From a virus: a stretch of DNA of 61,200 bases. Shown one piece after another: positions 1-61,200 of the stretch; positions within the stretch are counted from its first letter, which is position 1, and each line of letters starts with the position of its first letter. The stretch covers positions 1 through 61,200 of IMG/VR virus record IMGVR_UViG_3300046744_000205. One strand, written 5' to 3'. Below the pieces are notes generated by a model. The model ran no database searches and was not told the DNA's origin. It saw nothing but the letters and a program-made list of their open reading frames with translations. The translations under genes and the position numbers were made by a program.

Positions 1-311
1 CTGTTGTTTACAAAACGAATTGTTCTATAGGGAATCGCAGTTGCACTTGGAAGAGTAATAGTATACGTTCCTGAACCACCTGTCCAATCAAAATCAACTA
101 CGTTAACCATTTGAGTAAGTGTTGATGTTCCTCCTGCTGAAGCATTCACAAATAATACAGGCTCAAGTTTTGTAATTGACTCTGTGCAAGACTGACACAA
201 CTCATCAATGGTATACGCATCTCTCATTGCGTTAGCCTGTGAAGAACCTTTGTTCTCCGTTTCTACTCCCGGTGCTACTCCGTGAAATTTTGTCCCTGAT
301 GGTATTGGCAT
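1..311 (-). CDS. Virion structural/fibre-type protein, 3' truncated by window edge
   Basis: The first 103 codons of a protein nearly identical to the 154-aa product at 59317-59781; the C-terminus lies beyond the window. The N-terminus (MPIPSGTKFHG...KGSSQANAMRDAYTIDEL) matches the opening of the 709-aa repeat fibre at 56583-58712, pointing to a shared virion attachment module. The stop of the gene upstream in transcription (311-562) overlaps this start as TAATG. It is probably a small head or fibre decoration protein; exact role unknown. Confidence 0.75.
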   Translation of the reverse strand, partial: MPIPSGTKFHGVAPGVETENKGSSQANAMRDAYTIDELCQSCTESITKLEPVLFVNASAGGTSTLTQMVNVVDFDWTGGSGTYTITLPSATAIPYRTIRFVNN

Positions 312-562
312 TATCCTGTATATTTTTTAGTCACTCTTCCTGCCTTAGTGTTAGCTACAACAGTTTTACCTTTTCTTCCTGCTCTCTTTTTCTTACGAGC
401 AGTCTTTGCTCTCTCAGCCTTAGTCATAGACTTAGCCTTAGCAAGTGGCAGACAACGGTCAGGGTTCTTCTTATCCTTGCTTGTGCCACAAGCACCCTTT
501 ATTGACCCATCCGTTCCGATGCGTACCCACTTCTCGTCTCTCCACTTTTTTAACTCACCCAT
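311..562 (-). CDS. Small basic marine-phage protein (DUF5872-like), 83 aa
   Basis: Very Lys/Arg-rich protein with a KWVRIGTDGSIKGACGTS start, a CLPLAKAKSMTKAERAKTARKKK core and a basic tail. This pattern is recognisable from short proteins common in marine phages (DUF5872-like by memory). A near-identical paralogue lies at 60115-60369 and differs mainly at the C-terminus. The charge suggests nucleic-acid binding or packaging with DNA in the virion, but the function is unproven. It is translationally coupled to both neighbours by TAATG overlaps. Confidence 0.75.
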   Translation of the reverse strand: MGELKKWRDEKWVRIGTDGSIKGACGTSKDKKNPDRCLPLAKAKSMTKAERAKTARKKKRAGRKGKTVVANTKAGRVTKKYTG

Positions 563-723
563 TAGTAAGACTTCTTTTCACTTCCGTAATATGGGTTGTT
601 CTTTACAGTTCCTCCCATCATTTTTGCAAAAGATGTAGCTTGTGCTTTACCTGTTGCACTATAAGGGAATTTTTTTGTTTTCATCTTGCCCGATGTAGAG
701 CACTTATATTTTACTGTTGGCAT
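562..723 (-). CDS. Small basic protein, 53 aa
   Basis: Starts MPTVKYKCSTSGKMKT and ends NNPYYGSEKKSY, with Lys-rich composition. Its counterpart at 60369-60530 shares nearly all residues, and selection at the protein level between the two copies supports a real gene. The ATG overlaps no upstream gene, and the stop overlaps the start of 311-562 as TAATG. No function recognised. Confidence 0.7.
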   Translation of the reverse strand: MPTVKYKCSTSGKMKTKKFPYSATGKAQATSFAKMMGGTVKNNPYYGSEKKSY

Positions 724-727
724 AATA

Positions 728-850
728 TTATTTTTTTGGCTTAGTGTGTGTGTATCCTTTTTTCTTTAAAGAATTATGCTGAGCTAATGTTTTAGCTACT
801 TTTTTAATTCCTGTTTTACTATACATATTATGTACTTTAAATTTCTTCAT
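728..850 (-). CDS. Small basic protein, 40 aa, only in the left copy
   Basis: Encodes MKKFKVHNMYSKTGIKKVAK followed by a basic tail ending HTKPKK. Its start overlaps the stop of 850-1005 as TAATG, fitting the coupling pattern of this cluster. The right-hand duplicate lacks it entirely, so it behaves as an insertable accessory cistron. Function unknown. Confidence 0.6.
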   Translation of the reverse strand: MKKFKVHNMYSKTGIKKVAKTLAQHNSLKKKGYTHTKPKK

Positions 851-1005
851 TACTTCTTACTCTTCTTTGCGTAGTTAGGGTCTTTACAATATTTACTCGC
901 AGCCATATTCGCATATGCTGAAGGATAGGTATCAAAGGTTCGCTTTGCCCAAGCTATACCTGCTGAACATATCTTGTTACTTTTCTTTTTAGTTCTTCCT
1001 GCCAT
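850..1005 (-). CDS. Small basic protein with AWAKRTFDTYPSAYANMAAS motif, 51 aa
   Basis: A Lys-rich N-terminus (MAGRTKKKSNKICSAG) is followed by an AWAKRTFDTYPSAYAN segment and a Cys-containing tail. This motif recurs in short proteins of marine phages and is reminiscent of the DUF5872/DUF6321 group. A near-identical copy is at 60535-60690. It is coupled by TAATG to 1005-1136. A DNA-binding or virion role is inferred from charge only. Confidence 0.7.
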   Translation of the reverse strand: MAGRTKKKSNKICSAGIAWAKRTFDTYPSAYANMAASKYCKDPNYAKKSKK

Positions 1006-1136
1006 TACTTACCTTGTCCTATGTATTGTTTCTTATAGTTCTTTGAACCTTTATTGCTTGATGTCTTAGACTTAGCGTGTACTCCGGGTCTTTTAACTTT
1101 AGCCTTTTTATTATATGAAGATAGTGTTATTGCCAT
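1005..1136 (-). CDS. Small basic protein, 43 aa (KRPGVHAKSK family)
   Basis: Starts MAITLSSYNKKAKVKRPGVH and continues with a Lys/Ser-rich tail ending YIGQGK. The right-hand homologue (60827-60958) has the same length with about a dozen substitutions, showing protein-level conservation. Both ends use TAATG overlaps. The family is a recurrent short protein in marine phage genomes without assigned function. Confidence 0.7.
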   Translation of the reverse strand: MAITLSSYNKKAKVKRPGVHAKSKTSSNKGSKNYKKQYIGQGK

Positions 1137-1387
1137 TATTTTTTTCTTTTAATTCTCCCTATACCTGATCTTATTAATTGAGGTATATCTCCCAATCCTT
1201 TTAAACCTTTTACTTTAGTAGGAGCTACCCTGCCTTTTGTGTTTCTAGGATCTGAAACATTAGGAAGTTTTATTTTATCAATATCTTTGTCTTTCATCCC
1301 TATGTCATCGTATTTTTTTTTTATTTTAGCGTAATTTGCTACTAAGACATCTCCGGGCTTAACAACTTTAGGTTTTCCTTTGTTCAT
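1136..1387 (-). CDS. Conserved small protein, 83 aa
   Basis: Basic protein starting MNKGKPKVVKPGDVLVANYA, with a central KYDDIGMKDKDIDKIKLPNV and a C-terminal GLGDIPQLIRSGIGRI segment. It is the first gene of the leftward small-protein cluster and is homologous to the truncated gene at 60958-61200. The 43-bp gap to the divergent gene at 1431 carries a plausible promoter. No function recognised. Confidence 0.7.
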   Translation of the reverse strand: MNKGKPKVVKPGDVLVANYAKIKKKYDDIGMKDKDIDKIKLPNVSDPRNTKGRVAPTKVKGLKGLGDIPQLIRSGIGRIKRKK

Positions 1388-1394
1388 TTTTTAT

Positions 1395-1415
1395 TATCTT
1401 CGTATTGCAAATTTA
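1395..1415. promoter_or_regulatory. Overlapping divergent -7 boxes
   Basis: The intergenic gap holds TATCTTCG on the plus strand (1395-1402), reading toward the winged-helix gene, and TAAATTTG on the minus strand (1408-1415), reading toward 1136-1387. Both resemble the Bacteroidota TAnnTTTG element. No good -33 TTTG is present at 19-20 nt for either, so the call is tentative. Confidence 0.4.
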
Positions 1416-1430
1416 ATCAATTTTATTTTT

Positions 1431-1883
1431 ATGTCTAAACATAACCCTGCACACGATTATTTAAAATATTGGAAGGTTGTTAGGTATTTTGTAAAAGCCA
1501 AATATAAAATAAATACAGCAGATCTAGATATGCTATTATTTTTATACTCTGAAAGGTATTTCTCAAAAAGTCAATTTAAAGAATTTAATGAACTACTATC
1601 TTGGGATATAAATAGATTTAGTAGGTTACTTAGAGATGGTTGGATATCAGTATTTAGAAAACGTCAAGGTAATAAAAAAACATTGTACGAATTATCGTAC
1701 AAAGGAAAACGAATGATTTCTTCTATATATAGTAAACTAAACGGAGAAGAAATACCAATGGACCGATCAAACAACCCTATGTACGCTAAAAACGTAAGTT
1801 ATTCAGATAAGGTATACAAAAACTTTATAACAGATATGAACAAATACATTAGAGAACAACGACAACATCATTCTCAGAAATGA
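1431..1883 (+). CDS. Winged-helix DNA-binding protein (MarR-like fold), 150 aa
   Basis: Starts MSKHNPAHDYLKYWKVV and contains a helix-rich DLDMLLFLYSERYFS / LSWDINRFSRLLRDGWISVFRKR / LYELSYKGKRMI arrangement. This looks like a MarR-type winged helix: recognition helix, then a beta-hairpin wing. The ATG at 1431 is preferred over upstream in-frame codons because those overlap the promoter region. It is the only rightward gene between leftward genes, and its 3' end overlaps the 3' end of groES (1849-1883) convergently. It is a candidate transcriptional regulator of the neighbouring late or chaperonin genes. Confidence 0.7.
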   Translation: MSKHNPAHDYLKYWKVVRYFVKAKYKINTADLDMLLFLYSERYFSKSQFKEFNELLSWDINRFSRLLRDGWISVFRKRQGNKKTLYELSYKGKRMISSIYSKLNGEEIPMDRSNNPMYAKNVSYSDKVYKNFITDMNKYIREQRQHHSQK

Positions 1884-2106
1884 TGGTGTATGGCTCATTC
1901 TCAATCAGCATTGTAAACCCTGCTCGCTTATCGTAGTATATCTCGTCATCTTCCTTAATGACCTCTACTGTACTACCCGGCTTTACAACCTTACCCTTCT
2001 TATATCGCATCTGATTTGCATCTTCTGCTGACAACAACAACCCGGAGGAGGTTTTGATTTCCTCCTCGATTGTTTTAATCACTATATACTTTCCTATTGG
2101 TTTCAT
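1849..2106 (-). CDS. groES: Co-chaperonin GroES (Cpn10), phage-encoded
   Basis: An 85-aa protein with the Cpn10 opening MKPIGKYIVIKTIEEE, then a mobile-loop region with the SGLLL hydrophobic tripeptide context (residues ~20-24), a KGKVVKPG strand and a C-terminal YTIISENDVVVVL. The length is slightly short of bacterial GroES (~95 aa). It caps the GroEL ring during folding. The start overlaps the groEL stop by 4 nt (ATGA-type coupling), so the order is groEL-groES, the reverse of the usual bacterial operon. The 3' end overlaps the convergent winged-helix gene. Confidence 0.9.
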   Translation of the reverse strand: MKPIGKYIVIKTIEEEIKTSSGLLLSAEDANQMRYKKGKVVKPGSTVEVIKEDDEIYYDKRAGFTMLIENEPYTIISENDVVVVL

Positions 2107-3707
2107 TTCTCTTCGTAGCTTCTTGCCATTGTTATAATAGCGTTAGTGGATAGAATAGTTACCGCAACTGATACAGCATTCTGTAGTGCGTTCTTAGTTA
2201 CCTTCAACGGGTCAATAACACCCATCTTGTACATATCACCGAACTCACCTGTCTTAGCATTGTATCCGTAATTCTTTACAGGGTTATCTGTCAGCTTTGA
2301 CGATATGTCATCAACACTTACTCCTGCGTTTCTTATAATTTGCTTAAATGGTTCTAAGCAAGCATAAGCCATAATCTCAACTGCTTTATGGTTATAATCT
2401 TTTCTCTCACCAATAGATGCAACACTAGCGTGCTCTAATGCTACACCACCTCCGGGTAATATACCTTCCTCAAGTGCTGAACGTACTGCACAGACAGCAT
2501 CATCAATCCTGTCATATAGCTCCTTCTGCTCAAGGTCCGTCTTACCACCGGCATATATCACACCTATACCACCTGTTAGTGATGCGATACGAGATAGTAT
2601 AAATTCTTTAGCTTCTTTGTTAGCTGCGTTCTTATGCTGCTCCCATAGCTGCTCAACCCTCTCATCAATCACATCACTATGCGTGTCCTCATCTTTAATG
2701 ATAATAGTTGACTTATCCTCTGCAATAATCTTAGCTGCGTGACCTAGGTCCTCCATTGTCATAATGCTCAGGTCATCACCTGTCTTCTCAGAGAAGTATG
2801 TTGCACCTACCGAGATAGCTATGTCCTGCATCAGCTCGTGCTGCTTGTAACCAAAGTTAGGTGGCTGAACCACACATACCTTCAGGTTACTCTTCATCAC
2901 ATTCGCTGCTAGCGTGTTAAGTACGTTAGTTGAACACGGTGCTATAATCAATAACTTCTTATTTTCCTGTATGATTGGTTTAAGTATGGTCTCAATGTTT
3001 AGTATGTTTGCTATCTCAGCATCACTAACCAACACATATGTATCTTCTAATATACATTCATCCTTCTTTTGATCATTAATGAACAATGGACTAGAGTACC
3101 CTCTATCAACCTTTATACCTCTAGTAGATTCATAATACGTCTCAGACGTCTGCGACCTATCTACGGTCACTATACCGTTCTCTCCTACATCCCCATAAAC
3201 ATCCGCTATGATCTTTCCTAACTCCGGGTCGTTATTTGCAGAAATAGTTGCCACATCTTTGAGGTTTTTCTTTGTAACCTTCCTAGATGACTTCTTTAAG
3301 TTCGCAACAACATCTTCTGTTATCTTTACCATATCACGAAGTACCTCTGTCTTATTTGTGTCATCAATCAGCTCCATACCCTTTAAGACCAAAGCCTCAG
3401 TAAGTACAATAGCTGTTGTCGTTCCATCACCTGCTGATGATGCCGTACGTTCAGAAGCCTCCTTCATCATACGAACCGCTAAGTTCTCTACAGGGTCAAT
3501 TAAGCTAACTGCCTTAGCTACTGTGACACCATCCTTGGTTACTGTAATGCCGTGTGTGTGATTTGGTGATTCGATGAGTACAGTCTGACCTGACGGTCCT
3601 AATGTTGATTTGACTGCATCTGAAATGGTTTTTATACCATTGATGAGTTTGTCTCTTCCCTCCTTACCGAATTTTAAGTTCTTCGGAGTGTATCCGGATT
3701 CATTCAT
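2103..3707 (-). CDS. groEL: Chaperonin GroEL (Cpn60), phage-encoded
   Basis: A 534-aa group I chaperonin. ATP-site motifs are visible: TLGPSGQTV (residues 35-43), KDGVTVAKA (58-66), GDGTTTA (93-99), and the C-terminal signature AVRSALEEGILPGGGVAL. The Asp in the RIDDAV segment, matching the hydrolysis Asp398 region of E. coli GroEL, is kept. The C-terminus ends MARSYEEK and lacks the Gly-Gly-Met tail of bacterial GroEL. It probably folds capsid or tail proteins, alone or mixed with host rings. The divergence from host sequences and the tail loss indicate a phage lineage rather than a recent acquisition. It has its own promoter 22 nt upstream. Confidence 0.95.
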   Translation of the reverse strand: MNESGYTPKNLKFGKEGRDKLINGIKTISDAVKSTLGPSGQTVLIESPNHTHGITVTKDGVTVAKAVSLIDPVENLAVRMMKEASERTASSAGDGTTTAIVLTEALVLKGMELIDDTNKTEVLRDMVKITEDVVANLKKSSRKVTKKNLKDVATISANNDPELGKIIADVYGDVGENGIVTVDRSQTSETYYESTRGIKVDRGYSSPLFINDQKKDECILEDTYVLVSDAEIANILNIETILKPIIQENKKLLIIAPCSTNVLNTLAANVMKSNLKVCVVQPPNFGYKQHELMQDIAISVGATYFSEKTGDDLSIMTMEDLGHAAKIIAEDKSTIIIKDEDTHSDVIDERVEQLWEQHKNAANKEAKEFILSRIASLTGGIGVIYAGGKTDLEQKELYDRIDDAVCAVRSALEEGILPGGGVALEHASVASIGERKDYNHKAVEIMAYACLEPFKQIIRNAGVSVDDISSKLTDNPVKNYGYNAKTGEFGDMYKMGVIDPLKVTKNALQNAVSVAVTILSTNAIITMARSYEEK

Positions 3708-3728
3708 ATTAAATTAAATTATTTGCAG

Positions 3729-3758
3729 CAAATATAAATAATTTTAACGAATGATCAA
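3729..3758 (-). promoter_or_regulatory. Promoter of groEL-groES
   Basis: On the minus strand, TTG (3756-3758) and TATATTTG (3729-3736) are separated by 19 nt. This matches the Bacteroidota sigma factor consensus (-33 TTG/TTTG, -7 TAnnTTTG). Transcription would start near 3722, about 15 nt before the groEL ATG. An inverted copy of the AATCGTCA iteron (TGACGATTTT, 3760-3769) abuts the -33 element and could be an operator. Confidence 0.75.
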
Positions 3759-3782
3759 GTGACGATTTTCATTTTTTCTATA

Positions 3783-3811
3783 TAGTAGTAGTAGTAGTAG
3801 TAGTAGTAGTA
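3783..3811. repeat. TAG trinucleotide microsatellite (about 9.7 units)
   Basis: Nine uninterrupted TAG units followed by TA lie between the groEL promoter and iteron array A. A TAC tract, the reverse complement class, sits at the equivalent place before array B (15038-15052). Such tracts are prone to length changes. Confidence 0.9.
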
Positions 3812-3841
3812 ATTTTTTTTTCTCAATTATTTTAGGGTAAA

Positions 3842-3951
3842 AATCGTCAAAATCGTCAAGGTATTTGATAATCAGGCTTTTAACCTCTGAAAATCGTCAC
3901 AAAATCGTCAGAAAATCGTCAAAAATCGTCACAAAAAAGGGGATAATCGTG
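3842..3951. repeat. Iteron array A (AATCGTCA)
   Basis: Six direct copies of AATCGTCA start at 3842, 3851, 3892, 3903, 3914 and 3924. A degenerate AATCGTGA follows at 3944, and an inverted copy lies at 3760-3769. Spacings of 9-11 nt place sites on nearly the same helical face. The first four copies have 9-41-11 spacing, identical to array B upstream of the primase-helicase. It may be an origin iteron set or an operator for a phage DNA-binding protein. Confidence 0.85.
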
Positions 3952-3996
3952 AAATTACCCCCTATAAACAATTAAAACACAATATAAACAAACTAT

Positions 3997-4170
3997 TTAT
4001 AGTCCGAATATTTTTGATTTTATCTCTCCCAATGCAACTCCTTGAGATAACATTGCGATTTTTTCCATCTTCTTGATGGCTTTTTTATTTTCAACAGCTT
4101 GTTGGATTCCTGTTACTCCATCTTTATTTTTTTGAAGGTGTCCCTTCAATCTATTTTTTGAATTGATCAT
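3997..4170 (-). CDS. Small basic protein, 57 aa
   Basis: Starts MINSKNRLKGHLQKNKDGV and ends GEIKSKIFGL, with a helical, Lys-rich middle. The start overlaps the stop of 4167-4316 as ATGA, so the two form a coupled leftward pair. No family recognised. Confidence 0.55.
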   Translation of the reverse strand: MINSKNRLKGHLQKNKDGVTGIQQAVENKKAIKKMEKIAMLSQGVALGEIKSKIFGL

Positions 4171-4316
4171 AGTTTTTGATATCTAATGTGTAAACTTAAT
4201 AAACCTAAGTACAAGATAAACTCTCCGTAGTCAAAATCCTTATCTACCCCGTAATAAGAAAAGCCTAACGCAAAACCTATCTGAAGCCTGTTCTGTAGAC
4301 TTATCTCATACTGCAT
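4167..4316 (-). CDS. Small protein, 49 aa, possibly membrane-associated
   Basis: Starts MQYEISLQNRLQIGFALGFS and continues with aromatic and leucine-rich segments (YGEFILYLGLLSLHIRYQ). This could be one weak membrane segment or a beta-rich peptide. A TATATTTG box lies just upstream on the minus strand (4320-4327), too close for a long leader. It is the first gene of the leftward 4316-3997 pair. Confidence 0.5.
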   Translation of the reverse strand: MQYEISLQNRLQIGFALGFSYYGVDKDFDYGEFILYLGLLSLHIRYQKL

Positions 4317-4319
4317 ATG

Positions 4320-4327
4320 CAAATATA
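4320..4327 (-). promoter_or_regulatory. -7 element TATATTTG for the 4316-3997 pair
   Basis: A perfect TAnnTTTG box on the minus strand lies 4 nt before the ATG at 4316. With initiation about 7 nt downstream, the transcript would be leaderless or start inside the codon region, so a start further inside is possible. No clear TTTG is present at -33; a TTGG lies about 24 nt upstream. Confidence 0.4.
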
Positions 4328-4344
4328 GCATTTTATCAGATATA

Positions 4345-4375
4345 TAGAACCAACGGGTTCTAGGGTTTTTTTATA
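4345..4375 (+). terminator. Hairpin followed by T-run
   Basis: TAGAACC (4345-4351) pairs with GGTTCTA (4356-4362) around a 4-nt AACG loop, followed by GGG and a 7-T run. The geometry is that of an intrinsic terminator on the plus strand. No plus-strand gene precedes it closely, so it may insulate the origin-like region. Confidence 0.4.
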
Positions 4376-4608
4376 AAAAGTTTTAAAAAAGAAAAACAAT
4401 TTTTTTTTTGGCTAGGGGAGTGTCTAGTATTGTGGTCACATGGATTTTTTGGCGAATTAGTATAGGCATGGCTATCGCCATAGGCTATGGCTAGCTTTTA
4501 CGCTAGCTATACCCACCTAAACGCTGTGCCGTATGGCTGTGGCTGTGGCTGTTGTAGTTCATAGTGAACTTGCTTGCTTGCTTTGCTAGGGAATAAAGGG
4601 ATTGAGAG

Positions 4609-4626
4609 TTTCCGACATGTCGGAAA
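4609..4626. repeat. Dispersed palindrome copy 1 (centre AT)
   Basis: Perfect 18-nt palindrome TTTCCGACATGTCGGAAA inside the origin-like region, far from any start codon. First of eleven copies, all between 4.6 and 15.0 kb. Confidence 0.95.
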
Positions 4627-4872
4627 AGGTAAACACGCACTACAAAGGAAGATAACCCAATCACCCGTATTCACTAGGGTAAACAAAACATAGTGTTAAC
4701 ATTTGTTAAAAAAAGCTCATGGAAATAGCCTTGAGCTCATGATCAAAACTGATCAAAAATTAACATTTGTTAATGAGATATGGGCATTTTTAGCCTATTT
4801 TTAGGGTAGCATCAGAATCCTCTATCCACAACTTATCCACAGGGTAAAGCCTTGGAAATACTAGGAATGTGC

Positions 4873-4890
4873 TTTCCGATGGGTCGGAAA
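4873..4890. repeat. Dispersed palindrome copy 2 (TTTCCGATGGGTCGGAAA)
   Basis: The stem TTTCCGA/TCGGAAA is kept while the central four bases are TGGG. It lies 14 nt upstream of the -33 box of the first early promoter. Confidence 0.95.
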
Positions 4891-4903
4891 AGTGTCCGTT
4901 CAA

Positions 4904-4935
4904 TTTGCGTACATCAAATGTATAATGTATATTTG
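4904..4935 (+). promoter_or_regulatory. Early promoter P1
   Basis: TTTG (4904-4907), 20 nt, then TATATTTG (4928-4935): a consensus Bacteroidota promoter. Transcription would start near 4942, about 30 nt before the ATG at 4973. It shares the TTTGCGTAC -33 extension with the promoter at 11834. Confidence 0.8.
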
Positions 4936-4972
4936 TATCAAATAATTTAATAATAACATAAAAACAATTATC

Positions 4973-5740
4973 ATGAAAAAAACAATTGAAATTAAGTACA
5001 ACGACTTACTAGAAGTCAACAAAGTAAAGGCTTTCACTAGCCTAGAGAGACAAAACGAATTCGACAAATTCAAGAACATCACATTGGCGAAGTCATTAAT
5101 CATTGGTAAACATATCGCATGGTATGAAGACAAGGGTAGTGAGATGCTAGCAAATGACAACTTCAAGTTTGACTTTAGCAAAACCAAGGATGGGATTATC
5201 AAGACTGCTAAAGCGGGAGAGCAAACTTCAATGAATGCTAAAAATGAAAATTGCGAATTTGTTCACTTTTCTGCTCACTTTTATGGAATCAAAAAATCTG
5301 ATTCTTATGATGCGAGAAAGGTTTACAAGATTGACAAGAAAGTGATTGATGCTTTTCTAGAGCAAATCCAAAAAGATGACAATGCTCTAGCAATGAGAAT
5401 TTCATCGCTTATCAAATTTGCCAAGCAACTAGATGCGGGAGTTAGCCCAGAGGAACAAAATTCCGACGCGTCGGAAAAAGATGAAAGCAAAAAGGCTAGT
5501 CGCAAAGCGAATGTAGTTTTCAGAGTGGGAGCAAATCAGTTCACCGAGTTTGAAGATGGCAAGACCGAAATTAAGGGAGATGCTGAAAAGCTAATCGAGC
5601 AAGCCAAAGCAATGATAGCCAAGCTGAAAATGCAACAAGCTAGAGATGCAAAAAAGCAAGAGCAAGCCGACAAGAAAAAAGCGAAGTCTGATGCAAAGCG
5701 AGCAGAGGAACAAGCGAAGGCTGACATGGAAACGGCTTAA
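4973..5740 (+). CDS. Unknown lysine-rich early protein, 255 aa
   Basis: First gene of the early region, with its own promoter and a strong terminator, so a monocistronic unit next to the origin-like region. The N-terminal ~150 residues look globular (MKKTIEIKYNDLLEVNKVKA...HFSAHFYGIKKS). The last ~55 residues are a charged Ala/Lys/Glu coiled coil (AKAMIAKLKMQQARDAKKQE...). A TTCCGACGCGTCGGAA palindrome is inserted in frame near residues 163-168 (SDASEK) at the linker between the two halves. Position next to the origin suggests a replication or takeover role, but no family is recognised. Confidence 0.8.
   Translation: MKKTIEIKYNDLLEVNKVKAFTSLERQNEFDKFKNITLAKSLIIGKHIAWYEDKGSEMLANDNFKFDFSKTKDGIIKTAKAGEQTSMNAKNENCEFVHFSAHFYGIKKSDSYDARKVYKIDKKVIDAFLEQIQKDDNALAMRISSLIKFAKQLDAGVSPEEQNSDASEKDESKKASRKANVVFRVGANQFTEFEDGKTEIKGDAEKLIEQAKAMIAKLKMQQARDAKKQEQADKKKAKSDAKRAEEQAKADMETA
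5461..5476. repeat. Dispersed palindrome copy 3 (centre GC), inside a CDS
   Basis: TTCCGACGCGTCGGAA sits within the 255-aa gene and is translated as S-D-A-S-E in a linker. The element is open in all three frames, which lets it enter genes without truncating them. Confidence 0.95.
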
Positions 5741-5757
5741 GCCTAACCACTAACCAC

Positions 5758-5787
5758 AAGCCCACTCATTGAGTGGGCTTTTTTTTT
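5758..5787 (+). terminator. Strong intrinsic terminator
   Basis: An 11-bp perfect stem AAGCCCACTCA/TGAGTGGGCTT with a 1-nt centre (5758-5780) is followed by a run of nine T (5779-5787). It closes the 4973-5740 transcription unit 17 nt after the stop codon. Confidence 0.9.
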
Positions 5788-5880
5788 ATAATTTTTTTTT
5801 CAAAAAACTATCATATTGTATATAATACTTTGTATTATATGATATGATTTATGTTTGATTACTATGTAATCAAACTATCA

Positions 5881-5917
5881 TCGGCGGTCGCGGGGCAGGT
5901 CGGCGGTCGCGGGCAGA
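5881..5917. repeat. GC-rich tandem direct repeat
   Basis: TCGGCGGTCGCGGGGCAGG (5881-5899) is followed directly by TCGGCGGTCGCGGGCAG (5900-5917, one G fewer). About 80% GC contrasts sharply with the AT-rich surroundings, suggesting a protein-binding site or a recently inserted sequence. Confidence 0.85.
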
Positions 5918-5928
5918 TCCAAAAAAGC

Positions 5929-5946
5929 TTTCCGACGTGTCGGAAA
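5929..5946. repeat. Dispersed palindrome copy 4 (centre GT)
   Basis: TTTCCGACGTGTCGGAAA lies in the intergenic region before the 50-aa gene, about 95 nt upstream of promoter P2. Confidence 0.95.
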
Positions 5947-6039
5947 ATTCAACATAAATTTATCAAAAAAATAAAAACCAAAATGAAAACAAAAAATCAT
6001 CAAAAATAAAAAGAAAACAAAAAGAAAACTCTACTAAAA

Positions 6040-6071
6040 TTTGGTCATGTCGTACAAATTGCGTACATTCG
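6040..6071 (+). promoter_or_regulatory. Early promoter P2
   Basis: TTTG (6040-6043), 20 nt, then TACATTCG (6064-6071), one mismatch from TAnnTTTG. The block TTTGGTCATNTNGTACAAAT is nearly repeated in P3 (6253-6284), so the two promoters are recent duplicates. It drives the 50-aa gene. Confidence 0.7.
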
Positions 6072-6097
6072 TAGTATAATATTAAAAAGGAAAGAAA

Positions 6098-6250
6098 ATG
6101 AAAGAAATCATTGCACTTGTGTGGAAAGACAAAACAATCACGCACAAAAAAGGAAAAAAAGTTGTGACTCAATCAGTTGATGAGTTTATTTATCAGTCAT
6201 TAATAAACCAAGTCACTATTCCGACACGTCGGAAAAAGAAAGATAACTAA
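6098..6250 (+). CDS. Small basic protein, 50 aa, with palindrome-encoded tail
   Basis: Starts MKEIIALVWKDKTITHKKGK and ends with the palindrome-encoded IPTRRKK segment and KDN. It sits 27 nt after a promoter, with an A-rich leader. The palindrome occupies residues ~41-46 in frame and supplies part of the C-terminus. No homologue is recognised; the promoter supports expression. Confidence 0.55.
   Translation: MKEIIALVWKDKTITHKKGKKVVTQSVDEFIYQSLINQVTIPTRRKKKDN
6219..6234. repeat. Dispersed palindrome copy 5 (centre AC), inside a small CDS
   Basis: TTCCGACACGTCGGAA is read as part of I-PTRRK at the C-terminus of the 50-aa gene, 18 nt upstream of the -33 box of promoter P3. Confidence 0.95.
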
Positions 6251-6252
6251 AG

Positions 6253-6284
6253 TTTGGTCATATGGTACAAATGCCGTACATTTG
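6253..6284 (+). promoter_or_regulatory. Early promoter P3
   Basis: TTTG (6253-6256), 20 nt, then TACATTTG (6277-6284): full consensus. The predicted start near 6291 places a palindrome (6320-6337) in the leader of the 6354 gene. Confidence 0.8.
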
Positions 6285-6319
6285 TAGTATAATAATTAAG
6301 AAAGAAAGAAATACTAACC

Positions 6320-6337
6320 TTTCCGACATGTCGGAAA
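6320..6337. repeat. Dispersed palindrome copy 6 (centre AT), in a leader
   Basis: Perfect TTTCCGACATGTCGGAAA ending 16 nt before the ATG at 6354. In RNA it would form a hairpin just upstream of the start codon. Confidence 0.95.
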
Positions 6338-6353
6338 ACAAATTAAAAACAAA

Positions 6354-6725
6354 ATGAAAATAAAACAAAATTTCGCAGATGTAGTTGACATGAAAAGCCA
6401 CCTTGACCAATTTGATTGGAGAGAAGATGAAACAAGTAACAAGCTAGTTACAAACGATTTTGAGTTATCGTACAAGGCTAAATTGACTCAAGGCTATAAT
6501 GCAGGAGCGAGGTGGCACATGCTAATGCCATCAGTTCAAATCAGAGACATAAAGACCAATGAAATATTTTATAGGTGGGACATGTCTACACTAGCAGAGT
6601 GCAGTATCTTTTTAAGATGGTACGAAGAGATAAGAGCAAAAGCAAATAGAGAAAATGCCAATTTTCGTTCACGTAACAGAGCGTCAGCATTAAATAAGTT
6701 TTTTGAAGATTATGAGAGAATGTAG
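6354..6725 (+). CDS. Hypothetical early protein, 123 aa
   Basis: Starts MKIKQNFADVVDMKSHLDQF and contains ARWHMLMPSVQIRDIKTNEIFYRWD, then a charged C-terminus. It is the first gene after promoter P3, with a palindrome in its leader. The 3' end overlaps the next start by 14 nt. It looks soluble with mixed alpha/beta content; no family recognised. Confidence 0.7.
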   Translation: MKIKQNFADVVDMKSHLDQFDWREDETSNKLVTNDFELSYKAKLTQGYNAGARWHMLMPSVQIRDIKTNEIFYRWDMSTLAECSIFLRWYEEIRAKANRENANFRSRNRASALNKFFEDYERM

Positions 6726-6963
6726 TATAACAAAAGAAAAAATGACTGAAGGATGGATAGATGAAGATGTCTATAAATACTTCAAGTATCAGAAAGATGT
6801 CGTTGCTTATATAAAAAAGATAATGATCGAGGACAATGCTATGGGCGTTGCCGATTGGAATACAAACCAATCTGATGATGACATTTGTGATATAGGATAC
6901 AACCACTTCAATATATATTGGACTGAGTGGGTAGATGATCCATTAGTAGAAGAAGAAGATTAA
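6712..6963 (+). CDS. Conserved phage protein (CSITKEKMTEGW family), 83 aa
   Basis: The start at 6712 (MRECSITKEKMTEGWIDEDV) is preferred over an upstream TTG at 6703. The N-terminal Cys-x-Ile-Thr...EGW block and C-terminal YWTEWVDDP block are reminiscent of a small family found in phages of Bacteroidota. Acidic. No biochemical role is known to me. Confidence 0.7.
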   Translation: MRECSITKEKMTEGWIDEDVYKYFKYQKDVVAYIKKIMIEDNAMGVADWNTNQSDDDICDIGYNHFNIYWTEWVDDPLVEEED

Positions 6964-6965
6964 CC

Positions 6966-6983
6966 TTTCCGATATGTCGGAAA
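6966..6983. repeat. Dispersed palindrome copy 7 (TTTCCGATATGTCGGAAA)
   Basis: It lies two bases after the stop codon at 6963 and 16 nt before the ATG at 7000, the same distance as copy 6, and fills the intergenic gap. Confidence 0.95.
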
Positions 6984-6999
6984 ACAAATAAATAAAGTT

Positions 7000-7131
7000 A
7001 TGAGTAAAAATAAACACCAATGCCCGTGGGATCTAGCCTACGAGCAGAACAAAGACAGATATACAAAGGAGCAAATAGATGAAATGCTTCTTTGTGAGAT
7101 TCAAGAATTAATATACCAAGAAAATGATTAG
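7000..7131 (+). CDS. Small protein, 43 aa
   Basis: Encodes MSKNKHQCPWDLAYEQNKDR followed by an acidic helix ending IYQEND. It follows a palindrome leader, and its stop overlaps the next start (7124). Function unknown. Confidence 0.55.
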   Translation: MSKNKHQCPWDLAYEQNKDRYTKEQIDEMLLCEIQELIYQEND

Positions 7132-7360
7132 AACATTAAATTTACACTTACTACTTGTAAGTACACACTACGCAGAATTTTTTAGACACATTGCAGAGTC
7201 AAAAGGGGTAGGTTTAGGAGTATTATGCAACCAACTGATTGAGAACAACTACGATTGGGTAGACAGAGTTTTTAGTGACGAGGGTTGGAGAATTGAAGAC
7301 TTAGCACACGATTTTGTAGGACTATTAAAAGTAGACGAACATTTTTTACCAAGAATATAA
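7124..7360 (+). CDS. Hypothetical early protein, 78 aa
   Basis: Starts MIRTLNLHLLLVSTHYAEFF and then has an acidic alpha-helical region ending DEHFLPRI. It overlaps the 43-aa gene by 8 nt and is followed directly by promoter P4, so it ends a short operon. No family recognised. Confidence 0.55.
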   Translation: MIRTLNLHLLLVSTHYAEFFRHIAESKGVGLGVLCNQLIENNYDWVDRVFSDEGWRIEDLAHDFVGLLKVDEHFLPRI

Positions 7361-7392
7361 TTTGGTCACACTAAAGTAATGTACTATATTTG
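7361..7392 (+). promoter_or_regulatory. Early promoter P4
   Basis: TTTG (7361-7364), 20 nt, then TATATTTG (7385-7392). It starts with TTTGGTCA and is followed by TACAACAA, both shared with P5 (9194). It reads into the Gp88-like gene at 7416. Confidence 0.85.
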
Positions 7393-7415
7393 TACAACAA
7401 TAAAACAATAACACA

Positions 7416-8102
7416 ATGAATTACAAGATTCCAAAGAACCTTTTAAGTAAGGGTTCGACAAACGCAAAGACAGCAAAGAACCACATCGATACGTACATAT
7501 TGTACCTATCACCTTACAATCAGAATAGCTTGGGCATCAATGTATGTCCGAAAGCAAGTGAGGGTTGTGCGAAAGCATGTTTGTTCACGGCAGGCAGGGG
7601 TAAGTTTACCAATGTACAAAACGCTAGGATAAACAAGACAGAGTACTACCTTCAAGACAAGGAGAGGTTTATACTTCAGATGGCATCAGAGTTAGTCAAG
7701 ATAAACAAGAAAGGTAAAGCCTTGATCCGACTAAACGGAACGAGCGACATCGACTTCATAGCATTACTAAAAAAGTATGCCAAGCTAGATGTATTCGACC
7801 TAAATAATCTGATATTCTATGACTACACAAAAATCATAGGCAAGGTACGCAAGTACATAGACAAGCCGTACACACTCACGTTTTCTAGAGCAGAAGACAA
7901 CGAGAACGAGATGATGCAAGCACTACACTTGGGTACAAACGTATCGGTAGTGTTCAATAGAGAACTACCAAGCACATACAGAGGTTTCAAGGTAGTAGAT
8001 GGCGACATAACAGATGTCGAGATGATGAAATATAACGGAGTAATACTTGGACTCAAAGCCAAAGGCGATGCCAAGAAAGATAAAACAGGATTTGTAGTAT
8101 GA
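7416..8102 (+). CDS. Gp88-like protein with Cys cluster, 228 aa
   Basis: The N-terminal half has KNLLSKGSTNAKTAKN, then CPKASEGCAKACLFTAGRG (residues ~44-62), a C-x7-C-x3-C pattern typical of the Gp88/DUF7227-type proteins found in many phages. The middle has LIRLNGTSDIDF, and the C-terminus FSRAEDNEN and VVDGDITDVEMM. The Cys cluster suggests metal binding, possibly an Fe-S cluster; the family's reaction is unknown to me. It is transcribed from P4 and overlaps the next gene by ATGA. Confidence 0.75.
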   Translation: MNYKIPKNLLSKGSTNAKTAKNHIDTYILYLSPYNQNSLGINVCPKASEGCAKACLFTAGRGKFTNVQNARINKTEYYLQDKERFILQMASELVKINKKGKALIRLNGTSDIDFIALLKKYAKLDVFDLNNLIFYDYTKIIGKVRKYIDKPYTLTFSRAEDNENEMMQALHLGTNVSVVFNRELPSTYRGFKVVDGDITDVEMMKYNGVILGLKAKGDAKKDKTGFVV

Positions 8103-8344
8103 ATAGAATTGAAAAAGCATTTGAAGAACTGAAAAGCAGAGGACTGCCCGTGTTCAAGTACGAACATACAAGCGGATATTTTCAGATAGATACAGAGAGA
8201 TTTAGTTTTAGCAAAATGCAAGAGGGGTATTACCTCGATTACTATGATCAATATTTCAATGAGAACATAGAAAAATTGCTAAACAAGTACGACCTTTATT
8301 ATGAATGGGAAAACCCTGCGGTAGTATCAATACACGATCAATAA
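8099..8344 (+). CDS. Hypothetical early protein, 81 aa
   Basis: Acidic, aromatic-rich protein starting MNRIEKAFEELKSRGLPVFK. The YEHTSGYFQIDTERFSFSKM region suggests a beta-sheet domain. Coupled by ATGA to the Gp88-like gene, and a palindrome follows immediately after its stop. Unknown function. Confidence 0.65.
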   Translation: MNRIEKAFEELKSRGLPVFKYEHTSGYFQIDTERFSFSKMQEGYYLDYYDQYFNENIEKLLNKYDLYYEWENPAVVSIHDQ

Positions 8345-8360
8345 TTCCGACACGTCGGAA
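8345..8360. repeat. Dispersed palindrome copy 8 (centre AC)
   Basis: TTCCGACACGTCGGAA begins directly after the stop codon of 8099-8344 and ends 30 nt before the ATG at 8391. Confidence 0.95.
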
Positions 8361-8390
8361 AAACAATAACAACTTAAAAATAAAAATAAA

Positions 8391-8765
8391 ATGCCAAAGT
8401 TAACACACGACGAATTTGACAGACACATGGGAAGAAAACGACCCATGTCTTTAGAAAACCCAAACAAACCACTTGTTTGGATTAAATGCAACGAGGTTGT
8501 CTATGTAGAAATTAATGACTACATATATTATATAGACGACTCAACTAACGAGCAAGTAATGAAGAAGTGGAAAAAATCAGAAGTAAGAATTGAAGAATTT
8601 TTAGAAGATTATAACGCTTTAATTAGCGAGTTCAATGAAGAGTTAAGCGGAATAGATGATGCTGAATTGAACTCGGAAGCTAAAACAATTAAAGATGTAC
8701 ATATAGAAAATATACAAGATGACGATTATCTCATCGAAGAGTATTACGAAATTATAAAATTATAA
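8391..8765 (+). CDS. Hypothetical acidic protein, 124 aa
   Basis: Starts MPKLTHDEFDRHMGRKRPMS. The C-terminal half is strongly acidic (EEFLEDYNALISEFNEELSG..., DDDYLIEEYYEI). No family recognised. A palindrome sits in its leader; the next gene follows after 10 nt. Confidence 0.65.
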   Translation: MPKLTHDEFDRHMGRKRPMSLENPNKPLVWIKCNEVVYVEINDYIYYIDDSTNEQVMKKWKKSEVRIEEFLEDYNALISEFNEELSGIDDAELNSEAKTIKDVHIENIQDDDYLIEEYYEIIKL

Positions 8766-8775
8766 AAAGATTAAA

Positions 8776-9186
8776 ATGAAATTACAAGTAAAATTAAATT
8801 TAGATTACGAGACATTTGAAAACATAGTTGTAACCGCACTTGAGGGTGGTAGTAACTATTGGTATATACTAGGCGACATAAAAGGTTGCCCGCTAAGTTT
8901 TGAGATGACCGACAAAGCACCATCAGAACGTATAGCATACGGATTGTGGCACAACAAAGATGCAGAGGTGTATATTCACGATAATGAAATGGACATATGT
9001 GATGATGGAGAAGATGATACAGAGTTGTTGGGCATACTAACATACGATAGTGTGAGAGAGAGAATGCAGTTGGCTACGGAAAACCATTTGAGTGAGTTAG
9101 AGTCAATGATAAGTGGAGATTTTGATGCGTGTACTGCCGACACATTATTTCAAGTATTAGTAATGGGAGAAGTAGTATTTGGGTAA
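8776..9186 (+). CDS. Conserved small phage protein, 136 aa
   Basis: Starts MKLQVKLNLDYETFENIVVT, followed by ALEGGSNYWYILGD and acidic, alternating beta/alpha segments. The EGGSNYWY block is a recurrent motif of short phage proteins with no assigned function. It ends the P4 operon; promoter P5 starts 8 nt after the stop. Confidence 0.65.
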   Translation: MKLQVKLNLDYETFENIVVTALEGGSNYWYILGDIKGCPLSFEMTDKAPSERIAYGLWHNKDAEVYIHDNEMDICDDGEDDTELLGILTYDSVRERMQLATENHLSELESMISGDFDACTADTLFQVLVMGEVVFG

Positions 9187-9193
9187 GGTAAAA

Positions 9194-9225
9194 TTTGGTC
9201 AAACGATGTTATTATTATATATTTG
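9194..9225 (+). promoter_or_regulatory. Early promoter P5
   Basis: TTTG (9194-9197), 20 nt, then TATATTTG (9218-9225): full consensus with the TTTGGTCA and TACAACAA flanks of P4. The start near 9232 puts the palindrome hairpin 9247-9270 close to the 5' end of the RNA. Confidence 0.85.
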
Positions 9226-9249
9226 TACAACAATTATACAACCAATCCC

Positions 9250-9267
9250 TTTCCGATGAGTCGGAAA
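9250..9267. repeat. Dispersed palindrome copy 9 (centre TGAG), 5' leader
   Basis: TTTCCGATGAGTCGGAAA, extended by CCC/GGG to a 10-bp stem (9247-9270). It lies between P5 and the ATG at 9289. Confidence 0.95.
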
Positions 9268-9288
9268 GGGTACTTACCCCCAACAAAC

Positions 9289-9492
9289 ATGTATATAGAA
9301 GAATTTTTAATAGCTAAGCCAAGATATTTGTACGTTGAGATAGATGATCTTGATCTAATGTACGAAATGGATTACACAGAAGTTAAACGATTAATAAAAT
9401 GGCATAACGATATGCTTGAAACTAATTACCAAACCATCAATGAGTTCAATGATGATGAGGATTACAGAAAAATAAAAATACAATTAAAATAA
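9289..9492 (+). CDS. Hypothetical early protein, 67 aa
   Basis: Encodes MYIEEFLIAKPRYLYVEIDD and an acidic helical remainder. The ATG at 9289 is preferred because an upstream in-frame TTG at 9223 lies inside the -7 box of P5 and the next ATG (9256) lies inside the palindrome. Unknown function. Confidence 0.55.
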   Translation: MYIEEFLIAKPRYLYVEIDDLDLMYEMDYTEVKRLIKWHNDMLETNYQTINEFNDDEDYRKIKIQLK

Positions 9493-9499
9493 AAACAAT

Positions 9500-9733
9500 A
9501 TGAAAGATTTAAAAGAAGTATCAAGCGAGGACTTGAGACAAGAGTTAGAATTACGAGGTTGGTACACCCAAAACTTATGGCACGTTGATAATGTGATGGA
9601 GTTTCACGATTGCACATCAGAATATGCAATGAGATTGCTAGATTTTGTGCTAACATCAGAACACATTACAGATGAAGTGTTCCGTGATATTGATGCATTA
9701 ATAGAACAACATAAACGAAAAGATGATGAATAA
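9500..9733 (+). CDS. Hypothetical early protein, 77 aa
   Basis: Starts MKDLKEVSSEDLRQELELRG and contains a W-rich middle and an acidic helix (FRDIDALIEQHKRKDDE). Transcribed from P5, overlapping the next gene by 11 nt. No family recognised. Confidence 0.6.
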   Translation: MKDLKEVSSEDLRQELELRGWYTQNLWHVDNVMEFHDCTSEYAMRLLDFVLTSEHITDEVFRDIDALIEQHKRKDDE

Positions 9734-10106
9734 TAATAAACTAATAGCAGAATTTATGGAGTTCCCTACTCATACAGATGCAGTAGATGATAGAACAATA
9801 GCATATTATGTTGGCGAAAGTATTATGCATACAGATAATACAGAAAATGAAAACGATTGTGATGTGTTTCATCCCGATGATATGCAATTTCACACCTCGT
9901 GGGATTGGCTGATGCCCGTAGTTGAGAAGATATTCAGTCTTGGATATCACTATGAAATAAAACCAAGATATATGATGATAAAAGAAAGGTTAAGTAATGA
10001 TGAGTCTGAAGTTGTGGTTTTTGAATCTAATTTTAAGGGTCAAAACAAATCGCAAATAGAAATCATATACAATGCAGTAATAGAATTTATAGAAAGTTAT
10101 GAATAG
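9723..10106 (+). CDS. Conserved phage protein (HTSWDWLMPVVEKI motif), 127 aa
   Basis: An acidic protein with YYVGESIMHTDN, then FHTSWDWLMPVVEKIFSLGY, which occurs in many small phage proteins, and a C-terminal IEIIYNAVIEFIESYE helix. The conserved Trp and His residues suggest a compact fold; function unknown. Start overlaps the upstream stop, and the 3' end overlaps the next start. Confidence 0.7.
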   Translation: MMNNNKLIAEFMEFPTHTDAVDDRTIAYYVGESIMHTDNTENENDCDVFHPDDMQFHTSWDWLMPVVEKIFSLGYHYEIKPRYMMIKERLSNDESEVVVFESNFKGQNKSQIEIIYNAVIEFIESYE

Positions 10107-10386
10107 ATTAATAGTATTTAAAGATGATTTTGTCTTTGTAGATGTAACAGACATTGCAAAGAGTCTTTGGGGTAAAGAAGACTTGTATGTAGTAGATGTA
10201 GATAGACAAATAGAACATCTGATTGAGAGTAATTACCAACTTAAAAATTATTTACATAGTGGAACATTAAGGGTGTGCATCGAAGGTGGACACCTACCCA
10301 CACCAAGCATTGATTGGTGGGATGATTCAGAGAAGATTACCCACGAAGGATATGTTTATGTAAGAACAAAAGATATAATAAAATGA
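10099..10386 (+). CDS. Hypothetical early protein, 95 aa
   Basis: Starts MNRLIVFKDDFVFVDVTDIA with alternating beta-like segments and ends YVYVRTKDIIK. ATGA coupled downstream to the 56-aa gene. No family recognised. Confidence 0.6.
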   Translation: MNRLIVFKDDFVFVDVTDIAKSLWGKEDLYVVDVDRQIEHLIESNYQLKNYLHSGTLRVCIEGGHLPTPSIDWWDDSEKITHEGYVYVRTKDIIK

Positions 10387-10553
10387 ACAGAGAAAGATTA
10401 AGCATTTATGAAGAGTGTAAGATAATAGTTGCACTAGAGAGAAAAGTATTAAGTCTCAAACACGATATCCAACACGCAGGAAGTAATGCGGTGGTTAATA
10501 TGTGGGATACAGAGGTAAAAGAATTAACACAAATAATAAATAAATTAAAATGA
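10383..10553 (+). CDS. Small coiled-coil protein, 56 aa
   Basis: Encodes MNRERLSIYEECKIIVALER followed by heptad-like Leu/Ile spacing and ending IINKLK. It is coupled to both neighbours by ATGA overlaps, which supports translation. Confidence 0.6.
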   Translation: MNRERLSIYEECKIIVALERKVLSLKHDIQHAGSNAVVNMWDTEVKELTQIINKLK

Positions 10554-10765
10554 AAGTATTTGATAGCATTTATACGGCTGATGGATTTGAAATCTATTGG
10601 CTACACGACCATACAGACACCACACTACAAAATCCTGAGAATGATCTCTATCAACTCGATTACGAGTTTTATGAGGTATGTCAAGAGATAGTACAGAGCG
10701 GTGCTGACTTTGAGAATTATGTTTTTAGTGATAAACAATTAAAAGATATGCGAAATGACAAATAA
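10550..10765 (+). CDS. Hypothetical acidic protein, 71 aa
   Basis: Starts MKVFDSIYTADGFEIYWLHD, with a strongly acidic centre and ending KDMRNDK. Its 3' end overlaps the 28-aa gene. No family recognised. Confidence 0.6.
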   Translation: MKVFDSIYTADGFEIYWLHDHTDTTLQNPENDLYQLDYEFYEVCQEIVQSGADFENYVFSDKQLKDMRNDK

Positions 10766-10841
10766 AAGATTAATCAAGAGGTTTGTGCTTGGGTTTATAT
10801 TATTCCAAGCGACATTAATTCTACTAACTTTTGTGTTATGA
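10755..10841 (+). CDS. Tiny membrane protein, 28 aa
   Basis: A basic start (MTNKRLIKR) is followed by one hydrophobic segment (FVLGFILFQATLILLTFVL). It lies between two genes with overlaps on both sides and ends within the start of the transglycosylase. It could be a membrane partner or leader peptide; existence rests on context. Confidence 0.45.
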   Translation: MTNKRLIKRFVLGFILFQATLILLTFVL

Positions 10842-11320
10842 TTAGTAGATTTATTGTTTTTATGTTAATGTTTGTGCTAGGTTTTCCGACCCGTCGGAAA
10901 CCTAGTCACAAAACAACAGAGAGAACTATCATCTCTGTGCCTGCAAAAGACACGACGTTGTCAGATTGGGATAAGCTTATAAACGCAATCATCTACGTTG
11001 AGAGCAGAGGTAATGACTCTGCGATTGGCGATAGAGGTAAAGCAGTTGGTTGCCTACAGATACACCCTATATGTGTGAGAGAGGTTAACCGAATCTTACG
11101 CAAGAATGATATGCCATTAGTATATACGTTAGAGGATAGATACAACAGAACAAAATCTATTGAGATGTTCAATATCATAGCAGAGCAATACGAGTGCTGT
11201 GAATACATAGAGTTTATGGATTACGCAGAGATAGTAGCAAGGCGATGGAACGGAGGTCCGAGAGGACATAAAAAAAGAGCAACAATTAAATATTTTAACA
11301 AAGTAAAAAAACAATTATGA
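10838..11320 (+). CDS. Exported lytic transglycosylase-like peptidoglycan hydrolase, 160 aa
   Basis: An N-terminal signal-like segment (MISRFIVFMLMFVLGF) precedes a lysozyme-fold domain: LINAIIYVESRGND with the candidate catalytic Glu55, VGCLQIHPI, and ARRWNGGPRGHKKR near the C-terminus, all typical of soluble lytic transglycosylase relatives. A palindrome is inserted in frame immediately after the signal segment (residues 16-21, FPTRRK). Its place in the early region rather than the lysis cluster suggests a role in the host periplasm early in infection, such as remodelling or superinfection exclusion (inference). Confidence 0.75.
   Translation: MISRFIVFMLMFVLGFPTRRKPSHKTTERTIISVPAKDTTLSDWDKLINAIIYVESRGNDSAIGDRGKAVGCLQIHPICVREVNRILRKNDMPLVYTLEDRYNRTKSIEMFNIIAEQYECCEYIEFMDYAEIVARRWNGGPRGHKKRATIKYFNKVKKQL
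10883..10900. repeat. Dispersed palindrome copy 10 (centre CC), inside a CDS
   Basis: TTTCCGACCCGTCGGAAA in an extended hairpin (CTAGG...CCTAG flanks, with one extra T on the left). It encodes the junction after the signal segment of the transglycosylase. Confidence 0.95.
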
Positions 11321-11541
11321 GTAACATGAGTTATTGCAGGTTTGAAAATACTGCACGAGATTTAGAAGATTGCCTAGATGCAATCCAAAACGGAGAGATT
11401 AATGATTTAGGTAGTCAGTATGAGGTAGATGCCTTAGAACAGCTACTTGATTTATGTAGAGACGTTGTAGCATACAAAGATGAAATTCAGGATGCTATTG
11501 ACAACAACAACAACAATGATTTAGATGTAATACCACACTAA
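11317..11541 (+). CDS. Conserved phage protein (MSNMSYCRFENT family), 74 aa
   Basis: The opening MSNMSYCRFENTARDLEDCL is a well-recurring start in small phage proteins, followed by an acidic helix and an Asn repeat. Coupled to the transglycosylase by ATGA. Function unknown. Confidence 0.75.
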   Translation: MSNMSYCRFENTARDLEDCLDAIQNGEINDLGSQYEVDALEQLLDLCRDVVAYKDEIQDAIDNNNNNDLDVIPH

Positions 11542-11542
11542 T

Positions 11543-11827
11543 ATGAAGTATAGAATTATTAACGACAAGACAAACGAAGTAGAATGGGAGTTATTCTCTT
11601 GGGAAGAGGCATCTGAATTGGTAGATATGGAGAAAGAATCCATCATTCAAGTGATTGAATGTAGAAAGTGTTCAAACGATGCAGATGAAAGACACGATGC
11701 GTACGGAATATCTACAGGGTATTGGTGTGATCCGTGTTATCATTCAAACAAGTATCCATATCGCAAAGACGCATATGAGACCATTGAGACGCACGGATAT
11801 GGCGAAAGGCTAGGAAATGATTACTAA
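11543..11827 (+). CDS. Zinc-ribbon protein, 94 aa
   Basis: Contains CRKC (residues ~39-42) and CDPC (~60-63) with intervening basic and aromatic residues: a two-CxxC zinc-ribbon pattern. The C-terminus is YRKDAYETIETHG. It probably binds nucleic acid or protein. It ends the P5 operon before promoter P6. Confidence 0.7.
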   Translation: MKYRIINDKTNEVEWELFSWEEASELVDMEKESIIQVIECRKCSNDADERHDAYGISTGYWCDPCYHSNKYPYRKDAYETIETHGYGERLGNDY

Positions 11828-11833
11828 AATAAA

Positions 11834-11864
11834 TTTGCGTACTCAAGATATTATACTATCTTTG
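11834..11864 (+). promoter_or_regulatory. Early promoter P6
   Basis: TTTG (11834-11837), 19 nt, then TATCTTTG (11857-11864). The TTTGCGTAC extension matches P1. It drives the replication and recombination block from 11890. Confidence 0.8.
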
Positions 11865-11889
11865 TACCATTATTAAACACAATATAAAA

Positions 11890-12072
11890 ATGAAAAAAGT
11901 AAAATTTAACGACAATCAGAAGAGGCAATTATCATTGTTTTTATCTGAACAATTAGAAACCTTAGAGAAGGAGAAAAGGATTGGAAGAATTCATTATAAC
12001 AATCCCGAAATTATTAAAACCATTAGGGGAGCTATTGAAGTTGGAATAGCTGAAGAGATATGGAACAGATAA
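11890..12072 (+). CDS. Hypothetical protein, 60 aa
   Basis: Starts MKKVKFNDNQKRQLSLFLSE with an amphipathic helix and a short GIRIHY segment. First gene after P6. No family recognised. Confidence 0.55.
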   Translation: MKKVKFNDNQKRQLSLFLSEQLETLEKEKRIGRIHYNNPEIIKTIRGAIEVGIAEEIWNR

Positions 12073-12091
12073 TATTAACCAATTAAACACA

Positions 12092-12484
12092 ATGAAATCA
12101 ATTAGACAACAATTATTAGATGCCAAGACATTTGGTGCAGACAAACTAGAGATTCAAAGGTTACAACAACTTTTGAATGAGGAAGAGGCTTACAGAATCG
12201 ATGAGATATTTGATGAGGAATCAGATAGTGAGTTTCAGATTAAAGAGGTAACAAATCAGTTACAAGAATTATTAATTAAGAAGAACAGAGCATATGGCAA
12301 CTCGGCACTAGAGCCATTGAACGTATTCTCAAGTCAGAACGCAGTAGATTCTCTGTGTGCTAGACTAGATGACAAGTTAAGCAGAATCAAGAACAAAGGG
12401 CTAAACGATAAGACAGAAGACACGTTATTCGATTTAGCAGGGTATTTAATATTATTAATTATAGCAAAAAATGAGCAAGACTAA
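12092..12484 (+). CDS. MazG/Nmad1-like protein, 130 aa
   Basis: An N-terminal amphipathic region precedes an all-alpha domain with LLIKKNRAYGNSALEPLNVF, ARLDDKLSRIKNK and DTLFDLAGYLILLIIAK. This pattern matches the nucleotide-modification-associated domain 1 (pfam07659) and MazG-like proteins, which act on nucleotides. A plausible role is dNTP pool control or base modification support; the catalytic metal residues cannot be confirmed by eye. Confidence 0.7.
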   Translation: MKSIRQQLLDAKTFGADKLEIQRLQQLLNEEEAYRIDEIFDEESDSEFQIKEVTNQLQELLIKKNRAYGNSALEPLNVFSSQNAVDSLCARLDDKLSRIKNKGLNDKTEDTLFDLAGYLILLIIAKNEQD

Positions 12485-12629
12485 ACAATTATTAGACGAT
12501 ATGCACTCTATGGATTTTTATAGTGTGTATGCAGATTCGGAGTATTGGTACAACGAGTGGGAGAAGATCAACAGAGAGAGAGTAAACAATTCAGATAAAA
12601 TTATATTAAAAAAAAATGAAACACCATAA
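12471..12629 (+). CDS. Small acidic protein, 52 aa
   Basis: Starts MSKTKQLLDDMHSMDFYSVY and ends IILKKNETP. It overlaps the Nmad1-like gene upstream and the DnaA-like gene downstream (12616). Support comes from overlaps and composition only. Confidence 0.5.
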   Translation: MSKTKQLLDDMHSMDFYSVYADSEYWYNEWEKINRERVNNSDKIILKKNETP

Positions 12630-12909
12630 GTTTAAAATTTACGCAGAGAGAATCGCAGAAGAGTTTGATATATCAATCAAAGCATTGTTCTGTAAAAACA
12701 AAAGCAGGAACATAGTAGACGCACGTTACATATTATATCTAACGTGTGCTAAGAAAGGATTTAAGCCGTGTGATATAGAAAGGCTTATGGCTAAAAATAA
12801 GTACAAAATCAAGCACAACAGCATTTTACATGGTATCGATGTGATGAAACAGAAGATTGAATTTGAAGATGACTACAGAGATTTAGTAGACGAATTATGT
12901 ACGATTTAG
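12616..12909 (+). CDS. Short DnaA domain IV-like DNA-binding protein, 97 aa
   Basis: A helix-turn-helix-like region reads RNIVDARYILYLTCAKKGFK and then KIKHNSILHGIDVMKQ, resembling the DnaA C-terminal domain (variable R/A, then RDHSTVLHA region; here weakly KHNSILHG). There is no AAA+ ATPase domain. It sits just before the recombination genes and may bind the iterons or origin. A second, clearer DnaA-C protein is at 19874. Confidence 0.55.
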   Translation: MKHHKFKIYAERIAEEFDISIKALFCKNKSRNIVDARYILYLTCAKKGFKPCDIERLMAKNKYKIKHNSILHGIDVMKQKIEFEDDYRDLVDELCTI

Positions 12910-13295
12910 AAGACATATTTGATCAGGCATTTACTGATAATAAATCAGTAAAAAGGATTGAGAACGGATACCAATCCGTAAGGCTACTAGACGTTAAGAT
13001 CCTTAAGGATGATTACACGCACGACATCGATTTACTTAATACAAGTAAGCGGTACTACCAAAGACTAACCGATCAGGAGTTTGATACTTTTAAAGGAAAA
13101 GGTTGGAGATATGGTGTGTATGTCGTAACTTTGTCTAACTATCGTTCAAAACTTGATAAGGTTGAGAAGAGTATTCGAGACGAAGTTAATGGTAAAGGTA
13201 GCGAGAAAACAATCAGACAATTAAAGGCAACAAGGGATTCTTTGATGTCAAATTATACACAATTAAATAATAAGTTAAATGAGCAAACAAACTAA
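12897..13295 (+). CDS. Hypothetical protein with C-terminal coiled coil, 132 aa
   Basis: Starts MYDLEDIFDQAFTDNKSVKR, has a central KGKGWRYGVYVVTLSNYRSK, and ends in a coiled-coil region. It overlaps both neighbours in a recombination operon. No domain recognised; probably linked to replication or recombination by context. Confidence 0.65.
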   Translation: MYDLEDIFDQAFTDNKSVKRIENGYQSVRLLDVKILKDDYTHDIDLLNTSKRYYQRLTDQEFDTFKGKGWRYGVYVVTLSNYRSKLDKVEKSIRDEVNGKGSEKTIRQLKATRDSLMSNYTQLNNKLNEQTN

Positions 13296-13866
13296 ACCGA
13301 GTTATGAAATCTTGTCATCTATAAACGTAAAAGACAAGGTAGAAAGAAAAGGTAGAATGGATTACCTATCGTGGGCAAATGCGTGGCATATGCTTAAGCA
13401 ACAATATCCATCAGCACAACGTATCGTATACGAAGATCCTGCAACGGGATGGAACTACTTCTCTGATGGTAGATCATCTTGGGTAAAGGTTGGGATTGTA
13501 GTTAATGATGTTGAACACATCGATTACCTACCAATTATGGACTTCCGTAACAAAGCTATTGTAGCAGACGATGTTACATCTATGGATGTCAACAAAACTA
13601 TTCAGCGTTCAACTGCTAAGGCTATTGCAATGCACGGATTAGGTCTGTCGCTTTGGAAGGGTGAGGATGTTCCTGAAATGGTAACTAAGTCAGAGCCTGT
13701 TAAAAAGATAGCACTCAAGGTTAATGATTCTAATTGGGCTAAGGTTGAGAGATATGTATTGCAGAACAAGGGTAGCTTAAATATAGATGAGATTGTTGTC
13801 AATCTATCTAAGAAGTATACCATTAATGCAACTACCAAGAAAGAACTTCAAAGGATTCTTAAGTAA
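13279..13866 (+). CDS. Single-strand annealing protein (Sak3/DUF1071 type), 195 aa
   Basis: The core motifs KVERKGRMDYLSWANAWHML, DYLPIMDFRNKAIVADD and DVNKTIQRSTAKAIAMHGLG are those of DUF1071 annealing proteins (Sak3, Rad52-like fold). They promote strand annealing together with a 5'-3' exonuclease. The adjacent exonuclease gene confirms the pairing. It overlaps the preceding gene by 17 nt and abuts the exonuclease. Confidence 0.8.
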   Translation: MSKQTKPSYEILSSINVKDKVERKGRMDYLSWANAWHMLKQQYPSAQRIVYEDPATGWNYFSDGRSSWVKVGIVVNDVEHIDYLPIMDFRNKAIVADDVTSMDVNKTIQRSTAKAIAMHGLGLSLWKGEDVPEMVTKSEPVKKIALKVNDSNWAKVERYVLQNKGSLNIDEIVVNLSKKYTINATTKKELQRILK

Positions 13867-14597
13867 TGGATGTTATTGAAATGTTACGGGATGACACCAA
13901 CTACTATGGTGACTTCGGTAAGCAGTACCTATCTAATTCAGATATAGGTACACTACTGAAAGATCCTAGTCAGTTTGGTGTTACACAAATAGACAATCCG
14001 AACTTTGCTAAGGGAAGATACTTTCATCAGTTGATACTTGAACCAAGTAAGGCAGAGAATATTGAGTATGTTACTGCAAGTACACGCACAACAAAGGTGT
14101 ATAAGGAATACTGCTTAAATAAGGGTATTCACTATGCATTACTTGAGAGTGAGGTTGAAGATATACAGAGGTTAGTTTCAAAAATGTTGAGCAACTACAC
14201 ATTCTTTGATGATATCAGAAACGAGGGCAATGAGTATGAAGTACCTGCTGTTGGTAAGATATGTGGTCAGATGTGGAAAGGAAAGGCAGATATTGTACAT
14301 CCTGATATGCTAATAGATTTGAAGACTACATCTAATATAGATGACTTTAAGTGGAGTGCAAGGAGGTATAACTACGATAGCCAAGCATACATATATCAAT
14401 CGTTGTTTAATAAACCATTAGTATTCTACGCAATAGAGAAAGGTACAGGTAGGTTAGGTATATATAGACCAACTACAGAGTTTCTTGAACGTGGAGAAGA
14501 TAAGGTTGAGAGAGCAGTAGAGGTATACAAAAAGTTTTTTGCAGAAAATGCAAAGGAAAACATTAACGACTACTATATAGAGGAGGAGTTAATTTAA
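13866..14597 (+). CDS. RecE/YqaJ-like PD-(D/E)XK exonuclease, 243 aa
   Basis: Starts MDVIEMLRDDTNYYGDFGKQ and has YLSNSDIGTLLKDP near residue 25 and GKADIVHPDMLIDLKTT near residue 145. D...DLK is the PD-(D/E)XK core, followed by a helix with QAYIYQ. It is a partner for the annealing protein and would resect dsDNA ends for phage recombination. The stop codon and an inverted-repeat leader separate it from the SSB-like gene. Confidence 0.8.
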   Translation: MDVIEMLRDDTNYYGDFGKQYLSNSDIGTLLKDPSQFGVTQIDNPNFAKGRYFHQLILEPSKAENIEYVTASTRTTKVYKEYCLNKGIHYALLESEVEDIQRLVSKMLSNYTFFDDIRNEGNEYEVPAVGKICGQMWKGKADIVHPDMLIDLKTTSNIDDFKWSARRYNYDSQAYIYQSLFNKPLVFYAIEKGTGRLGIYRPTTEFLERGEDKVERAVEVYKKFFAENAKENINDYYIEEELI

Positions 14598-14605
14598 TTA
14601 TGATA

Positions 14606-14652
14606 AGGTGGGTTCGTACTTCCCAATCGTACCACACCTAAATTAATTGGGA
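14606..14652 (+). promoter_or_regulatory. Two mutually exclusive leader hairpins
   Basis: AGGTG/CACCT plus GTAC/GTAC pair across 14606-14639, while TCCCAAT (14621-14627) can instead pair with ATTGGGA (14646-14652). The shared segment makes the folds alternatives. It sits in the leader of the SSB-like gene, so it could control translation, but compensatory evidence is lacking. Confidence 0.4.
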
Positions 14653-14673
14653 TAAATTTTATATATAATTATT

Positions 14674-14937
14674 ATGTCAAACGAGACAATTTTTGCAGAT
14701 GGATTCATCTTCAAGAGAAAAGAAAACGCACCTGAATTTGTAGTAGGGTCGCAATCAATTAAAGTAGAAGAGGCAATTGCATTTCTTCAAGCAAACCAAA
14801 AGAATGGATGGGTTAACCTAGACATCAAGCAGAGTAAAGGTGGCAAATATTACTGCCAACTTGATACTTGGCAACCTAAACCAAAGAAGGATGTGATGGA
14901 AGTGGTCAGCGAAAAAAGCGATGAACTGCCATTCTAA
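14674..14937 (+). CDS. SSB-like protein with acidic DELPF tail, 87 aa
   Basis: A compact beta-rich domain (FADGFIFKRKENAPEFVVGS; GGKYYCQLDTWQPK) ends in the acidic tip EKSDELPF. It resembles the C-terminal DDDIPF tip through which SSB recruits partners. Length is half that of a normal SSB. It probably binds ssDNA in the recombination/replication module; the OB-fold is inferred. Confidence 0.6.
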   Translation: MSNETIFADGFIFKRKENAPEFVVGSQSIKVEEAIAFLQANQKNGWVNLDIKQSKGGKYYCQLDTWQPKPKKDVMEVVSEKSDELPF

Positions 14938-14958
14938 AACCCCTTAAGAATAAGTAAC

Positions 14959-15004
14959 GGGGGGTTATATTCCGACACGTCGGAAACCATAACTCCCCTT
15001 TATT
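14959..15004 (+). terminator. Palindrome-containing intrinsic terminator-like hairpin
   Basis: GGGGGGTTAT pairs with ATAACTCCCC (one G-U) and encloses a TTCCGAC palindrome. A short T-rich stretch (15000-15004) follows. It closes the early operon after the SSB-like gene. Confidence 0.5.
14970..14985. repeat. Dispersed palindrome copy 11 (centre AC)
   Basis: TTCCGACACGTCGGAA, the rightmost copy. It forms the core of the longer hairpin after the SSB-like gene, and no copy is found beyond it. Confidence 0.95.
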
Positions 15005-15037
15005 TGCTCTAGTGAATGACGAAAATAAAATTTCCTA

Positions 15038-15052
15038 TACTACTACTACTAC
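15038..15052. repeat. TAC trinucleotide tract (5 units)
   Basis: Five TAC units lie before iteron array B. The TAG tract at 3783-3811 holds the same position relative to array A, with opposite strand sense. Both are preceded by a TGACGA element (15018, 3760). Confidence 0.85.
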
Positions 15053-15094
15053 TATATATATAATTTTATTTTTTTATCTCGTATGTGTAAAAAT

Positions 15095-15163
15095 AATCGT
15101 CAAAATCGTCAACATACTTAGTAATCAACTACTTAAGTCAAAATAATCGTCACAAAATCGTCA
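15095..15163. repeat. Iteron array B (AATCGTCA)
   Basis: Four direct AATCGTCA copies start at 15095, 15104, 15145 and 15156. Spacings of 9, 41 and 11 nt are identical to the first four iterons of array A. TAATCA lies in the 41-nt gap in both. The last copy ends 5 nt before the primase-helicase ATG, so binding would repress translation or transcription, or the array marks a replication site. Confidence 0.85.
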
Positions 15164-15168
15164 CAACA

Positions 15169-17556
15169 ATGGAAAAAAACGTCACAATATTTAAAAACAT
15201 CAAAGAAACAGAGACCCCTTTCTATAGAAGCATAAGCTTTGTATTGGATAGGATAAAGAACGGTGATAGTAAGGATCTAGTAAAGAGAATAAGGTCTGAG
15301 AAGGATAAGACAGCACGAAACGATCTAAAGAAAAATCTACCTGCTGTGTGCTTTAGTGGTAAATTTAATAAAAGAAATGATAACTCATTAGTAGAGCATA
15401 GTGGTTTCATATGTCTAGACTTTGATAACTATGCAAAGGTTAAGGATATGCAGGATGATAAGTCCAAGATATCTAAAGACAAGTATGTCTATTCTGTTTT
15501 TGTATCTCCATCAGGTAAGGGTCTTAAGGTTATCGTAAAGATACCTTGCGATATAGAAAACCATGTAAACTATTTTATATCATTAGAAGAATACTTCTCT
15601 TCTCCATACTTCGATAAGACATCTAAGAATATAAGTAGGGTCTGTTATGAGTCTTATGATAAGGATATCTATGTCAATGAAGACTCTAAGATGTGGGATA
15701 AGATAAAAGAAAGGGAGTATAAAGAGATTGATGTGTCATCTACATATAAAAGCATACCTATAACGGATGAGACAAAAATAATAGACATATTGATGAAGTG
15801 GTGGGAGAAGAAGTATCCCATGAACGAGGGTCAAAGAAACCACAACGCATATATATTAGCTATGGCATTTAATGATTATGGTATAGTTAAAACAACAGCA
15901 TCATATATATTAAACCAATACTCTAATGACGACTTCCCTGTAAGCGAGATACACAACACTATAGAGTCAGCATACAGAAATACAAATAAGTTTAACACAA
16001 AGTACTATGAGGATGAGGATAAGATAAACTATATTAAACTAAAATTAAGAGGCGGTGCTACAAGAAATGAAATTATATCTGAGATTCTTGATGAGAATGA
16101 TGATCTATCTTCTGATGATATTGGTAAGGTCGTTACGGATATTGAAAAAGAGCAATCTAGCACGCAGTTTTGGAGTAAAAGCGAAAAGGGTACAATAAAA
16201 ATAATAGCATACTCATTTAAAAAGTTTTTAGAAAAAAATGGATTCTATAAGATATATCCTGAGGGTAGTCAGAACTATATATTTGTTCGTATAGTTACAA
16301 ACCTTATTGATAACACATCGGCAGAGGAGATAAAAGACTTTGTTCTAGATCACCTTATGGGAATAGAAGACATTTCTATATATAACTTTTTTGCAGAGAG
16401 GGTTTCTTATTTTCAAGATAACTTTTTAAATCTATTAGAAACTATTGATATACACTTCATGGAAGACACGAAGGATTATTCTTATCTTTATTATCAAAAC
16501 TGTGCTGTAAAGGTAACAAGAGATGGTATTGAAGTAATAGACTATATGGATTTAGATGGTTATGTTTGGAAGGATCATGTGATAAATAGAAGCTTTGCTT
16601 TATGTGATGTGGATGATTGTGATTACAAGACATTTATATCTAGAATATGTAATAATAAAAGAGATAGGATAGATACAATTGAATCAACAATTGGTTTTAT
16701 GATGCACGGATATAAGAATCTGTCTTACTGCCCGGCTGTAATATTAAATGATGAGGTTATGTCTGAGAATCCTGAAGGAGGAACAGGTAAAGGAATATTT
16801 ATGAATGCACTAGGTCATATGAAAAAGCTAGTAGTGATTGATGGCAAGGCATTCAACTTTGAGAAGTCATTCCCATATCAAACCGTATCAGCAGATACAC
16901 AGCTACTATGTTTTGATGATGTAAAAAAATCATTTGACTTTGAAAGATTATTCAGCGTTATTACTGAAGGTCTTACGTTGGAGAAGAAAAACAAGGATGC
17001 AATAAAGATACCATACATAAAGTCACCTAAGGTTGCCATAACAACAAACTACGCTATTAAGGGGAGTGGTAATTCATTTGCAAGACGTAAGTGGGAGATT
17101 GAATTACATCAGCACTACAACAGAAACAATACACCATATGATGAGTTTGGTAGACACTTCTTTGAAGATTGGGATAGAGACGAATGGTGTTTGTTTGATA
17201 GCTACATGGTTAACTGCCTTAGTAGTTATATGAGAACAGGTCTTATGGAAAGCGATTTCGTAAACCTCAAAGCTAGATCATTAGAGGCTACAACCTGCTA
17301 TGATTTTATTGAATGGTGTGGTGTTATAAATGGAGATCCAAATCCAATACTACCATTAGATACTAGGCTTATGGGTAATGAATTGTTTAATCATTTTGTT
17401 TTAGATTATCCTGACTACGGTCCAAGAGCAAAGCTATCTATTAGTCGGACTGTTTTTTACAGATGGATAAAGGCTTATGGTATGTATATGACCGGCAGAG
17501 AACCTGAGAAAGGAAAAGACAACTATGGGCAATGGATCATATTAAGAAGCAGATGA
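15169..17556 (+). CDS. Primase-helicase (VirE-N/BT4734-like domain + SF3 helicase), 795 aa
   Basis: The N-terminal ~170 residues (FYRSISFVLDRIKNGDSKDL, PAVCFSGKF, GFICLDFDNYAK, SPSGKGLKVIVKI) resemble the BT4734/VirE N-terminal primase-like domain. The C-terminal SF3-type ATPase has Walker A NPEGGTGKGIF (~537), Walker B LLCFDDV (~579) and the sensor ITTNYAI (~625). It would make primers and unwind DNA for the host replicase. Iteron array B ends 5 nt before its ATG. The stop is ATGA-coupled to the SF2 helicase. Confidence 0.85.
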   Translation: MEKNVTIFKNIKETETPFYRSISFVLDRIKNGDSKDLVKRIRSEKDKTARNDLKKNLPAVCFSGKFNKRNDNSLVEHSGFICLDFDNYAKVKDMQDDKSKISKDKYVYSVFVSPSGKGLKVIVKIPCDIENHVNYFISLEEYFSSPYFDKTSKNISRVCYESYDKDIYVNEDSKMWDKIKEREYKEIDVSSTYKSIPITDETKIIDILMKWWEKKYPMNEGQRNHNAYILAMAFNDYGIVKTTASYILNQYSNDDFPVSEIHNTIESAYRNTNKFNTKYYEDEDKINYIKLKLRGGATRNEIISEILDENDDLSSDDIGKVVTDIEKEQSSTQFWSKSEKGTIKIIAYSFKKFLEKNGFYKIYPEGSQNYIFVRIVTNLIDNTSAEEIKDFVLDHLMGIEDISIYNFFAERVSYFQDNFLNLLETIDIHFMEDTKDYSYLYYQNCAVKVTRDGIEVIDYMDLDGYVWKDHVINRSFALCDVDDCDYKTFISRICNNKRDRIDTIESTIGFMMHGYKNLSYCPAVILNDEVMSENPEGGTGKGIFMNALGHMKKLVVIDGKAFNFEKSFPYQTVSADTQLLCFDDVKKSFDFERLFSVITEGLTLEKKNKDAIKIPYIKSPKVAITTNYAIKGSGNSFARRKWEIELHQHYNRNNTPYDEFGRHFFEDWDRDEWCLFDSYMVNCLSSYMRTGLMESDFVNLKARSLEATTCYDFIEWCGVINGDPNPILPLDTRLMGNELFNHFVLDYPDYGPRAKLSISRTVFYRWIKAYGMYMTGREPEKGKDNYGQWIILRSR

Positions 17557-18971
17557 AAGGATTATATCAGATAACAGCACAGAAGGGGAAAAAGATAATA
17601 TCTTCTGAAGTATACGGAGATTCTGACGATAAAGCCTCTCTGTTTGCGAGGCTAATGAATAGACATAAGATTGTTCATTCACAAAGACCATTGTTTAAGA
17701 TTATTGAAATAAAGTTAAACAAAGATATGAGTAAATCAAGTTTTAAGTTTAGAGATTACCAAAAGAAAATAATCAATGACGGTAGTGACGTATTGATTGA
17801 CAAGGGATTCCTGTACCTCGCTATGGAAGTGAGGACAGGAAAAACCCTAACAAGCCTTGGTATTGCTGATAAGATTGGTGTAGGTAATGTTCTTTTCTTG
17901 ACAAAGAAAAAAGCGATCAGCACCATCGAGTCTGACTACGCAATGCTTAACCCTAAATATAACCTAGTGGTTATGAACTACGAGAGCATCCACAAGCTAC
18001 CACAAGATATGTGGGACTTTATTGTATGTGATGAGGCACACAGTATGGGTGCGTTCCCTAAGCCAAGTAAACGTGCCAAGCAAGTGCGTGAGCTGATAGC
18101 TAAGAACAATCCATATGTCATACTGATGTCAGGAACACCAACACCTGAATCATTCAGTCAGATGTATCATCAGGTCTATGGTATAAAAAACAACCCATTT
18201 AAGCAGTATAAGAACTTCTATAGATTCTGTGATGACTATGTAAGGGTAACTGAAAAGAAGATAAATGGTCTTACAATTAGAGATTACTCTAACGGAAATC
18301 AGAGTATAATTGATGTAATGAAAGCATACACGATTAGTTACTCTCAGAAAGAGGCGGGTTTTAAGGTTGATACCCGGGAACATAAGCTGTATGTAAAGAT
18401 GGATGATGTTACATACAAGGTGGCTAATAAACTTAAGAAGGATCTAGTGGTTGAAGGAAAAGATGAGGCTATACTTGGAGACACTAGTGTAAAGCTAATG
18501 ACTAAGTTACATCAGATATATTCAGGCACGGTTAAGTTTGAATCAGGTAACTCAAAGATACTTGATTTGAGCAAAGCGAGCTTTATACACGATAACTTTG
18601 GCGACAGTAAGGTAGGTATCTTCTATAAGTTTAAAGAGGAGTACAACGCCTTAAAAGAGGTGTACGGGGATAATCTATGTACAGAGCTAGATGAGTTCAA
18701 TACAACAGATAAAACCATAGCCCTACAGATTCAATCAGGTAGAGAAGGTATTAGTCTTCGCAAAGCTAAGGCATTAGTGTACTATAATATTGATTTTAGT
18801 GCCACAAGCTATTGGCAGAGTAGGGATAGGATGACAACTAAGGATAGATTAGAGAGTGATGTGTATTGGGTATTTGCCGAAGGTGGTATTGAAGATAAGA
18901 TATACAAGGCTGTATCTAACAAGAAAGACTACACCACTAAACACTTTAAGAAAGATTTGTTAACTTTGTAG
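17553..18971 (+). CDS. SF2 DEAD/DEAH-family (SNF2-like) helicase, 472 aa
   Basis: The motifs EVRTGKTLTSLG (Walker A), VCDEAHSMG (Walker B, DEAH at ~160), LMSGTPTPE (motif III) and, in the C-terminal RecA lobe, QSGREGISLRKAK and SATSYWQSRDRM are those of SF2 helicases. The ATGA start at 17553 is preferred over an in-frame ATG at 17532. A role in replication or recombination is inferred from position. Confidence 0.85.
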   Translation: MKGLYQITAQKGKKIISSEVYGDSDDKASLFARLMNRHKIVHSQRPLFKIIEIKLNKDMSKSSFKFRDYQKKIINDGSDVLIDKGFLYLAMEVRTGKTLTSLGIADKIGVGNVLFLTKKKAISTIESDYAMLNPKYNLVVMNYESIHKLPQDMWDFIVCDEAHSMGAFPKPSKRAKQVRELIAKNNPYVILMSGTPTPESFSQMYHQVYGIKNNPFKQYKNFYRFCDDYVRVTEKKINGLTIRDYSNGNQSIIDVMKAYTISYSQKEAGFKVDTREHKLYVKMDDVTYKVANKLKKDLVVEGKDEAILGDTSVKLMTKLHQIYSGTVKFESGNSKILDLSKASFIHDNFGDSKVGIFYKFKEEYNALKEVYGDNLCTELDEFNTTDKTIALQIQSGREGISLRKAKALVYYNIDFSATSYWQSRDRMTTKDRLESDVYWVFAEGGIEDKIYKAVSNKKDYTTKHFKKDLLTL

Positions 18972-18973
18972 CA

Positions 18974-19363
18974 ATGAAAAGCAGAAGAAACTCTCGTGCC
19001 GGCAAGCACCCATCTTATGATAAGCTAGGTATGTCTGAAGAAAGACGTAAGAAAAAAATAGCATATGATAAGAAATACCACGCCACAAAAAAACGTAAAA
19101 AGTATCGTGCAGAACTTAATAGAAAGAACAAAGAGGAAGGTACTTATGGTAATGGTGATGGGAAGGATGCTAGTCACACAAAAGACGGACGCTTGGTTAA
19201 AGAAAAAAGAAGCAGTAATCGTGCTAGGAATGGTCAGAACGGCAAGTCCACTAAGAGAGACTTGAGTAAACCATTATCTAAAAGTAAGTTCGATCCTGCT
19301 GATTACAATAAAAATGGTTACGTCTCCAAGAAAGAACGGAGAAGGTACAACAAAAATAAATGA
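18974..19363 (+). CDS. Basic conserved marine-phage protein, 129 aa
   Basis: Highly basic: starts MKSRRNSRAGKHPSYDKLGM and includes KKIAYDKKYHATKKRKKYRA, DASHTKDGRLV and KNGYVSKKERRRYNKNK. It resembles a recurrent uncharacterised marine-phage family. Charge suggests DNA binding or virion packaging. It overlaps the VRR-NUC gene by ATGA. Confidence 0.7.
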   Translation: MKSRRNSRAGKHPSYDKLGMSEERRKKKIAYDKKYHATKKRKKYRAELNRKNKEEGTYGNGDGKDASHTKDGRLVKEKRSSNRARNGQNGKSTKRDLSKPLSKSKFDPADYNKNGYVSKKERRRYNKNK

Positions 19364-19602
19364 CCGAACAGCAGATACAGAAGAAGAGGATAAAAGAATT
19401 AGAAGAGAAAGGATATTACGTTCTTAAGTTAGTTAAGACGAATAAGAATGGAATCCCCGATGTATTAGCAATACCACCCGGCGCTGCTGTCATATTTAGC
19501 GAGATCAAAACCAAGACAGGTAAGCTGTCAAAACTACAAGAATATAGACTAAAAGAACTTAGTACATTCGGTTTTAAAACTGAAGTGTATAGAGGTGAAT
19601 AA
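19360..19602 (+). CDS. VRR-NUC domain nuclease, 80 aa
   Basis: The compact domain has an N-terminal helix, the GIPDVLAIPPG motif, FSEIKTKTGKLSKLQ and YRLKEL. This is the PD-(D/E)XK VRR-NUC fold often acting as a Holliday-junction resolvase in phages. It would resolve recombination intermediates. Next to the helicase and basic protein in one operon. Confidence 0.85.
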   Translation: MTEQQIQKKRIKELEEKGYYVLKLVKTNKNGIPDVLAIPPGAAVIFSEIKTKTGKLSKLQEYRLKELSTFGFKTEVYRGE

Positions 19603-19614
19603 TTAATTAATAAT

Positions 19615-19776
19615 ATGAATAATACAACAGACAGTCATCATCCCCTAAACCAACAGTTTTGGGAGTATGGTCAAAACTTTTGTGTAGATTGCTTGAGGTC
19701 AGGAGACCTTGTGTTAGACTGCACACACAGCACAGAAGTCTTGTGTAAAGAATGCAAGGCTTTAAGAGAGAAATAA
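19615..19776 (+). CDS. Small zinc-ribbon protein, 53 aa
   Basis: Starts MNNTTDSHHPLNQQFWEYGQ and has CVDC and CKEC pairs about 25 residues apart with conserved-looking CTH between. It was found by reading the gap between VRR-NUC and the DnaA-like gene. The following intrinsic terminator supports it as the end of an operon. Confidence 0.6.
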   Translation: MNNTTDSHHPLNQQFWEYGQNFCVDCLRSGDLVLDCTHSTEVLCKECKALREK

Positions 19777-19779
19777 AAA

Positions 19780-19805
19780 AAGCCCTCTTGGTCTTGAGGG
19801 CTTTT
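19780..19805 (+). terminator. Intrinsic terminator after the helicase operon
   Basis: AAGCCCTC (19780-19787) pairs with GAGGGCTT (19796-19803), followed by TTT. The loop is 8 nt. It ends 3 nt after the stop of the 53-aa gene. Confidence 0.75.
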
Positions 19806-19873
19806 AATAATGATAAAGAAATAATCCCTTTCAGGGAATAGCACAAAATTAAATTAAATAAATTAAAAAACAA

Positions 19874-20503
19874 ATGAAATTAGTAAAAGATGTAGATACG
19901 GAATATAAAGATTATTTGCGTATCAGAAATGTTTTAAAAAAAGGGTACAGCGACCCTAGTACAATATCCTCTCTTTGTAAAAAGCATTGGGCAGATACTG
20001 AAAGAATTAAAAATGTAAAAGAAAAACTAGAGCATCTCGTTGAGTGGGGTCAGGTTGAAAAGATTGAAACACAGAAAAGCATCGGTGTAAAAAGTGGAGT
20101 GGTTAAAACATATAAGTACGTCCTTAAAGAAACCTCACCATCATTATATTCATCTCTAGGTGTAGATAGTGTTGTCGGATGGCAAAAAATAGGCAGTATG
20201 AAAGGTAGAATAAGATTTGATAAGTTACTTAATATTATATCTAGCTTTTACTCACAGCCAAAATTATTGATACTTTCTAATTGTAGGAGAAGAGAATTTG
20301 TAGTTCCTAGGCAAATGTTCTGTTACATCGCTAAATTCAATATGCCTAATATAACATTAAAAGAGATAGGTTCTTTTTTAGGAGGTAGGGATCACTCTAC
20401 AGTTATACATGGCATTAAAACAGCAGGAGATCTTATTGAAACAGATAAGCAATTTAGGGAAGAATATAAAAGGTTAGAAAGTTTTATTTTATCTAAGTTA
20501 TGA
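19874..20503 (+). CDS. DnaA domain IV fused to an N-terminal winged helix, 209 aa
   Basis: The C-terminal ~75 residues carry VVPRQMFCYIAKFNM, LKEIGSFLGGRDHSTVIHGI, the DnaA domain IV signature (GRDHSTV) that reads DnaA boxes. The N-terminal ~110 residues (NVLKKGYSDPSTISSLCKK, GQVEKIE...YKYVLKE) look like a winged-helix domain. There is no AAA+ ATPase, so it cannot melt DNA alone; it probably recruits host DnaA or helicase, or blocks host initiation. Matching DnaA boxes lie at 4822-4841. Confidence 0.85.
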   Translation: MKLVKDVDTEYKDYLRIRNVLKKGYSDPSTISSLCKKHWADTERIKNVKEKLEHLVEWGQVEKIETQKSIGVKSGVVKTYKYVLKETSPSLYSSLGVDSVVGWQKIGSMKGRIRFDKLLNIISSFYSQPKLLILSNCRRREFVVPRQMFCYIAKFNMPNITLKEIGSFLGGRDHSTVIHGIKTAGDLIETDKQFREEYKRLESFILSKL

Positions 20504-20748
20504 GTATGTTATCTACAATATTGGAATGGTTTGACGAAGAGGAATTTTTAATAGCAGATGGTTTCGATGAAGCTATTATCGGCATAGATGAATCTTCATA
20601 TAGAATAATATATTCTTGCAAGAAATGCATACAGATATTAATGGACGAAGGTATGCTTCATGAAGATGCAATAGAGCATTTTGAATACAACGTCAGGGGA
20701 TCTTACGTAGGAGAAAAAACACCAATATGGTGCGTTGATCATATTTAA
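20500..20748 (+). CDS. Conserved phage protein (DGFDEAIIGIDE family), 82 aa
   Basis: Starts MSMLSTILEWFDEEEFLIAD and contains DGFDEAIIGIDESSYRIIYS, NVRGSYVGEKTPIWC. This pattern is common in small phage genes, often next to replication genes. Acidic. ATGA coupling to the DnaA-C gene. Function unknown. Confidence 0.75.
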   Translation: MSMLSTILEWFDEEEFLIADGFDEAIIGIDESSYRIIYSCKKCIQILMDEGMLHEDAIEHFEYNVRGSYVGEKTPIWCVDHI

Positions 20749-20780
20749 TTTGCATAATTAAAATATATTACTTAGGTTTG
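20749..20780 (+). promoter_or_regulatory. Promoter for the phosphatase operon
   Basis: TTTG (20749-20752), 20 nt, then TAGGTTTG (20773-20780). Start near 20787, 5 nt before the ATG at 20792, so the transcript would be nearly leaderless. Confidence 0.6.
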
Positions 20781-20791
20781 AAACCACAGGG

Positions 20792-20980
20792 ATGAAAATA
20801 TCTGCATACGAAAAGGAGAGATTAGCTCACATCAACTACAAGATGGGAGTTATTCACGACTTTGTAGATGACATCTATGAACTTCTAGTCGACAGAGATT
20901 TTGATGAATTGAGTGATGTGCTTGTCGAGTTAATCGAGGAGTTAAGAGAAATTCAATTATCAATTACCGATGAGCTATAG
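20792..20980 (+). CDS. Small acidic protein, 62 aa
   Basis: Starts MKISAYEKERLAHINYKMGV and is a mostly helical, acidic protein (DDIYELLVDRDFDELSDVLV). It overlaps the phosphatase start. No family recognised. Confidence 0.6.
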   Translation: MKISAYEKERLAHINYKMGVIHDFVDDIYELLVDRDFDELSDVLVELIEELREIQLSITDEL

Positions 20981-21686
20981 TGATTTTAGACCAAGACTAA
21001 AAGGCAACAAGAAAGATGCCTACCTAAATTTAACCAAAAACGAAAAGCGTATACTTGTTATAGGTGACCTGCACGCTCCATTTACCCTTGAAGGGTACTT
21101 TGAGTTCTGTAAGGACACCTATGCAAAGTATAATTGCAATCAAGTAATATTTATTGGTGATATAATAGACAATCATTACTCGTCATTTCACGCAACAGAC
21201 CCGGATGGGATGGGCGGTGGAGATGAGCTTGACTATGCGATTGAAGAGATTGCTAAGTGGCGAGATGAGTTTCCAAAAGCAGATGTGTGTATTGGAAACC
21301 ACGATAGAATAATAATGCGTAAGGCTTTTGATTCTCAGATTCCTGCACGTTGGATTAAAAATTACAATGATGTACTTGGAACTAATTGGAATTGGGTTGA
21401 GCAGGTTGTCTATGATGGTGTACAATACGTTCACGGTGAAGGAGGAACAGCACGAACTAAATCTAAGAATGATATGATGTCAACCGTGCAGGGGCATATT
21501 CATACACAGGCATATACCGAATGGAATGTAGGTAAGAACTTTAAGATATTCGGAATGCAGGTAGGTTGTGGAGTTGATGGTAAGTCATACGCAGCAGCGT
21601 ATGCTAAGAACTTCAAGAAGCAAGCTATTGGATGTGGTGTAGTATTTGGTGGACATACAGCAATTAACTGTATGATGGAGCTATGA
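20970..21686 (+). CDS. Calcineurin-like metallophosphoesterase, 238 aa
   Basis: The motif order is canonical: LVIGDLHAPF (metal 1), FIGDIIDNHYS (metal 2), CIGNHDRII, and GHIHTQAY near the C-terminus, with HG before it. It hydrolyses phosphomono- or diesters; in phages these may act on nucleic acids or nucleotides, substrate not visible. A DNA-processing role is plausible given the flanking nuclease-like gene. Confidence 0.85.
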   Translation: MSYSDFRPRLKGNKKDAYLNLTKNEKRILVIGDLHAPFTLEGYFEFCKDTYAKYNCNQVIFIGDIIDNHYSSFHATDPDGMGGGDELDYAIEEIAKWRDEFPKADVCIGNHDRIIMRKAFDSQIPARWIKNYNDVLGTNWNWVEQVVYDGVQYVHGEGGTARTKSKNDMMSTVQGHIHTQAYTEWNVGKNFKIFGMQVGCGVDGKSYAAAYAKNFKKQAIGCGVVFGGHTAINCMMEL

Positions 21687-22117
21687 CAAAAAGATTTGAA
21701 TCAAAAAAAGATTTGGATAGAGAGTCCAAAGCAATAAAAAAATTCTTAAGTGCATTTAATGGTTCGGCAATCAAGCTAGGACCACACGATATAGACTACA
21801 AGATATTTGACAATGACGGTAATGCTATATGCTATGCTGAGGTAAAGGGTAGGATAAGAGATATGAAAGATGCATATCCACTACCGATAGCTGCTAGAAA
21901 ATTAGTTAAATTAGCAGACAAAGAACTTGAAGGAGTTATTATATGGGCTTGCAATGATGGCATCATATACGGTCAACCTTCTAAGCTAAAAGGAACAGTA
22001 AGGTACGCAGGCAGAATTCCAAGACCGGGAGCAGCTAATGACCAAGAGATAATGATATACTACAGCAAACAAGACAATTTAAAATGGAAAACAGACCAAA
22101 CTACGAAGAATTCATAA
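21683..22117 (+). CDS. Possible PD-(D/E)XK nuclease, 144 aa
   Basis: Starts MTKRFESKKDLDRESKAIKK, then contains GPHDIDYKIFDNDGNAICYA followed by EVKGRIRDM. D plus E-x-K spacing matches a PD-(D/E)XK core. The C-terminal half has WACNDGIIYGQPSKLKGTVR. It is a recurrent marine-phage protein. ATGA coupling to the phosphatase gene. Nuclease activity is inferred. Confidence 0.6.
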   Translation: MTKRFESKKDLDRESKAIKKFLSAFNGSAIKLGPHDIDYKIFDNDGNAICYAEVKGRIRDMKDAYPLPIAARKLVKLADKELEGVIIWACNDGIIYGQPSKLKGTVRYAGRIPRPGAANDQEIMIYYSKQDNLKWKTDQTTKNS

Positions 22118-22173
22118 TAGCATTATTAATAAATTCAGCTATTATTTTATACGTCCTAAAGGTTTTATTCTAA
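22084..22173 (+). CDS. Possible tiny membrane protein, 29 aa
   Basis: MENRPNYEEFIIALLINSAI followed by a hydrophobic remainder would form one transmembrane segment. It overlaps the end of the nuclease-like gene and the 3' end of the minus-strand gene 22142-22321, so it may not be real. Confidence 0.25.
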   Translation: MENRPNYEEFIIALLINSAIILYVLKVLF

Positions 22174-22321
22174 ACTTTTTAGGCTTAAAAACATTCTTGT
22201 TTTTTTTAGGCTTCTTCCTTTCAGGAAGATTACTTGATCCATATTTCCTCTCCCACTTTTTTGCAAGTTCGGGGAGATTCTTATACATATATCTTCTTTG
22301 GGCTTTACTTTTAAATGGCAT
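22142..22321 (-). CDS. Small basic conserved phage protein (MPFKSKAQRRYMY), 59 aa
   Basis: The opening MPFKSKAQRRYMYKNLPELA is a recurrent start of short phage proteins; the rest is Lys-rich (KKPKKNKN...PKKFRIK). It is the last gene of the leftward late region, 10 nt after the polyvalent gene. Function unknown; probably virion-associated by position and charge. Confidence 0.7.
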   Translation of the reverse strand: MPFKSKAQRRYMYKNLPELAKKWERKYGSSNLPERKKPKKNKNVFKPKKFRIKPLGRIK

Positions 22322-22330
22322 ATCAAACTA

Positions 22331-25300
22331 TCATCTTCTCTTACTTCTCGTGTTTCGTCCTTCTCTTTTTGCTCCTGACCTTCCCTTTTCCCCTGTAGGA
22401 GCTTTTACATCTCCAAGTCTGTCAATGAATTTTTGCTCTTCAGCTTCCTCTTTTTTTACGGCATCTACATAATCTTTATCTCTCACTTCTTGTCTTAATC
22501 TATTAGGCTGATAAGAAGGAGTTACGCCTAATGCGTTCATCATTTCCTCTTCTTGTTCCATAAAATCCATTTTATCTGCTGAGAAATAATTATAAGTGCC
22601 AATAAAAGGATCAACATTAAATCCTACTAAAGCCTCAGCCGCAGGTCTAGCAGAATTAAATAAGAATCCTCTGTCAGAATCAGCATTTTTTAATGTTCTT
22701 CGGTAAATGACATTAAATGGATTTACCACATCTTGAGATCTAAATTTAGGTTTTTCATAAAAATCGTTATCTAAATACGCTATAGCCTTTCCTCCTAAGT
22801 CAAGCTCTTCTAGCGTACTACCAATTAAGGGGACTGCATATAATTGCTTCGTAAATAACATAATCTCTTTAAGAGAATCCATCACTTCCTTTAAATCTTC
22901 ATCATCTCCCTTTATTAACCTGAATATATTAGCTGTCATTTCAAATAGTATGTTTACTAAAAACCCATTTATAACAAAGCTTCTTACATCTTCTGTCCTT
23001 GGGACTTGACTTGAAAAAATAGACCTATATATATTTCTAGTGCTTTGAGCTAGTTTATTTTGTTGTGCAAAAATTGCACTACCAAACATAAGAAAAGTTC
23101 TTACTAAAGGATTCTTAGAACCTTGCAATTGAGTTCTTTCTGTTTCCCTTCTAGTTTGCTGAGTAGAGTTATAGTCGTTAAGTAATCTAAGTGCATCACT
23201 TTTATTCATGCCATTGGCAATATTTCTTTTGTAGTTGATCATATATCCAAGAACACCAAGAACATCACCAATAGTTGTTGGTGCACCTTGAACGGCAGCA
23301 AGCTTTGCAGCACCTCTATCAGCCCTAGTAAACTTTCTTCTTCCACCTCTTAATCTAATTCCTGTTCCTGATTCCAAACTATATACCTCACCTTTAAGTG
23401 CCTGCTTCCAACGATCTTTAAAATCAGGAGAAGCTTCAAGGGCTTCAGCAATAACACCATCTTTGCCTATCAAATCCTTTCCTAGTGACGCATACATTCT
23501 TGCAGCATCAATTAAAAACATCATTAAATCTACTCTTCTTCTAATAATTGATGGCACTTTTCCTTTGTAGTTCTCACCAAAATAATCATATTTAGGGAAA
23601 GCCTGAATAAATGATATAGTTTGTTTCGCAATCTGTATAGTTTTGAAACCTAAAACAACCCTAGTCATATTACTTAGCAATCCTCTAAAAGGAGCAAAAC
23701 CTTTATATGCATCTACACCAAGTGAATTAGGCGATAACTGTTTAAGAACAAATGCTCTAATTGCATTATCAATATAAAGATTTTTAAGAAGGATTTTAAC
23801 AGCAGGTATTTCAAAAAAAGATTGAAGTTCTTTAGCTCCCTTTGCATAAGCCTTATATCCCTCCATGGTATTTATATACCTGTCAAGTTTTGTGAAAAAA
23901 TCTATATCTGTTAAATCAACATCTGTTTCTTTATCTGTTCTTGCTTTCCAATATGGAGCTGTTTCTGTGTTGAAAGATTCAGAGAAATTTCCATCTTTTG
24001 TTAATTCGCTATATTTTTTACTATCTTTTTCTGTACTTAATGTCGTTAATGGGAAATAATTTTCTATTGCTCCTAAATTATTATAGTTTACTTCAGAATA
24101 TACTTCATTTATACCATCATAGTATTCATTACTTAAAAAGTCTACGATAGAATCGGCAAATGCTGTTAATTCTTTTCCAAGATGTTTTTCTATAGCATCT
24201 ATTTTATCTTGAGTAAATCCTTGTTTCTCAAGTTTTTTCTTTACATTTTCATTTTTCCAATACGCATATATGGTCATAAGCTCACTAGGACCAAACGTAC
24301 CTATACTTTTGCCCCCCAAAGAACTAACGATACCATCTATTTCCATGCTACCCTTTCTTTGTGCTATAACCTGAATAGCTTTGTATCCTTTTAGCGTTAC
24401 CCCTGTCTTTGACTTATATTTAGCACCTATGTTATCTACTATTGAATTTAATTTTTTTTCCATAGCCTGCAACCCTGCAAGTCTATTCGTATTCATTACA
24501 TTCAACTTATCGTATATTTTTTTTCTAAATAGATTAAACCCTTTGGTAGTCCTGTCAGCTATATTGGTTAGCGTTTCAATGTTATTCATAAGATTATTTT
24601 TAAGTGATCTTATCATATAGGTATAACCACCGTATTTAAATAACTTTACATAATCACTAATCGCTTCAGGTATTTTTAGTTGTTTAAACTTTTTATATAT
24701 TTCTAGTCTTTTAGCTTTTATTTGGTTGTTGTCTAAGAGATTTCCTTTATCATCAAATAACTCAGGGTTGGTTTCTTTTATTTGATTTACAGCTTCTGCT
24801 TCTTCCTCTAAACGCTTTTTAGACTCAATAGACTGTATATCTTTTAAAACTTGTATACCTTCTTTTTTATTACTTTTTAAACCATTATATACCTCAATAA
24901 CCTCCTCCAAAGTCATATTGTCTATGTTGTTAAACATTTTATATGCCAAGAAATCATTATATATTTTAATCTCTTTTGGAGTTAGTTTTTCTTCTTTGTC
25001 TACTTTTTCTTGTATTTGATCATTTAAATATTGGTTTTCATTTATGGCTGCTGCCAACGCATCTATTTTTATTTGATCTCCACTAGTTAATGTTTGAAAA
25101 ATATCTTTTGCACTTTTAAAGAAACTTTTGGCATCCTTACCAATTTTTGCTTTTCTTGTAGAGCTATCTTTTATAAGTTTTTTTATTGACTTAATAGTCT
25201 TTGCTTTATCGGATGCTCTCTTTTTTCGTATAGCATTTAATATTTTTTCTGTTTCTATTTTTACATTAACCATCGTTAATGATCCAATGCTTTTTATAAT

Positions 25301-28300
25301 ATCATTTAAAACTTTTCTTTCATCTTTACTAAGCTGTAATGTTGAAACATTAGACAAAGCCATTCTTTTCATTTCTTGAATAACTTTAGCTAAGTCTTTT
25401 GTCCCTTTTACTCTATCTCTAATACTCTTTCTGAGGTTATTTATTTTTTTCTGAAAAGTAAAGTTACCCTCTTTTAGATTAATCGATCTATTAAACCCAT
25501 CAATTAATTGCATCTTTACTAGTGCATTTTGCTTTTTAAATATAGGATTAGATTTTAATATTTTTATACCCTGCTCCCTTACTTTTGTTACAGATGCTTT
25601 TTTATTTTTATTAATAAATTTATCTAACTCTTTCTTTACTTCTTGAAATAGCTTAACAGCACTTTTTGCACCATCAGCAACCGTTTGAAACTCTACAGGA
25701 ATTTTAGTAAATATGTCAAGGTTTATTTCTAAAGCAGCATCTATGTCTTTTGCTTTAAATTTTCTATCAATAAGAACTTTTCTTATTGCTGCATCCGGGA
25801 TATCTTTACTTCTACCGTATTTAATGATATCATACATTGAATCACCATCAGGAGCTGTCATTAATTGCAATGCATCATTAAACGCATCTACGTTCTCTTC
25901 AAATAGTTTTTCGCCTGACAATAAATCAACAGATACAGCCTGAACAAATTCATCTAATGTAACGTCTTCAAGTTGTTCGGCGGTATACTTAGATATACCC
26001 ATTAACTTCTTTACATTTTGAAATAGGTCTTTTAAGAATTCTTTAAAGCCTTTTCTTTCTGCGGAAGCCTTAACAAAAGATTCACCCTTATCCCCTATTG
26101 CAGTAGCTAAAGCTTCTTCATAAATATATGTATTTATCTGCTCATCAGTAGCACCATTTTTTCTCATCTGATCGGTCACCCTTTTATAATCAGAACTTTG
26201 TTTTACGGCATCTACATAAGATTTCCCTTCTTTACTTTGTATAAGATCCATTCCTTTATTGTATAATAAAGGTTTTAGTTTCTTAACTACGTTTAACCAT
26301 ATATGTCCAAATTCATGTAGTGGTGTGTTGAAATTTTCAAAAGCAGGATTTAAATATAATTTTCCATTATATATAGCACCATAAATTTTTTGATTCTTAG
26401 TAGAAAGTTTTTTAGCATTCAAGTCATTAACTAACGCATCAAATTCCTCTTGAGTTGTAGAAACCCCTACACTTGGAAATGCTTTTGTTAGCCTATTTAC
26501 AAACTTTTCGTAAGCAGTTGCAACTTTTTCTGTTATCTCATAAGCTGTACTAGTTGTTACCATTGCAGATTGCCCTGCATATCCTATGGCTTCTGATCTA
26601 GTAAAGTCAGTTAATTCTGAAAGCGGACCTAATGATTCTTCAATTAATGTTCTTGTAGCTGTTAAAGATTTTGTTTTTAATATTTGCTTTAAAGCATCAG
26701 AAACTTTTTTTCTATCCTTATCTTTTAATTTCTTTACATCACCTTTCAATAAAGTTTTTACAATATTATCTATTGCATTTTTTCTCTCTTTTGGTTTAAG
26801 TGATTTATCATCAGTCTTTCTCTTTGCTTCTTTTATCTTGTTGTATACATTAGACTCAGACTCCGTTGCGTCTCTTTTTACATCTCCTGTTCTTTTTCTA
26901 TCTAAACCTAAAGATCTTTCTTCTAGTTCAGAGAAATACTTATCCGTAACGCTATAGTATGGAACGGACTCTTCCATAACACCAATAGCTCTACCTCTTA
27001 TGTATATAGGGTAATTATTATGTGTATCTAAACCTTCTTCTATTTGCTGTTCTGTAGATATTTTTGCTGACTCTATTATGTCTTTTATTCCTTGGTCGTA
27101 TTGTTTTTTGTTTATTTCTTTTCTATCAAGCTTAGCATCAAGTTCTTTTTTTAAATCGCTAACTTTTACACCATCCTTATTTGTTATTTCAAGAACAGTT
27201 GTCATTGTTCCAACAGGTTGGTCTTTTATAAACTGCTCACTATTTTCATCAACTAATGTCTTCAAAGAAACGCCTAGGTTCTGAAGCTCTTTTGAAACTT
27301 CTGTCCCTGCATCCATTTCTAAATCTTCAGCGAGTATACTCTGCATTGCAGCAGCTCTAGTTTTTACACCTTCGTTTTCTTGAAGTAATTTAAAGAACGA
27401 TAATGTATCGTTGCTTTTTTCTAAATGTTTCTTTGCATTTTTTACATTTTTATCTGTTGATTTTGAGATATGGTCTTTGACCAAATTCCAAATTTCTGCC
27501 TTTTTTTCTTGAGGAATTTTTTCATCTAACGCATTAGCCGTTTCTATGTTTGAATATATTCCTCCATCACCCATATTATAAACTACGGATGCGTCACCAT
27601 TCATAGCACCCCTAATTATACGGTTTGCTGCTTGCTCCTTAATAGAAGCCCAAGCAACTTTCCCAAACATACCATCCATTAATGGGAAGAACGATCCCCC
27701 CATTTTTTTATATTTATTGGTTTTTTTATTATATGGCTTACTAGGATCTTCTAATTGAACTTTAAGCTTATCTGCCATTAAAAGATTTAATTTTTTACCA
27801 ATTATATCTTTTAATTTAAAACCCTTTACCTTTTCAATTAAGCTTTTATTTTCTTTAAAATCAACAGGTTTTGGTGATACATCAGGTTCTTCAATTTCAA
27901 ATGCTTCTTCAGATTCTTCTTGCTCGTCTAGGTTGCTAAATGTTTCTATAGCCTTTTCCTTTAACTTATCTTTTCTTTCGTCAGCAGTACCTTCTTCAGC
28001 TAATTGAAACTGAGGATCTTCAGACTTTATAAGATCTTCTAATCTTTTTGCTTCTTCGTCGATAAATTCTTGTGTTTCATCTACATCTGCTGATGTTTCT
28101 AATATGGCATCATCTTTTATGATGTATTGCTCTTCAACTGTACCTCTTGCATCACGAGTAATTAGTTTCACAACCTGAGCATCCGAATCGTCAATTAGTT
28201 TCTCCTCTTGCTTTTTTACCTCACTTAAAGGTTGATTTGTATCTTCAACTTTTACCACGTCAATCGTAGTGCCGGGAGGAACTGTGAATTTTTTTAATGG

Positions 28301-31228
28301 CTTGTCTCCTTTGTAATCACTAGCTAATTTCTTATCAGCAGCAGCAAATTCACCTTTCTCTATTTTGTGTGCCGAAAAAGGCTTACCATCTTTTATTTTA
28401 GGCTGCATACCCTTAAATAAGGTTTGCTCCTCAGTAGTTGTTATTTGTTCTCCCGGAGTCTTAGCTTGTTCAAGCTCAACTTTTGCTTCAGTTTTAAGTG
28501 GTTTCTTTATTTCTTTAAATTGACTGCCATCTTTTATTATTCCTGCCCCCCCTAACTCTATATAATTTGACCCTTCATCAAATTCTGTCTTATTCTCACC
28601 CCCATCTGTTATTTTTCCTACCTTAACAAAACCTTTTAAAACTCTTCCATAACCTTGAGCAAAACTCATAGACTCAGAAATATAAGTTCCGCCGGAAAGA
28701 TCATCTTTTAACTGCTCTCTACTTGCTTTTGTTCCATGAAACATGACTCTTGGCATCATGTTTTTGTCTGTCATTACTGTTACATTGTTTTCTGACAATA
28801 TTTTTAATCTGTTTTCTTTAGTTTTTTCATTAGTTGGTAGATTATCATATTGTTCTTTTGCTTTCTGCCAATCCCCGTACTTATCTATAAACTCATCAGA
28901 TGTTATCGTATCAATTATATCTTGAGATGTTATATCTTCTTTATTATCCTTAATATCTTTTATGTCTTTTTTATTACTTTCCGCTATTTCAGGATTTTCA
29001 CTTTTAGATAATTTTTCAGCAACTTCCAACCCTTCGTTAATAGATTTCTCTATATCTTCATATGCTACAGTTTCTTCAGGGTTTATTTTTTGTTTTCTTT
29101 CTTCTTGTATTTTTATATCAGGTGCAGCTTCTTCAGTTACTTTTTCTTCAACCTCTACTTCAGGTGCAGCTTCTTCAGCTACGTCTTCGGCAACTTCATT
29201 TACTATTTTTTGGGCATCTTGATTTACTTCTTTTTCTATTTCACCAAACTTAGCCTTAACATCATCAGTTTGCCCTGAAAGCCAATCTTTGTAAGTGTCT
29301 GCAAATTGCTGACCTGCTTTTGTTGCACTACCAAATAAAACACCCATTCCAAATGTAGATAATCCAAATTCCAAATTTTGATCTAACTTCCCGAATCTTT
29401 CAACCCAAAGGTCTTTTACTTTCTTTAAATCTCCATCTGATTCATTAATTATATTACCTAACTCGTTACCATACTCCTCAGCCATTTCACCCAATCCTGT
29501 GCCTGTTCTTTGTGCAGCAGCAGCCAAAAATTTATGTGCTTTAGATGCATTTTTGCCAAAAGCTTTGAGCATTGTCTGCATATATAAATTTCTTCTACCT
29601 ACAGCAGAAAGTGCTTTTGAAAATGTTTCACCTAAAGCACCTGATAAGAATGAAGCCTCATCTTTAACTGCTTCATCTCCAAAAAATTGTGCAGCTTCGT
29701 AGGTTATACCCTGCTCAGCAGCACCTAATAAAAATTTACTAAACCTGTTGGTATCTTTTAGTTTATCAAAAGCCCTTCCTATTTTTGTTATATTTTTTAA
29801 ACCCCTAACAGTACCACCTGCAAGAGCAAAATCTTTCATCATAGCTAGGGTTGTGCCTGTCATAGACCCGGCTTTTTCGCCTGTAGTCATATCAAAAGAT
29901 GACTCTAATGCTTTAATATTTTCTTCTGATATATCTTTACCTACATCAGCTTTCTGTAGTACGTCGAAAATAATACTAGACTCTTCTTGCTCTGTAGTAG
30001 ATAAACTTGCATCGCTAATAGTAGAAGCAAAGGATTTACCAAATTGACTAAAAAAATTATCTTCTTTTAATGCTTTTCTGTTTAATAAAGCAATTGGTGT
30101 TAATGCCTCAAGTTTTTTATATGCCCTAACATATCTTCTAATAACAGGACTAGCCCCTGATATGTCATCAATAAGTGGTATAGTAGAAAGAACCATATCT
30201 GAAGCTCTCATCGCATCTCTAGCTTCATCATATTCTAATACCGCAGCATCATAATAGTTGAGGAACTTTTCATAAGGAGTCTCACCTTCTTGCTTTTGCA
30301 TTTCAGGTGTACTTACGTAAATTTCTTTAGCTGCTTCAACAGGTTTAAAAAAAGATTTATACTTAGTTTGTAGTTTTAATAAATTTTCTTTTAGTTGTTT
30401 GTTTTCAGGATCTTTAGATAATTCAAATCTAGCCTTCTTTATAGCTTCTTGATTTTCATTAAGATATTGTTCTTTGATTTTTGTTAGACTTTGTTCATAC
30501 CCTTCTTTTTCTTTAATTGCATCACTAAGAGCTTTTTCAGAATTTCGAAGCCATTTGTTTTGTTCAGGGTCTTTATATATTTCTATTCTTTCGTCGACGT
30601 TTTTTATATCCTGCAACAATTTATACTCACGTTTATCTGATTCACCTAGAAACCCTGAAGCCATTTCATACCTCATGTCTCTAATTTGATCTTTATTTTC
30701 GTATATATTGTTATCAATTAAAGACTGATCCTTTTCTTTAACTTTTTTTACATAGTCTAAATTTTCAAATTGTTCTTCAGGTATAGTTGGTGCTTCAAAT
30801 TGTTGTTCTGTTTCCGGAGCAGTTATAGGCTCAACAGACATTGGATCAAACCTACTTTTTTTTTGTGGTGGTTGTTCTTGTTTTTTCGGAGGATCTATAG
30901 TTTCTCCGACAAGCATTATATCCTCTTCACCTGATGATGAGTCCGAAGAACCATTTCCTTCCTGAACTTGCTCTGTAATAGATTCCGTAACCTCCATCTC
31001 TCCATTTGATTCTGAAGAGTCTTTTTTTTTTAAACCTACATTATCTTTCCACGTGCCTAGATCACTTTCTACAAAACCATTTTGCGACAAATACGAATGC
31101 ACATTATCCTGTACATTTTCTTTTGAAGCAATATTGTTTTTCCATGTTTCAAAATCACTTTGAGTTTTATTATCAGCAGTAAGCTGATTCCAAATGTTTT
31201 TTAATCTTTTATCGTCCATGTTGTTCAA
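22331..31228 (-). CDS. Giant polyvalent internal/ejection protein, 2965 aa
   Basis: One 8.9-kb gene, about 15% of the genome. Near residue 829, VMFHGTKASREQ...GGTYIS...AQGYG matches the ART-PolyVal ADP-ribosyltransferase pattern. A second ART-like segment follows (LASDYKG, KKFTVPPGTTIDVV, QEEKLID). Near 1637, FNTPLHEFGHIWLNVVK gives an HExxH zinc-peptidase motif, with a likely third ligand in YEEALATAIG. The C-terminal ~700 residues (LLSNMTRVVLGFKTIQIAKQ) lack recognised motifs but resemble late-packaged protein regions. Polyvalent proteins are thought to be injected with DNA to counter host defences. It is the last large gene of the ejection-protein group. Confidence 0.85.
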   Translation of the reverse strand: MNNMDDKRLKNIWNQLTADNKTQSDFETWKNNIASKENVQDNVHSYLSQNGFVESDLGTWKDNVGLKKKDSSESNGEMEVTESITEQVQEGNGSSDSSSGEEDIMLVGETIDPPKKQEQPPQKKSRFDPMSVEPITAPETEQQFEAPTIPEEQFENLDYVKKVKEKDQSLIDNNIYENKDQIRDMRYEMASGFLGESDKREYKLLQDIKNVDERIEIYKDPEQNKWLRNSEKALSDAIKEKEGYEQSLTKIKEQYLNENQEAIKKARFELSKDPENKQLKENLLKLQTKYKSFFKPVEAAKEIYVSTPEMQKQEGETPYEKFLNYYDAAVLEYDEARDAMRASDMVLSTIPLIDDISGASPVIRRYVRAYKKLEALTPIALLNRKALKEDNFFSQFGKSFASTISDASLSTTEQEESSIIFDVLQKADVGKDISEENIKALESSFDMTTGEKAGSMTGTTLAMMKDFALAGGTVRGLKNITKIGRAFDKLKDTNRFSKFLLGAAEQGITYEAAQFFGDEAVKDEASFLSGALGETFSKALSAVGRRNLYMQTMLKAFGKNASKAHKFLAAAAQRTGTGLGEMAEEYGNELGNIINESDGDLKKVKDLWVERFGKLDQNLEFGLSTFGMGVLFGSATKAGQQFADTYKDWLSGQTDDVKAKFGEIEKEVNQDAQKIVNEVAEDVAEEAAPEVEVEEKVTEEAAPDIKIQEERKQKINPEETVAYEDIEKSINEGLEVAEKLSKSENPEIAESNKKDIKDIKDNKEDITSQDIIDTITSDEFIDKYGDWQKAKEQYDNLPTNEKTKENRLKILSENNVTVMTDKNMMPRVMFHGTKASREQLKDDLSGGTYISESMSFAQGYGRVLKGFVKVGKITDGGENKTEFDEGSNYIELGGAGIIKDGSQFKEIKKPLKTEAKVELEQAKTPGEQITTTEEQTLFKGMQPKIKDGKPFSAHKIEKGEFAAADKKLASDYKGDKPLKKFTVPPGTTIDVVKVEDTNQPLSEVKKQEEKLIDDSDAQVVKLITRDARGTVEEQYIIKDDAILETSADVDETQEFIDEEAKRLEDLIKSEDPQFQLAEEGTADERKDKLKEKAIETFSNLDEQEESEEAFEIEEPDVSPKPVDFKENKSLIEKVKGFKLKDIIGKKLNLLMADKLKVQLEDPSKPYNKKTNKYKKMGGSFFPLMDGMFGKVAWASIKEQAANRIIRGAMNGDASVVYNMGDGGIYSNIETANALDEKIPQEKKAEIWNLVKDHISKSTDKNVKNAKKHLEKSNDTLSFFKLLQENEGVKTRAAAMQSILAEDLEMDAGTEVSKELQNLGVSLKTLVDENSEQFIKDQPVGTMTTVLEITNKDGVKVSDLKKELDAKLDRKEINKKQYDQGIKDIIESAKISTEQQIEEGLDTHNNYPIYIRGRAIGVMEESVPYYSVTDKYFSELEERSLGLDRKRTGDVKRDATESESNVYNKIKEAKRKTDDKSLKPKERKNAIDNIVKTLLKGDVKKLKDKDRKKVSDALKQILKTKSLTATRTLIEESLGPLSELTDFTRSEAIGYAGQSAMVTTSTAYEITEKVATAYEKFVNRLTKAFPSVGVSTTQEEFDALVNDLNAKKLSTKNQKIYGAIYNGKLYLNPAFENFNTPLHEFGHIWLNVVKKLKPLLYNKGMDLIQSKEGKSYVDAVKQSSDYKRVTDQMRKNGATDEQINTYIYEEALATAIGDKGESFVKASAERKGFKEFLKDLFQNVKKLMGISKYTAEQLEDVTLDEFVQAVSVDLLSGEKLFEENVDAFNDALQLMTAPDGDSMYDIIKYGRSKDIPDAAIRKVLIDRKFKAKDIDAALEINLDIFTKIPVEFQTVADGAKSAVKLFQEVKKELDKFINKNKKASVTKVREQGIKILKSNPIFKKQNALVKMQLIDGFNRSINLKEGNFTFQKKINNLRKSIRDRVKGTKDLAKVIQEMKRMALSNVSTLQLSKDERKVLNDIIKSIGSLTMVNVKIETEKILNAIRKKRASDKAKTIKSIKKLIKDSSTRKAKIGKDAKSFFKSAKDIFQTLTSGDQIKIDALAAAINENQYLNDQIQEKVDKEEKLTPKEIKIYNDFLAYKMFNNIDNMTLEEVIEVYNGLKSNKKEGIQVLKDIQSIESKKRLEEEAEAVNQIKETNPELFDDKGNLLDNNQIKAKRLEIYKKFKQLKIPEAISDYVKLFKYGGYTYMIRSLKNNLMNNIETLTNIADRTTKGFNLFRKKIYDKLNVMNTNRLAGLQAMEKKLNSIVDNIGAKYKSKTGVTLKGYKAIQVIAQRKGSMEIDGIVSSLGGKSIGTFGPSELMTIYAYWKNENVKKKLEKQGFTQDKIDAIEKHLGKELTAFADSIVDFLSNEYYDGINEVYSEVNYNNLGAIENYFPLTTLSTEKDSKKYSELTKDGNFSESFNTETAPYWKARTDKETDVDLTDIDFFTKLDRYINTMEGYKAYAKGAKELQSFFEIPAVKILLKNLYIDNAIRAFVLKQLSPNSLGVDAYKGFAPFRGLLSNMTRVVLGFKTIQIAKQTISFIQAFPKYDYFGENYKGKVPSIIRRRVDLMMFLIDAARMYASLGKDLIGKDGVIAEALEASPDFKDRWKQALKGEVYSLESGTGIRLRGGRRKFTRADRGAAKLAAVQGAPTTIGDVLGVLGYMINYKRNIANGMNKSDALRLLNDYNSTQQTRRETERTQLQGSKNPLVRTFLMFGSAIFAQQNKLAQSTRNIYRSIFSSQVPRTEDVRSFVINGFLVNILFEMTANIFRLIKGDDEDLKEVMDSLKEIMLFTKQLYAVPLIGSTLEELDLGGKAIAYLDNDFYEKPKFRSQDVVNPFNVIYRRTLKNADSDRGFLFNSARPAAEALVGFNVDPFIGTYNYFSADKMDFMEQEEEMMNALGVTPSYQPNRLRQEVRDKDYVDAVKKEEAEEQKFIDRLGDVKAPTGEKGRSGAKREGRNTRSKRR

Positions 31229-32998
31229 TTAACCCATATCCATTTCTTCTGTCAATTTGGTAGCTTGGGCGTTTGTTAAATTTCTTTTTATAAAATCTAA
31301 TAAGTTACCATTTTCAGATGATATTTCAACAGATTTCTCACCTGACTTATCACCCCTTGGTTTTATGATCGCTTTCCATCCCGACCTACCTGACATTATT
31401 TTTATATTTGTTTTAGGTAAATCTAAATATTTTGCTAATGTTCTTTGCAATACAGATGTTGCTGCTTCTTTTGAAAGACCCGTTACATCGTATTCTTCCT
31501 TCGTCATAGATCGAATAACCCGATCTTTTGGCATCGTTCTTAATGGCTTGTCATCTAATACATTAGATAGTTTTCTATTTGGATCATATCTATTGCCTTG
31601 TAATACCCTTCCATAATCTTTTTGGAAAGTCTGAGGAACAAAATAATTACTGTATCTTCTGAGCCACACTTCTTGACTTAATTGGCTTCCATCTTCATCA
31701 AAAAAGCTCATAAATTCAGGCTGCTCTCCTGTTGTGTATGTTAATTGTACACCCTTTGGTGTTCTTAGTATAGATTTTATTCCTGCGTTAAGACCACCTA
31801 AATTTGTTTTTGCTGTTGATATCTCCTCAGAAGTTCCATACCACAGGTTAGAAATAGATGTTAAGAAATCGCTAGCATTAGCACCCCCCGGAGATGGCTT
31901 GGGAGGAGGTTTTGGAGTCACAGCTCTGATTCTCCCCGTTTCATCTACATCAACTGTTCTATCTATCTTGCTTCTAAGCTCTGTTCTTATCTTGTTTTCG
32001 ACTACTTCTTCTTGCTCTTTTGTTATATCTGCTTCTAATTGTCCGTTAGAGTTGTAGAAAACCTTAACCCTATCACTACCCTTGCAGTCTTCTCCCGGAT
32101 CGCATACGGAATATTCGTTTCCTGTATTAGGATCTTTACCTACATAATCCATAAGTAATGACCTTAGGTTTTGAGGGTTGCTCATCATAGATTGAATGTA
32201 TCCGTTTTCAGCAGCTAAATAATCTTTACTAATTTTCTTTAGTTCATCGGGAACATTTACATCTGCACCAACCTTAGTTATATCTTCAACAGTAGTTATT
32301 GTTCCGGCTTTTTGGTAGTTGGCTAATTCCCTAAATACATATTGGAACTCCCCTAAGCCTGTTGCAATATCAGTTATATTTTTACTTGCATCATATATAT
32401 CAGGACTGTCCATATATATATTAGCTATTGCTTCCATACTAGCCGTATCATTTGGATCTGTACTATTTACAAAGCCACCCTTCCCATCAGGCACTAAAAC
32501 ATTAGCAACGACGTTACCATTATCCTGCATTACTAAACGCATGCCGTTGAGATCAGTAAACTTATTTATTTTATCTAAATTCTGTTGGGTAAATTTACTC
32601 ATCTTACCCTCCTCTGACTGCTTCATAAGAACACCATATTGCTGCTGAATATTTTCAAATAGATTCATAGCTTTGCCGGTACTTTGCGTAGCCCTTTGCA
32701 ATATCGTCATATATTTTTCTCTGCTTATCTCTCCCCTGTCATACATCCTTTTGAAATTGCCGATCTTTGGAACAACTTCACCTTGTGCGAACTCCATTGC
32801 TCTTGTATTCCATTCGGTATTAGCACCTAAAGGAATATCTATGTTTGTTGCTACCTCCGTTAAATCTTCAACAGCCTGAGCCCTACCTTGTTTTCTTTGT
32901 TGTGCACCAAGAATTTTATCAGAAAACCCTTTACTTACTTCAGCCCAATCTACCTGACTGTCTGCACCTCTTTCTACATATCCAAACTTACTTGCCAT
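31229..32998 (-). CDS. Internal virion/ejection protein, 589 aa
   Basis: Starts MASKFGYVERGADSQVDWAE and is helix-rich (QRKQGRAQAVEDLTEVATNI, AMNLFENIQQQYGVLMKQSE), with a KPPPKPSPGG linker near residue 365. It lies between the 282-aa and 2965-aa genes, the place of T7-like internal core proteins. No enzymatic motif seen; role as cargo or ejection protein is inferred. Confidence 0.6.
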   Translation of the reverse strand: MASKFGYVERGADSQVDWAEVSKGFSDKILGAQQRKQGRAQAVEDLTEVATNIDIPLGANTEWNTRAMEFAQGEVVPKIGNFKRMYDRGEISREKYMTILQRATQSTGKAMNLFENIQQQYGVLMKQSEEGKMSKFTQQNLDKINKFTDLNGMRLVMQDNGNVVANVLVPDGKGGFVNSTDPNDTASMEAIANIYMDSPDIYDASKNITDIATGLGEFQYVFRELANYQKAGTITTVEDITKVGADVNVPDELKKISKDYLAAENGYIQSMMSNPQNLRSLLMDYVGKDPNTGNEYSVCDPGEDCKGSDRVKVFYNSNGQLEADITKEQEEVVENKIRTELRSKIDRTVDVDETGRIRAVTPKPPPKPSPGGANASDFLTSISNLWYGTSEEISTAKTNLGGLNAGIKSILRTPKGVQLTYTTGEQPEFMSFFDEDGSQLSQEVWLRRYSNYFVPQTFQKDYGRVLQGNRYDPNRKLSNVLDDKPLRTMPKDRVIRSMTKEEYDVTGLSKEAATSVLQRTLAKYLDLPKTNIKIMSGRSGWKAIIKPRGDKSGEKSVEISSENGNLLDFIKRNLTNAQATKLTEEMDMG

Positions 32999-33007
32999 AT
33001 ATTATAA

Positions 33008-33856
33008 TTAAAAACCTGTGTTACTACGTCCTCTAGGGTAATCCAAAATATTCGGGTAAAGTGAAGGCGTGCTGCTATATTTAGGTGTCATTATATTAGG
33101 CATCAATTGTAATTCATTACCCTGCCCAAAATCAGCTCCCTGAGTAAAACTAAATATTGGATCGTAAGGGTTAAATTGAGTTGTACTAGGCACTATAGGT
33201 GCTATAGGTGATGTCTGCATAATAGAAGACTGACCGGTATTTGTTACCCCCATTGCTGCAAGTTGTGCCGCTTCACGTCCTGCACGTCTATCTGCTATGT
33301 TGGCTTTTATTTTTTTTGATAGCTGTCCATCTGACTGATCCATTCCTAATGCTACCGCAGATCCCGCAGTACTAAGACCTCCCTCTACCCCTTCTTTAAT
33401 TTGTCTATCAAGATCAGACATATATAGCTCTTGTCCTGCTTTTTCTTGAAGTTCTATGCCTGCTAATGCATCATACTCCTGTTCTTTAGAACGTGCTTTT
33501 AATAGATCTAAATCATAAATATCCCCTGCCATTTGAGATGCTATATTTGCGTCTATCGCTTGTTTTTGAGAATAAACACCACCTATTCTTCCCGCACCTC
33601 TATCTGACTCTCTAAGTGCTTCTATAGCCTGTGCTGCTGAAACATTTGCAGCTTCCTGCTGCCTAATATATGCTTCCTTTGCTATAGCCATACCTTCAAA
33701 TGCGTTTTTCTTTACAAGTTTTTTAGCATTTGCCATAGCCCTTTCTGCATCCCTCTCTGCTTGTTTCCTCAATGATGATGCTTGGTTTGCCTGCTCAAAG
33801 TTTTTATATGCTCCATAAGCCATTAAACCTATCTGAATTGCTGCTCCTATCGCCAT
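33008..33856 (-). CDS. Internal virion protein, T7 gp14-like position, 282 aa
   Basis: The N-terminus MAIGAAIQIGLMAYGAYKNF is hydrophobic and is followed by an Ala-rich coiled coil (AERDAERAMANAKKLVKKNA). The C-terminus is Pro/Thr/Gln-rich. This resembles internal proteins that form the ejection channel. A TATCTTTG -7 box is seen upstream on the minus strand (about 33880-33887), suggesting its own promoter. Confidence 0.6.
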   Translation of the reverse strand: MAIGAAIQIGLMAYGAYKNFEQANQASSLRKQAERDAERAMANAKKLVKKNAFEGMAIAKEAYIRQQEAANVSAAQAIEALRESDRGAGRIGGVYSQKQAIDANIASQMAGDIYDLDLLKARSKEQEYDALAGIELQEKAGQELYMSDLDRQIKEGVEGGLSTAGSAVALGMDQSDGQLSKKIKANIADRRAGREAAQLAAMGVTNTGQSSIMQTSPIAPIVPSTTQFNPYDPIFSFTQGADFGQGNELQLMPNIMTPKYSSTPSLYPNILDYPRGRSNTGF

Positions 33857-33894
33857 AATAATATTCTTTGTGATTTAGCACAAAGATAATAAAT

Positions 33895-34725
33895 TTAAGG
33901 GAAACTTTTCATAACCTCTGACTCAACAGCAAATAACTCAACTTTTGTATTCTTAGAATAACTTAAATCAAATACTGCATAGTGCCCTAATACACCGTGA
34001 GATTCAGCAACTGAGTTCTTGATAAACAAGAAGGTCTCTACGTTTGTTGGTATTGGCGTAGTCCCGGCAGGTGATGTGCTTATAACAACATTATTAATAC
34101 CCCCTCTAAGGTTTACGTTAATAGCTGTTACGTTTCCTGCATACACAGGCACATTACTGCTTGACAAAAAGTAAAAGTAGTCATCAACACTTAATATATT
34201 ACCTATCTGAATTGTTGTTGCGAAGTTTATTGTAGCAGCCCCTGAAACAATAGCTACTGTCGTACTATTACCTATACCGTTTAAGGAACGCAATGAATTT
34301 TCAGGTAAAGCAGCAGGTGTAGAGCCTAAGCCCTTATTCCTAACAAACGCAAACCAACTCTGCTCTTTCTTTTCAAAATAACTATAGTCTACGAATCCTG
34401 AATCTTGTATATCAGTTTTAAGGGTAGCTGCCCAAGCATCATCTCCCTCTAAATTAAGCGTTTTAAAGAGCTTATTCTCTAGTGGTGACACATTGAATAC
34501 GCTTTCCATAGTAGATGGCTTAAACGCCTCAGATGCAGTACCTACTTGAGTCCACCATTGTGAATAGAATGTATTTCTACTCTCGTTCACATTATGACGG
34601 TAAATGTTACCTCCCTTAAAGGTATAAAAATATTGATTCATTCCTATCATCCAATCAGGAAAATAAGTATAGAAGGATGGAAATCCCTGTACTCCTTCGT
34701 CATATGTTAGTGTATAATTTGGCAT
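33895..34725 (-). CDS. Tail/muzzle-associated structural protein, 276 aa
   Basis: Starts MPNYTLTYDEGVQGFPSFYT, then YFPDWMIGMNQYFYTFKGGN and IYRHNVNESRNTFYSQWW. I recognise this type of sequence from structural proteins encoded with the crAss-like muzzle. The pattern suggests a beta-rich distal tail component. It follows the 1538-aa muzzle gene and a 301-aa gene, as if the muzzle C-terminus were split into separate proteins. Confidence 0.7.
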   Translation of the reverse strand: MPNYTLTYDEGVQGFPSFYTYFPDWMIGMNQYFYTFKGGNIYRHNVNESRNTFYSQWWTQVGTASEAFKPSTMESVFNVSPLENKLFKTLNLEGDDAWAATLKTDIQDSGFVDYSYFEKKEQSWFAFVRNKGLGSTPAALPENSLRSLNGIGNSTTVAIVSGAATINFATTIQIGNILSVDDYFYFLSSSNVPVYAGNVTAINVNLRGGINNVVISTSPAGTTPIPTNVETFLFIKNSVAESHGVLGHYAVFDLSYSKNTKVELFAVESEVMKSFP

Positions 34726-34728
34726 ATC

Positions 34729-35634
34729 TTAACAGTTTGTTTTAGCTATTATTACTCCGTTTGCATCGACCTCAATATATTGAGTCGCACTTATTTTATA
34801 AAACCCTTGAGCTAGTACATTACTTCCATATGCATCTGAGAATACCCAATCATTAACAGCAGGAGTTCCTGATGTTCCTGATACAGGAGCATTATATATT
34901 GATGTATTTATTACACTAAATCCACACGCCTGTGCTTTCGTGTTACCCCTAACTGATGATAAAAAACTTGTCAGTAGAACAGGACACTCAACCTCCACAG
35001 TAAATGCCGTTGAAGAGCAAGTACCTACCATATCAATATTTATATTGTTTGGAGACGCAGCAACTTTTGGTATCACCATAACACAAACTCCCGGGTCTGA
35101 ACTTGATAAACTTATTTCGCCTGCTTGAGGAGTTACACTTGTTGTTGTTCCCGTATTTTGAAATCCTACTCCATTTTTATACTTATACTTAATAAGGTTG
35201 CTATATGTTGTCCCTGCTGAAAGGCAAGCATTTGCTGTACCAAGATAAGTGTATCCACCTGATACTGTGCTACCGTGATACCCATCCACAGGAGAACTTA
35301 GCTTATTATACAGAACACCATTATATGTAGCTCGTATGCCATCAGGGATTAACACAGGAGTAAACTTAACGATAACAGCACCCAAAGTAGCTCCTAAATC
35401 AACATTAAGTTCGTATACACCATTGTTTAGCGAGCCTGTGCCTATAGGACTACCACAAGGAGTTAAGCACTCCGGGCAGTTTTGTATAGGTCCTAATATT
35501 CCACTAACCTGTTCTCTGCTTATACCACTCCCATCAGCATAGAATCCATCTGCACTAATAATAGTTAATGCAGCATTGTCAAATACTGTTGTTGAGTTTT
35601 CTAGTGTTGTTCCGTTTAAGTAATGTATCGCCAT
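34729..35634 (-). CDS. Structural protein, 301 aa, Cys-containing
   Basis: Starts MAIHYLNGTTLENSTTVFDN. The middle is Gly/Ser/Thr-rich beta-sandwich-like, with Cys pairs such as CPECLTPCG. It probably decorates the tail or head. It sits between the muzzle gene and the 276-aa gene. No enzymatic motif seen. Confidence 0.6.
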   Translation of the reverse strand: MAIHYLNGTTLENSTTVFDNAALTIISADGFYADGSGISREQVSGILGPIQNCPECLTPCGSPIGTGSLNNGVYELNVDLGATLGAVIVKFTPVLIPDGIRATYNGVLYNKLSSPVDGYHGSTVSGGYTYLGTANACLSAGTTYSNLIKYKYKNGVGFQNTGTTTSVTPQAGEISLSSSDPGVCVMVIPKVAASPNNINIDMVGTCSSTAFTVEVECPVLLTSFLSSVRGNTKAQACGFSVINTSIYNAPVSGTSGTPAVNDWVFSDAYGSNVLAQGFYKISATQYIEVDANGVIIAKTNC

Positions 35635-35646
35635 AATTTAATTATT

Positions 35647-38600
35647 TTAACAATTGCAGCACGAGTTTTCTATTGTTGCTCCAAAACATAAATCATCCTG
35701 AGTTGATAATCTGTAATCCCAAATCAAGTACAAATAAGCTCCTGTATTCGGCATTGTAAATGTAGAAAAGTATCTATCAGGTTCGCCTGTAGCATTTATT
35801 GGAGCAGCTGTTGTAGCTGCTGCAAGTAGTGATTTTATATCTGCAACATTATTGTAATATCTTGTATTACTTCTTAAATATCTGAAGTTATTTACATTTT
35901 TATTAAATACAAAATCATCAAAGTTAATCTTATTAGATATAATACTAACAGTAGCTGAATCAGCAGGAATTACACCTGCTCCCTGAAGCCCTGTTATTTG
36001 GTCATAATCAGATATTACAAACTCAGTTGTATTGTTATTGTCGAAAGAAACTAATCGTGAATGTAATGGCGATACAAATGCACCATCAGTCCAACTATAT
36101 TCGCTGTGTATGTATTTGTCATTATCCGCATCGCTTGTAATAGATACAGGAATAATAGTAATAGTTTCTGCGACAGGACACCCAACAGTAATTCCTCGTA
36201 TATAGCTTTTATTTGTCGAAGAATTTCTAACTACCAAAGAAACCTTTTGGTCAGCAACAGAACTTTTCTGAATAGTTATTGTAGCATCCGCAGGAGGGTT
36301 GGGGCTATTGTATGTGGTAGTAGTTCCTGCATATGTATAGTCTATACTAAATGATTGATTGCCCGAAACTGATGAGTCTATATCTATAACTATATTGACA
36401 TCTCCAACTAGGTCTCCTACATCAACGCAGAAATCATAAGGTTTAGCCACATCTACAACTATATTACCTACTATTACACCACAGTCTATGCAATCTATAT
36501 CAACAGGTTTAACAATGTCATTTGAACTAAGAACATACTCATCCATATACGGGTCGAATCCACCTAGCTTTTGAGTCTCAAATGAATCTATAAATAAATC
36601 TCTAAACCAACTACGCATACCTTGTTCAGATATAACAGTCAGCTTTTCATTCTGAGCTGCACTACCTTTAAGCTGTATTACAGCACCACGCTTAGCATCT
36701 GTAAAGTATTTATCTGCACCCCATTGTACAAAACTCTCAGGGTTATTAGATATACCATACTCTTCTGTACGAGCTACTTGCTTGCCTAATACTTCAGGTA
36801 CTGTAACCAATGCACTACCACCTGTAGCACCTGTTATCATTTCTTTGCCTTGAAGGACATATGATATTCTGTCTTCCTGTAGTGTAAGTATGTCAGTCTC
36901 TCTGCCAAATAGTTTTTGGATAGGTCCAAATGTACGTTCAAGTGGTTTAAAGTTTAGTAATCCTAAATTAAACTCATTAAGTTTATTTATATTATTCTCT
37001 TCGTTATATACACCACTATATGTCAAGTCAGCAAAACGATGTGCTTCTTTATATTCTTGTTCATCTGTGGTGTAAACCCTGTTTCCAAGGTTAAATGTTT
37101 TACCTACAATTGAATCTCTTATCTTGTAACTCTCAGCACCATTTCCAAATGAATAGCAATTATAAAAATCTGTATTAACTATGGCAGATTGAGATGCAGT
37201 TTGTGTGCGAATATTTCCTTGGTGAAATCCATTTGAGTCAATTGTATATGTATCTGCGGATTCAAACCAAACATCAGGTAACGCATCTTGAGGCTCTGAT
37301 TCAAATATAACAACACCATCAGCTCTATATACATCGATTGTTGCTATTGATATTGACTGCTTATCCTTTCTATCTCCGCATTGTTTAGTTCCTACCATAT
37401 TTAAGACAGCAGGAAAAGTAGTTCCGTTTCCTTCTACATACCAAAATATATTTCTAGATAATCCTGTTTTTAAAGGAGATGTTGGAAATAAATAACTATT
37501 AGCATAATATGCTCTTTTTATAGTAGAAAACTCATTTCTATTATTAGGGTCAGTTGGAAATTCTGCACTATCCAATACTCCTTGAAAATTCTCTCCTATA
37601 AGAAAGTCAAACATATTATCATAATTCTTTGATGCTGTCATTTGTGCAGATAACTCCATTCTTATAGGGGAACAATTACCTTTTCCGTTTCTACCAAAAT
37701 TTAATGTTATAAATACTCTCGAGCCCAAAGGAACAGTATATTCTACATAATTTCCTGAGCTATTTAAAACAGACATTGGGTATTGAACGCCTGCATAAAC
37801 ACCGGGATTATCACTAACAGTAGAGTCGGGGTAAGTCCCAACAAATCCCCATTCTGAATTTGAACCAAATTCTCCTCTTTGTTGACCATACAATACAGAA
37901 GAATTTTCTTGCTCAGCTATGTTTATAGAGTTAGTTCCTATCTTCATATAAGAACCTACTAAACTTCCTGTTTCAATTTCATTCACTGCGTATACTTTCT
38001 TTTCCAATACAGTCACATAAATACAGCTTGTAGTTGCACCTCCCGAATCTTTTTTAACAATAAGTCTATCTCCTACCTCTATTTTTTGAGAGTTCTCTCC
38101 CTCTAAAAGAAAATATGCATAATTTGCATCAGTAGTTCTGTAATATATGTTGCTATATATTACATCATAATTTTCCTCGTCAGGCTTTATAACAAACTTA
38201 TAATTCGTAGCCCATTCAGGAGCAATTTGTCTTGGCGGTATATTTACCTGTATAGTGTTTCTAGTTGAAGATGCACTACAAGGAACGTGAAGTGAATTGT
38301 TATTACTAACGAGTGCTGTACTTGAACGACCATAATCATCCATATAAACTATTCCCGTTTCATACCCTCTATTACTATGAAGACTGCCTATGGTAGGACT
38401 TGTTCTAATAGTAGAATTTATAAATGTTACTTCATAAAATTCATATATATCTTCTGATGTGTTAGTACCTACAGTTACGTTATCTACAAAACGCATATAA
38501 GGTAACTTAAATATTATAGAATCTTTTAATAAGCCGGTGCTAAATGCTGTAATACCTATCGGCTCATTTTGCTCATACCCTGTAACACCAACAAGGTCTG

Positions 38601-40263
38601 CTCCGCTTGTAGCACTAGCGTATTTTTTTACAGAGCCGCTTGTAGTAGGAGAAGGTAAGCTAGCAGGTATAGCACAATTAAAAATATCCGTAAATGTATT
38701 CCCATCGCAAGATTTATCTCCTGTAGGAGCATATACAGGTTTAATATTTCTTGGACTAATACTACCTACTTTATTTACAAATTCATCACTTGTTGCTAGC
38801 TCATATACGCTATTATAATTACTAGTTAAAGTAATTGAAAAAGAAATATCTAATTCACCTGTTTGCGATGTTGGCTGAGGATTACTTGATGGAGCAAATC
38901 CAACTCCTGATGATACATCGCTGTGTTTAAAACTTAAATCAAAAGTTAATGTATTTCCGGCTTTAAAATCTTTTACAAAACTTGATAAGTTAATAGCTCC
39001 TGAACCACTTGTTGTTACGGTAATACCCCTAGATGGTATAGTGTAGGTAGTAGCAAGCTCACTTCCCTCTACTTCATTTTCATTTATATTTTCACTTAAT
39101 AATCCAACTGTGTATTCTATTTGTGTTGGCACACCGTTTCTTTCTAAATTATATCCATCTATATAGTTACCATATATAAGTCTATTACCCATTATTGTTT
39201 GGGCTAAAGCAAAACGTGGTACATTGTCATATATTCTTAGTATCTCAGAATCAGGTAATATTGTAAATATATTACTGTTTGTAAATGTATATGTTTCAGT
39301 TGAGTTATCTGAAAACCCTCTATCTGTTTTATTAAATTTATCTATAACTTTTATAGTGCTGTTTTGAGCTTCTTTAAATAATAAATCAATACTTTCAACT
39401 AAAGGACCACCCGTGTTATAAGATACTAATGCTGAATTATAAAAGTTTGTCATACCCTCATTCAAATTACTATTTGGTGTGTAATCAAAATTTTTAGGAA
39501 CAAACGCAGGGTCTGAAAATGGAGATGTTGCAGAATATTCTCCATCAGCATATCTATACCTATATGCAAAACATATAAACCTATCTTCTAAATAATTATC
39601 TTCTGCTAAAGGTATTTGTTGCAGCTCAATAGTAGGTGCAAATAATGGTGGTCTTTTTATAACCAATAACCTTTCAGCTAATAGTAAAGGATTATTTCCA
39701 AAATCTACTATTCTAGGTGCAGATAATACAGGATTGTCGTATCCGCTTTTTATATTAATAAATCTTGGTGGATTTATATTGTCTGTAAAAAACAATAAAT
39801 TTTCTACTAAATCTACACCTGTAATTAAATATTTTGAGTCAAAGTTTAATGTTGTGTTTACATTTCCACCATCGTTTACACTAATAACGTGATAATCAAT
39901 TATATTGTCAGTAGTATTATACGATACTATCAAATCTATCTTTCCTGTTGGAAATAATGACGTAGGTGAACCTGAACCATCTCTAGCAAAAAAAGGGTCG
40001 TGAACAAACCAATATATAGTTTCATTAGCCCCATCTTCATATGCACCAATGCATTTAGCTTGAGTGCTTAATTTTTCGTTATTGTATTCTAACGCAGTTA
40101 GACCTAAGTTACCCTTAGTGTTTTCTATTACACCAATCTCAGAGTTTTCTGTAGACCCCATACGAACATTTATCGCATCTATATATTCGCCATCAGGGAT
40201 AAGTCGTTCATCAACCGACTTATTCATTCTACCTTTTATGAAGTTTCTTGTAATATTCGCCAT
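35647..40263 (-). CDS. Tail muzzle/stabilisation protein, 1538 aa
   Basis: The beta-propeller-like start (MANITRNFIKGRMNKSVDER, YIDAINVRMGSTENSEIGV) and the conserved region GRETDILTLQEDRISYVLQG, EVLGKQVARTEEYGISNNPE, QWGADKYFTDAKRGAVIQLK are closely reminiscent of the crAss-like stabilisation/muzzle protein. It closes the tail hub. The gene is the second largest in the window. Immediately upstream are the two ring proteins. Confidence 0.8.
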   Translation of the reverse strand: MANITRNFIKGRMNKSVDERLIPDGEYIDAINVRMGSTENSEIGVIENTKGNLGLTALEYNNEKLSTQAKCIGAYEDGANETIYWFVHDPFFARDGSGSPTSLFPTGKIDLIVSYNTTDNIIDYHVISVNDGGNVNTTLNFDSKYLITGVDLVENLLFFTDNINPPRFINIKSGYDNPVLSAPRIVDFGNNPLLLAERLLVIKRPPLFAPTIELQQIPLAEDNYLEDRFICFAYRYRYADGEYSATSPFSDPAFVPKNFDYTPNSNLNEGMTNFYNSALVSYNTGGPLVESIDLLFKEAQNSTIKVIDKFNKTDRGFSDNSTETYTFTNSNIFTILPDSEILRIYDNVPRFALAQTIMGNRLIYGNYIDGYNLERNGVPTQIEYTVGLLSENINENEVEGSELATTYTIPSRGITVTTSGSGAINLSSFVKDFKAGNTLTFDLSFKHSDVSSGVGFAPSSNPQPTSQTGELDISFSITLTSNYNSVYELATSDEFVNKVGSISPRNIKPVYAPTGDKSCDGNTFTDIFNCAIPASLPSPTTSGSVKKYASATSGADLVGVTGYEQNEPIGITAFSTGLLKDSIIFKLPYMRFVDNVTVGTNTSEDIYEFYEVTFINSTIRTSPTIGSLHSNRGYETGIVYMDDYGRSSTALVSNNNSLHVPCSASSTRNTIQVNIPPRQIAPEWATNYKFVIKPDEENYDVIYSNIYYRTTDANYAYFLLEGENSQKIEVGDRLIVKKDSGGATTSCIYVTVLEKKVYAVNEIETGSLVGSYMKIGTNSINIAEQENSSVLYGQQRGEFGSNSEWGFVGTYPDSTVSDNPGVYAGVQYPMSVLNSSGNYVEYTVPLGSRVFITLNFGRNGKGNCSPIRMELSAQMTASKNYDNMFDFLIGENFQGVLDSAEFPTDPNNRNEFSTIKRAYYANSYLFPTSPLKTGLSRNIFWYVEGNGTTFPAVLNMVGTKQCGDRKDKQSISIATIDVYRADGVVIFESEPQDALPDVWFESADTYTIDSNGFHQGNIRTQTASQSAIVNTDFYNCYSFGNGAESYKIRDSIVGKTFNLGNRVYTTDEQEYKEAHRFADLTYSGVYNEENNINKLNEFNLGLLNFKPLERTFGPIQKLFGRETDILTLQEDRISYVLQGKEMITGATGGSALVTVPEVLGKQVARTEEYGISNNPESFVQWGADKYFTDAKRGAVIQLKGSAAQNEKLTVISEQGMRSWFRDLFIDSFETQKLGGFDPYMDEYVLSSNDIVKPVDIDCIDCGVIVGNIVVDVAKPYDFCVDVGDLVGDVNIVIDIDSSVSGNQSFSIDYTYAGTTTTYNSPNPPADATITIQKSSVADQKVSLVVRNSSTNKSYIRGITVGCPVAETITIIPVSITSDADNDKYIHSEYSWTDGAFVSPLHSRLVSFDNNNTTEFVISDYDQITGLQGAGVIPADSATVSIISNKINFDDFVFNKNVNNFRYLRSNTRYYNNVADIKSLLAAATTAAPINATGEPDRYFSTFTMPNTGAYLYLIWDYRLSTQDDLCFGATIENSCCNC

Positions 40264-40264
40264 A

Positions 40265-41188
40265 TTATTTTATCCACTTATCTTGACCTCTTAGATTCAT
40301 TAACAATCGACCCGGGTGGATATTACTTATTCTTATCTTAGCGTTTCTTAATAAAGCAGTTTTTCTTTTCTGTGCTCTTCGTACAACGTACTCCTGCACA
40401 TTAAGTTTACTATTTAATATTGCGTATTCGATATATGCATAAACATAATCTTCAAATAATTTATTTACACTAATCTTAGAGTCATCCCCACCTTCCATAC
40501 CATCAGATACATACTCAAGTATACAAAGCTCTCCACTCATACCTGAGCTAAAGTTTATAACACCTGATGCTTTATCTATCTTAAATGTAGGATTTATATT
40601 TGCTGTTTCTGTATTCAAACCATATCGTGCACCGATAGCATAATCAAAATACCAATTACCTTCATAATAGTATCCTTCCATTCCATCAAATTGACTTCCT
40701 TGATTAAGGTATATACTTTTCTTTTGGTTTGTAATTCTATCTAAATCAATCTGAGAAAACTGTGGTGACAATGCATTACCATCAGAATCAAATAATATTC
40801 TATTATTATTGTCTTGTAAGTACGCAAGAGAAGAGTTTATTTGAATATTCTCAGTTAGTGGTCTAAGTAAACCATCTTTGTATATATTTACTCTAACCCA
40901 ATTAACGTAGTCTGAAGGCAATATATATCGTAAAGAGTCATTCACATTCAACTCCAATACTTTAAGCTCTTTAAACGCATCGTAATTAAGTTCTTGTATT
41001 GCTCGCTTTGCGTGAAACAATACCTTAAATCTTTCCTCGTTATTTACAAGTGAATGGTTTCCATTGTACATCAACATAAAGTTGTTGACTATATCATACA
41101 AGCTGACATATTGGTATGAACCCCAATTCGCATCCTCAGGAGTTGCTCCTCCATTTTCATAATATTGATACTGTGATATATATGCCAT
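40265..41188 (-). CDS. Ring/tail-tube protein, 307 aa
   Basis: Starts MAYISQYQYYENGGATPEDA, then YQYVSLYDIVNNFMLMYNGN, ERFKVLFHAKRAIQELNYDA and LRYILPSDYVNWVRVNIYKD. This arrangement is typical of the crAss-like ring proteins, comparable in role to T7 gp11. It overlaps the following ring gene by TAATG. Function by family resemblance. Confidence 0.75.
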   Translation of the reverse strand: MAYISQYQYYENGGATPEDANWGSYQYVSLYDIVNNFMLMYNGNHSLVNNEERFKVLFHAKRAIQELNYDAFKELKVLELNVNDSLRYILPSDYVNWVRVNIYKDGLLRPLTENIQINSSLAYLQDNNNRILFDSDGNALSPQFSQIDLDRITNQKKSIYLNQGSQFDGMEGYYYEGNWYFDYAIGARYGLNTETANINPTFKIDKASGVINFSSGMSGELCILEYVSDGMEGGDDSKISVNKLFEDYVYAYIEYAILNSKLNVQEYVVRRAQKRKTALLRNAKIRISNIHPGRLLMNLRGQDKWIK

Positions 41189-42123
41189 TATTGTTGATTA
41201 TCTTTTTGTTCTTCTAAATTAGCAAACTGAACTACCTGAGCTTCTCTTATCTGTATACCTGAGTATTGAAGTATCTTAATTGATAAATTTACTTCATCAC
41301 TAATTGGTAACTCAAAGTCTTGATAATCCGATTGAGATTGGTCAAATACAGGCTGCCCTCCTGTAAGTGTACTATATGTCCACTTAGGGTCTTTAGGGTA
41401 TCTAATATACTGACTAAATACCTGACCGGGATTGTTTATTGTTTTTGGCAATACTGTTACCGAATCAGTATTTAAAGAATACGCAGGAAAAGTTTTAGTA
41501 GGTGCAGTAAGTAATGAGTTAGCTAACATACTAATCTTACTATTTGTTACCTTCTCTGCCTCATAGTTCTCAGGTTTAAATATAGAATATGGTTTTCCAT
41601 TACCCGTACCCGGGGGGAATATATTGTCTTCCAAGTTAAGTATAGTATTAGATACGTTTGTAATTGTTGTTTGTTCTAATGTATCTAAATTTACTGCTAT
41701 ATCGCCAACAGATACAACACCTGCAAAACCACTATCCTTCATTGTAAATGGCTGTGGACTTGTTTGGTTATTTCCACCCTTTAAAAAAGTAGTATATGCC
41801 AATACCTTATTTAATAAATAGTAATCATCTCCTGTAGTTAATTGAGATGGTGTAAGATATCTGTTAAATGCTTTTTGGTCAAAGTTTCTTATTGTTGAGA
41901 ATGTATCTATAGACTCTTCAATGCCCTTTGTCATATCAGCATACTCAGACCCTGATATCCTAGCGTTCTCTTTATTAATAGCCGTATTGTAATCACTAAA
42001 GTAATTTTCAAAGATTTCTAGCTGTGCTTGCTTAGCAAACAGATTAAAATCCTGTGGAGATATATATCCATAGTTGTTCTTGTTAAGAACCGAAAAGACT
42101 GTATTTCTTACTGAGTTTATCAT
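41188..42123 (-). CDS. Ring/tail-tube protein, 311 aa
   Basis: Starts MINSVRNTVFSVLNKNNYGY and contains FAKQAQLEIFENYFSDYNTA, as in structural proteins upstream of the muzzle in related phages. The C-terminus is rich in Gln/Asp. A TATCTTTG -7-like box lies between its ATG and the terminator of the upstream gene (42144-42180), so it probably starts a new transcription unit. Confidence 0.7.
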   Translation of the reverse strand: MINSVRNTVFSVLNKNNYGYISPQDFNLFAKQAQLEIFENYFSDYNTAINKENARISGSEYADMTKGIEESIDTFSTIRNFDQKAFNRYLTPSQLTTGDDYYLLNKVLAYTTFLKGGNNQTSPQPFTMKDSGFAGVVSVGDIAVNLDTLEQTTITNVSNTILNLEDNIFPPGTGNGKPYSIFKPENYEAEKVTNSKISMLANSLLTAPTKTFPAYSLNTDSVTVLPKTINNPGQVFSQYIRYPKDPKWTYSTLTGGQPVFDQSQSDYQDFELPISDEVNLSIKILQYSGIQIREAQVVQFANLEEQKDNQQ

Positions 42124-42143
42124 AATAAACTTTTGTACAAAGA

Positions 42144-42180
42144 TAACAAAAAAAAAGAGTCCGATGAAAAATCGGACTCT
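42144..42180 (-). terminator. Intrinsic terminator after the 109-aa gene
   Basis: On the minus strand AGAGTCCGAT pairs with ATCGGACTCT (42156-42180) with a 5-nt loop, followed by a T run (A run on plus, 42148-42156). It is 25 nt downstream of the 42205 stop. Confidence 0.85.
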
Positions 42181-42204
42181 TATGATTTTGAAAGTTAATT
42201 ATTC

Positions 42205-42534
42205 TTACGAAGAGTATTCAACTTCAATTTGAGCTACTCCTGTAATAGCATACTTAGGGCTAAGCGTGTAGTAAGGATTAGTCCAACTTGTCTGTAAAGC
42301 TGATTCAATAGCATCTACGATACTGTTTAACTGCTCTTTAGTTTTAGCCGCATCTGCTGCTGTTGTAGCTGTAATCTCAAATCCTAAGACTTCAGAAGCT
42401 CCGGTGGCTTTGTGACCTACTATACCGTAAAGAATTTTAACCTTAGTGTTTGCTCCTACTTCTACTCCAAGAATGTTCTTAATTGGAATTAAGTGAAAAG
42501 CATCACTTAGACTGATTTTTAGAAATTTTTCCAT
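42205..42534 (-). CDS. Small virion protein, 109 aa
   Basis: Starts MEKFLKISLSDAFHLIPIKN and contains Thr/Ala-rich segments; ends TGVAQIEVEYSS. The ATG at 42534 is preferred because a longer start would overlap the TATATTTG box upstream. It has its own promoter and terminator, like a strongly expressed decoration or capsid-vertex protein. Confidence 0.65.
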   Translation of the reverse strand: MEKFLKISLSDAFHLIPIKNILGVEVGANTKVKILYGIVGHKATGASEVLGFEITATTAADAAKTKEQLNSIVDAIESALQTSWTNPYYTLSPKYAITGVAQIEVEYSS

Positions 42535-42590
42535 AATAATAAATAATTTGTTAGTTAAAAACATCATCTTCGTGATGATGACTGTACTGC

Positions 42591-42598
42591 AAATATAA
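42591..42598 (-). promoter_or_regulatory. -7 box TATATTTG upstream of the 109-aa gene
   Basis: CAAATATA on the plus strand near 42590-42597 gives TATATTTG on the minus strand, about 55 nt before the ATG at 42534. No TTTG at -33; the preceding terminator occupies that place. Confidence 0.45.
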
Positions 42599-42601
42599 GT
42601 C

Positions 42602-42633
42602 AAAAAAAATACCCATATTTTTCAATATGGGTA
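42602..42633 (-). terminator. Intrinsic terminator after the 249-aa gene
   Basis: TACCCATATT/AATATGGGTA stem with a TTTC-type loop, followed by a T run on the minus strand (A run 42602-42609). It ends the 42657-43406 gene. Confidence 0.8.
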
Positions 42634-42656
42634 TCTTTAATTTATTCAAATGCTGA

Positions 42657-43406
42657 TTATACTTCTATAAGATTTTCAAGCATTTTTAGTGAGTCAATTC
42701 CTTCATCACTCTGCAAGTATGATGTTGCTAAATACAATGGGTCTTCATTGAATGGAACAACAAGCATTCTTGTTTTGTTAAATGGCGTATTAAACCATAT
42801 TTCCTTATTATTTCTTCTAAAGGTTAATAACCCTTTATCAAAGAACAGTTGTACTGTACCTTGAACCTTCATTGTTGGGTCATTAATAGCATCTAAAAAG
42901 TCACTTGGATTGCTTTTAGCAAATATTAATATATCTCTTTTTAGTTCAGCAGTAGATATATTCGATGTATCTCTACCAAACAATACACGAGATATTGTTT
43001 CTATTTGTTCTATAGATAATTTACTTGCCTCAACAAGTGCATCTACTTCAAGGTTTAATATTTCAACCTCTTCTTTTGCATCCTTAGCATCATCAACCTC
43101 TACAAATCTTTTTCCATTCATAGGATGGTAATGTAAAAATTCTTGAAGCACAGGATTATTTGCAGGAACGTAAAGCATACCATCTTCAAAAACAATTGGC
43201 TCTAAAATAAGATTACCATCTTGCTCATCCTCGAATGGGGACTTTTGGTTTCTAGCATATCTAAGTGGTCTGTTTTCATTTTTTTCTTCATCGAAGTAAA
43301 GTAATGAATAGCTCCTAGAACTTTTCGTTGGTATCATAAACGATAAGGGAGCTTTGTCTGATGTTAATTTGTAGGTTTTAGCTACAGATATTTTTTTATT
43401 TTTCAT
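42657..43406 (-). CDS. Capsid-associated structural protein, 249 aa
   Basis: Starts MKNKKISVAKTYKLTSDKAP, then SRSYSLLYFDEEKNENRPLR, YARNQKSPFEDEQDGNLILE and YHPMNGKRFVEVDDA. This block resembles proteins directly downstream of the major capsid gene in crAss-like and other marine phages; likely an auxiliary capsid protein. It has a terminator on both sides, so it is probably a separate unit. Confidence 0.65.
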   Translation of the reverse strand: MKNKKISVAKTYKLTSDKAPLSFMIPTKSSRSYSLLYFDEEKNENRPLRYARNQKSPFEDEQDGNLILEPIVFEDGMLYVPANNPVLQEFLHYHPMNGKRFVEVDDAKDAKEEVEILNLEVDALVEASKLSIEQIETISRVLFGRDTSNISTAELKRDILIFAKSNPSDFLDAINDPTMKVQGTVQLFFDKGLLTFRRNNKEIWFNTPFNKTRMLVVPFNEDPLYLATSYLQSDEGIDSLKMLENLIEV

Positions 43407-43425
43407 TTGATTTAATTTATAATTT

Positions 43426-43457
43426 TTAAAAAAAAGGGGTGATATTTCACACCCCTT
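43426..43457 (-). terminator. Intrinsic terminator after the major capsid gene
   Basis: AAGGGGTG/CACCCCTT stem (43434-43457) with an 8-nt loop and a T run on the minus strand (A run 43426-43435). It lies 16 nt downstream of the capsid stop at 43474. Confidence 0.85.
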
Positions 43458-43473
43458 GTAATGTTAGTTATTC

Positions 43474-44928
43474 TTAATCTTTAAAGATAAAGAAGTTGTT
43501 TGCACCCATAGTACATACAGCTCTCTCAGAAAGGAAGTGTACTTCCATTGCATCAAGGTCGCTATTCATTGCACCACCTGCTGAACCTGTAATCCACGTT
43601 TTGTAACGTCTATCTTCAGTTTCTGAAGCTCTATAACGAACGTGTAAGAAAGGTCGCTTAGCATTCTTTCCAAGAACTTGGTCGTAAACAGTAGTAGAAC
43701 CCGCAGGTACTAATAATCCGTTAACTGCACCTGCTCCTGTAAGACCACCACGCATAGTTGGGTCGTTTAGGTATTTCCAATCAGTTTTGTAGAAATCGTA
43801 ACCTCTACGGAATCCTGTGAAACCTAAATTTAGAGCCATATCCTTATCGTTGTCAAATAGTCCGTAAGACGTACCACCTGCACCGTAAGAATTTTGAGCT
43901 GCTAACATATCATCAATATCAAAACCGAACTCTCTGTTCAAGAATATAACATTCTCTTCTATTGAACCCTGCTTATCTAATCGTCTAATGATGTTGTCAA
44001 AGTCAGCTAATGCCGCAGGATTACCACCTGCCCATACGTTCCCTCGGTCTTCTACTGTGTAGAAAATACCTTCAGTTCCTTTGAAACCTGCTGCAACTGC
44101 ACCTGAACCTGCTACTGCCGGCTCAGCTTCAATCATTGCTGTCTCTAGGTAGTCATCAAAACGTAAACGAGTTTCGTGCTCTGATTTTAAGTACCATAGG
44201 TATCCTGTAGCACCGTTTTCAGTAGTTACTTCTACCCATCCGATTTGAGCCATATCAGAACCTGATACTGCATACTTATCTTTAAGGATAATTGGAGAAC
44301 ATTCAAAGATGTCATCATCTGCTTCCAAAGAACCATCCATTCCGGATTGTCCTTTTTTAAACTCAGAACCGTAGATAAACATACTATATTTGTCTCCTGA
44401 TGCTTTAGTCATACCTAATGCTTCGTAAAAAGCAACTTTAAATTGACCATTTGATAAACTTGCTGCTGCATCAGGACCTACATTTGTAACAATACCTTTA
44501 TTAGTGGTAGCTGTAGCTGAAGAACCTGTATTTGGTGTAAGCATAACTGTTTGACCTACTCTAATAGCTATAGAACCTGCTGTTAATCCTATTGTAGCAC
44601 GGTTAGGTACTAATGCATCATTAACAGTAAATACTGCTGTATCTGAATTAGCTAATGCTCCTGATGTAGTACAGTCTACATATTTAGTGTGTAGTCTTCC
44701 TTGCTCAGCCCATTTAATAAGGTCAGAGTTAGAAGGCATTTCTGCTCCTACCATTCTAAGGAATGAGGAGATTGTACGATTACCATATCTTTCAAATTCT
44801 TTCTCATAAGTATCAGGTAGATACTGATTCAAGAAATCAAAGTTGGTAATATAATTTGTTGCGAGTGGGACTTGCTGTGCACTTGGCTGCAAATCAAACC
44901 CGGGGGTTGTTTGGACACTTCCTGCCAT
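43474..44928 (-). CDS. Major capsid protein, 484 aa
   Basis: Starts MAGSVQTTPGFDLQPSAQQV, then ATNYITNFDFLNQYLPDTYE and FERYGNRTISSFLRMVGAEM. It is one of the most conserved marine-phage structural proteins, with Gly-rich loops (SYGAGGTSYGLFDNDKDM). Length and neighbours (scaffold-like protein and portal upstream) fit an HK97-fold capsid. It is followed by a strong terminator, which would give an abundant monocistronic message. Confidence 0.85.
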   Translation of the reverse strand: MAGSVQTTPGFDLQPSAQQVPLATNYITNFDFLNQYLPDTYEKEFERYGNRTISSFLRMVGAEMPSNSDLIKWAEQGRLHTKYVDCTTSGALANSDTAVFTVNDALVPNRATIGLTAGSIAIRVGQTVMLTPNTGSSATATTNKGIVTNVGPDAAASLSNGQFKVAFYEALGMTKASGDKYSMFIYGSEFKKGQSGMDGSLEADDDIFECSPIILKDKYAVSGSDMAQIGWVEVTTENGATGYLWYLKSEHETRLRFDDYLETAMIEAEPAVAGSGAVAAGFKGTEGIFYTVEDRGNVWAGGNPAALADFDNIIRRLDKQGSIEENVIFLNREFGFDIDDMLAAQNSYGAGGTSYGLFDNDKDMALNLGFTGFRRGYDFYKTDWKYLNDPTMRGGLTGAGAVNGLLVPAGSTTVYDQVLGKNAKRPFLHVRYRASETEDRRYKTWITGSAGGAMNSDLDAMEVHFLSERAVCTMGANNFFIFKD

Positions 44929-44955
44929 AATTTTTCTTTTTTTTAATTTTTAAAC

Positions 44956-46050
44956 TTATTTTTTACTTCTAATTTTTAAACCTCTACCCGAGTCGCTGCC
45001 GAGAGATTTAATTTGCATCCCGCCTTTAGAAGTCACTTCAGGTGTTTTGCGTTCAGACATATTAATGTTTTTCGTCTTACGCATCACATCGTCAGTTGCC
45101 TCTGCTTTACCTTGTTCGTAAAAGAACTTGGCAAACTTTTCAGGATTCATTGCAATAGACAAAGCCTTGTGGTATCCTACTGCATCTTCAACAAGTCCAT
45201 CTTCATTCAAAAACTTTTTTAAAAAAGTTGATGTGTCAGATTGAGCTTTCTTTAGTTCAGTAGCGTCACCCGGAGAATAAGTTACTTTTTTATCGTCAAG
45301 CGTGAACTCAAAACCTTTGAACTCACTTCCGAATACATCATTAGTTTTTTTAATAAACCAATCATGCTTTCTTCGTAACTCTTCTTCGTAAGTCTTTGAT
45401 GACTCTATATATTGTTTATATGCCTCAAGATCTTTTGAATCGCTTTCAGAAATAGAACTCCCACTTGACTCAAGGGGAACTCTGTACTTTTCCTTCTGCT
45501 CATTAAAATACTTCTTGGCTTTAGCAATAGTCTTTTTCCTTGCTATTTTGATTTTCTTAATGTCAGCATCATCATCTAGATCCTCATCATATGAGTACTC
45601 ATCCATTAACATATCAATGTCTTCTGAGTCTAGACCTTCTTCAGTTGCACTAAGATATTCTCGTAGCAATGTGTCAGGGGTCAATTCATCAAAGTCTTTG
45701 TTTAATCTAACATAGTCATCGATTCCTCTTCCTGTTTCTTTTTTGTACTTGTAATAAGCTGCAACATCTTCAGGCATCTCTTCAGATTCCTGAGCTGCTG
45801 TAAGCTCATCAAGAGAATTTATTTCTCTTCCGTACTTATTCTTAATAAATGAAAGAACACTTTCCTCGTTTAACTCTGAGGGTTGAGTTGTATCTTCTTC
45901 CTTGGTTTCTTCTTGAGCAACAATCTCAGTTGTTTCTTCAGTTTCGACCTCTTCATTTAACTTTTCTTCGTGCTTTTCGAGTAACTCCTGTTCAACTTGT
46001 TGTACAGACTTTTCCTCAGCAACACCTACTTCTTTTACTTTAATTTCCAT
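44956..46050 (-). CDS. Scaffold-like or head protein, 364 aa
   Basis: Starts MEIKVKEVGVAEEKSVQQVE. The protein is acidic and coiled-coil-rich (ELLEKHEEKLNEEVETEETT), and the C-terminus is basic (MQIKSLGSDSGRGLKIRSKK). The charge asymmetry and position between portal and major capsid are typical of phage scaffold proteins. No protease domain seen. Confidence 0.75.
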   Translation of the reverse strand: MEIKVKEVGVAEEKSVQQVEQELLEKHEEKLNEEVETEETTEIVAQEETKEEDTTQPSELNEESVLSFIKNKYGREINSLDELTAAQESEEMPEDVAAYYKYKKETGRGIDDYVRLNKDFDELTPDTLLREYLSATEEGLDSEDIDMLMDEYSYDEDLDDDADIKKIKIARKKTIAKAKKYFNEQKEKYRVPLESSGSSISESDSKDLEAYKQYIESSKTYEEELRRKHDWFIKKTNDVFGSEFKGFEFTLDDKKVTYSPGDATELKKAQSDTSTFLKKFLNEDGLVEDAVGYHKALSIAMNPEKFAKFFYEQGKAEATDDVMRKTKNINMSERKTPEVTSKGGMQIKSLGSDSGRGLKIRSKK

Positions 46051-46095
46051 TTGATTTGATTTTATGCAAAATTAAACAAAAAATAATTATGTTTT

Positions 46096-48531
46096 TTACC
46101 TAGGATCAAACTCAGCTAGGTCAAACCCATCTAGACTATCCTCGTTAGATTCAAAGTTCATAGGTGGTAAATTATTCTTTCTTTGATTTATTAATTTTGA
46201 TTGCTCAGTATTTTGTTGGCTAATCCTATCTGACTTAGCTTTTTCTCTATTATCTTCTCTACTTTGAAGCTGTTGTGATTCCATACCTCTAATCTGCATA
46301 TTTAAGCTAAACTCTTTATCCATTAATTGAGATTTAAGCATTGCTTCATTTTTCATCTTTTCAATATCAAATGCTATTTCTGCTTGCTTAATCTGCATTG
46401 TAGATTGCGTTTCTGCTTGAAGTTTCTGCATAGATGCTTGAGCAGCCATCTGCTGAGATTGCATTTGCTGCTGAGCCTGAATAGCCTGAGCCTGCATCTT
46501 CATTTTTTCCTCTCTCTCTTGTTTAGCCTTACGTTTTACTTTTAGTAACTGATTAGCTAACTTAATATTTCTAATCTCACGAATATCAATTGCATCTTCA
46601 AGATCTATACCTCCTTTTGACAATGCCACCTGAATGTTTTGTTCAAGCATTGCTTTTTGCTCCTCGTCAGGAGAAACCTCAATAAAAATGCCAAAGTCAT
46701 ATAAATATAAATCATTTATATCATTTAATATGGCTACATTGTATTTACCTATTTTATTAATGAACTCATCTTTAAAATCAGAATACTGCAATACATCACT
46801 AACTCTATAGGATAAACTTTCAGATAATGATCTATACATATAAAGACTTCCATCTAGTATGTGTCTAGTTGCTGTATTTGAATTAGCTGCTGCTAGTTTC
46901 TGTAATCCAACCAAAGAATCAGGATCAGGCATACTGCCATCTCTAGCTTCATTTAGTCCCGTTACATTTCTAATTTGGTTTAGATAATGATTATAATTAC
47001 CTATAAGCATTTGAGTTTTAGATGCACCTGAGTTAGATGTTAGCTGCTGTATTGGTACTCTTGCGTTGTTAAATTCACCATCGCCTGTATAGCTTCTACC
47101 AATAACACTACCTGTTTGGAAATATAGTCTTAATGCATCTTCAGGGTTGTATGCTGCTCCTGTACCTAAGTCTACTTCATTCAATCCATCAGCATCAATA
47201 AACACACCATCAGGTACAACCTTAGCAATAACTTGCTGTAGTTTTAAATGAGTAATCTGAATCAAATCAGCAAATGGTATCATACGTCTAACTAAAGACT
47301 CAATAACACCTTTATACATTCTTGGTGCTGTAGCAACGTAGTTAGGAAGTGCGTGCTGTGTAGCAGACTTTGGTCTCACCATATTCTCAGCCATTTCCCA
47401 TTTAAGCATTATGTTAGTACCCATAACCATAACACCGTTATACCACACATCAATGGTCTTTTCTACTTTTTCAAATGACCCTTCCTCCATCATCTCTTCG
47501 GGTGGATTGAATTGGTCATCTTTTTCTACCATTGATATAGCTCCACTATCTTTTATCTTTTTCTTATATACAACCTTTTTAGTTGTCTTATAATTAAAGT
47601 ACATTAAAGTGGTAGTGTCTCTATAAAATATATCATTATCATAATACTGAGCTACGTTGTAGTAATCATACCAAGACTGCCCATATTTAGATATTTCTTC
47701 TAAGTCTGCATTTGTTAATGTAGGATCTATTTTCTTTAGCTCAATAATAGGAACTGTTTTAATTTCACCCCAATAGAAACAATCTTTAAAGTTAGGGTCT
47801 TCGGTGTAGCTATACACAATATTAGCAGGGTCTACATATTCAACCTTTACGCCTGCCCCCGGCAAAAACTCTGTCTTAGCTACACCAATTCCTAATACAG
47901 TTAAGTCATAATCAATTCTCTTACGAATATCCTCGTAATGATTTTCGTCGAACATTGTTTCAATAGCAGTCTCCTCTGCTATTTCAATCGCAGGCTTGTA
48001 ATTAAGCTGCATATACAATGATAATTCTTCGTCAGAACTAGGCATTTCTTGAGGACTCATACTAAATGGATTTATCCCTGTTTGTTCTTGTATATTTTCT
48101 AATATAGGTTTTGCCGCAATTTCTCCTTCAAGCAATTGTTGAAACCTACTTCTTCTTGACTGAGATAAAGCATCTTGAGAATATGCCTTAACTTTAAATA
48201 GTCTATCAGACATACCGTTAACAACGATGTCTACGAACTTTGGTAATATAGGGACAGGTGTCCAATCTAGGTTTAAGTATGATAAGTCACCATCTACGGC
48301 TAACTCATTTTTATATTTTCCTACAGATTGCTCACCTCGAGCATATAGTCTTAGTCTGTGAAAATCTCCCCATTGGCTATAAAATCTACATTGTCTCCCA
48401 TCTTTCTTGAACCATTCATATTGAATTGCTTGTCCAATCTGCAAACCAAATTCATCAGTAGCTTTCTCGGCATCTGATACAAATTGACTAGGGAATCCTG
48501 TAGATGATATGTTTATTTTAACATCGTTCAT
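46096..48531 (-). CDS. Portal protein, 811 aa
   Basis: The N-terminal region LQIGQAIQYEWFKKDGRQCR, FYSQWGDFHRLRLYARGEQS, NLDWTPVPILPKFVDIVVNG matches crAss-like portal sequences as I know them. The C-terminal ~120 residues are a Gln/Met-rich coiled coil. The dodecameric ring forms the DNA entry. It overlaps the terminase gene by ATGA. Confidence rests on sequence recognition and order. Confidence 0.85.
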   Translation of the reverse strand: MNDVKINISSTGFPSQFVSDAEKATDEFGLQIGQAIQYEWFKKDGRQCRFYSQWGDFHRLRLYARGEQSVGKYKNELAVDGDLSYLNLDWTPVPILPKFVDIVVNGMSDRLFKVKAYSQDALSQSRRSRFQQLLEGEIAAKPILENIQEQTGINPFSMSPQEMPSSDEELSLYMQLNYKPAIEIAEETAIETMFDENHYEDIRKRIDYDLTVLGIGVAKTEFLPGAGVKVEYVDPANIVYSYTEDPNFKDCFYWGEIKTVPIIELKKIDPTLTNADLEEISKYGQSWYDYYNVAQYYDNDIFYRDTTTLMYFNYKTTKKVVYKKKIKDSGAISMVEKDDQFNPPEEMMEEGSFEKVEKTIDVWYNGVMVMGTNIMLKWEMAENMVRPKSATQHALPNYVATAPRMYKGVIESLVRRMIPFADLIQITHLKLQQVIAKVVPDGVFIDADGLNEVDLGTGAAYNPEDALRLYFQTGSVIGRSYTGDGEFNNARVPIQQLTSNSGASKTQMLIGNYNHYLNQIRNVTGLNEARDGSMPDPDSLVGLQKLAAANSNTATRHILDGSLYMYRSLSESLSYRVSDVLQYSDFKDEFINKIGKYNVAILNDINDLYLYDFGIFIEVSPDEEQKAMLEQNIQVALSKGGIDLEDAIDIREIRNIKLANQLLKVKRKAKQEREEKMKMQAQAIQAQQQMQSQQMAAQASMQKLQAETQSTMQIKQAEIAFDIEKMKNEAMLKSQLMDKEFSLNMQIRGMESQQLQSREDNREKAKSDRISQQNTEQSKLINQRKNNLPPMNFESNEDSLDGFDLAEFDPR

Positions 48532-50774
48532 CTAATAATTTCGCTAATATTTCCTTTATTGCTATACTTTGCAAAGTTAATCTTTATTTTTGATTGTTTT
48601 TTCTCCGACACGTATAGATGCTTTTGTGTAGCCATAATTGCTAACCCTGAACTTATAGAAGCATCAAACTTTGTTCTGTTATTTATATCGAACTTAGCCC
48701 AATCCTCAAGCGTTCTAGTAAATGGCATAGATCCTATGTCTTCCGAGTCTCTATATGTACCTTCTACATCAAACCCTACATACTTTTCTATATATGACTC
48801 AATAGCTGCTGCGTGTGCCTGCTTAACATCCTCGCTACTGTTAGGTATACCACCTAATTCTTTTTCTGTTTTTGATAACTTATTGTATGATTTGTCAGGT
48901 CTGTTTGTACAGAATCCTCTGTATCCCCTGTTCTTAAAATGATACAGTAACCTTGGCTTATTGTTCTCTATAAGTATTGGCATTCCATAAAATACGCAAG
49001 CCATCAATACCTCTTCAAAAAATATCTCTGCTGTCTGTGGTCTAGCTACATATTCCAAAAAAAACTCATTACTTGGTGCTTCATCCATATTAAATGTAGT
49101 TACCCCGTGCAATGCTCCATTAGAGCCACCACCACCTACTGTGCCCGATATGTCATATGAGTCACAACCAAACGCACCTATGTGTTCATTCCCGGGATAC
49201 TTAATTCCGTTTCTATCAACCACCCTATTCTGTAAGTTCTTATTAGGTGTCCAACTTACATTGAACCTACCACGCTTATCCGGACTAAACACAACCTCAC
49301 TATCCTTAACACCATTCTTCCAATGAAAGCTACCTCGTGTTATATGATGCTCTTTTATTAATGCATCGTTATAATCTATCTGCTGATATATTTTAGTTAA
49401 GTTAAATATGGATTGCTTACTTTCATCCCTAAATGCGTGTGACTCTGTTCGTGGAAACTGACGATAAAATTCGTTGAGTGCATCTGCATCGTTTTTTAAT
49501 GACGATACTTCATTCTCCCAATAGTCTATAGCACCCTGAAATATCATCTCATTATCTACACCTAGCACAGACTTAGCAGGTTTCCTAAATACAGGCATCC
49601 CAAACCTATCTATGAATCCTTCCATATTCCACTCCATTGGGATGAAAAGTGAATACATACCACTTTTAGTCTGACCGTTTGAATTACGATTTAAAACATT
49701 AGAGTCATTATATAGCTTTTTAAAATTATCACCACCCTTGTTAAGTGCATTAGATGTAGAACCCATCATACACTTACCTATAATCTTACTACCTAGTCGC
49801 AAACAGGTTTTAGTTACTCGCCAATTGTTTAAAATATTATTTGGCTTTATCCACTTACCACTCTCATCGTGTACTAGCAATAATAACTTCTCACCATCAT
49901 AGCTGTTATCATCTGTATTTTTCCAATCTATTGTGGTATCCAACCCAAACAACTCATCATCGCTTGTGTCGTACATATTCTTCTTGGTAATCTTAGCTGC
50001 CGGTATACGAAATGCAAGCTCTGTCTTCGGCTTGTCCATACCATCCATAATCGGTTTAAAAAAGAAAGGTAGCCTACTATTTATAGGCACAACCTTATCA
50101 GTAAACATCTTCTTAGCATCTGAACCTGTCTTTGATAATATACCAACCCTTGAATCTTTTGCAAGCGTTCCTGTATTAACACACTCAGAAGAACTCATAA
50201 ACGAGAACCCCGAACGTCTTATCTTAAGATATGTCATACCGAAACTTCTTTTGTCAGCTTTACAAGCCTCCCAAAATATATAGAGTATACGATTTGCTTC
50301 ACGATAGTCCGGATACCCAACATCAATAGATGTCCATTGCAGGTACATATAATGTGCTCCTGTCATATATGTAGGCACGCCATTGTTCATAAACCAATGC
50401 CCATACTCTCGTGAATCAAATTCAGATTCAATATAATCAACCCACCTATCTTTAAACTCAGATGGCTTATCATTCCATTGGAATATAGATTGAATCTTCT
50501 GTAAGTCTTTTGGTATTTCTTCTCTCTGCCAATACTGCTCCTCTTTCTTACCACTTCTTTTGTACACCTTATTAGGTAATAGTGGTAATGCTATAGGCAA
50601 TCCCTGTATAGACACTACTTCACCTATCTCACCGGTCTTAGATATGATAACCATATCATACTTTTCGTCATATCCATACTTCCACGTTTTTGCCTTGTTT
50701 TTATTTTTTAAGACACTCTTTGGGACGTAATCTTCTAGTGTGACGTATAAGTTATTTTGACCTTCGTTCTGCAA
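48528..50774 (-). CDS. terL: Large terminase subunit, 748 aa
   Basis: The N-terminal ATPase has a divergent Walker A at about 186-193 (IRRSGFSF), preceded by YMTGAHYMYLQWTSID (~136-150), and a Walker B LLLLVHDESGK (DE at ~303). The C-terminal nuclease domain begins near HIGAFGCDSYDISG (~535). The divergent Walker A is seen in other crAss-like TerL proteins. It pumps DNA into the capsid and cuts concatemers. Overlaps both portal and small subunit. Confidence 0.9.
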   Translation of the reverse strand: MQNEGQNNLYVTLEDYVPKSVLKNKNKAKTWKYGYDEKYDMVIISKTGEIGEVVSIQGLPIALPLLPNKVYKRSGKKEEQYWQREEIPKDLQKIQSIFQWNDKPSEFKDRWVDYIESEFDSREYGHWFMNNGVPTYMTGAHYMYLQWTSIDVGYPDYREANRILYIFWEACKADKRSFGMTYLKIRRSGFSFMSSSECVNTGTLAKDSRVGILSKTGSDAKKMFTDKVVPINSRLPFFFKPIMDGMDKPKTELAFRIPAAKITKKNMYDTSDDELFGLDTTIDWKNTDDNSYDGEKLLLLVHDESGKWIKPNNILNNWRVTKTCLRLGSKIIGKCMMGSTSNALNKGGDNFKKLYNDSNVLNRNSNGQTKSGMYSLFIPMEWNMEGFIDRFGMPVFRKPAKSVLGVDNEMIFQGAIDYWENEVSSLKNDADALNEFYRQFPRTESHAFRDESKQSIFNLTKIYQQIDYNDALIKEHHITRGSFHWKNGVKDSEVVFSPDKRGRFNVSWTPNKNLQNRVVDRNGIKYPGNEHIGAFGCDSYDISGTVGGGGSNGALHGVTTFNMDEAPSNEFFLEYVARPQTAEIFFEEVLMACVFYGMPILIENNKPRLLYHFKNRGYRGFCTNRPDKSYNKLSKTEKELGGIPNSSEDVKQAHAAAIESYIEKYVGFDVEGTYRDSEDIGSMPFTRTLEDWAKFDINNRTKFDASISSGLAIMATQKHLYVSEKKQSKIKINFAKYSNKGNISEIIR

Positions 50775-51033
50775 ATCCTTGTTTTGTATCTATCTTACTT
50801 TTACCTTTTTCAGCAGACTCTAACGCCTCCCTTTCAAGTTCTATCCTATTTAATATCTCAAACGCATCAAATATTGCTAACTTCTTTGTAGCTGCTGCAT
50901 TCTTTAGTTTATCGGCAGCAAGATCATCTTCCGGGTCGTGCTTTATAATATCTTCCTTAGCAACCTTTATTAACTGCTCAACAGCTCTATGACCTGCCTG
51001 TATTATTTTTTTCTTTGTTTCCTTTACGTTCAT
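50752..51033 (-). CDS. Probable small terminase subunit, 93 aa
   Basis: Starts MNVKETKKKIIQAGHRAVEQ, with a Lys/Ala-rich helical middle and a coiled coil. It overlaps the large terminase by 23 nt, the usual place for the small DNA-recognition subunit. Sequence alone is not diagnostic. Confidence 0.6.
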   Translation of the reverse strand: MNVKETKKKIIQAGHRAVEQLIKVAKEDIIKHDPEDDLAADKLKNAAATKKLAIFDAFEILNRIELEREALESAEKGKSKIDTKQGFAERRSK

Positions 51034-51593
51034 AGGCTCATTGTTATTTGATGGTCGTATACTCTATATAGCTTTTCATCATCAACCGTAAACTCATACT
51101 CGCTATCAGGAGTAAAGCTAATTCTATCCCCGGGCTTTAATCCCATAGATGTCAGATACTCGTTAGGATATTTCATTATACCTACTAACGGCTCTTCTAC
51201 ACTATTCTTATATATAACAGAATCCTCTTTTTTGATAGGCTCTACAAAACAATATCTATCGTGTGCGTTCCAACCCTTATCATTCTTATACATAAAGAAC
51301 TGTTCGTTGTCTACAAAAAATAGGTCATCCTTAAAAAAGCTCCTTCCGCTTTTTTGCCTACCTTTCATATCGTTATAAAACTTAAATACGTTGTGATGTA
51401 CGAGTAAGGTGTCTCCTACCTTGACTCCTCCTGTGTAGCCGATTGGAAGCTCGACAACCTCAGCATATCTGTTTGAAAACATATGGTCTTCTTCAGATGT
51501 ACTAACGACAAGCTCTAGTCCTGCTATCTCTCTTGTATTGTCGTATCGTCTTCCTTTTAATGGCTTTACTATAAAGTAAAACGGTGATTTCAT
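51030..51593 (-). CDS. Tandem Cpn10/GroES-like protein, 187 aa
   Basis: Two GroES-like segments are visible. The first has FYFIVKPLKGRRYDNTREIA, GVKVGDTLLVHHNVFKFYND and KDDLFFVDNEQFFMYK. The second has YCFVEPIKKED, GLKPGDRISFTPDSEYEF and YRVYDHQIT. I recognise this as a co-chaperonin-like protein in marine phages, possibly analogous to T4 gp31. Its place between virion and terminase genes suggests a role in capsid folding with the GroEL ring. ATGA overlap with the terminase small subunit. Confidence 0.7.
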   Translation of the reverse strand: MKSPFYFIVKPLKGRRYDNTREIAGLELVVSTSEEDHMFSNRYAEVVELPIGYTGGVKVGDTLLVHHNVFKFYNDMKGRQKSGRSFFKDDLFFVDNEQFFMYKNDKGWNAHDRYCFVEPIKKEDSVIYKNSVEEPLVGIMKYPNEYLTSMGLKPGDRISFTPDSEYEFTVDDEKLYRVYDHQITMSL

Positions 51594-51820
51594 TAAAAGT
51601 TTATGTTGTATTCAATAGATACGGGTACGGTTTCATTAAACTCTTTCCAAACAAATACTTCTTGCCCGGACTGTATCCATATCTCGATTGATTTTTTTTC
51701 TTTATTAAATTTAATTAAATGTATTGTATGACTATTATTCAGGACAGACTGACCTGTTATATAGTGCATAGCACCCGACTTATAGTCAGGACCAATAGAT
51801 ATCTTTCTAATAATGCCCAT
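51593..51820 (-). CDS. Conserved small protein, 75 aa
   Basis: Starts MGIIRKISIGPDYKSGAMHY, a recurrent opening in small marine-phage proteins, and ends with EFNETVPVSIEYNINF. TAATG overlap with the following gene fixes the ATG at 51820. Possible virion component. Function unknown. Confidence 0.7.
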   Translation of the reverse strand: MGIIRKISIGPDYKSGAMHYITGQSVLNNSHTIHLIKFNKEKKSIEIWIQSGQEVFVWKEFNETVPVSIEYNINF

Positions 51821-52077
51821 TAATAAACAACGCACACAACGCTAGAGCTTGTTCCGTCTCCTGCGTTTCTGTACATTCTACCTGTCGCTAGTCCTGCTGA
51901 TTTAGCAGCAGCATTAGTTGCGTATACAGGAAGGGTTACTGTTGATTGAGCTAATAATGCAAGTATAGAATCTACTGTGTAGTTCTTAGTTTTATTTGCA
52001 TCTTGTTCGTCAGAACCTATTAATATATCTGTTAGGTTAACTTGACCTGATATTGGGTATGTACTAATTATCGCCAT
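51820..52077 (-). CDS. Short structural protein with fibre-type anchor, 85 aa
   Basis: Starts MAIISTYPISGQVNLTDILI, then GSDEQDANKTKNYTVDSILA. The block resembles the N-terminal module of the 709-aa fibre and the 154-aa protein, so it is likely virion-attached. Confidence 0.65.
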   Translation of the reverse strand: MAIISTYPISGQVNLTDILIGSDEQDANKTKNYTVDSILALLAQSTVTLPVYATNAAAKSAGLATGRMYRNAGDGTSSSVVCVVY

Positions 52078-52294
52078 TTGTTACTTTTCCTGTTTGCACG
52101 TTGATGACTGCATCATCTCCGTATTTTTCTAATAATTTTTTCTCTTCCTTAATGTAAGCAGCTTTCATTGACTCTATCTCTTTTAATAAAGCATCCTGTG
52201 CAATGAAGGTGTCAGCTATTCTGATTTTAACATTGTTATACTCTGTTACTAATCCTTGCAATAGATCTAGCTCATCTTTACTTAATTCTTTCAT
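52064..52294 (-). CDS. Coiled-coil protein, 76 aa
   Basis: Starts MKELSKDELDLLQGLVTEYN, with heptads, and ends INVQTGKVTNGDN. The motif YGDDAVINVQTGKV is found in many short phage proteins. A TATATTTG box lies directly upstream (minus strand, 52311-52318). Overlaps the structural gene downstream. Confidence 0.65.
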   Translation of the reverse strand: MKELSKDELDLLQGLVTEYNNVKIRIADTFIAQDALLKEIESMKAAYIKEEKKLLEKYGDDAVINVQTGKVTNGDN

Positions 52295-52310
52295 TTGATT
52301 ATATTTTTTA

Positions 52311-52335
52311 CAAATATAAAACTTTTTTATCTTTG
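52311..52335. promoter_or_regulatory. Divergent -7 boxes between the 76-aa and spanin-like genes
   Basis: TATATTTG on the minus strand (CAAATATA at 52311-52318) reads toward 52294, and TATCTTTG on the plus strand (52328-52335) reads toward the gene at 52340. The plus-strand start would be about 7 nt after the box, so the transcript is nearly leaderless. Confidence 0.5.
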
Positions 52336-52339
52336 CAGT

Positions 52340-52612
52340 ATGAAGAGTCCACAAGTAATTATTTTTATAGCTTTATATTCACTTATAGCTACAGCCATTA
52401 TAACTAATCTATTGTTTGTTAAAAAAGCAGAGAATAGGATTATATCACCTAAACACAATATTATATCTACCGATACGGTATATATGTCTATTGATAGCTT
52501 GGATTCTAAAAGAGATACAATTAAATTATACTATGAAACAAAAGTTAGTAATTATCATATACTTCCTTCTTCTGAACGTATCAGTCTATTCGCAAGTCGC
52601 ATTAATAGATAA
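52340..52612 (+). CDS. Spanin-like inner-membrane protein, 90 aa
   Basis: An N-terminal anchor (MKSPQVIIFIALYSLIATAI) is followed by a periplasmic coiled-coil-like region (TVYMSIDSLDSKRDTIKLYY) and a conserved-looking end SSERISLFASRINR, which I recognise from Bacteroidota phage lysis clusters. A second gene overlaps its 3' half in another frame. The overlap and location next to holin/endolysin make an i-spanin the best guess. Confidence 0.6.
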   Translation: MKSPQVIIFIALYSLIATAIITNLLFVKKAENRIISPKHNIISTDTVYMSIDSLDSKRDTIKLYYETKVSNYHILPSSERISLFASRINR

Positions 52613-52913
52613 TAACGGAGATACATTGGTTGCCATCACTCTTGAGCAGATGGATAACATATACGTTGAGCTAATCCAAAAAGATAGCCTAATGGAACAA
52701 GCTACTATAAGCTCTTCTAAGGAAGCTAAACTATATGAGCTAGTAACTATATCCGAAAATAACCTAAAGTCCTGTGAGAAGGTCTTAAAAGACGTAGGAG
52801 ACAGTAATATCTATTTACTGTCTGAAAACAAAAAGAAAGATAGTAAACTTAAAAGGACTAGAAAGGTTGCCATATATACTACTATTTTTGCTATACTTAG
52901 TATCCTTCTTTAG
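52533..52913 (+). CDS. Spanin-like exported protein, 126 aa
   Basis: A signal-like start (MKQKLVIIIYFLLLNVSVYS) is followed by a coiled-coil middle and a C-terminal hydrophobic segment (RKVAIYTTIFAILSILL). The gene overlaps the 90-aa gene by 80 nt in a different frame, an arrangement typical of Rz/Rz1-type spanin pairs. Its end overlaps the convergent endolysin gene. Confidence 0.55.
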   Translation: MKQKLVIIIYFLLLNVSVYSQVALIDNNGDTLVAITLEQMDNIYVELIQKDSLMEQATISSSKEAKLYELVTISENNLKSCEKVLKDVGDSNIYLLSENKKKDSKLKRTRKVAIYTTIFAILSILL

Positions 52914-53301
52914 ATACATCAAAACTTGGGCAAGCCTTGTTAGAATATTCATTGTGACCGTGAACGGTGCTGCCCGGATATCTTTTCTTTAGTTCATCTA
53001 TAAGCCATATAAGGGCTTCTTTTTGTGCGTGTGTTCTTGTGTCTTTAGGATTCTTATAAGACTTATCCATTCCTCCCGCATATGCGATTCCTATGCTATC
53101 TTTGTTGTGTCCTCTAGTGTGAGCACCTACCTTTGATTCGGGTCTACCTACCTCAACCGTTCCGTTCAATGTTATAAGATAGTGGTATCCTACATCTGAG
53201 AAGTTTCTAGCTAAATGCCAAGTTCTTACCTCTCCTACTGTAACGTCTCTACCTTCAGGGGTAGCTGTGCAATGCACAATGATTCTGTTTATGTCTCTCA
53301 C
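52897..53301 (-). CDS. N-acetylmuramoyl-L-alanine amidase endolysin, 134 aa
   Basis: T7-lysozyme-like residues are present at the right spacing: His10 (IIVHCTA), Tyr39 (GYHYLI), His116, Lys122 and Cys124 (GHNEYSNKACPSFDV). These correspond to T7 His17, Tyr46, His122, Lys128 and Cys130. It cleaves the amide bond between muramic acid and the stem peptide. No signal peptide, so release depends on the holin next to it, which overlaps by ATGA. Confidence 0.9.
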   Translation of the reverse strand: MRDINRIIVHCTATPEGRDVTVGEVRTWHLARNFSDVGYHYLITLNGTVEVGRPESKVGAHTRGHNKDSIGIAYAGGMDKSYKNPKDTRTHAQKEALIWLIDELKKRYPGSTVHGHNEYSNKACPSFDVSKEGY

Positions 53302-53720
53302 TTGATTTGCTTTTTAATATCTTTGATTTGTGTAATGGATTCTTTAAATTTATCTATAAAAGAGTAGCCTTTTAAAACTACCCAAGATTCATCCATTGAT
53401 TTTACCTCATTTAGAATGAGGACCAAAGATACTATTTTAGTTGAAAAGAAATCAAAATCTAAAATACTTTTTATTAATTCATTTAATATTAACGTATCTA
53501 AAAGAAATACTAAAATAACAACGCCCAAGTAACCTACAGTTTTTGGAACATATCCCTTTCTAAAATCTCTACTAGTTACAGGCTTATTTTGCTTTTTAGC
53601 TTTAGCTATTCCAAATGCTGTATCTAAAATTGTAGATAGACCTACTACAAGTAGCAATCCACCAACCGGTGCAAAAAATAAATATAAACTTTTCAATATG
53701 CTACTTAGAGTTATCTTCAT
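53298..53720 (-). CDS. Holin (toxin-secretion/phage lysis type), 140 aa
   Basis: Three hydrophobic segments (residues ~10-32, ~60-82 and ~95-110) flank a basic loop (IAKAKKQNKPVTSRDFRKGY). The sequence resembles the pfam05105 holin family. It overlaps the endolysin start by ATGA, forming a lysis pair. It would make the membrane lesion for endolysin release. Confidence 0.75.
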   Translation of the reverse strand: MKITLSSILKSLYLFFAPVGGLLLVVGLSTILDTAFGIAKAKKQNKPVTSRDFRKGYVPKTVGYLGVVILVFLLDTLILNELIKSILDFDFFSTKIVSLVLILNEVKSMDESWVVLKGYSFIDKFKESITQIKDIKKQIK

Positions 53721-53722
53721 CG

Positions 53723-54073
53723 TTATTCTTCTTCAGGCGTTTCACAATACTCAGGATACTGAGTACAATATGTTTTAACCCATAAATTATTATCTCCTGC
53801 GAACGTATGTACAACATCATCAGGCTCAGGATAAACAGCTTCACTTGAAAACTTATCAGAGTCTGTGTTCCATAATATATCTACACTCCATAGTGTACTT
53901 AGATTCTCGCAGTTACCTTCGTCATCGTAGGCATAGCATATGTGCCCTATCTCTGCTACAGCATTTACATCAGACGTATACGAAACATTACCTTCTGCAT
54001 CAGTAGTTGTAATACTTTTCTTGGCTGTCTGCCAAGCTGCTTCATTTGTAAATTCGTATTTCTTAAAAATCAT
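53723..54073 (-). CDS. Small structural or fibre-associated protein, 116 aa
   Basis: Starts MIFKKYEFTNEAAWQTAKKS and ends TQYPEYCETPEEE. Acidic, Trp- and Cys-containing. It overlaps the adhesin gene by ATGA, so it is co-translated with it and may be an adhesin chaperone or tail piece. Function unknown. Confidence 0.6.
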   Translation of the reverse strand: MIFKKYEFTNEAAWQTAKKSITTTDAEGNVSYTSDVNAVAEIGHICYAYDDEGNCENLSTLWSVDILWNTDSDKFSSEAVYPEPDDVVHTFAGDNNLWVKTYCTQYPEYCETPEEE

Positions 54074-55629
54074 AATGTTGTTAATGTTATTAGTTCAGCA
54101 TTTGTAAGTATTTCTTTAAATAAAATTAATGATTTTATTCGTTGTTTTTTACCTTGTAAGTTTGGGTCTTGTAATGCAACTGTGTCAAGACTACTTGGAA
54201 TGCTTCCACTCGTGTATGTTTTCACCAAAGAGCCATTTAAATATATTTTAAAATTGTTTGCTTGGTAAGTTATTGCAATTTTATTTGTTTCTAAAAATGT
54301 CACAAGTGTTGAATTGTTAATCTCTATTGCACCACCTACTTGCACAATAAATGCGATGTATGATCCGTTTCTATAAGCAAGAATTCTATTACTTGTTGAG
54401 TTACCCAAATTAACTTCTACAAATGTAAAATTACTGTCTTCTGTCAAATCAAATTCTGAATATAAAGTGCCTTGTGTTTGACCTATTAATGCAGATGCAC
54501 TTGTTAATATGCCACTATCTGCGGTGCGAGTTACTGTGCTTCCGCTTGTTGGGATGATGGATGTAGAATAGCTGCCAACCTCTGCTTGTGCGTGTTGCAA
54601 ATATATGAAATCCCCATTGCTTGTATTAACGCTTCCAACTGCATTTGCAATATAAACTTGAACAGACCCCGAACCACTTGCAACAGACATATTTAATCTA
54701 TACCATTCATTACCCACACTTTCAATACTTGCACTTGTAACACTTGCTTGACTTCCAATAGAGCCTGATTCAAGATTATAATATACAACTCCGCTTCCTA
54801 ATACAACCGCAACAAATTTTGAATTTCCGGCTTTAGCATAAATTGAAAAAGTATATGCACCACTTGAGAGAGAATTTGAATTTATTCTATCATTATTGCT
54901 TCCGTTACCCACTAATTTCCAAGCATCTGTTGAGTTAAAAATTCCGCTTTGATTTCCAATAATTGTCGCATTCGTTAGAACCCAAGTAGTGTTTAACTGA
55001 TTAGATTGAAGTATATTATTCGTTCTCTGAGGTTCAAGTAATAAACTCGGACAACTTCCATCGCTATAATCCAAGCGAGGTACATCGTTTTCGATTACTT
55101 CTTTTACTGATACGTTGTCGATTGATAAAGTTGTTCCACTTGCTCCTCTTGCTTGAAGATAAAGAGTTGTATTTATGCTTGCAACTCCATAAAGACTAAA
55201 TGTTCCATTAGATGAAACCTCTTGTGTTGTGCCACCCGCACCCAAAACAACAAGAATACCACCTTTCACGTAATTAGATATTGTAAATGTAACCTTATAT
55301 TTTTTCCCAATTTCAACAACACTTGACTGTGTTATATTAGTTCCGTTAGGGGTTGAGGAATAATTTAAAGTTCCGTTTGATATAGTAACTCCGTTTGCGT
55401 TAACTCCGTTCCAATTACTGCTACTTGCAAAATCTCCATTGGTTACTAATTCCGTTGTGCTAACTACCGAAGCAGTCTCTATCAACCCCTCACTATTTAC
55501 CCTCGTTCCGCTTGATGAACGTGAGAAAGTGAAGTCGCCATTTCCATTACTCGGAATTTGCGAATATAGTTTTGTTGATTTATACCCACTTGGTATCTGA
55601 ACTAAACTTGCCTTGTCTAATAAACTCAT
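54070..55629 (-). CDS. Adhesin/head-fibre protein with LamG-like C-terminus, 519 aa
   Basis: The N-terminal block VQIPSGYKSTKLYSQIPSNG, GDFTFSRSSSGTRVN and SEGLIE is common in phage head-spike/fibre proteins. A carbohydrate-binding-like middle (VTNGDFASSSNWNG...) and a concanavalin-like C-terminal region (LYSEFDLTEDSNFTFVEVNL, KTYTSGSIPSS) follow. It probably binds the host surface polysaccharide. Adjacent small genes and other fibres support this. Confidence 0.7.
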   Translation of the reverse strand: MSLLDKASLVQIPSGYKSTKLYSQIPSNGNGDFTFSRSSSGTRVNSEGLIETASVVSTTELVTNGDFASSSNWNGVNANGVTISNGTLNYSSTPNGTNITQSSVVEIGKKYKVTFTISNYVKGGILVVLGAGGTTQEVSSNGTFSLYGVASINTTLYLQARGASGTTLSIDNVSVKEVIENDVPRLDYSDGSCPSLLLEPQRTNNILQSNQLNTTWVLTNATIIGNQSGIFNSTDAWKLVGNGSNNDRINSNSLSSGAYTFSIYAKAGNSKFVAVVLGSGVVYYNLESGSIGSQASVTSASIESVGNEWYRLNMSVASGSGSVQVYIANAVGSVNTSNGDFIYLQHAQAEVGSYSTSIIPTSGSTVTRTADSGILTSASALIGQTQGTLYSEFDLTEDSNFTFVEVNLGNSTSNRILAYRNGSYIAFIVQVGGAIEINNSTLVTFLETNKIAITYQANNFKIYLNGSLVKTYTSGSIPSSLDTVALQDPNLQGKKQRIKSLILFKEILTNAELITLTTL

Positions 55630-55796
55630 ATCGCATCTAAATTGTTAATTATATCTATCACACAATCAAGTGACTCTACCACTCCTCCATCAGCAATGAC
55701 ACGATCCTTGTAGTCGTTAGCAATTTTTGCTCCCGGACCTACGTCTCCACCCTGCCCTGTTAGTGCGTTTGATATGCCTATTAGAAGTCCTATCAT
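55626..55796 (-). CDS. Small protein, 56 aa
   Basis: MIGLLIGISNALTGQGGDVG, then a mixed region ending in DIINNLDAI. The start overlaps nothing; the stop overlaps the 519-aa start by ATGA, so it is coupled to the adhesin. Hydrophobic N-terminus may be an anchor. Confidence 0.6.
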   Translation of the reverse strand: MIGLLIGISNALTGQGGDVGPGAKIANDYKDRVIADGGVVESLDCVIDIINNLDAI

Positions 55797-56057
55797 TTAC
55801 CAAAGAGCAATAATCTCAGATGCTGCTGTTCCTGTTGCAAAAACTTTTACAACCTGTACAGGAATAAATCCTACAGGTGCGTTTTTAAATGTAACGTCAT
55901 CTCCACCTGATGTTGTGACCTTAAGGTCTCCTGCAACACCAACGTAAAGAACACATCCGTTGTTTACTCCTGCTCCTCCACCTACTGTTGGTATCTCAGC
56001 CGTGTCAGATGGCGTAACTGCTGCTGCTCTATATGCTTGTAATTTTTGATATGCCAT
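55797..56057 (-). CDS. Small virion protein, 86 aa
   Basis: Starts MAYQKLQAYRAAAVTPSDTA and ends VFATGTAASEIIALW, with central Gly-rich beta strands (VLYVGVAGDLKVTTSGGDDV). Such short spike or decoration proteins occur next to phage fibre genes. The stop directly follows the next gene's start region. Confidence 0.65.
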   Translation of the reverse strand: MAYQKLQAYRAAAVTPSDTAEIPTVGGGAGVNNGCVLYVGVAGDLKVTTSGGDDVTFKNAPVGFIPVQVVKVFATGTAASEIIALW

Positions 56058-56060
56058 AAT

Positions 56061-56198
56061 TTATTCTTCTTCTTTTTCTTCTGCCGGGAATACATCTCTT
56101 ATTGCATCCACGATTGCAGCTACGTCATCTAAACTATAACATCCTTTTTGAATTGCTAGGTTTAATGCCGTTACGATTGTTTGCTTACTTTCTTCCAT
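56061..56198 (-). CDS. Small acidic protein, 45 aa
   Basis: MEESKQTIVTALNLAIQKGC, then an acidic helix ending AEEKEEE. Found by reading the 170-nt gap. Short, no family; presence supported by spacing. Confidence 0.5.
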   Translation of the reverse strand: MEESKQTIVTALNLAIQKGCYSLDDVAAIVDAIRDVFPAEEKEEE

Positions 56199-56227
56199 TT
56201 TATTTAATTTAATTAGTTAGTGTTAAT

Positions 56228-56563
56228 TTACCAAGGTAAAGGAGTGTCCTCAGGGCTAACAGGAGGTGTAATCTCGCTGTCAATCATTCCGCCAACTGAT
56301 GCTTCTAAGTTTGAAACTCCGTCTTCTCCTAGTTCCTCTTTAACCCAACCTACAACCATTGCATCGGTTAAGTCTGCGTAAGGTGTAAAGCTCTCGCCCT
56401 GTACCACTTCAAATGAAGCTGTTCCACTCAATGAAGCTGTGTAGGTCTCGCCTCCACTTTCTTCTGTTCCTACCACTTCGTAGATTGAATCTACAACGTA
56501 ATCTGTTTCTTTGTCTGTATCTATAGTGTATAGATTGGTGACTGTCCAAGTATAATTTTTCAT
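56228..56563 (-). CDS. Small structural protein, 111 aa
   Basis: Starts MKNYTWTVTNLYTIDTDKET and has beta-rich, Thr/Ser-rich composition (YTASLSGTASFEVVQGESFT), ending PPVSPEDTPLPW. It resembles short head-fibre-associated proteins of marine phages. Function unknown. Confidence 0.6.
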   Translation of the reverse strand: MKNYTWTVTNLYTIDTDKETDYVVDSIYEVVGTEESGGETYTASLSGTASFEVVQGESFTPYADLTDAMVVGWVKEELGEDGVSNLEASVGGMIDSEITPPVSPEDTPLPW

Positions 56564-56582
56564 TTTACAAATATAATATTTT

Positions 56583-58712
56583 TTATGCTGCTACTATTGG
56601 TATTTTATAATTCACTCCGTTTATTTTAACAGTCCACGTTTTGTCTACCGTTACTGTTTCAGTAGTTATTGTTCCTGCGTTAACACTAGCACTACCTACA
56701 ACAAATTGATTGTTTGCTGTTGCTGTTGCTGCCCTACCTAAAATAACACTACCACTAAAGTTACCACTAGCCGCTTCCATACCAACTGCTGTATTACTAA
56801 TACCGCTAGTATTATCAGATATAGCTTTATAACCTATTCCTGTATTATTAGAACCTGTATTATCTTTTAATGATTGCCAACCTATTGCTGTAGAATTTGA
56901 ACCTGTAGCGTTAGAATACAATGCTAATTGCCCCATTGCAACGTTATTATTTCCTGTTGAATTATAAAACATTGCTTGATGACCACTTGCTGCATTATTA
57001 GAACCTGTGGTGTTATTTGCTAACGCTTGATAACCTACTGATGTAAGATTTGCACCTGTTGTATTACTTAATAAATTTTCACGTCCTATAGATACATTAC
57101 TTGTACCTGTAGTATTAGTAACTAATGCCTGTGAACCAATTGCAGTATTACTACTCGCTGTTGTATTTGATTTTAATGCTTGATAACCTATTGCAGTATT
57201 ATTATAACCTGTTGTGTTAGCATAAAGGGCTTGATAACCGACTGCTGCGTGACTACTACCTATAGTGTTAAGTTCTAATGCTTGATTTCCAACTGCTGTA
57301 TTAGCGTTTGCGGTGGTGTTATTGTATAATGCCGCATAACCAAATGCTGAATTATTACCACCTGTAGTATTTAAATATAATGCCTGTCTACCAACTGCTG
57401 TATTTGTACCTCCTGTAAGGTTATTACTTAATGCTAAATAACCTACTGCTACGTTATTTGCACCTGTAGTGTTATATCTTAAAGAATCATAACCAAATGC
57501 TGAATTATTAGCACCTGTGGTATTTTGACGCATCGCATTAGAACCACTTGCAGTATTGTTAGAAGCTGTGGTATTTTGACGCAATGCTTGATAACCAATT
57601 GCGGTATTTAAAACCCCTGTTGAATTTGAAAATAATGCTTCACTTCCAATTGATACGTTATTAATACCTGTAGTATTACTAAATAATGCTCTATTACCGA
57701 ATGAGGAATTATTATTTCCTGTAGTATTTAAATATAATGCCTGTCGACCTACTGCTGTATTTGTCCCACCTGTGGTATTAGCGAATAATGCTTGATAACC
57801 ACTTGCGACATTATTAGAACCTGTTTGATTGCCCCTTAATGCCTGTAAACCTACTGCAACATTATTAGTACCTGTTGTGTTACCACGTAATGATTCATAA
57901 CCATAAGCTGCATTAGATGAACCTGAAATGTTAAAAACCATTGATTGATAACCACTTGCAACATTATTAGAACCTGTGGAATTAGTATATAATGCTGAAA
58001 TTCCTACTGCTGTATTATTAGAACCTGTAGTGTTTGTACTTAATGCTTCACTTCCAAATGCTGAATTGCCACTTGCTGTTGTATTACTTTTTAATGCATC
58101 TCTACCAATTGCTGTATTACTAGAACCTGTTGTGTTAGCCCTTAATGCGTGATAACCACTTGCGACATTGCTAACTCCTGTGGTATTAAATAATAATGTT
58201 TGATAACCATTAGCAGTATTGTTAGCTCCTGTGGTATTTGAATTTAATGATTGATACCCCGATGCTGTATTATTACTACCTGTTGTGTTTAAAAGTAAAG
58301 CTCTTTGACCTATTGCAGTATTAAAACTACCTGTTGTATTAGTAAGTAATGCCCTAGAACCCATTGCTGTGTTTTGACCACCTGTTGTATTACTTATTAA
58401 CGCATCATTACCAAATGCAGCGTTAGTTATTACACTTCCTGCTCCTGTATTCCATACAGATGTTCCGTTGTCGTTTAGTAAGCTGTCTGCAATTGTATGT
58501 GCACCTGTAGCAGTATTGTTAATAAACTTAGCGACCTTATTAGCTGTACCTGTCCCTGATATATTATCAGCAGGAACACCGCCAACAGTATCTGCAATGT
58601 CTTGCATTGTAAAATACTCTGCTCTTGCATTTGTTGAAGATGAGCCTTTATCTACTATGGTGACACCTGTTGTGTCTCCTCTAAACTGTGTATTACTTGG
58701 TATAATAGCCAT
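56583..58712 (-). CDS. Repeat-rich head/tail fibre (adhesin), 709 aa
   Basis: The N-terminal anchor (MAIIPSNTQFRGDTTGVTIV, KGSSSTNARAEYFTMQDIAD) is shared with the 154-aa protein. About 30 tandem 17-residue units follow, of the type NTTGSNNTASGYQSLNS, reminiscent of YadA-type head repeats. The C-terminus (RAATATANNQFVVGSASVNA) has no S74 peptidase. It would form a long fibre for host contact. The 51-nt DNA repeat is prone to expansion and contraction. Confidence 0.8.
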   Translation of the reverse strand: MAIIPSNTQFRGDTTGVTIVDKGSSSTNARAEYFTMQDIADTVGGVPADNISGTGTANKVAKFINNTATGAHTIADSLLNDNGTSVWNTGAGSVITNAAFGNDALISNTTGGQNTAMGSRALLTNTTGSFNTAIGQRALLLNTTGSNNTASGYQSLNSNTTGANNTANGYQTLLFNTTGVSNVASGYHALRANTTGSSNTAIGRDALKSNTTASGNSAFGSEALSTNTTGSNNTAVGISALYTNSTGSNNVASGYQSMVFNISGSSNAAYGYESLRGNTTGTNNVAVGLQALRGNQTGSNNVASGYQALFANTTGGTNTAVGRQALYLNTTGNNNSSFGNRALFSNTTGINNVSIGSEALFSNSTGVLNTAIGYQALRQNTTASNNTASGSNAMRQNTTGANNSAFGYDSLRYNTTGANNVAVGYLALSNNLTGGTNTAVGRQALYLNTTGGNNSAFGYAALYNNTTANANTAVGNQALELNTIGSSHAAVGYQALYANTTGYNNTAIGYQALKSNTTASSNTAIGSQALVTNTTGTSNVSIGRENLLSNTTGANLTSVGYQALANNTTGSNNAASGHQAMFYNSTGNNNVAMGQLALYSNATGSNSTAIGWQSLKDNTGSNNTGIGYKAISDNTSGISNTAVGMEAASGNFSGSVILGRAATATANNQFVVGSASVNAGTITTETVTVDKTWTVKINGVNYKIPIVAA

Positions 58713-58720
58713 AATTTTTT

Positions 58721-58876
58721 TTATTTATCGTAAGGGAATATTCTATTTAGTGTATCTTTTCTTTCAGCACATCCACAAGACTTACCTGTGGCTTTAGCTA
58801 CTGTATCTACAACTTTTTTTATTCCGGTTGCTTTTGTAATTTTTTCTACTGTATCTCCTAATCCTTTTGATTTCAT
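58721..58876 (-). CDS. Small conserved phage protein, 51 aa
   Basis: MKSKGLGDTVEKITKATGIK, then KKVVDTVAKATGKSCGC and NRIFPYDK. It is a recurrent small family in phages of this type. The start overlaps the stop of the next gene by ATGA. Confidence 0.7.
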   Translation of the reverse strand: MKSKGLGDTVEKITKATGIKKVVDTVAKATGKSCGCAERKDTLNRIFPYDK

Positions 58877-59010
58877 TTGCATTTACATTCTTTATTTGGA
58901 CACTTAGTCACGTCAAACATAAGACTCAACATAGTAGCATTCCATTTACATTGGAACTTGCACCACTCGTGCTGAATCCACATACCTGCTTTTATTAATA
59001 GTTTTCCCAT
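58873..59010 (-). CDS. Cys-rich small protein, 45 aa
   Basis: MGKLLIKAGMWIQHEWCKFQ, with CKW and C-terminal CPNKECKCK. The shorter start at 59010 is chosen because a TATATTTG box (minus strand, 59016-59023) lies just upstream. Probably metal-binding or membrane-associated. Function unknown. Confidence 0.6.
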   Translation of the reverse strand: MGKLLIKAGMWIQHEWCKFQCKWNATMLSLMFDVTKCPNKECKCK

Positions 59011-59023
59011 TGTTGCAAATATA

Positions 59024-59314
59024 CTAATATTTTCCTCGTCTATTTTTTGGTGAGCTCTTAGTTGAACCTCCTTTTCCTGCCCATAATTTCTTACAAGACC
59101 AATAACGTGCACTTAACTTGTTTGTTGCTGTACCACACTTGTGACGAGCCTTAAATGACTTGCGTGCAGCAGCAGAATAGTTGTGACCATATCCCTTAGC
59201 ACCAAAGTGAATTAACTTCTCCTTGCCACCGGCACAAGCCTTAACCATTTTTTTCTTACCTGCTCTATCGGATCTCATTACCCGATTACATTTCATTTTA
59301 CTTTTCGTTGCCAT
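59024..59314 (-). CDS. Basic protein (DUF6321-like), 96 aa
   Basis: Starts MATKSKMKCNRVMRSDRAGK and contains HFGAKGYGHNYSAAARKSF, KARHKCGTATNKLSARYWSC and KKLWAGKGG. I recognise this block as a small conserved phage family (DUF6321-like). Highly basic; likely nucleic-acid-associated. It lies between small genes and the 154-aa protein. Confidence 0.75.
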   Translation of the reverse strand: MATKSKMKCNRVMRSDRAGKKKMVKACAGGKEKLIHFGAKGYGHNYSAAARKSFKARHKCGTATNKLSARYWSCKKLWAGKGGSTKSSPKNRRGKY

Positions 59315-59316
59315 AG

Positions 59317-59781
59317 TTATGTTGATTTAGCTTGTATTACTATCCATTCAGTACCATCAGACCAAACTGCACATCCGTTATATGCTTTGTTAATTTCATA
59401 TGAAGCACCTCCATCTATTGTTTCACCCGAAGGTGCAGCAATCGCTATTTTATTACTTGCAGTAACTGTACTGTTGTTTACAAAACGAATTGTTCTATAG
59501 GGAATCGCAGTTGCACTTGGAAGAGTAATAGTATACGTTCCTGAACCACCTGTCCAATCAAAATCAACTACGTTAACCATTTGAGTAAGTGTTGATGCTC
59601 CTCCTGCTGAAGCGTTAATAAATAATACAGGCTCAAGTTTTGTAATTGACTCTGTGCAAGACTGACACAACTCATCAATGGTGTACGCATCTCTCATTGC
59701 GTTAGACTGTGCAGAGCCTTTGTTCTCTGTTTCTACTCCCGATGCTACTCCGTGAAATTTTGTCCCTGATGGTATTGGCAT
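59317..59781 (-). CDS. Short fibre/decoration protein, 154 aa
   Basis: MPIPSGTKFHGVASGVETEN, then KGSAQSNAMRDAYTIDELCQ: the same anchor as the 709-aa fibre. A beta-rich C-terminal domain (WTGGSGTYTITLPSATAIPY, NNSTVTASNKIAIAAPSGET) follows. A second copy is truncated at 1-311. Probably a virion-surface protein. Confidence 0.75.
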   Translation of the reverse strand: MPIPSGTKFHGVASGVETENKGSAQSNAMRDAYTIDELCQSCTESITKLEPVLFINASAGGASTLTQMVNVVDFDWTGGSGTYTITLPSATAIPYRTIRFVNNSTVTASNKIAIAAPSGETIDGGASYEINKAYNGCAVWSDGTEWIVIQAKST

Positions 59782-59782
59782 A

Positions 59783-60118
59783 TCAATAATTAAATAAAGT
59801 GTTATTAGAACTGTTATTAGTTTTCTTAGTTTTTTTAGGTTTAATTTTTTTTACGTCCTTGCCTTTAGTAACTTTTCTTTTAATTAATTTATCAGGGGTA
59901 GTAGAGCCTGAGTGTCCATACCCCACATAGGTATCTACCTTCTTACGCTTTACCCCTTCATCATCTATAAAAACTTGCTTTTCTCTTCTTATTGGACCGA
60001 AGCGTGTTGATATTGATTTATATCCCGGACTAACAATTTCATTTATAGGGTCAAATCCTTTTGACACCTTTCTAGAAATTATGTTTTTCCTTCTTGCTTT
60101 CTTAAATGGGTTTTTCAT
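59783..60118 (-). CDS. Basic protein, 111 aa, only in the right copy
   Basis: MKNPFKKARRKNIISRKVSK, then DEGVKRKKVDTYVGYGHSGS and a Lys-rich tail with KKIKPKKTKKTNNSS. It is absent from the left duplicate, where 309-313 joins the flanking genes directly, so it is an accessory gene of the small-protein cluster. Likely virion-associated nucleic-acid binding. Confidence 0.65.
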   Translation of the reverse strand: MKNPFKKARRKNIISRKVSKGFDPINEIVSPGYKSISTRFGPIRREKQVFIDDEGVKRKKVDTYVGYGHSGSTTPDKLIKRKVTKGKDVKKIKPKKTKKTNNSSNNTLFNY

Positions 60119-60369
60119 CGCTTTGTAAATTTTTTAGTTACTCTTCCTGCTTTAGTGTTAGCCACGACAGTTTTACCTTTCCTCCCTGCTCTCTTTTTCT
60201 TACGAGCAGTCTTTGCTCTTTCAGACTTAGTCATTGACTTAGCCTTAGCAAGTGGCAGACAGCGGTCAGGGTTCTTCTTATCCTTGCTTGTACCACAAGC
60301 ACCCTTTATTGACCCATCTGTTCCGATGCGTACCCACTTCTCGTCTCTCCACTTCTTTAACTCACCCAT
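60115..60369 (-). CDS. Small basic protein (DUF5872-like), 84 aa
   Basis: Right-hand paralogue of 311-562. They differ at a few residues (SER for AER; C-terminus FTKR instead of YTG). ATGA overlap with the 111-aa gene replaces the TAATG link seen on the left. Confidence 0.75.
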   Translation of the reverse strand: MGELKKWRDEKWVRIGTDGSIKGACGTSKDKKNPDRCLPLAKAKSMTKSERAKTARKKKRAGRKGKTVVANTKAGRVTKKFTKR

Positions 60370-60530
60370 TAGTAAGACTTCTTCTCACTTCCGTAGTATG
60401 GGTTGTTCTTTAAACTCCCTCCTGTCATTTTTGCGAAAGCTGATGCTTTTGCTTTACCTGTTGCACTATAAGGGAATTTTCTTGTTTTCATCTTGCCCGA
60501 TGTAGAGCACTTATATTTTACTGTTGGCAT
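60369..60530 (-). CDS. Small basic protein, 53 aa
   Basis: MPTVKYKCSTSGKMKTRKFP, then KASAFAKMTGGSLKNNPYYG. Counterpart of 562-723 with about seven substitutions. TAATG overlap to the next gene. Confidence 0.7.
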   Translation of the reverse strand: MPTVKYKCSTSGKMKTRKFPYSATGKAKASAFAKMTGGSLKNNPYYGSEKKSY

Positions 60531-60534
60531 AATA

Positions 60535-60690
60535 TTACTTTTTACTTTTTTTTGCGTAGTTAGGATCTTTACAATATTTACTCGCAGCCATATTCGCATA
60601 TGCTGAAGGATAGGTATCAAAGGTTCGCTTTGCCCAAGCTATACCTGCTGAACATATCTTATTACTTTTCTTTTTAGTTCTTCCTGCCAT
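60535..60690 (-). CDS. Small basic protein, 51 aa
   Basis: Identical in protein sequence by eye to 850-1005 (MAGRTKKKSNKICSAGIAWA...). No 40-aa gene lies between it and the 53-aa gene here, unlike the left copy. Confidence 0.7.
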   Translation of the reverse strand: MAGRTKKKSNKICSAGIAWAKRTFDTYPSAYANMAASKYCKDPNYAKKSKK

Positions 60691-60830
60691 TACTTTACTT
60701 TATTATAAACCTGTAAAGCTATTGGCGTAAAAAGTTTTTGAGCCAAAGAACTAGTTGGTTCATTTGTATTAATTTTGTCTTTGTGTGTTGGTGCTAATGG
60801 GAATCCCAAGTTTCTTTTGTAATTATTCAT
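60690..60830 (-). CDS. Small protein, 46 aa, only in the right copy
   Basis: MNNYKRNLGFPLAPTHKDKI, then NEPTSSLAQKLFTPIALQVY. Both ends overlap neighbours (TAATG and ATGA). Absent from the left copy, where the flanking genes overlap each other directly. Confidence 0.6.
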   Translation of the reverse strand: MNNYKRNLGFPLAPTHKDKINTNEPTSSLAQKLFTPIALQVYNKVK

Positions 60831-60958
60831 CTTCCTTGTCCTTTATATATTTTTTTATAATTCTTGGAGCTTTTTAATTTTGAGCTTTTAGATTTAGCGT
60901 GCACTCCTTTACGCTTAATCTTCTGTTTTTTACTATATGAAGTTAATGTTATTGCCAT
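60827..60958 (-). CDS. Small basic protein, 43 aa
   Basis: MAITLTSYSKKQKIKRKGVH, counterpart of 1005-1136 with the same length. Ends KGQGR. TAATG overlap with the truncated last gene. Confidence 0.7.
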   Translation of the reverse strand: MAITLTSYSKKQKIKRKGVHAKSKSSKLKSSKNYKKIYKGQGR

Positions 60959-61200
60959 TATTGTTTTCTTTTATTGACGATTCTTCCTATACCTGATCTT
61001 ATTAATTTAGGTATATCTCCTAATCCTCTTAACCCTTTTACTTTAGTAGGAGCTACCCTGCCTTTTGTGTTTCTAGGATTTGAAACATTAGGAAGTTTTA
61101 TTTTATCAATATCTTTGTCTTTCATCCCGATGTCATCGTATTTCTTTTTTACTTTAGCGTAATTTGCTACTAAGACATCTCCGGGCTTAACAACTTTATG
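60958..61200 (-). CDS. Conserved small protein, 5' truncated by window edge
   Basis: In frame from the window end, ending LIRSGIGRIVNKRKQ. It is homologous to 1136-1387 (KVVKPGDVLVANYAK...). The start codon lies beyond the window. Confidence 0.7.
   Translation of the reverse strand, partial: HKVVKPGDVLVANYAKVKKKYDDIGMKDKDIDKIKLPNVSNPRNTKGRVAPTKVKGLRGLGDIPKLIRSGIGRIVNKRKQ

Follow-up and report, generated by a model that had tools for sequence, protein, structure and literature searches.

Results

Two versions of one gene cluster at the contig ends

The ends of the window, by which we mean the whole 61,200-base stretch analysed here (one IMG/VR virus record, 35% GC), carry similar versions of one cluster of small genes. 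This raises the question of whether the phage keeps the cluster twice or whether the assembly brought together two strain variants of a single locus, both of which the preliminary description had offered. We conclude that the record is, with high probability, one circular genome assembled with the alleles of two strains at its contig ends, and that the assembly almost certainly created the apparent duplication.

Self-BLAST of the window bore out the claim that the two ends are collinear. Four collinear blocks were found between 1-1370 and 59471-61198, pairing 1-315 with 59471-59784 (96.5% identity), 317-736 with 60124-60543 (93.3%), 849-1010 with 60534-60695 (96.9%) and 1008-1370 with 60831-61198 (86.9%, gapped). 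The divergence, at first put at about 3% substitutions, proved higher: 77 mismatches in 1,270 aligned columns amount to about 6%, unevenly distributed from 3% to 13% by block, and the lower figure fits only two of the four blocks.

The left allele (1-1387, minus strand), assigned to strain 1, consists of a truncated 154-aa gene followed by 83-aa, 53-aa, 40-aa, 51-aa, 43-aa and 83-aa (83b) genes. The right allele (59471-61200, minus strand), assigned to strain 2, comprises the 154-aa gene (59317-59781), then 111-aa, 84-aa, 53-aa, 51-aa, 46-aa and 43-aa genes and a truncated 83b gene. As originally described, three genes differ, the 40-aa gene (728-850, minus strand) being present only on the left and the 111-aa (59783-60118, minus strand) and 46-aa (60690-60830, minus strand) genes only on the right. 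A basic 51-aa protein (phrog_27331) is encoded on the minus strand in both copies (850-1005 and 60535-60690), as is a basic protein of 83 aa on the left (311-562; phrog_23735) and 84 aa on the right (60115-60369).

Each copy is incomplete. The left one starts within the 154-aa gene, of which 103 codons are left, and the right one stops within the 83b gene, a few codons past its start; its last bases read TTTATG versus TTTAGG in the left copy, and it stops at 61200 without a left-copy match. Comparison of the copies gives a pN/pS of 0.23, and five synonymous changes leave the 51-aa protein identical in both, so both copies look like functional alleles under purifying selection, with neither decaying. 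In these respects the end copies appear to differ as orthologous alleles do.

A true tandem duplication whose copies have diverged, with the assembler breaking between them, could present a similar picture: both copies lie in one contig, under purifying selection and with frames intact save at the cut ends. We regard this as very unlikely, and equally so its corollary, that one genome carries the small basic-protein cluster twice in tandem, as diverged copies both under selection, and that lineages have traded its accessory genes. The contig ends cut exactly through both copies, which is among the reasons for preferring alleles of two strains.

A 127-base overlap probably marks a branch in the assembly

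The window opens with 127 bases that are found again, without a mismatch, at 59471-59597; the first difference falls at base 128, where the internal occurrence continues into the other allele. Contigs from de Bruijn assemblers end with an overlap of largest-k length. In a common metaSPAdes setting k goes up to 127, and wherever the graph offers several paths, metaSPAdes contigs have ends in common whose length is exactly that of the largest k (PMC10914622). The left-end repeat at 1-127 has this length and would mark the place where the assembly graph branches.

The two ends of each of 23 related contigs served as a control. Exact terminal repeats of exactly 127 bases were present in four related circular IMG/VR contigs (G005, G018, G022 and G023), and a further contig, G004, had a 127-base overlap at its right end. 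In other related contigs the exact repeats were shorter, at 123, 75, 70 and 50 bases, consistent with a different assembler or setting; several contigs had none. Since 127 recurs as an end overlap in related contigs, this length reflects the assembler rather than the phage. For the window record itself, k=127 was taken from the related contigs together with the COBRA paper (PMC10914622).

The window resembles the maxK end overlaps described for COBRA with metaSPAdes in that its end matches another stretch for precisely 127 bases, the largest k, and resembles the branch points described there in being sited where within-population variation gives two paths (PMC10914622). It differs in that the circularity of the genome places the partner stretch inside the very contig it matches, giving a lasso and no clean self-circular contig. 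Neither the exact window ends nor the right-end continuation was found in viral_contigs, which may lack near-identical records, and one 56-base pattern had no match in cellular genome contigs. The missing continuation and the unmatched last bases on the right count against the lasso.

We considered and rejected the notion that the 127-mer alone proves a mixture of strains, because a repeat within one genome would branch the graph in the same way. The case for two strains rests on the 127-mer together with the single copy in relatives, because by itself the 127-mer shows only a branch point. A 127-base exact repeat inside one genome would likewise break the graph if the cluster were duplicated in tandem, but a repeat of that size is shorter than the usual insert and is normally bridged by read pairs.

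The ends could also represent natural terminal redundancy, that is, a headful-packaged linear virion genome whose terminal repeats have diverged. Contigs of relatives do start at many places, as in circularly permuted genomes. Terminal repeats are, however, remade from one template each round and so remain identical, whereas the window's ends differ by about 6% and three genes; the identical ends that define a direct terminal repeat are absent. The exact terminal repeats of relatives, moreover, never exceed the assembler k of 127. Terminal redundancy is therefore very unlikely indeed, the least probable of the explanations weighed here.

Under the two-strain explanation, the record would go slightly more than once round an Elemovirus-like podovirus genome of about 59.8 kb that is circular or circularly permuted. 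The sample would have held two or more strains with a common backbone and different cluster alleles, and the last 127-mer present in both alleles would be where the short-read assembler branched. Beginning at this branch, the contig would take one strain's allele (1-1387), round the common backbone, meet the 127-mer again and end inside the other strain's allele (59471-61200). The two alleles would thus come from different molecules.

Overlapping, non-identical ends occur at other loci in related contigs

Several related contigs also have ends that are alike without being identical. In G004 the ends are 74% alike over 1.1 kb (L094 2013-3117 and L097 1321-2424), near window gene 51030, so that this contig appears to be a second case of the window's kind at a different locus. 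The ends of G015 are 84% alike over 499 bp, the left end lying beside the relative of window gene 31229; those of G008 are 97% alike and lie in the early region, and those of G019 are 99% alike and lie in the helicase gene. Because the overlapping ends of these four contigs sit at different genome positions, they do not represent a conserved terminal duplication. The varied positions are what one would expect if a circular genome can be opened into a contig at whichever locus varies between strains; they also weigh against a tandem duplication of the cluster.

These observations suggest a cheap diagnostic for catalogues: when the first or last k bases of a circular-phage contig turn up again inside it, the contig would hold two alleles of one locus. 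Such contigs give a free view of strain variation, seen here as entire tiny genes that come and go at gene borders.

The cluster is a single-copy locus in related phages

The window phage is Elemovirus-like, and its host is probably a member of the Flavobacteriia, judging from the hosts of its relatives. Its TerL is 78% identical to that of the circular podovirus record MW202828.1 and 46% identical to that of the Flavobacterium phages elemo (Elemovirus). Genes for GroEL and GroES are also present. The elemo phages (e.g., MT497079) are likewise podoviruses of about 60 kb with GroEL/GroES. MW202828.1 (Caudoviricetes sp. ctfjg026, circular, 60,850 bp) has the same genome plan as the window, with GroEL 60% identical.

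The two alleles adjoin different flanks. From 1388 onward lie the regulator, groES and groEL, and from 59470 downward the 96-aa and 53-aa genes. The small regulator-like gene (1380-1883, plus strand; phrog_17028 / phrog_12817) adjoins groES, with groES and groEL at 1849-3707 on the minus strand as a single-copy flank. On the other side, a gene for a basic, Cys-containing 96-aa protein (59024-59314, minus strand; phrog_7595) is, like the regulator-like gene, a single-copy anchor in relatives. In a circular genome with only one such locus, both flanks should border one cluster.

We fetched 80 related contigs by GroEL, some of them near-duplicates, which leaves fewer independent cases. In 74 of the 80 the locus was spanned from groEL through groES, the regulator and the cluster to the 96-aa/53-aa anchor, and a second copy of any cluster gene was found in none of these 74; three double hits among the related contigs were adjoining pieces of one gene. 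MW202828.1 shares with the window the order groEL, groES, regulator, small genes and 96-aa anchor, but unlike the window record it has one cluster copy, with other genes between the anchors (annotated as HNH endonuclease and prophage lp2 protein 33). The passage from groES through the cluster to the far anchors in the 74 relatives and MW202828.1 supports the earlier proposal that the genome closes into a circle across the junction.

Two copies thus occur in none of the 74 spanning relatives and in neither GenBank relative, which argues against a tandem duplication. Of the two possibilities first proposed, the assembly of strain variants gains from the signature of k at 127 bases and from the similar ends at other loci, and the kept duplication loses from its absence in relatives. 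The true genome size is most likely about 59.8 kb with a single-copy cluster, not 61.2 kb with repeated ends, and the false duplication is removed from the description of the genome.

Metagenome contigs can be chimeric, and a join of two phages elsewhere in the contig could have given it ends from unrelated genomes. Here, though, the genes follow one another around the entire circle as they do in complete relatives, the structural block keeps rigid spacing, and both alleles connect to their own flanks in the arrangement known from relatives. We accordingly rate a chimera as very unlikely.

In two related contigs the 51-aa, 83-aa and 96-aa genes lie in single copy on the opposite side of groEL (L021 3071-4160 and L023 2417-3510), apparently through translocation of part of the cluster.

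Variability of the cluster and possible allele exchange

Some cluster genes have close counterparts in other lineages. The 40-aa gene is 100% identical in DNA over its whole length in L009, in which the flanking cluster genes are 91-97% identical and the GroEL gene is 90% identical to the window's; the longest exact run between the left arm and any relative, 116 bases, falls on this gene. The right 53-aa and 43-aa genes have nearer counterparts in L006 or L007 than in the left allele. The affinities of the 40-aa, 53-aa and 43-aa genes to these other lineages are a further reason for favouring a mixture of strains, and the alleles look like a mosaic exchanged between lineages. L009 (G002) has frameshifts in TerL, GroEL and GroES and is probably an uncorrected long-read assembly.

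At five of the six left-arm gene borders, stop and start codons overlap by one base in a TAATG junction. Such junctions would mean that whole genes can be gained or lost at the borders without disturbing their neighbours.

The preliminary description had also named the cluster a variability hotspot. Across 14 genomes, its interval between conserved anchors does vary, from 103 to 1878 bp (SD 506), and most intervals in the terL-portal-head block have SDs of 0 to about 12 bp. However, the intervals 51593 to 52064 (231-8539 bp), 52064 to 55797 and 53-aa to 96-aa, together with some early ones, vary equally or more, neighbouring late intervals among them varying more. A cluster hotspot was not seen in the elemo phages: isolates differ in small genes, as the window's two alleles do, but the groEL neighbourhood does not vary among elemoA, B and E (99.8-99.96% identical in the three isolates) and the differences lie elsewhere. 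Because other intervals vary as much or more and the groEL side is constant in elemo, the hotspot label appears only partly right: the cluster is clearly variable, but probably as a stretch of a broadly variable late region and not as a singular hotspot.

Proteins of the cluster and other features of the window

Except for the 154-aa protein, the cluster proteins are small and strongly basic (pI 10 to 11, 15-35% Lys+Arg). Three of the small proteins have PHROG matches, clear to phrog_23735 and phrog_27331 and weak to phrog_17967, all families without assigned function. Pfam gave no family for the cluster proteins and only a sub-threshold match to DUF5754 for the flanking 96-aa anchor, and no relative of the 111-aa protein was found in viral_contigs at the sensitivity used, nor was any found for the 83b protein. 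The late, tail-adjacent position suggests that the small proteins are virion or DNA-binding proteins.

The 154-aa protein is acidic and matches part of the baseplate family phrog_20556. Its N-terminus resembles that of the neighbouring 709-aa protein (56583-58712), which may be a tail or fibre protein with an attachment domain in common with it. The 709-aa gene has internal direct repeats at 56.96-58.29 kb that are 71-95% alike.

Elsewhere in the window, a 2965-aa reading frame without a Pfam match occupies 22331-31228, and an 11-kb elemo gene annotated as a structural protein may be its counterpart. Two short direct-repeat clusters (AAAATCGTCA) lie at 3843-3931 and 15096-15163. Six copies of ATCGTCA occur between groEL and the early genes, and four directly before the primase-like gene at 15169. 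These clusters are iteron-like and could serve as a replication origin or as regulator sites; a set of similar spacing occurs in L007 (5751-5839), and the motif is unclustered in the other relatives checked. Upstream of the small early genes, a palindrome (TTTCCGAYATGTCGGAAA) is repeated at 6225-6340 and 6955-6990, and a block at 6019-6097 recurs at 6233-6311 with the two copies 84% alike.

Follow-up and report, generated by a model that had tools for sequence, protein, structure and literature searches.

A groEL–groES operon in a tailed phage of Bacteroidota points to a phage-dedicated chaperonin with its own putative lid

Introduction

Why a tailed phage should encode a chaperonin together with a co-chaperonin, whether it took them from its host, and what they fold are the questions raised by a groEL–groES locus in the IMG/VR virus record IMGVR_UViG_3300046744_000205. 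We analyzed this record as a whole (61,200 bases; hereafter the window). A preliminary description of the DNA had proposed a complete pair in reversed order, with intact catalytic motifs, no Gly-Gly-Met tail and its own promoter beside an iteron copy, and had considered such a pair unusual for a phage. GroEL was previously found in 36 Bacteroidetes-phage genomes and related to homologs of Cellulophaga phages, according to Nishimura 2017 (PMC5332604).

Results

The first 1,370 bases of the window (1–1370) overlap with its last 1.7 kb (59471–61200) at 87%–97% identity. The genome is therefore probably circular or terminally redundant, about 59.5 kb in length, with strain variation at the join; the window ends resemble those of a circular genome assembled across two strains. 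Portal, terminase and virion proteins matched in PHROG identify a tailed phage, the large terminase subunit being encoded at 48528–50774 on the minus strand (PHROG 6681, E = 4.1e-178), and the host group is Bacteroidota. The groEL–groES operon is located outside the structural gene block, at the far end of which lies an ORF of 2,965 residues (22331–31228, minus strand). A megablast search of window positions 1–24000 against phages matched nothing.

Both genes of the pair are on the minus strand. The groEL gene (2103–3707) encodes a group I chaperonin of 534 residues, which exceeds the curated Pfam cut-off for PF00118 (Cpn60_TCP1; E = 4.6e-57, 194.2 bits versus 34.3) and matches PHROG 5725, "chaperonin groEL" (E = 1.8e-139). 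The groES gene (1849–2106), whose start shares 4 nt with the groEL stop, encodes a Cpn10 of 85 residues, identified by PF00166 (Cpn10; E = 7.4e-13, 48.8 bits versus a cut-off of 21.1), PHROG 3188, "co-chaperonin GroES" (E = 1.1e-15), alignment and an AF2 model. The pair is thus complete, as previously described. An ORF on the plus strand (1428–1883) converges on groES and shares about 35 nt with its 3′ end. This ORF matches PHROG 17028 (function not assigned; E = 5.5e-12) and, weakly, PHROG 12817 (transcriptional regulator; E = 1.7e-4), and its counterpart in the phage genome MW202828 is annotated as "repressor protein".

The order of the two genes, groEL then groES, is indeed the reverse of the bacterial one: groES is upstream of groEL in 81 of 82 bacterial loci, the remaining locus having no groES in the stretch examined. 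A relative is encoded in 429 of 441 matched IMG/VR stretches, and the best 80 of these 429, with GroELs 66%–95% identical to that of the window, were used for comparison. A groES follows groEL on the same strand in 79 of the 80; the sole exception is a 4.1-kb contig (L020) in which no groES was found. Given that this order is common to these relatives and to the cultured Elemovirus phages, it is a mark of the phage lineage rather than of the window phage alone, so the element of surprise attached to it is lost. The same holds for a phage with both genes. Some phages carry both groEL and groES, as stated in PMC7185714, and annotated records (MW202828, Elemovirus) contain both; such pairs are therefore not new and are already documented, in related phages too. 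In Maribacter phage Panino a Cpn10 match likewise lies downstream of GroEL; in Immutovirus, Callevirus and the Bacteroides phage SJC03, Cpn10 precedes GroEL. The spacing between groEL and groES varies among the relatives from –44 to 2,616 nt, so tight co-expression is not universal. Of the 82 sets that have both genes, 13 show the 4-nt overlap, and the window enters this count twice. In one close relative (L005, 912–2529; 95% identity in the best segment), groEL falls into two ORFs, perhaps because of a frameshift or a sequencing error. All 17 long records of the lineage contain GroEL, having been selected for it. Over 50,697 phage records 258 gave a GroEL match, some of these "phage" records being bacterial contigs (from Salmonella and from Acinetobacter, the latter contig including host genes).

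Upstream of groEL, on the same strand, is a –7 box, TATATTTG (3729–3736), conforming to TAnnTTTG, which we take to be the Bacteroidota-type promoter consensus. A TTG at –33 (3756–3758, minus strand) precedes the –7 box by 19 nt and is weak alone. In 64 of the best 80 relatives, TAnnTTTG begins 20–45 nt before groEL; shuffled upstream regions average 2.2 such cases and never exceed 6. It occupies the same position in 46 of 62 distinct groEL upstream regions. Random stretches taken from these loci contain it in 477 of 21,247 cases. The proposal that the operon has its own promoter is supported by this conservation. Several rightward promoters in the window are of the same type.

Next to the promoter lies an array of iteron-like boxes with the core TCGTCA. 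One copy of AAAATCGTCA (3760–3769, minus strand) adjoins the –33 element and ends 1 nt from the TTG, and six further exact copies lie at 3840–3931 on the plus strand. Altogether, the window contains 9 exact copies, against 0.13 expected by shuffling; 7 are upstream of groEL (3760–3931) and 2 precede a primase-like ORF at 15169, where a second cluster contains 4 copies of the 8-mer AATCGTCA (15095–15163, plus strand). Among the upstream regions of relatives, a box is repeated at least four times in 18 of 69 sets, compared with 1 of 690 shuffles, with a core that drifts between AATCGTCA, AGTCGTCA, ATGACGAA and AATGTCGA. One of these 18 repeats (L069, at –891 to –821) is probably unrelated. The core drifts between relatives and the cluster upstream of groEL persists. 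The exact 9-mer core is restricted to the nearest relatives (L003 and L004, 6 copies each; none in L002 and L005), and one iteron common to the whole family was therefore discarded. Six genomes, that of the window among them, were scanned over their whole length; in 4 of these, two or more boxes within about 100 nt form another group some 9.5–11 kb away, as read from the positions.

The adjacent iteron is therefore part of a genuine array; its reading as a sign of regulated groEL expression is not supported. Given the second cluster before a primase-like gene, the boxes are likelier to represent an origin or a site for a phage-wide regulator, as judged from their placement. Between the boxes and the promoter is a run of TAG trinucleotides (3783–3812, plus strand), which we take to resemble a DnaA-trio; such a run is seen in just 15 of 80 upstream regions, and a DnaA-trio was thus discarded as a general feature. 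A 209-residue protein (19874–20503, plus strand) contains DnaA domain IV (PF08299, E = 1.7e-16), with no match to the DnaA AAA+ domain in this protein; domain-IV matches occur in 17 of 17 long records, often two per record. In three genomes (G005, G015 and G016) the cumulative GC-skew minimum lies no more than about 2.6 kb from the start of groEL, a weak signal because the gene strand also switches near groEL.

Alignment of the phage clade revealed that the ATP- and Mg-site residues Asp52, Asp87, Thr89–91, Asp398, Asp495, Gly32 and Gly414 are invariant in 41 of 41 rows, and the catalytic motifs are intact in this sense. None of the 41 clade rows carries more than one GM motif within its last 25 residues, in agreement with the reported absence of a Gly-Gly-Met tail, and 76 of 81 bacterial rows have one or more GM or GGM motifs in this stretch. 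On the apical surface, Tyr199, Phe204, Leu237, Arg197 and Asn265 are kept, and the substitutions L234E, V263A and V264A are fixed in 41 of 41 clade rows, as is E386D. Inter-ring residues are variable among the clade rows. The altered apical surface looks like one tuned to another lid or client, and these lineage-fixed changes would suit a lid that is matched to this GroEL and has a modified mobile loop.

The window GroES lacks the roof loop, having about 9 residues fewer than Salmonella GroES and about 4 fewer than the flavobacterial proteins in the alignment. As the flavobacterial roof is already shorter than that of Salmonella, the phage-specific loss relative to flavobacteria amounts to only about 4 residues. 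The mobile loop, SGLLLSAED, is 2 residues longer than that of bacterial GroES and carries the hydrophobic tripeptide within SGLLLS; Ser21, Gly22, Leu25 and Ser26 are invariant in 42 rows. The AF2 model (pLDDT 80.8) predicts a normal Cpn10 fold, with a Z-score of 11.2 against Thermus Cpn10 (4v4o_P) and 8.6 against T4 gp31.

A further protein of 187 residues is encoded directly upstream of the terminase gene (51030–51593, minus strand) and matches PHROG 13932, "co-chaperonin GroES" (E = 7.4e-26); this profile also picks up the short groES in 10 of 17 long records and gives hits in 9 of 14 genomes used as controls. In 17 of 17 long records the long protein precedes terminase on the same strand, within about 1.3 kb, and relatives annotate it as cpn10/GroES or as hypothetical. 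Its C-domain is a Cpn10 by profile comparison with bacterial GroES (hhalign 96.7%, E = 4.5e-10), compared with only 10.6% for the N-domain. Set against short phage GroES, the long-protein profile reached 11.7%, and a clear C-domain match came only with a more diverse set. The window protein scores below the Pfam Cpn10 cut-off (14.2 versus 21.1), Cpn10 was not matched by Pfam in the elemo long protein, and a sequence search of the PDB with the long-protein profile gave a best E-value of 0.59. The AF2 model (pLDDT 72.5, low in places) superimposes on chain 7ekq_R over residues 1–187 with a VIA-align Z-score of 10.4, the next chain scoring 8.0, and its N-terminal part (1–104) on gp31 with a Z-score of 6.8. 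The long protein thus models as two fused Cpn10 domains, in the manner of chloroplast Cpn20, the N-domain being predicted by the model alone. Phage phi18:3 has both the long protein and a short Cpn10, and a search for GroEL in it gave no match, so the long lid is independent of a phage GroEL.

To place the GroEL, we built a tree from 73 of 135 prepared rows, which included every second of the 40 IMG/VR loci offered and 38 bacterial rows. The window, 20 IMG/VR phages and MW202828 form a phage-only clade (support 88/88, below the starred level), and all 38 bacterial rows fall in one 43-row set (support 99/95) that excludes the window. The deep branching order is unsure, given the long branches of AR9, EL, MW202497, Panino and elemo. 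The preliminary description had named placement within the host's own groEL as the outcome that would indicate recent acquisition; the window GroEL instead lies outside all sampled bacterial GroELs. Recent capture of the host groESL operon by the phage, with the gene order flipped afterwards, is accordingly highly improbable. SJC03 and an uncultured 735-kb phage do nest among the Bacteroidota GroELs, and the tree can therefore detect such capture; in the same tree, however, the window stays in its phage-only clade, and cellular GroELs are only 36%–41% identical to it among the matches listed in a genome scan, against the 66%–95% of the best 80 of 429 phage relatives. A host-derived groESL was rejected on two grounds, the GroEL not being inside the Bacteroidota GroELs of the tree and groES not being upstream of groEL. 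The placement supports the view that the window GroEL represents an old phage lineage of group I chaperonins rather than a recent host capture.

Discussion

We consider it likely that the operon encodes a phage-dedicated, ATP-driven chaperonin that folds phage proteins, probably those of the virion. In our putative model, groEL and groES would form a two-gene operon transcribed from its own Bacteroidota-type promoter, situated in a presumed divergent control region between rightward early genes and leftward genes. GroEL would hydrolyze ATP as a group I chaperonin with GroES as its matched lid, and the phage would thereby own a folding cage during infection, replacing host GroEL or working beside it, with virion proteins as the most likely client. 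From the sequences we infer the pairing of GroEL with GroES, the folding of phage proteins and the virion client. With Elemovirus growing on Flavobacterium, cultured relatives make phage-specific folding of virion proteins testable.

Two other readings concern the client and the lid. The operon could mainly serve the host proteome, through stress relief or replacement of the host chaperonin in infection, instead of a specific virion client. Its own promoter, of a type shared with rightward promoters, and its position apart from the structural genes would suit this role, but the changes in the apical domain and the lid would point to specialized clients, and we regard the reading as improbable. 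It is also quite unlikely that the GroEL is a lid-free chaperonin of the giant-phage type (EL, OBP and AR9), with groES incidental or intended for host GroEL. The chaperonins of these three phages are reported to function without a lid (PMC9598537 and PMC7185714), and phages can encode GroES for host GroEL, as phi18:3 with its Cpn10 genes and no GroEL match illustrates. EL and AR9, however, lie far outside on very long branches at about 25%–26% identity, and groES beside groEL is conserved in 79 of 80 relatives. Membership in the EL/AR9 group was rejected since the window does not group with them in the GroEL tree, subject to the long branches and with OBP outside the tree.

Beyond the phage-dedicated pair, we tentatively suggest, as a possibility that we hold to be rather doubtful, a three-part phage chaperonin composed of GroEL, a roofless single-domain GroES and a Cpn20-like two-domain lid encoded with terminase and portal. 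Mixed caps, as with chloroplast Cpn10/Cpn20, would then give an asymmetric or enlarged cage in which a head protein of the phage could fold. Possibly the two-domain lid predates the other parts, because it also occurs in phi18:3, which would have to use host GroEL. If real, it would place a Cpn20-like lid outside plastids, with a bearing on what sets lid symmetry and cage size. In the literature searched, with subscription journals mostly outside it, we found no paper on a tandem phage co-chaperonin. Cpn20-type subunits consist of two tandem GroES-like domains, and the Chlamydomonas Clp complex contains CPN11, CPN20 and CPN23, according to PMC5780408 and PMC8889267, respectively. Judging by its length of 194 residues, 7ekq_R from this complex would be a tandem subunit of the Cpn20 type. 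The model of the long phage protein aligns with this chain from end to end, but the protein differs from chloroplast Cpn20 in that only its C-domain is a Cpn10 by sequence profile.

The single-domain lid is reminiscent of T4 gp31. Both are phage lids without roof loops and with a lengthened mobile loop, by 2 residues in the window GroES and 6 in gp31; in gp31 these two changes are held to make the cage large enough for the capsid protein (PMC6318259). By analogy, the changes in the window GroES would point the same way, toward a larger cage. However, gp31 pairs with host GroEL, and the structural alignment of the two lids has only 7% identity; the window GroES may thus work like a gp31-type lid, a likeness of function and not of membership in that type.

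As for whole genomes, the best annotated relative is MW202828.1, "Podoviridae sp. ctfjg026" (Manatee Spring), a 60.85-kb circular environmental genome with 59.7% identity to the window in GroEL, 78.0% in TerL, 55.3% in GroES and 66.5% in the long co-chaperonin. It has the same groEL–groES order and convergent "repressor" neighbor, but its long co-chaperonin is annotated as hypothetical. The cultured Flavobacterium phages elemo (Elemovirus) resemble the window in size (about 60 kb), TerL (46%), the order groEL then groES, and a 180-residue "chaperonin cpn10" located beside TerL like the long protein of the window. They differ in that their GroEL is just 36.6% identical and that TerL and its neighbors are opposite to groEL, whereas both are on the minus strand in the window. 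Callevirus of the Pervagoviridae (phi38:1, Calle_1) likewise has GroEL, Cpn10 and a long Cpn10-like protein, but in the bacterial order, with Cpn10 first and one gene between, and its GroEL is about 39% identical. Pseudomonas phage EL and Bacillus phage AR9 also encode GroEL homologs, whose reported independence of a co-chaperonin sets them apart. Set beside those reports, the window lineage would represent the opposite case to the lid-free chaperonins of EL, OBP and AR9, namely a phage-encoded GroEL matched with a GroES from the same genome.
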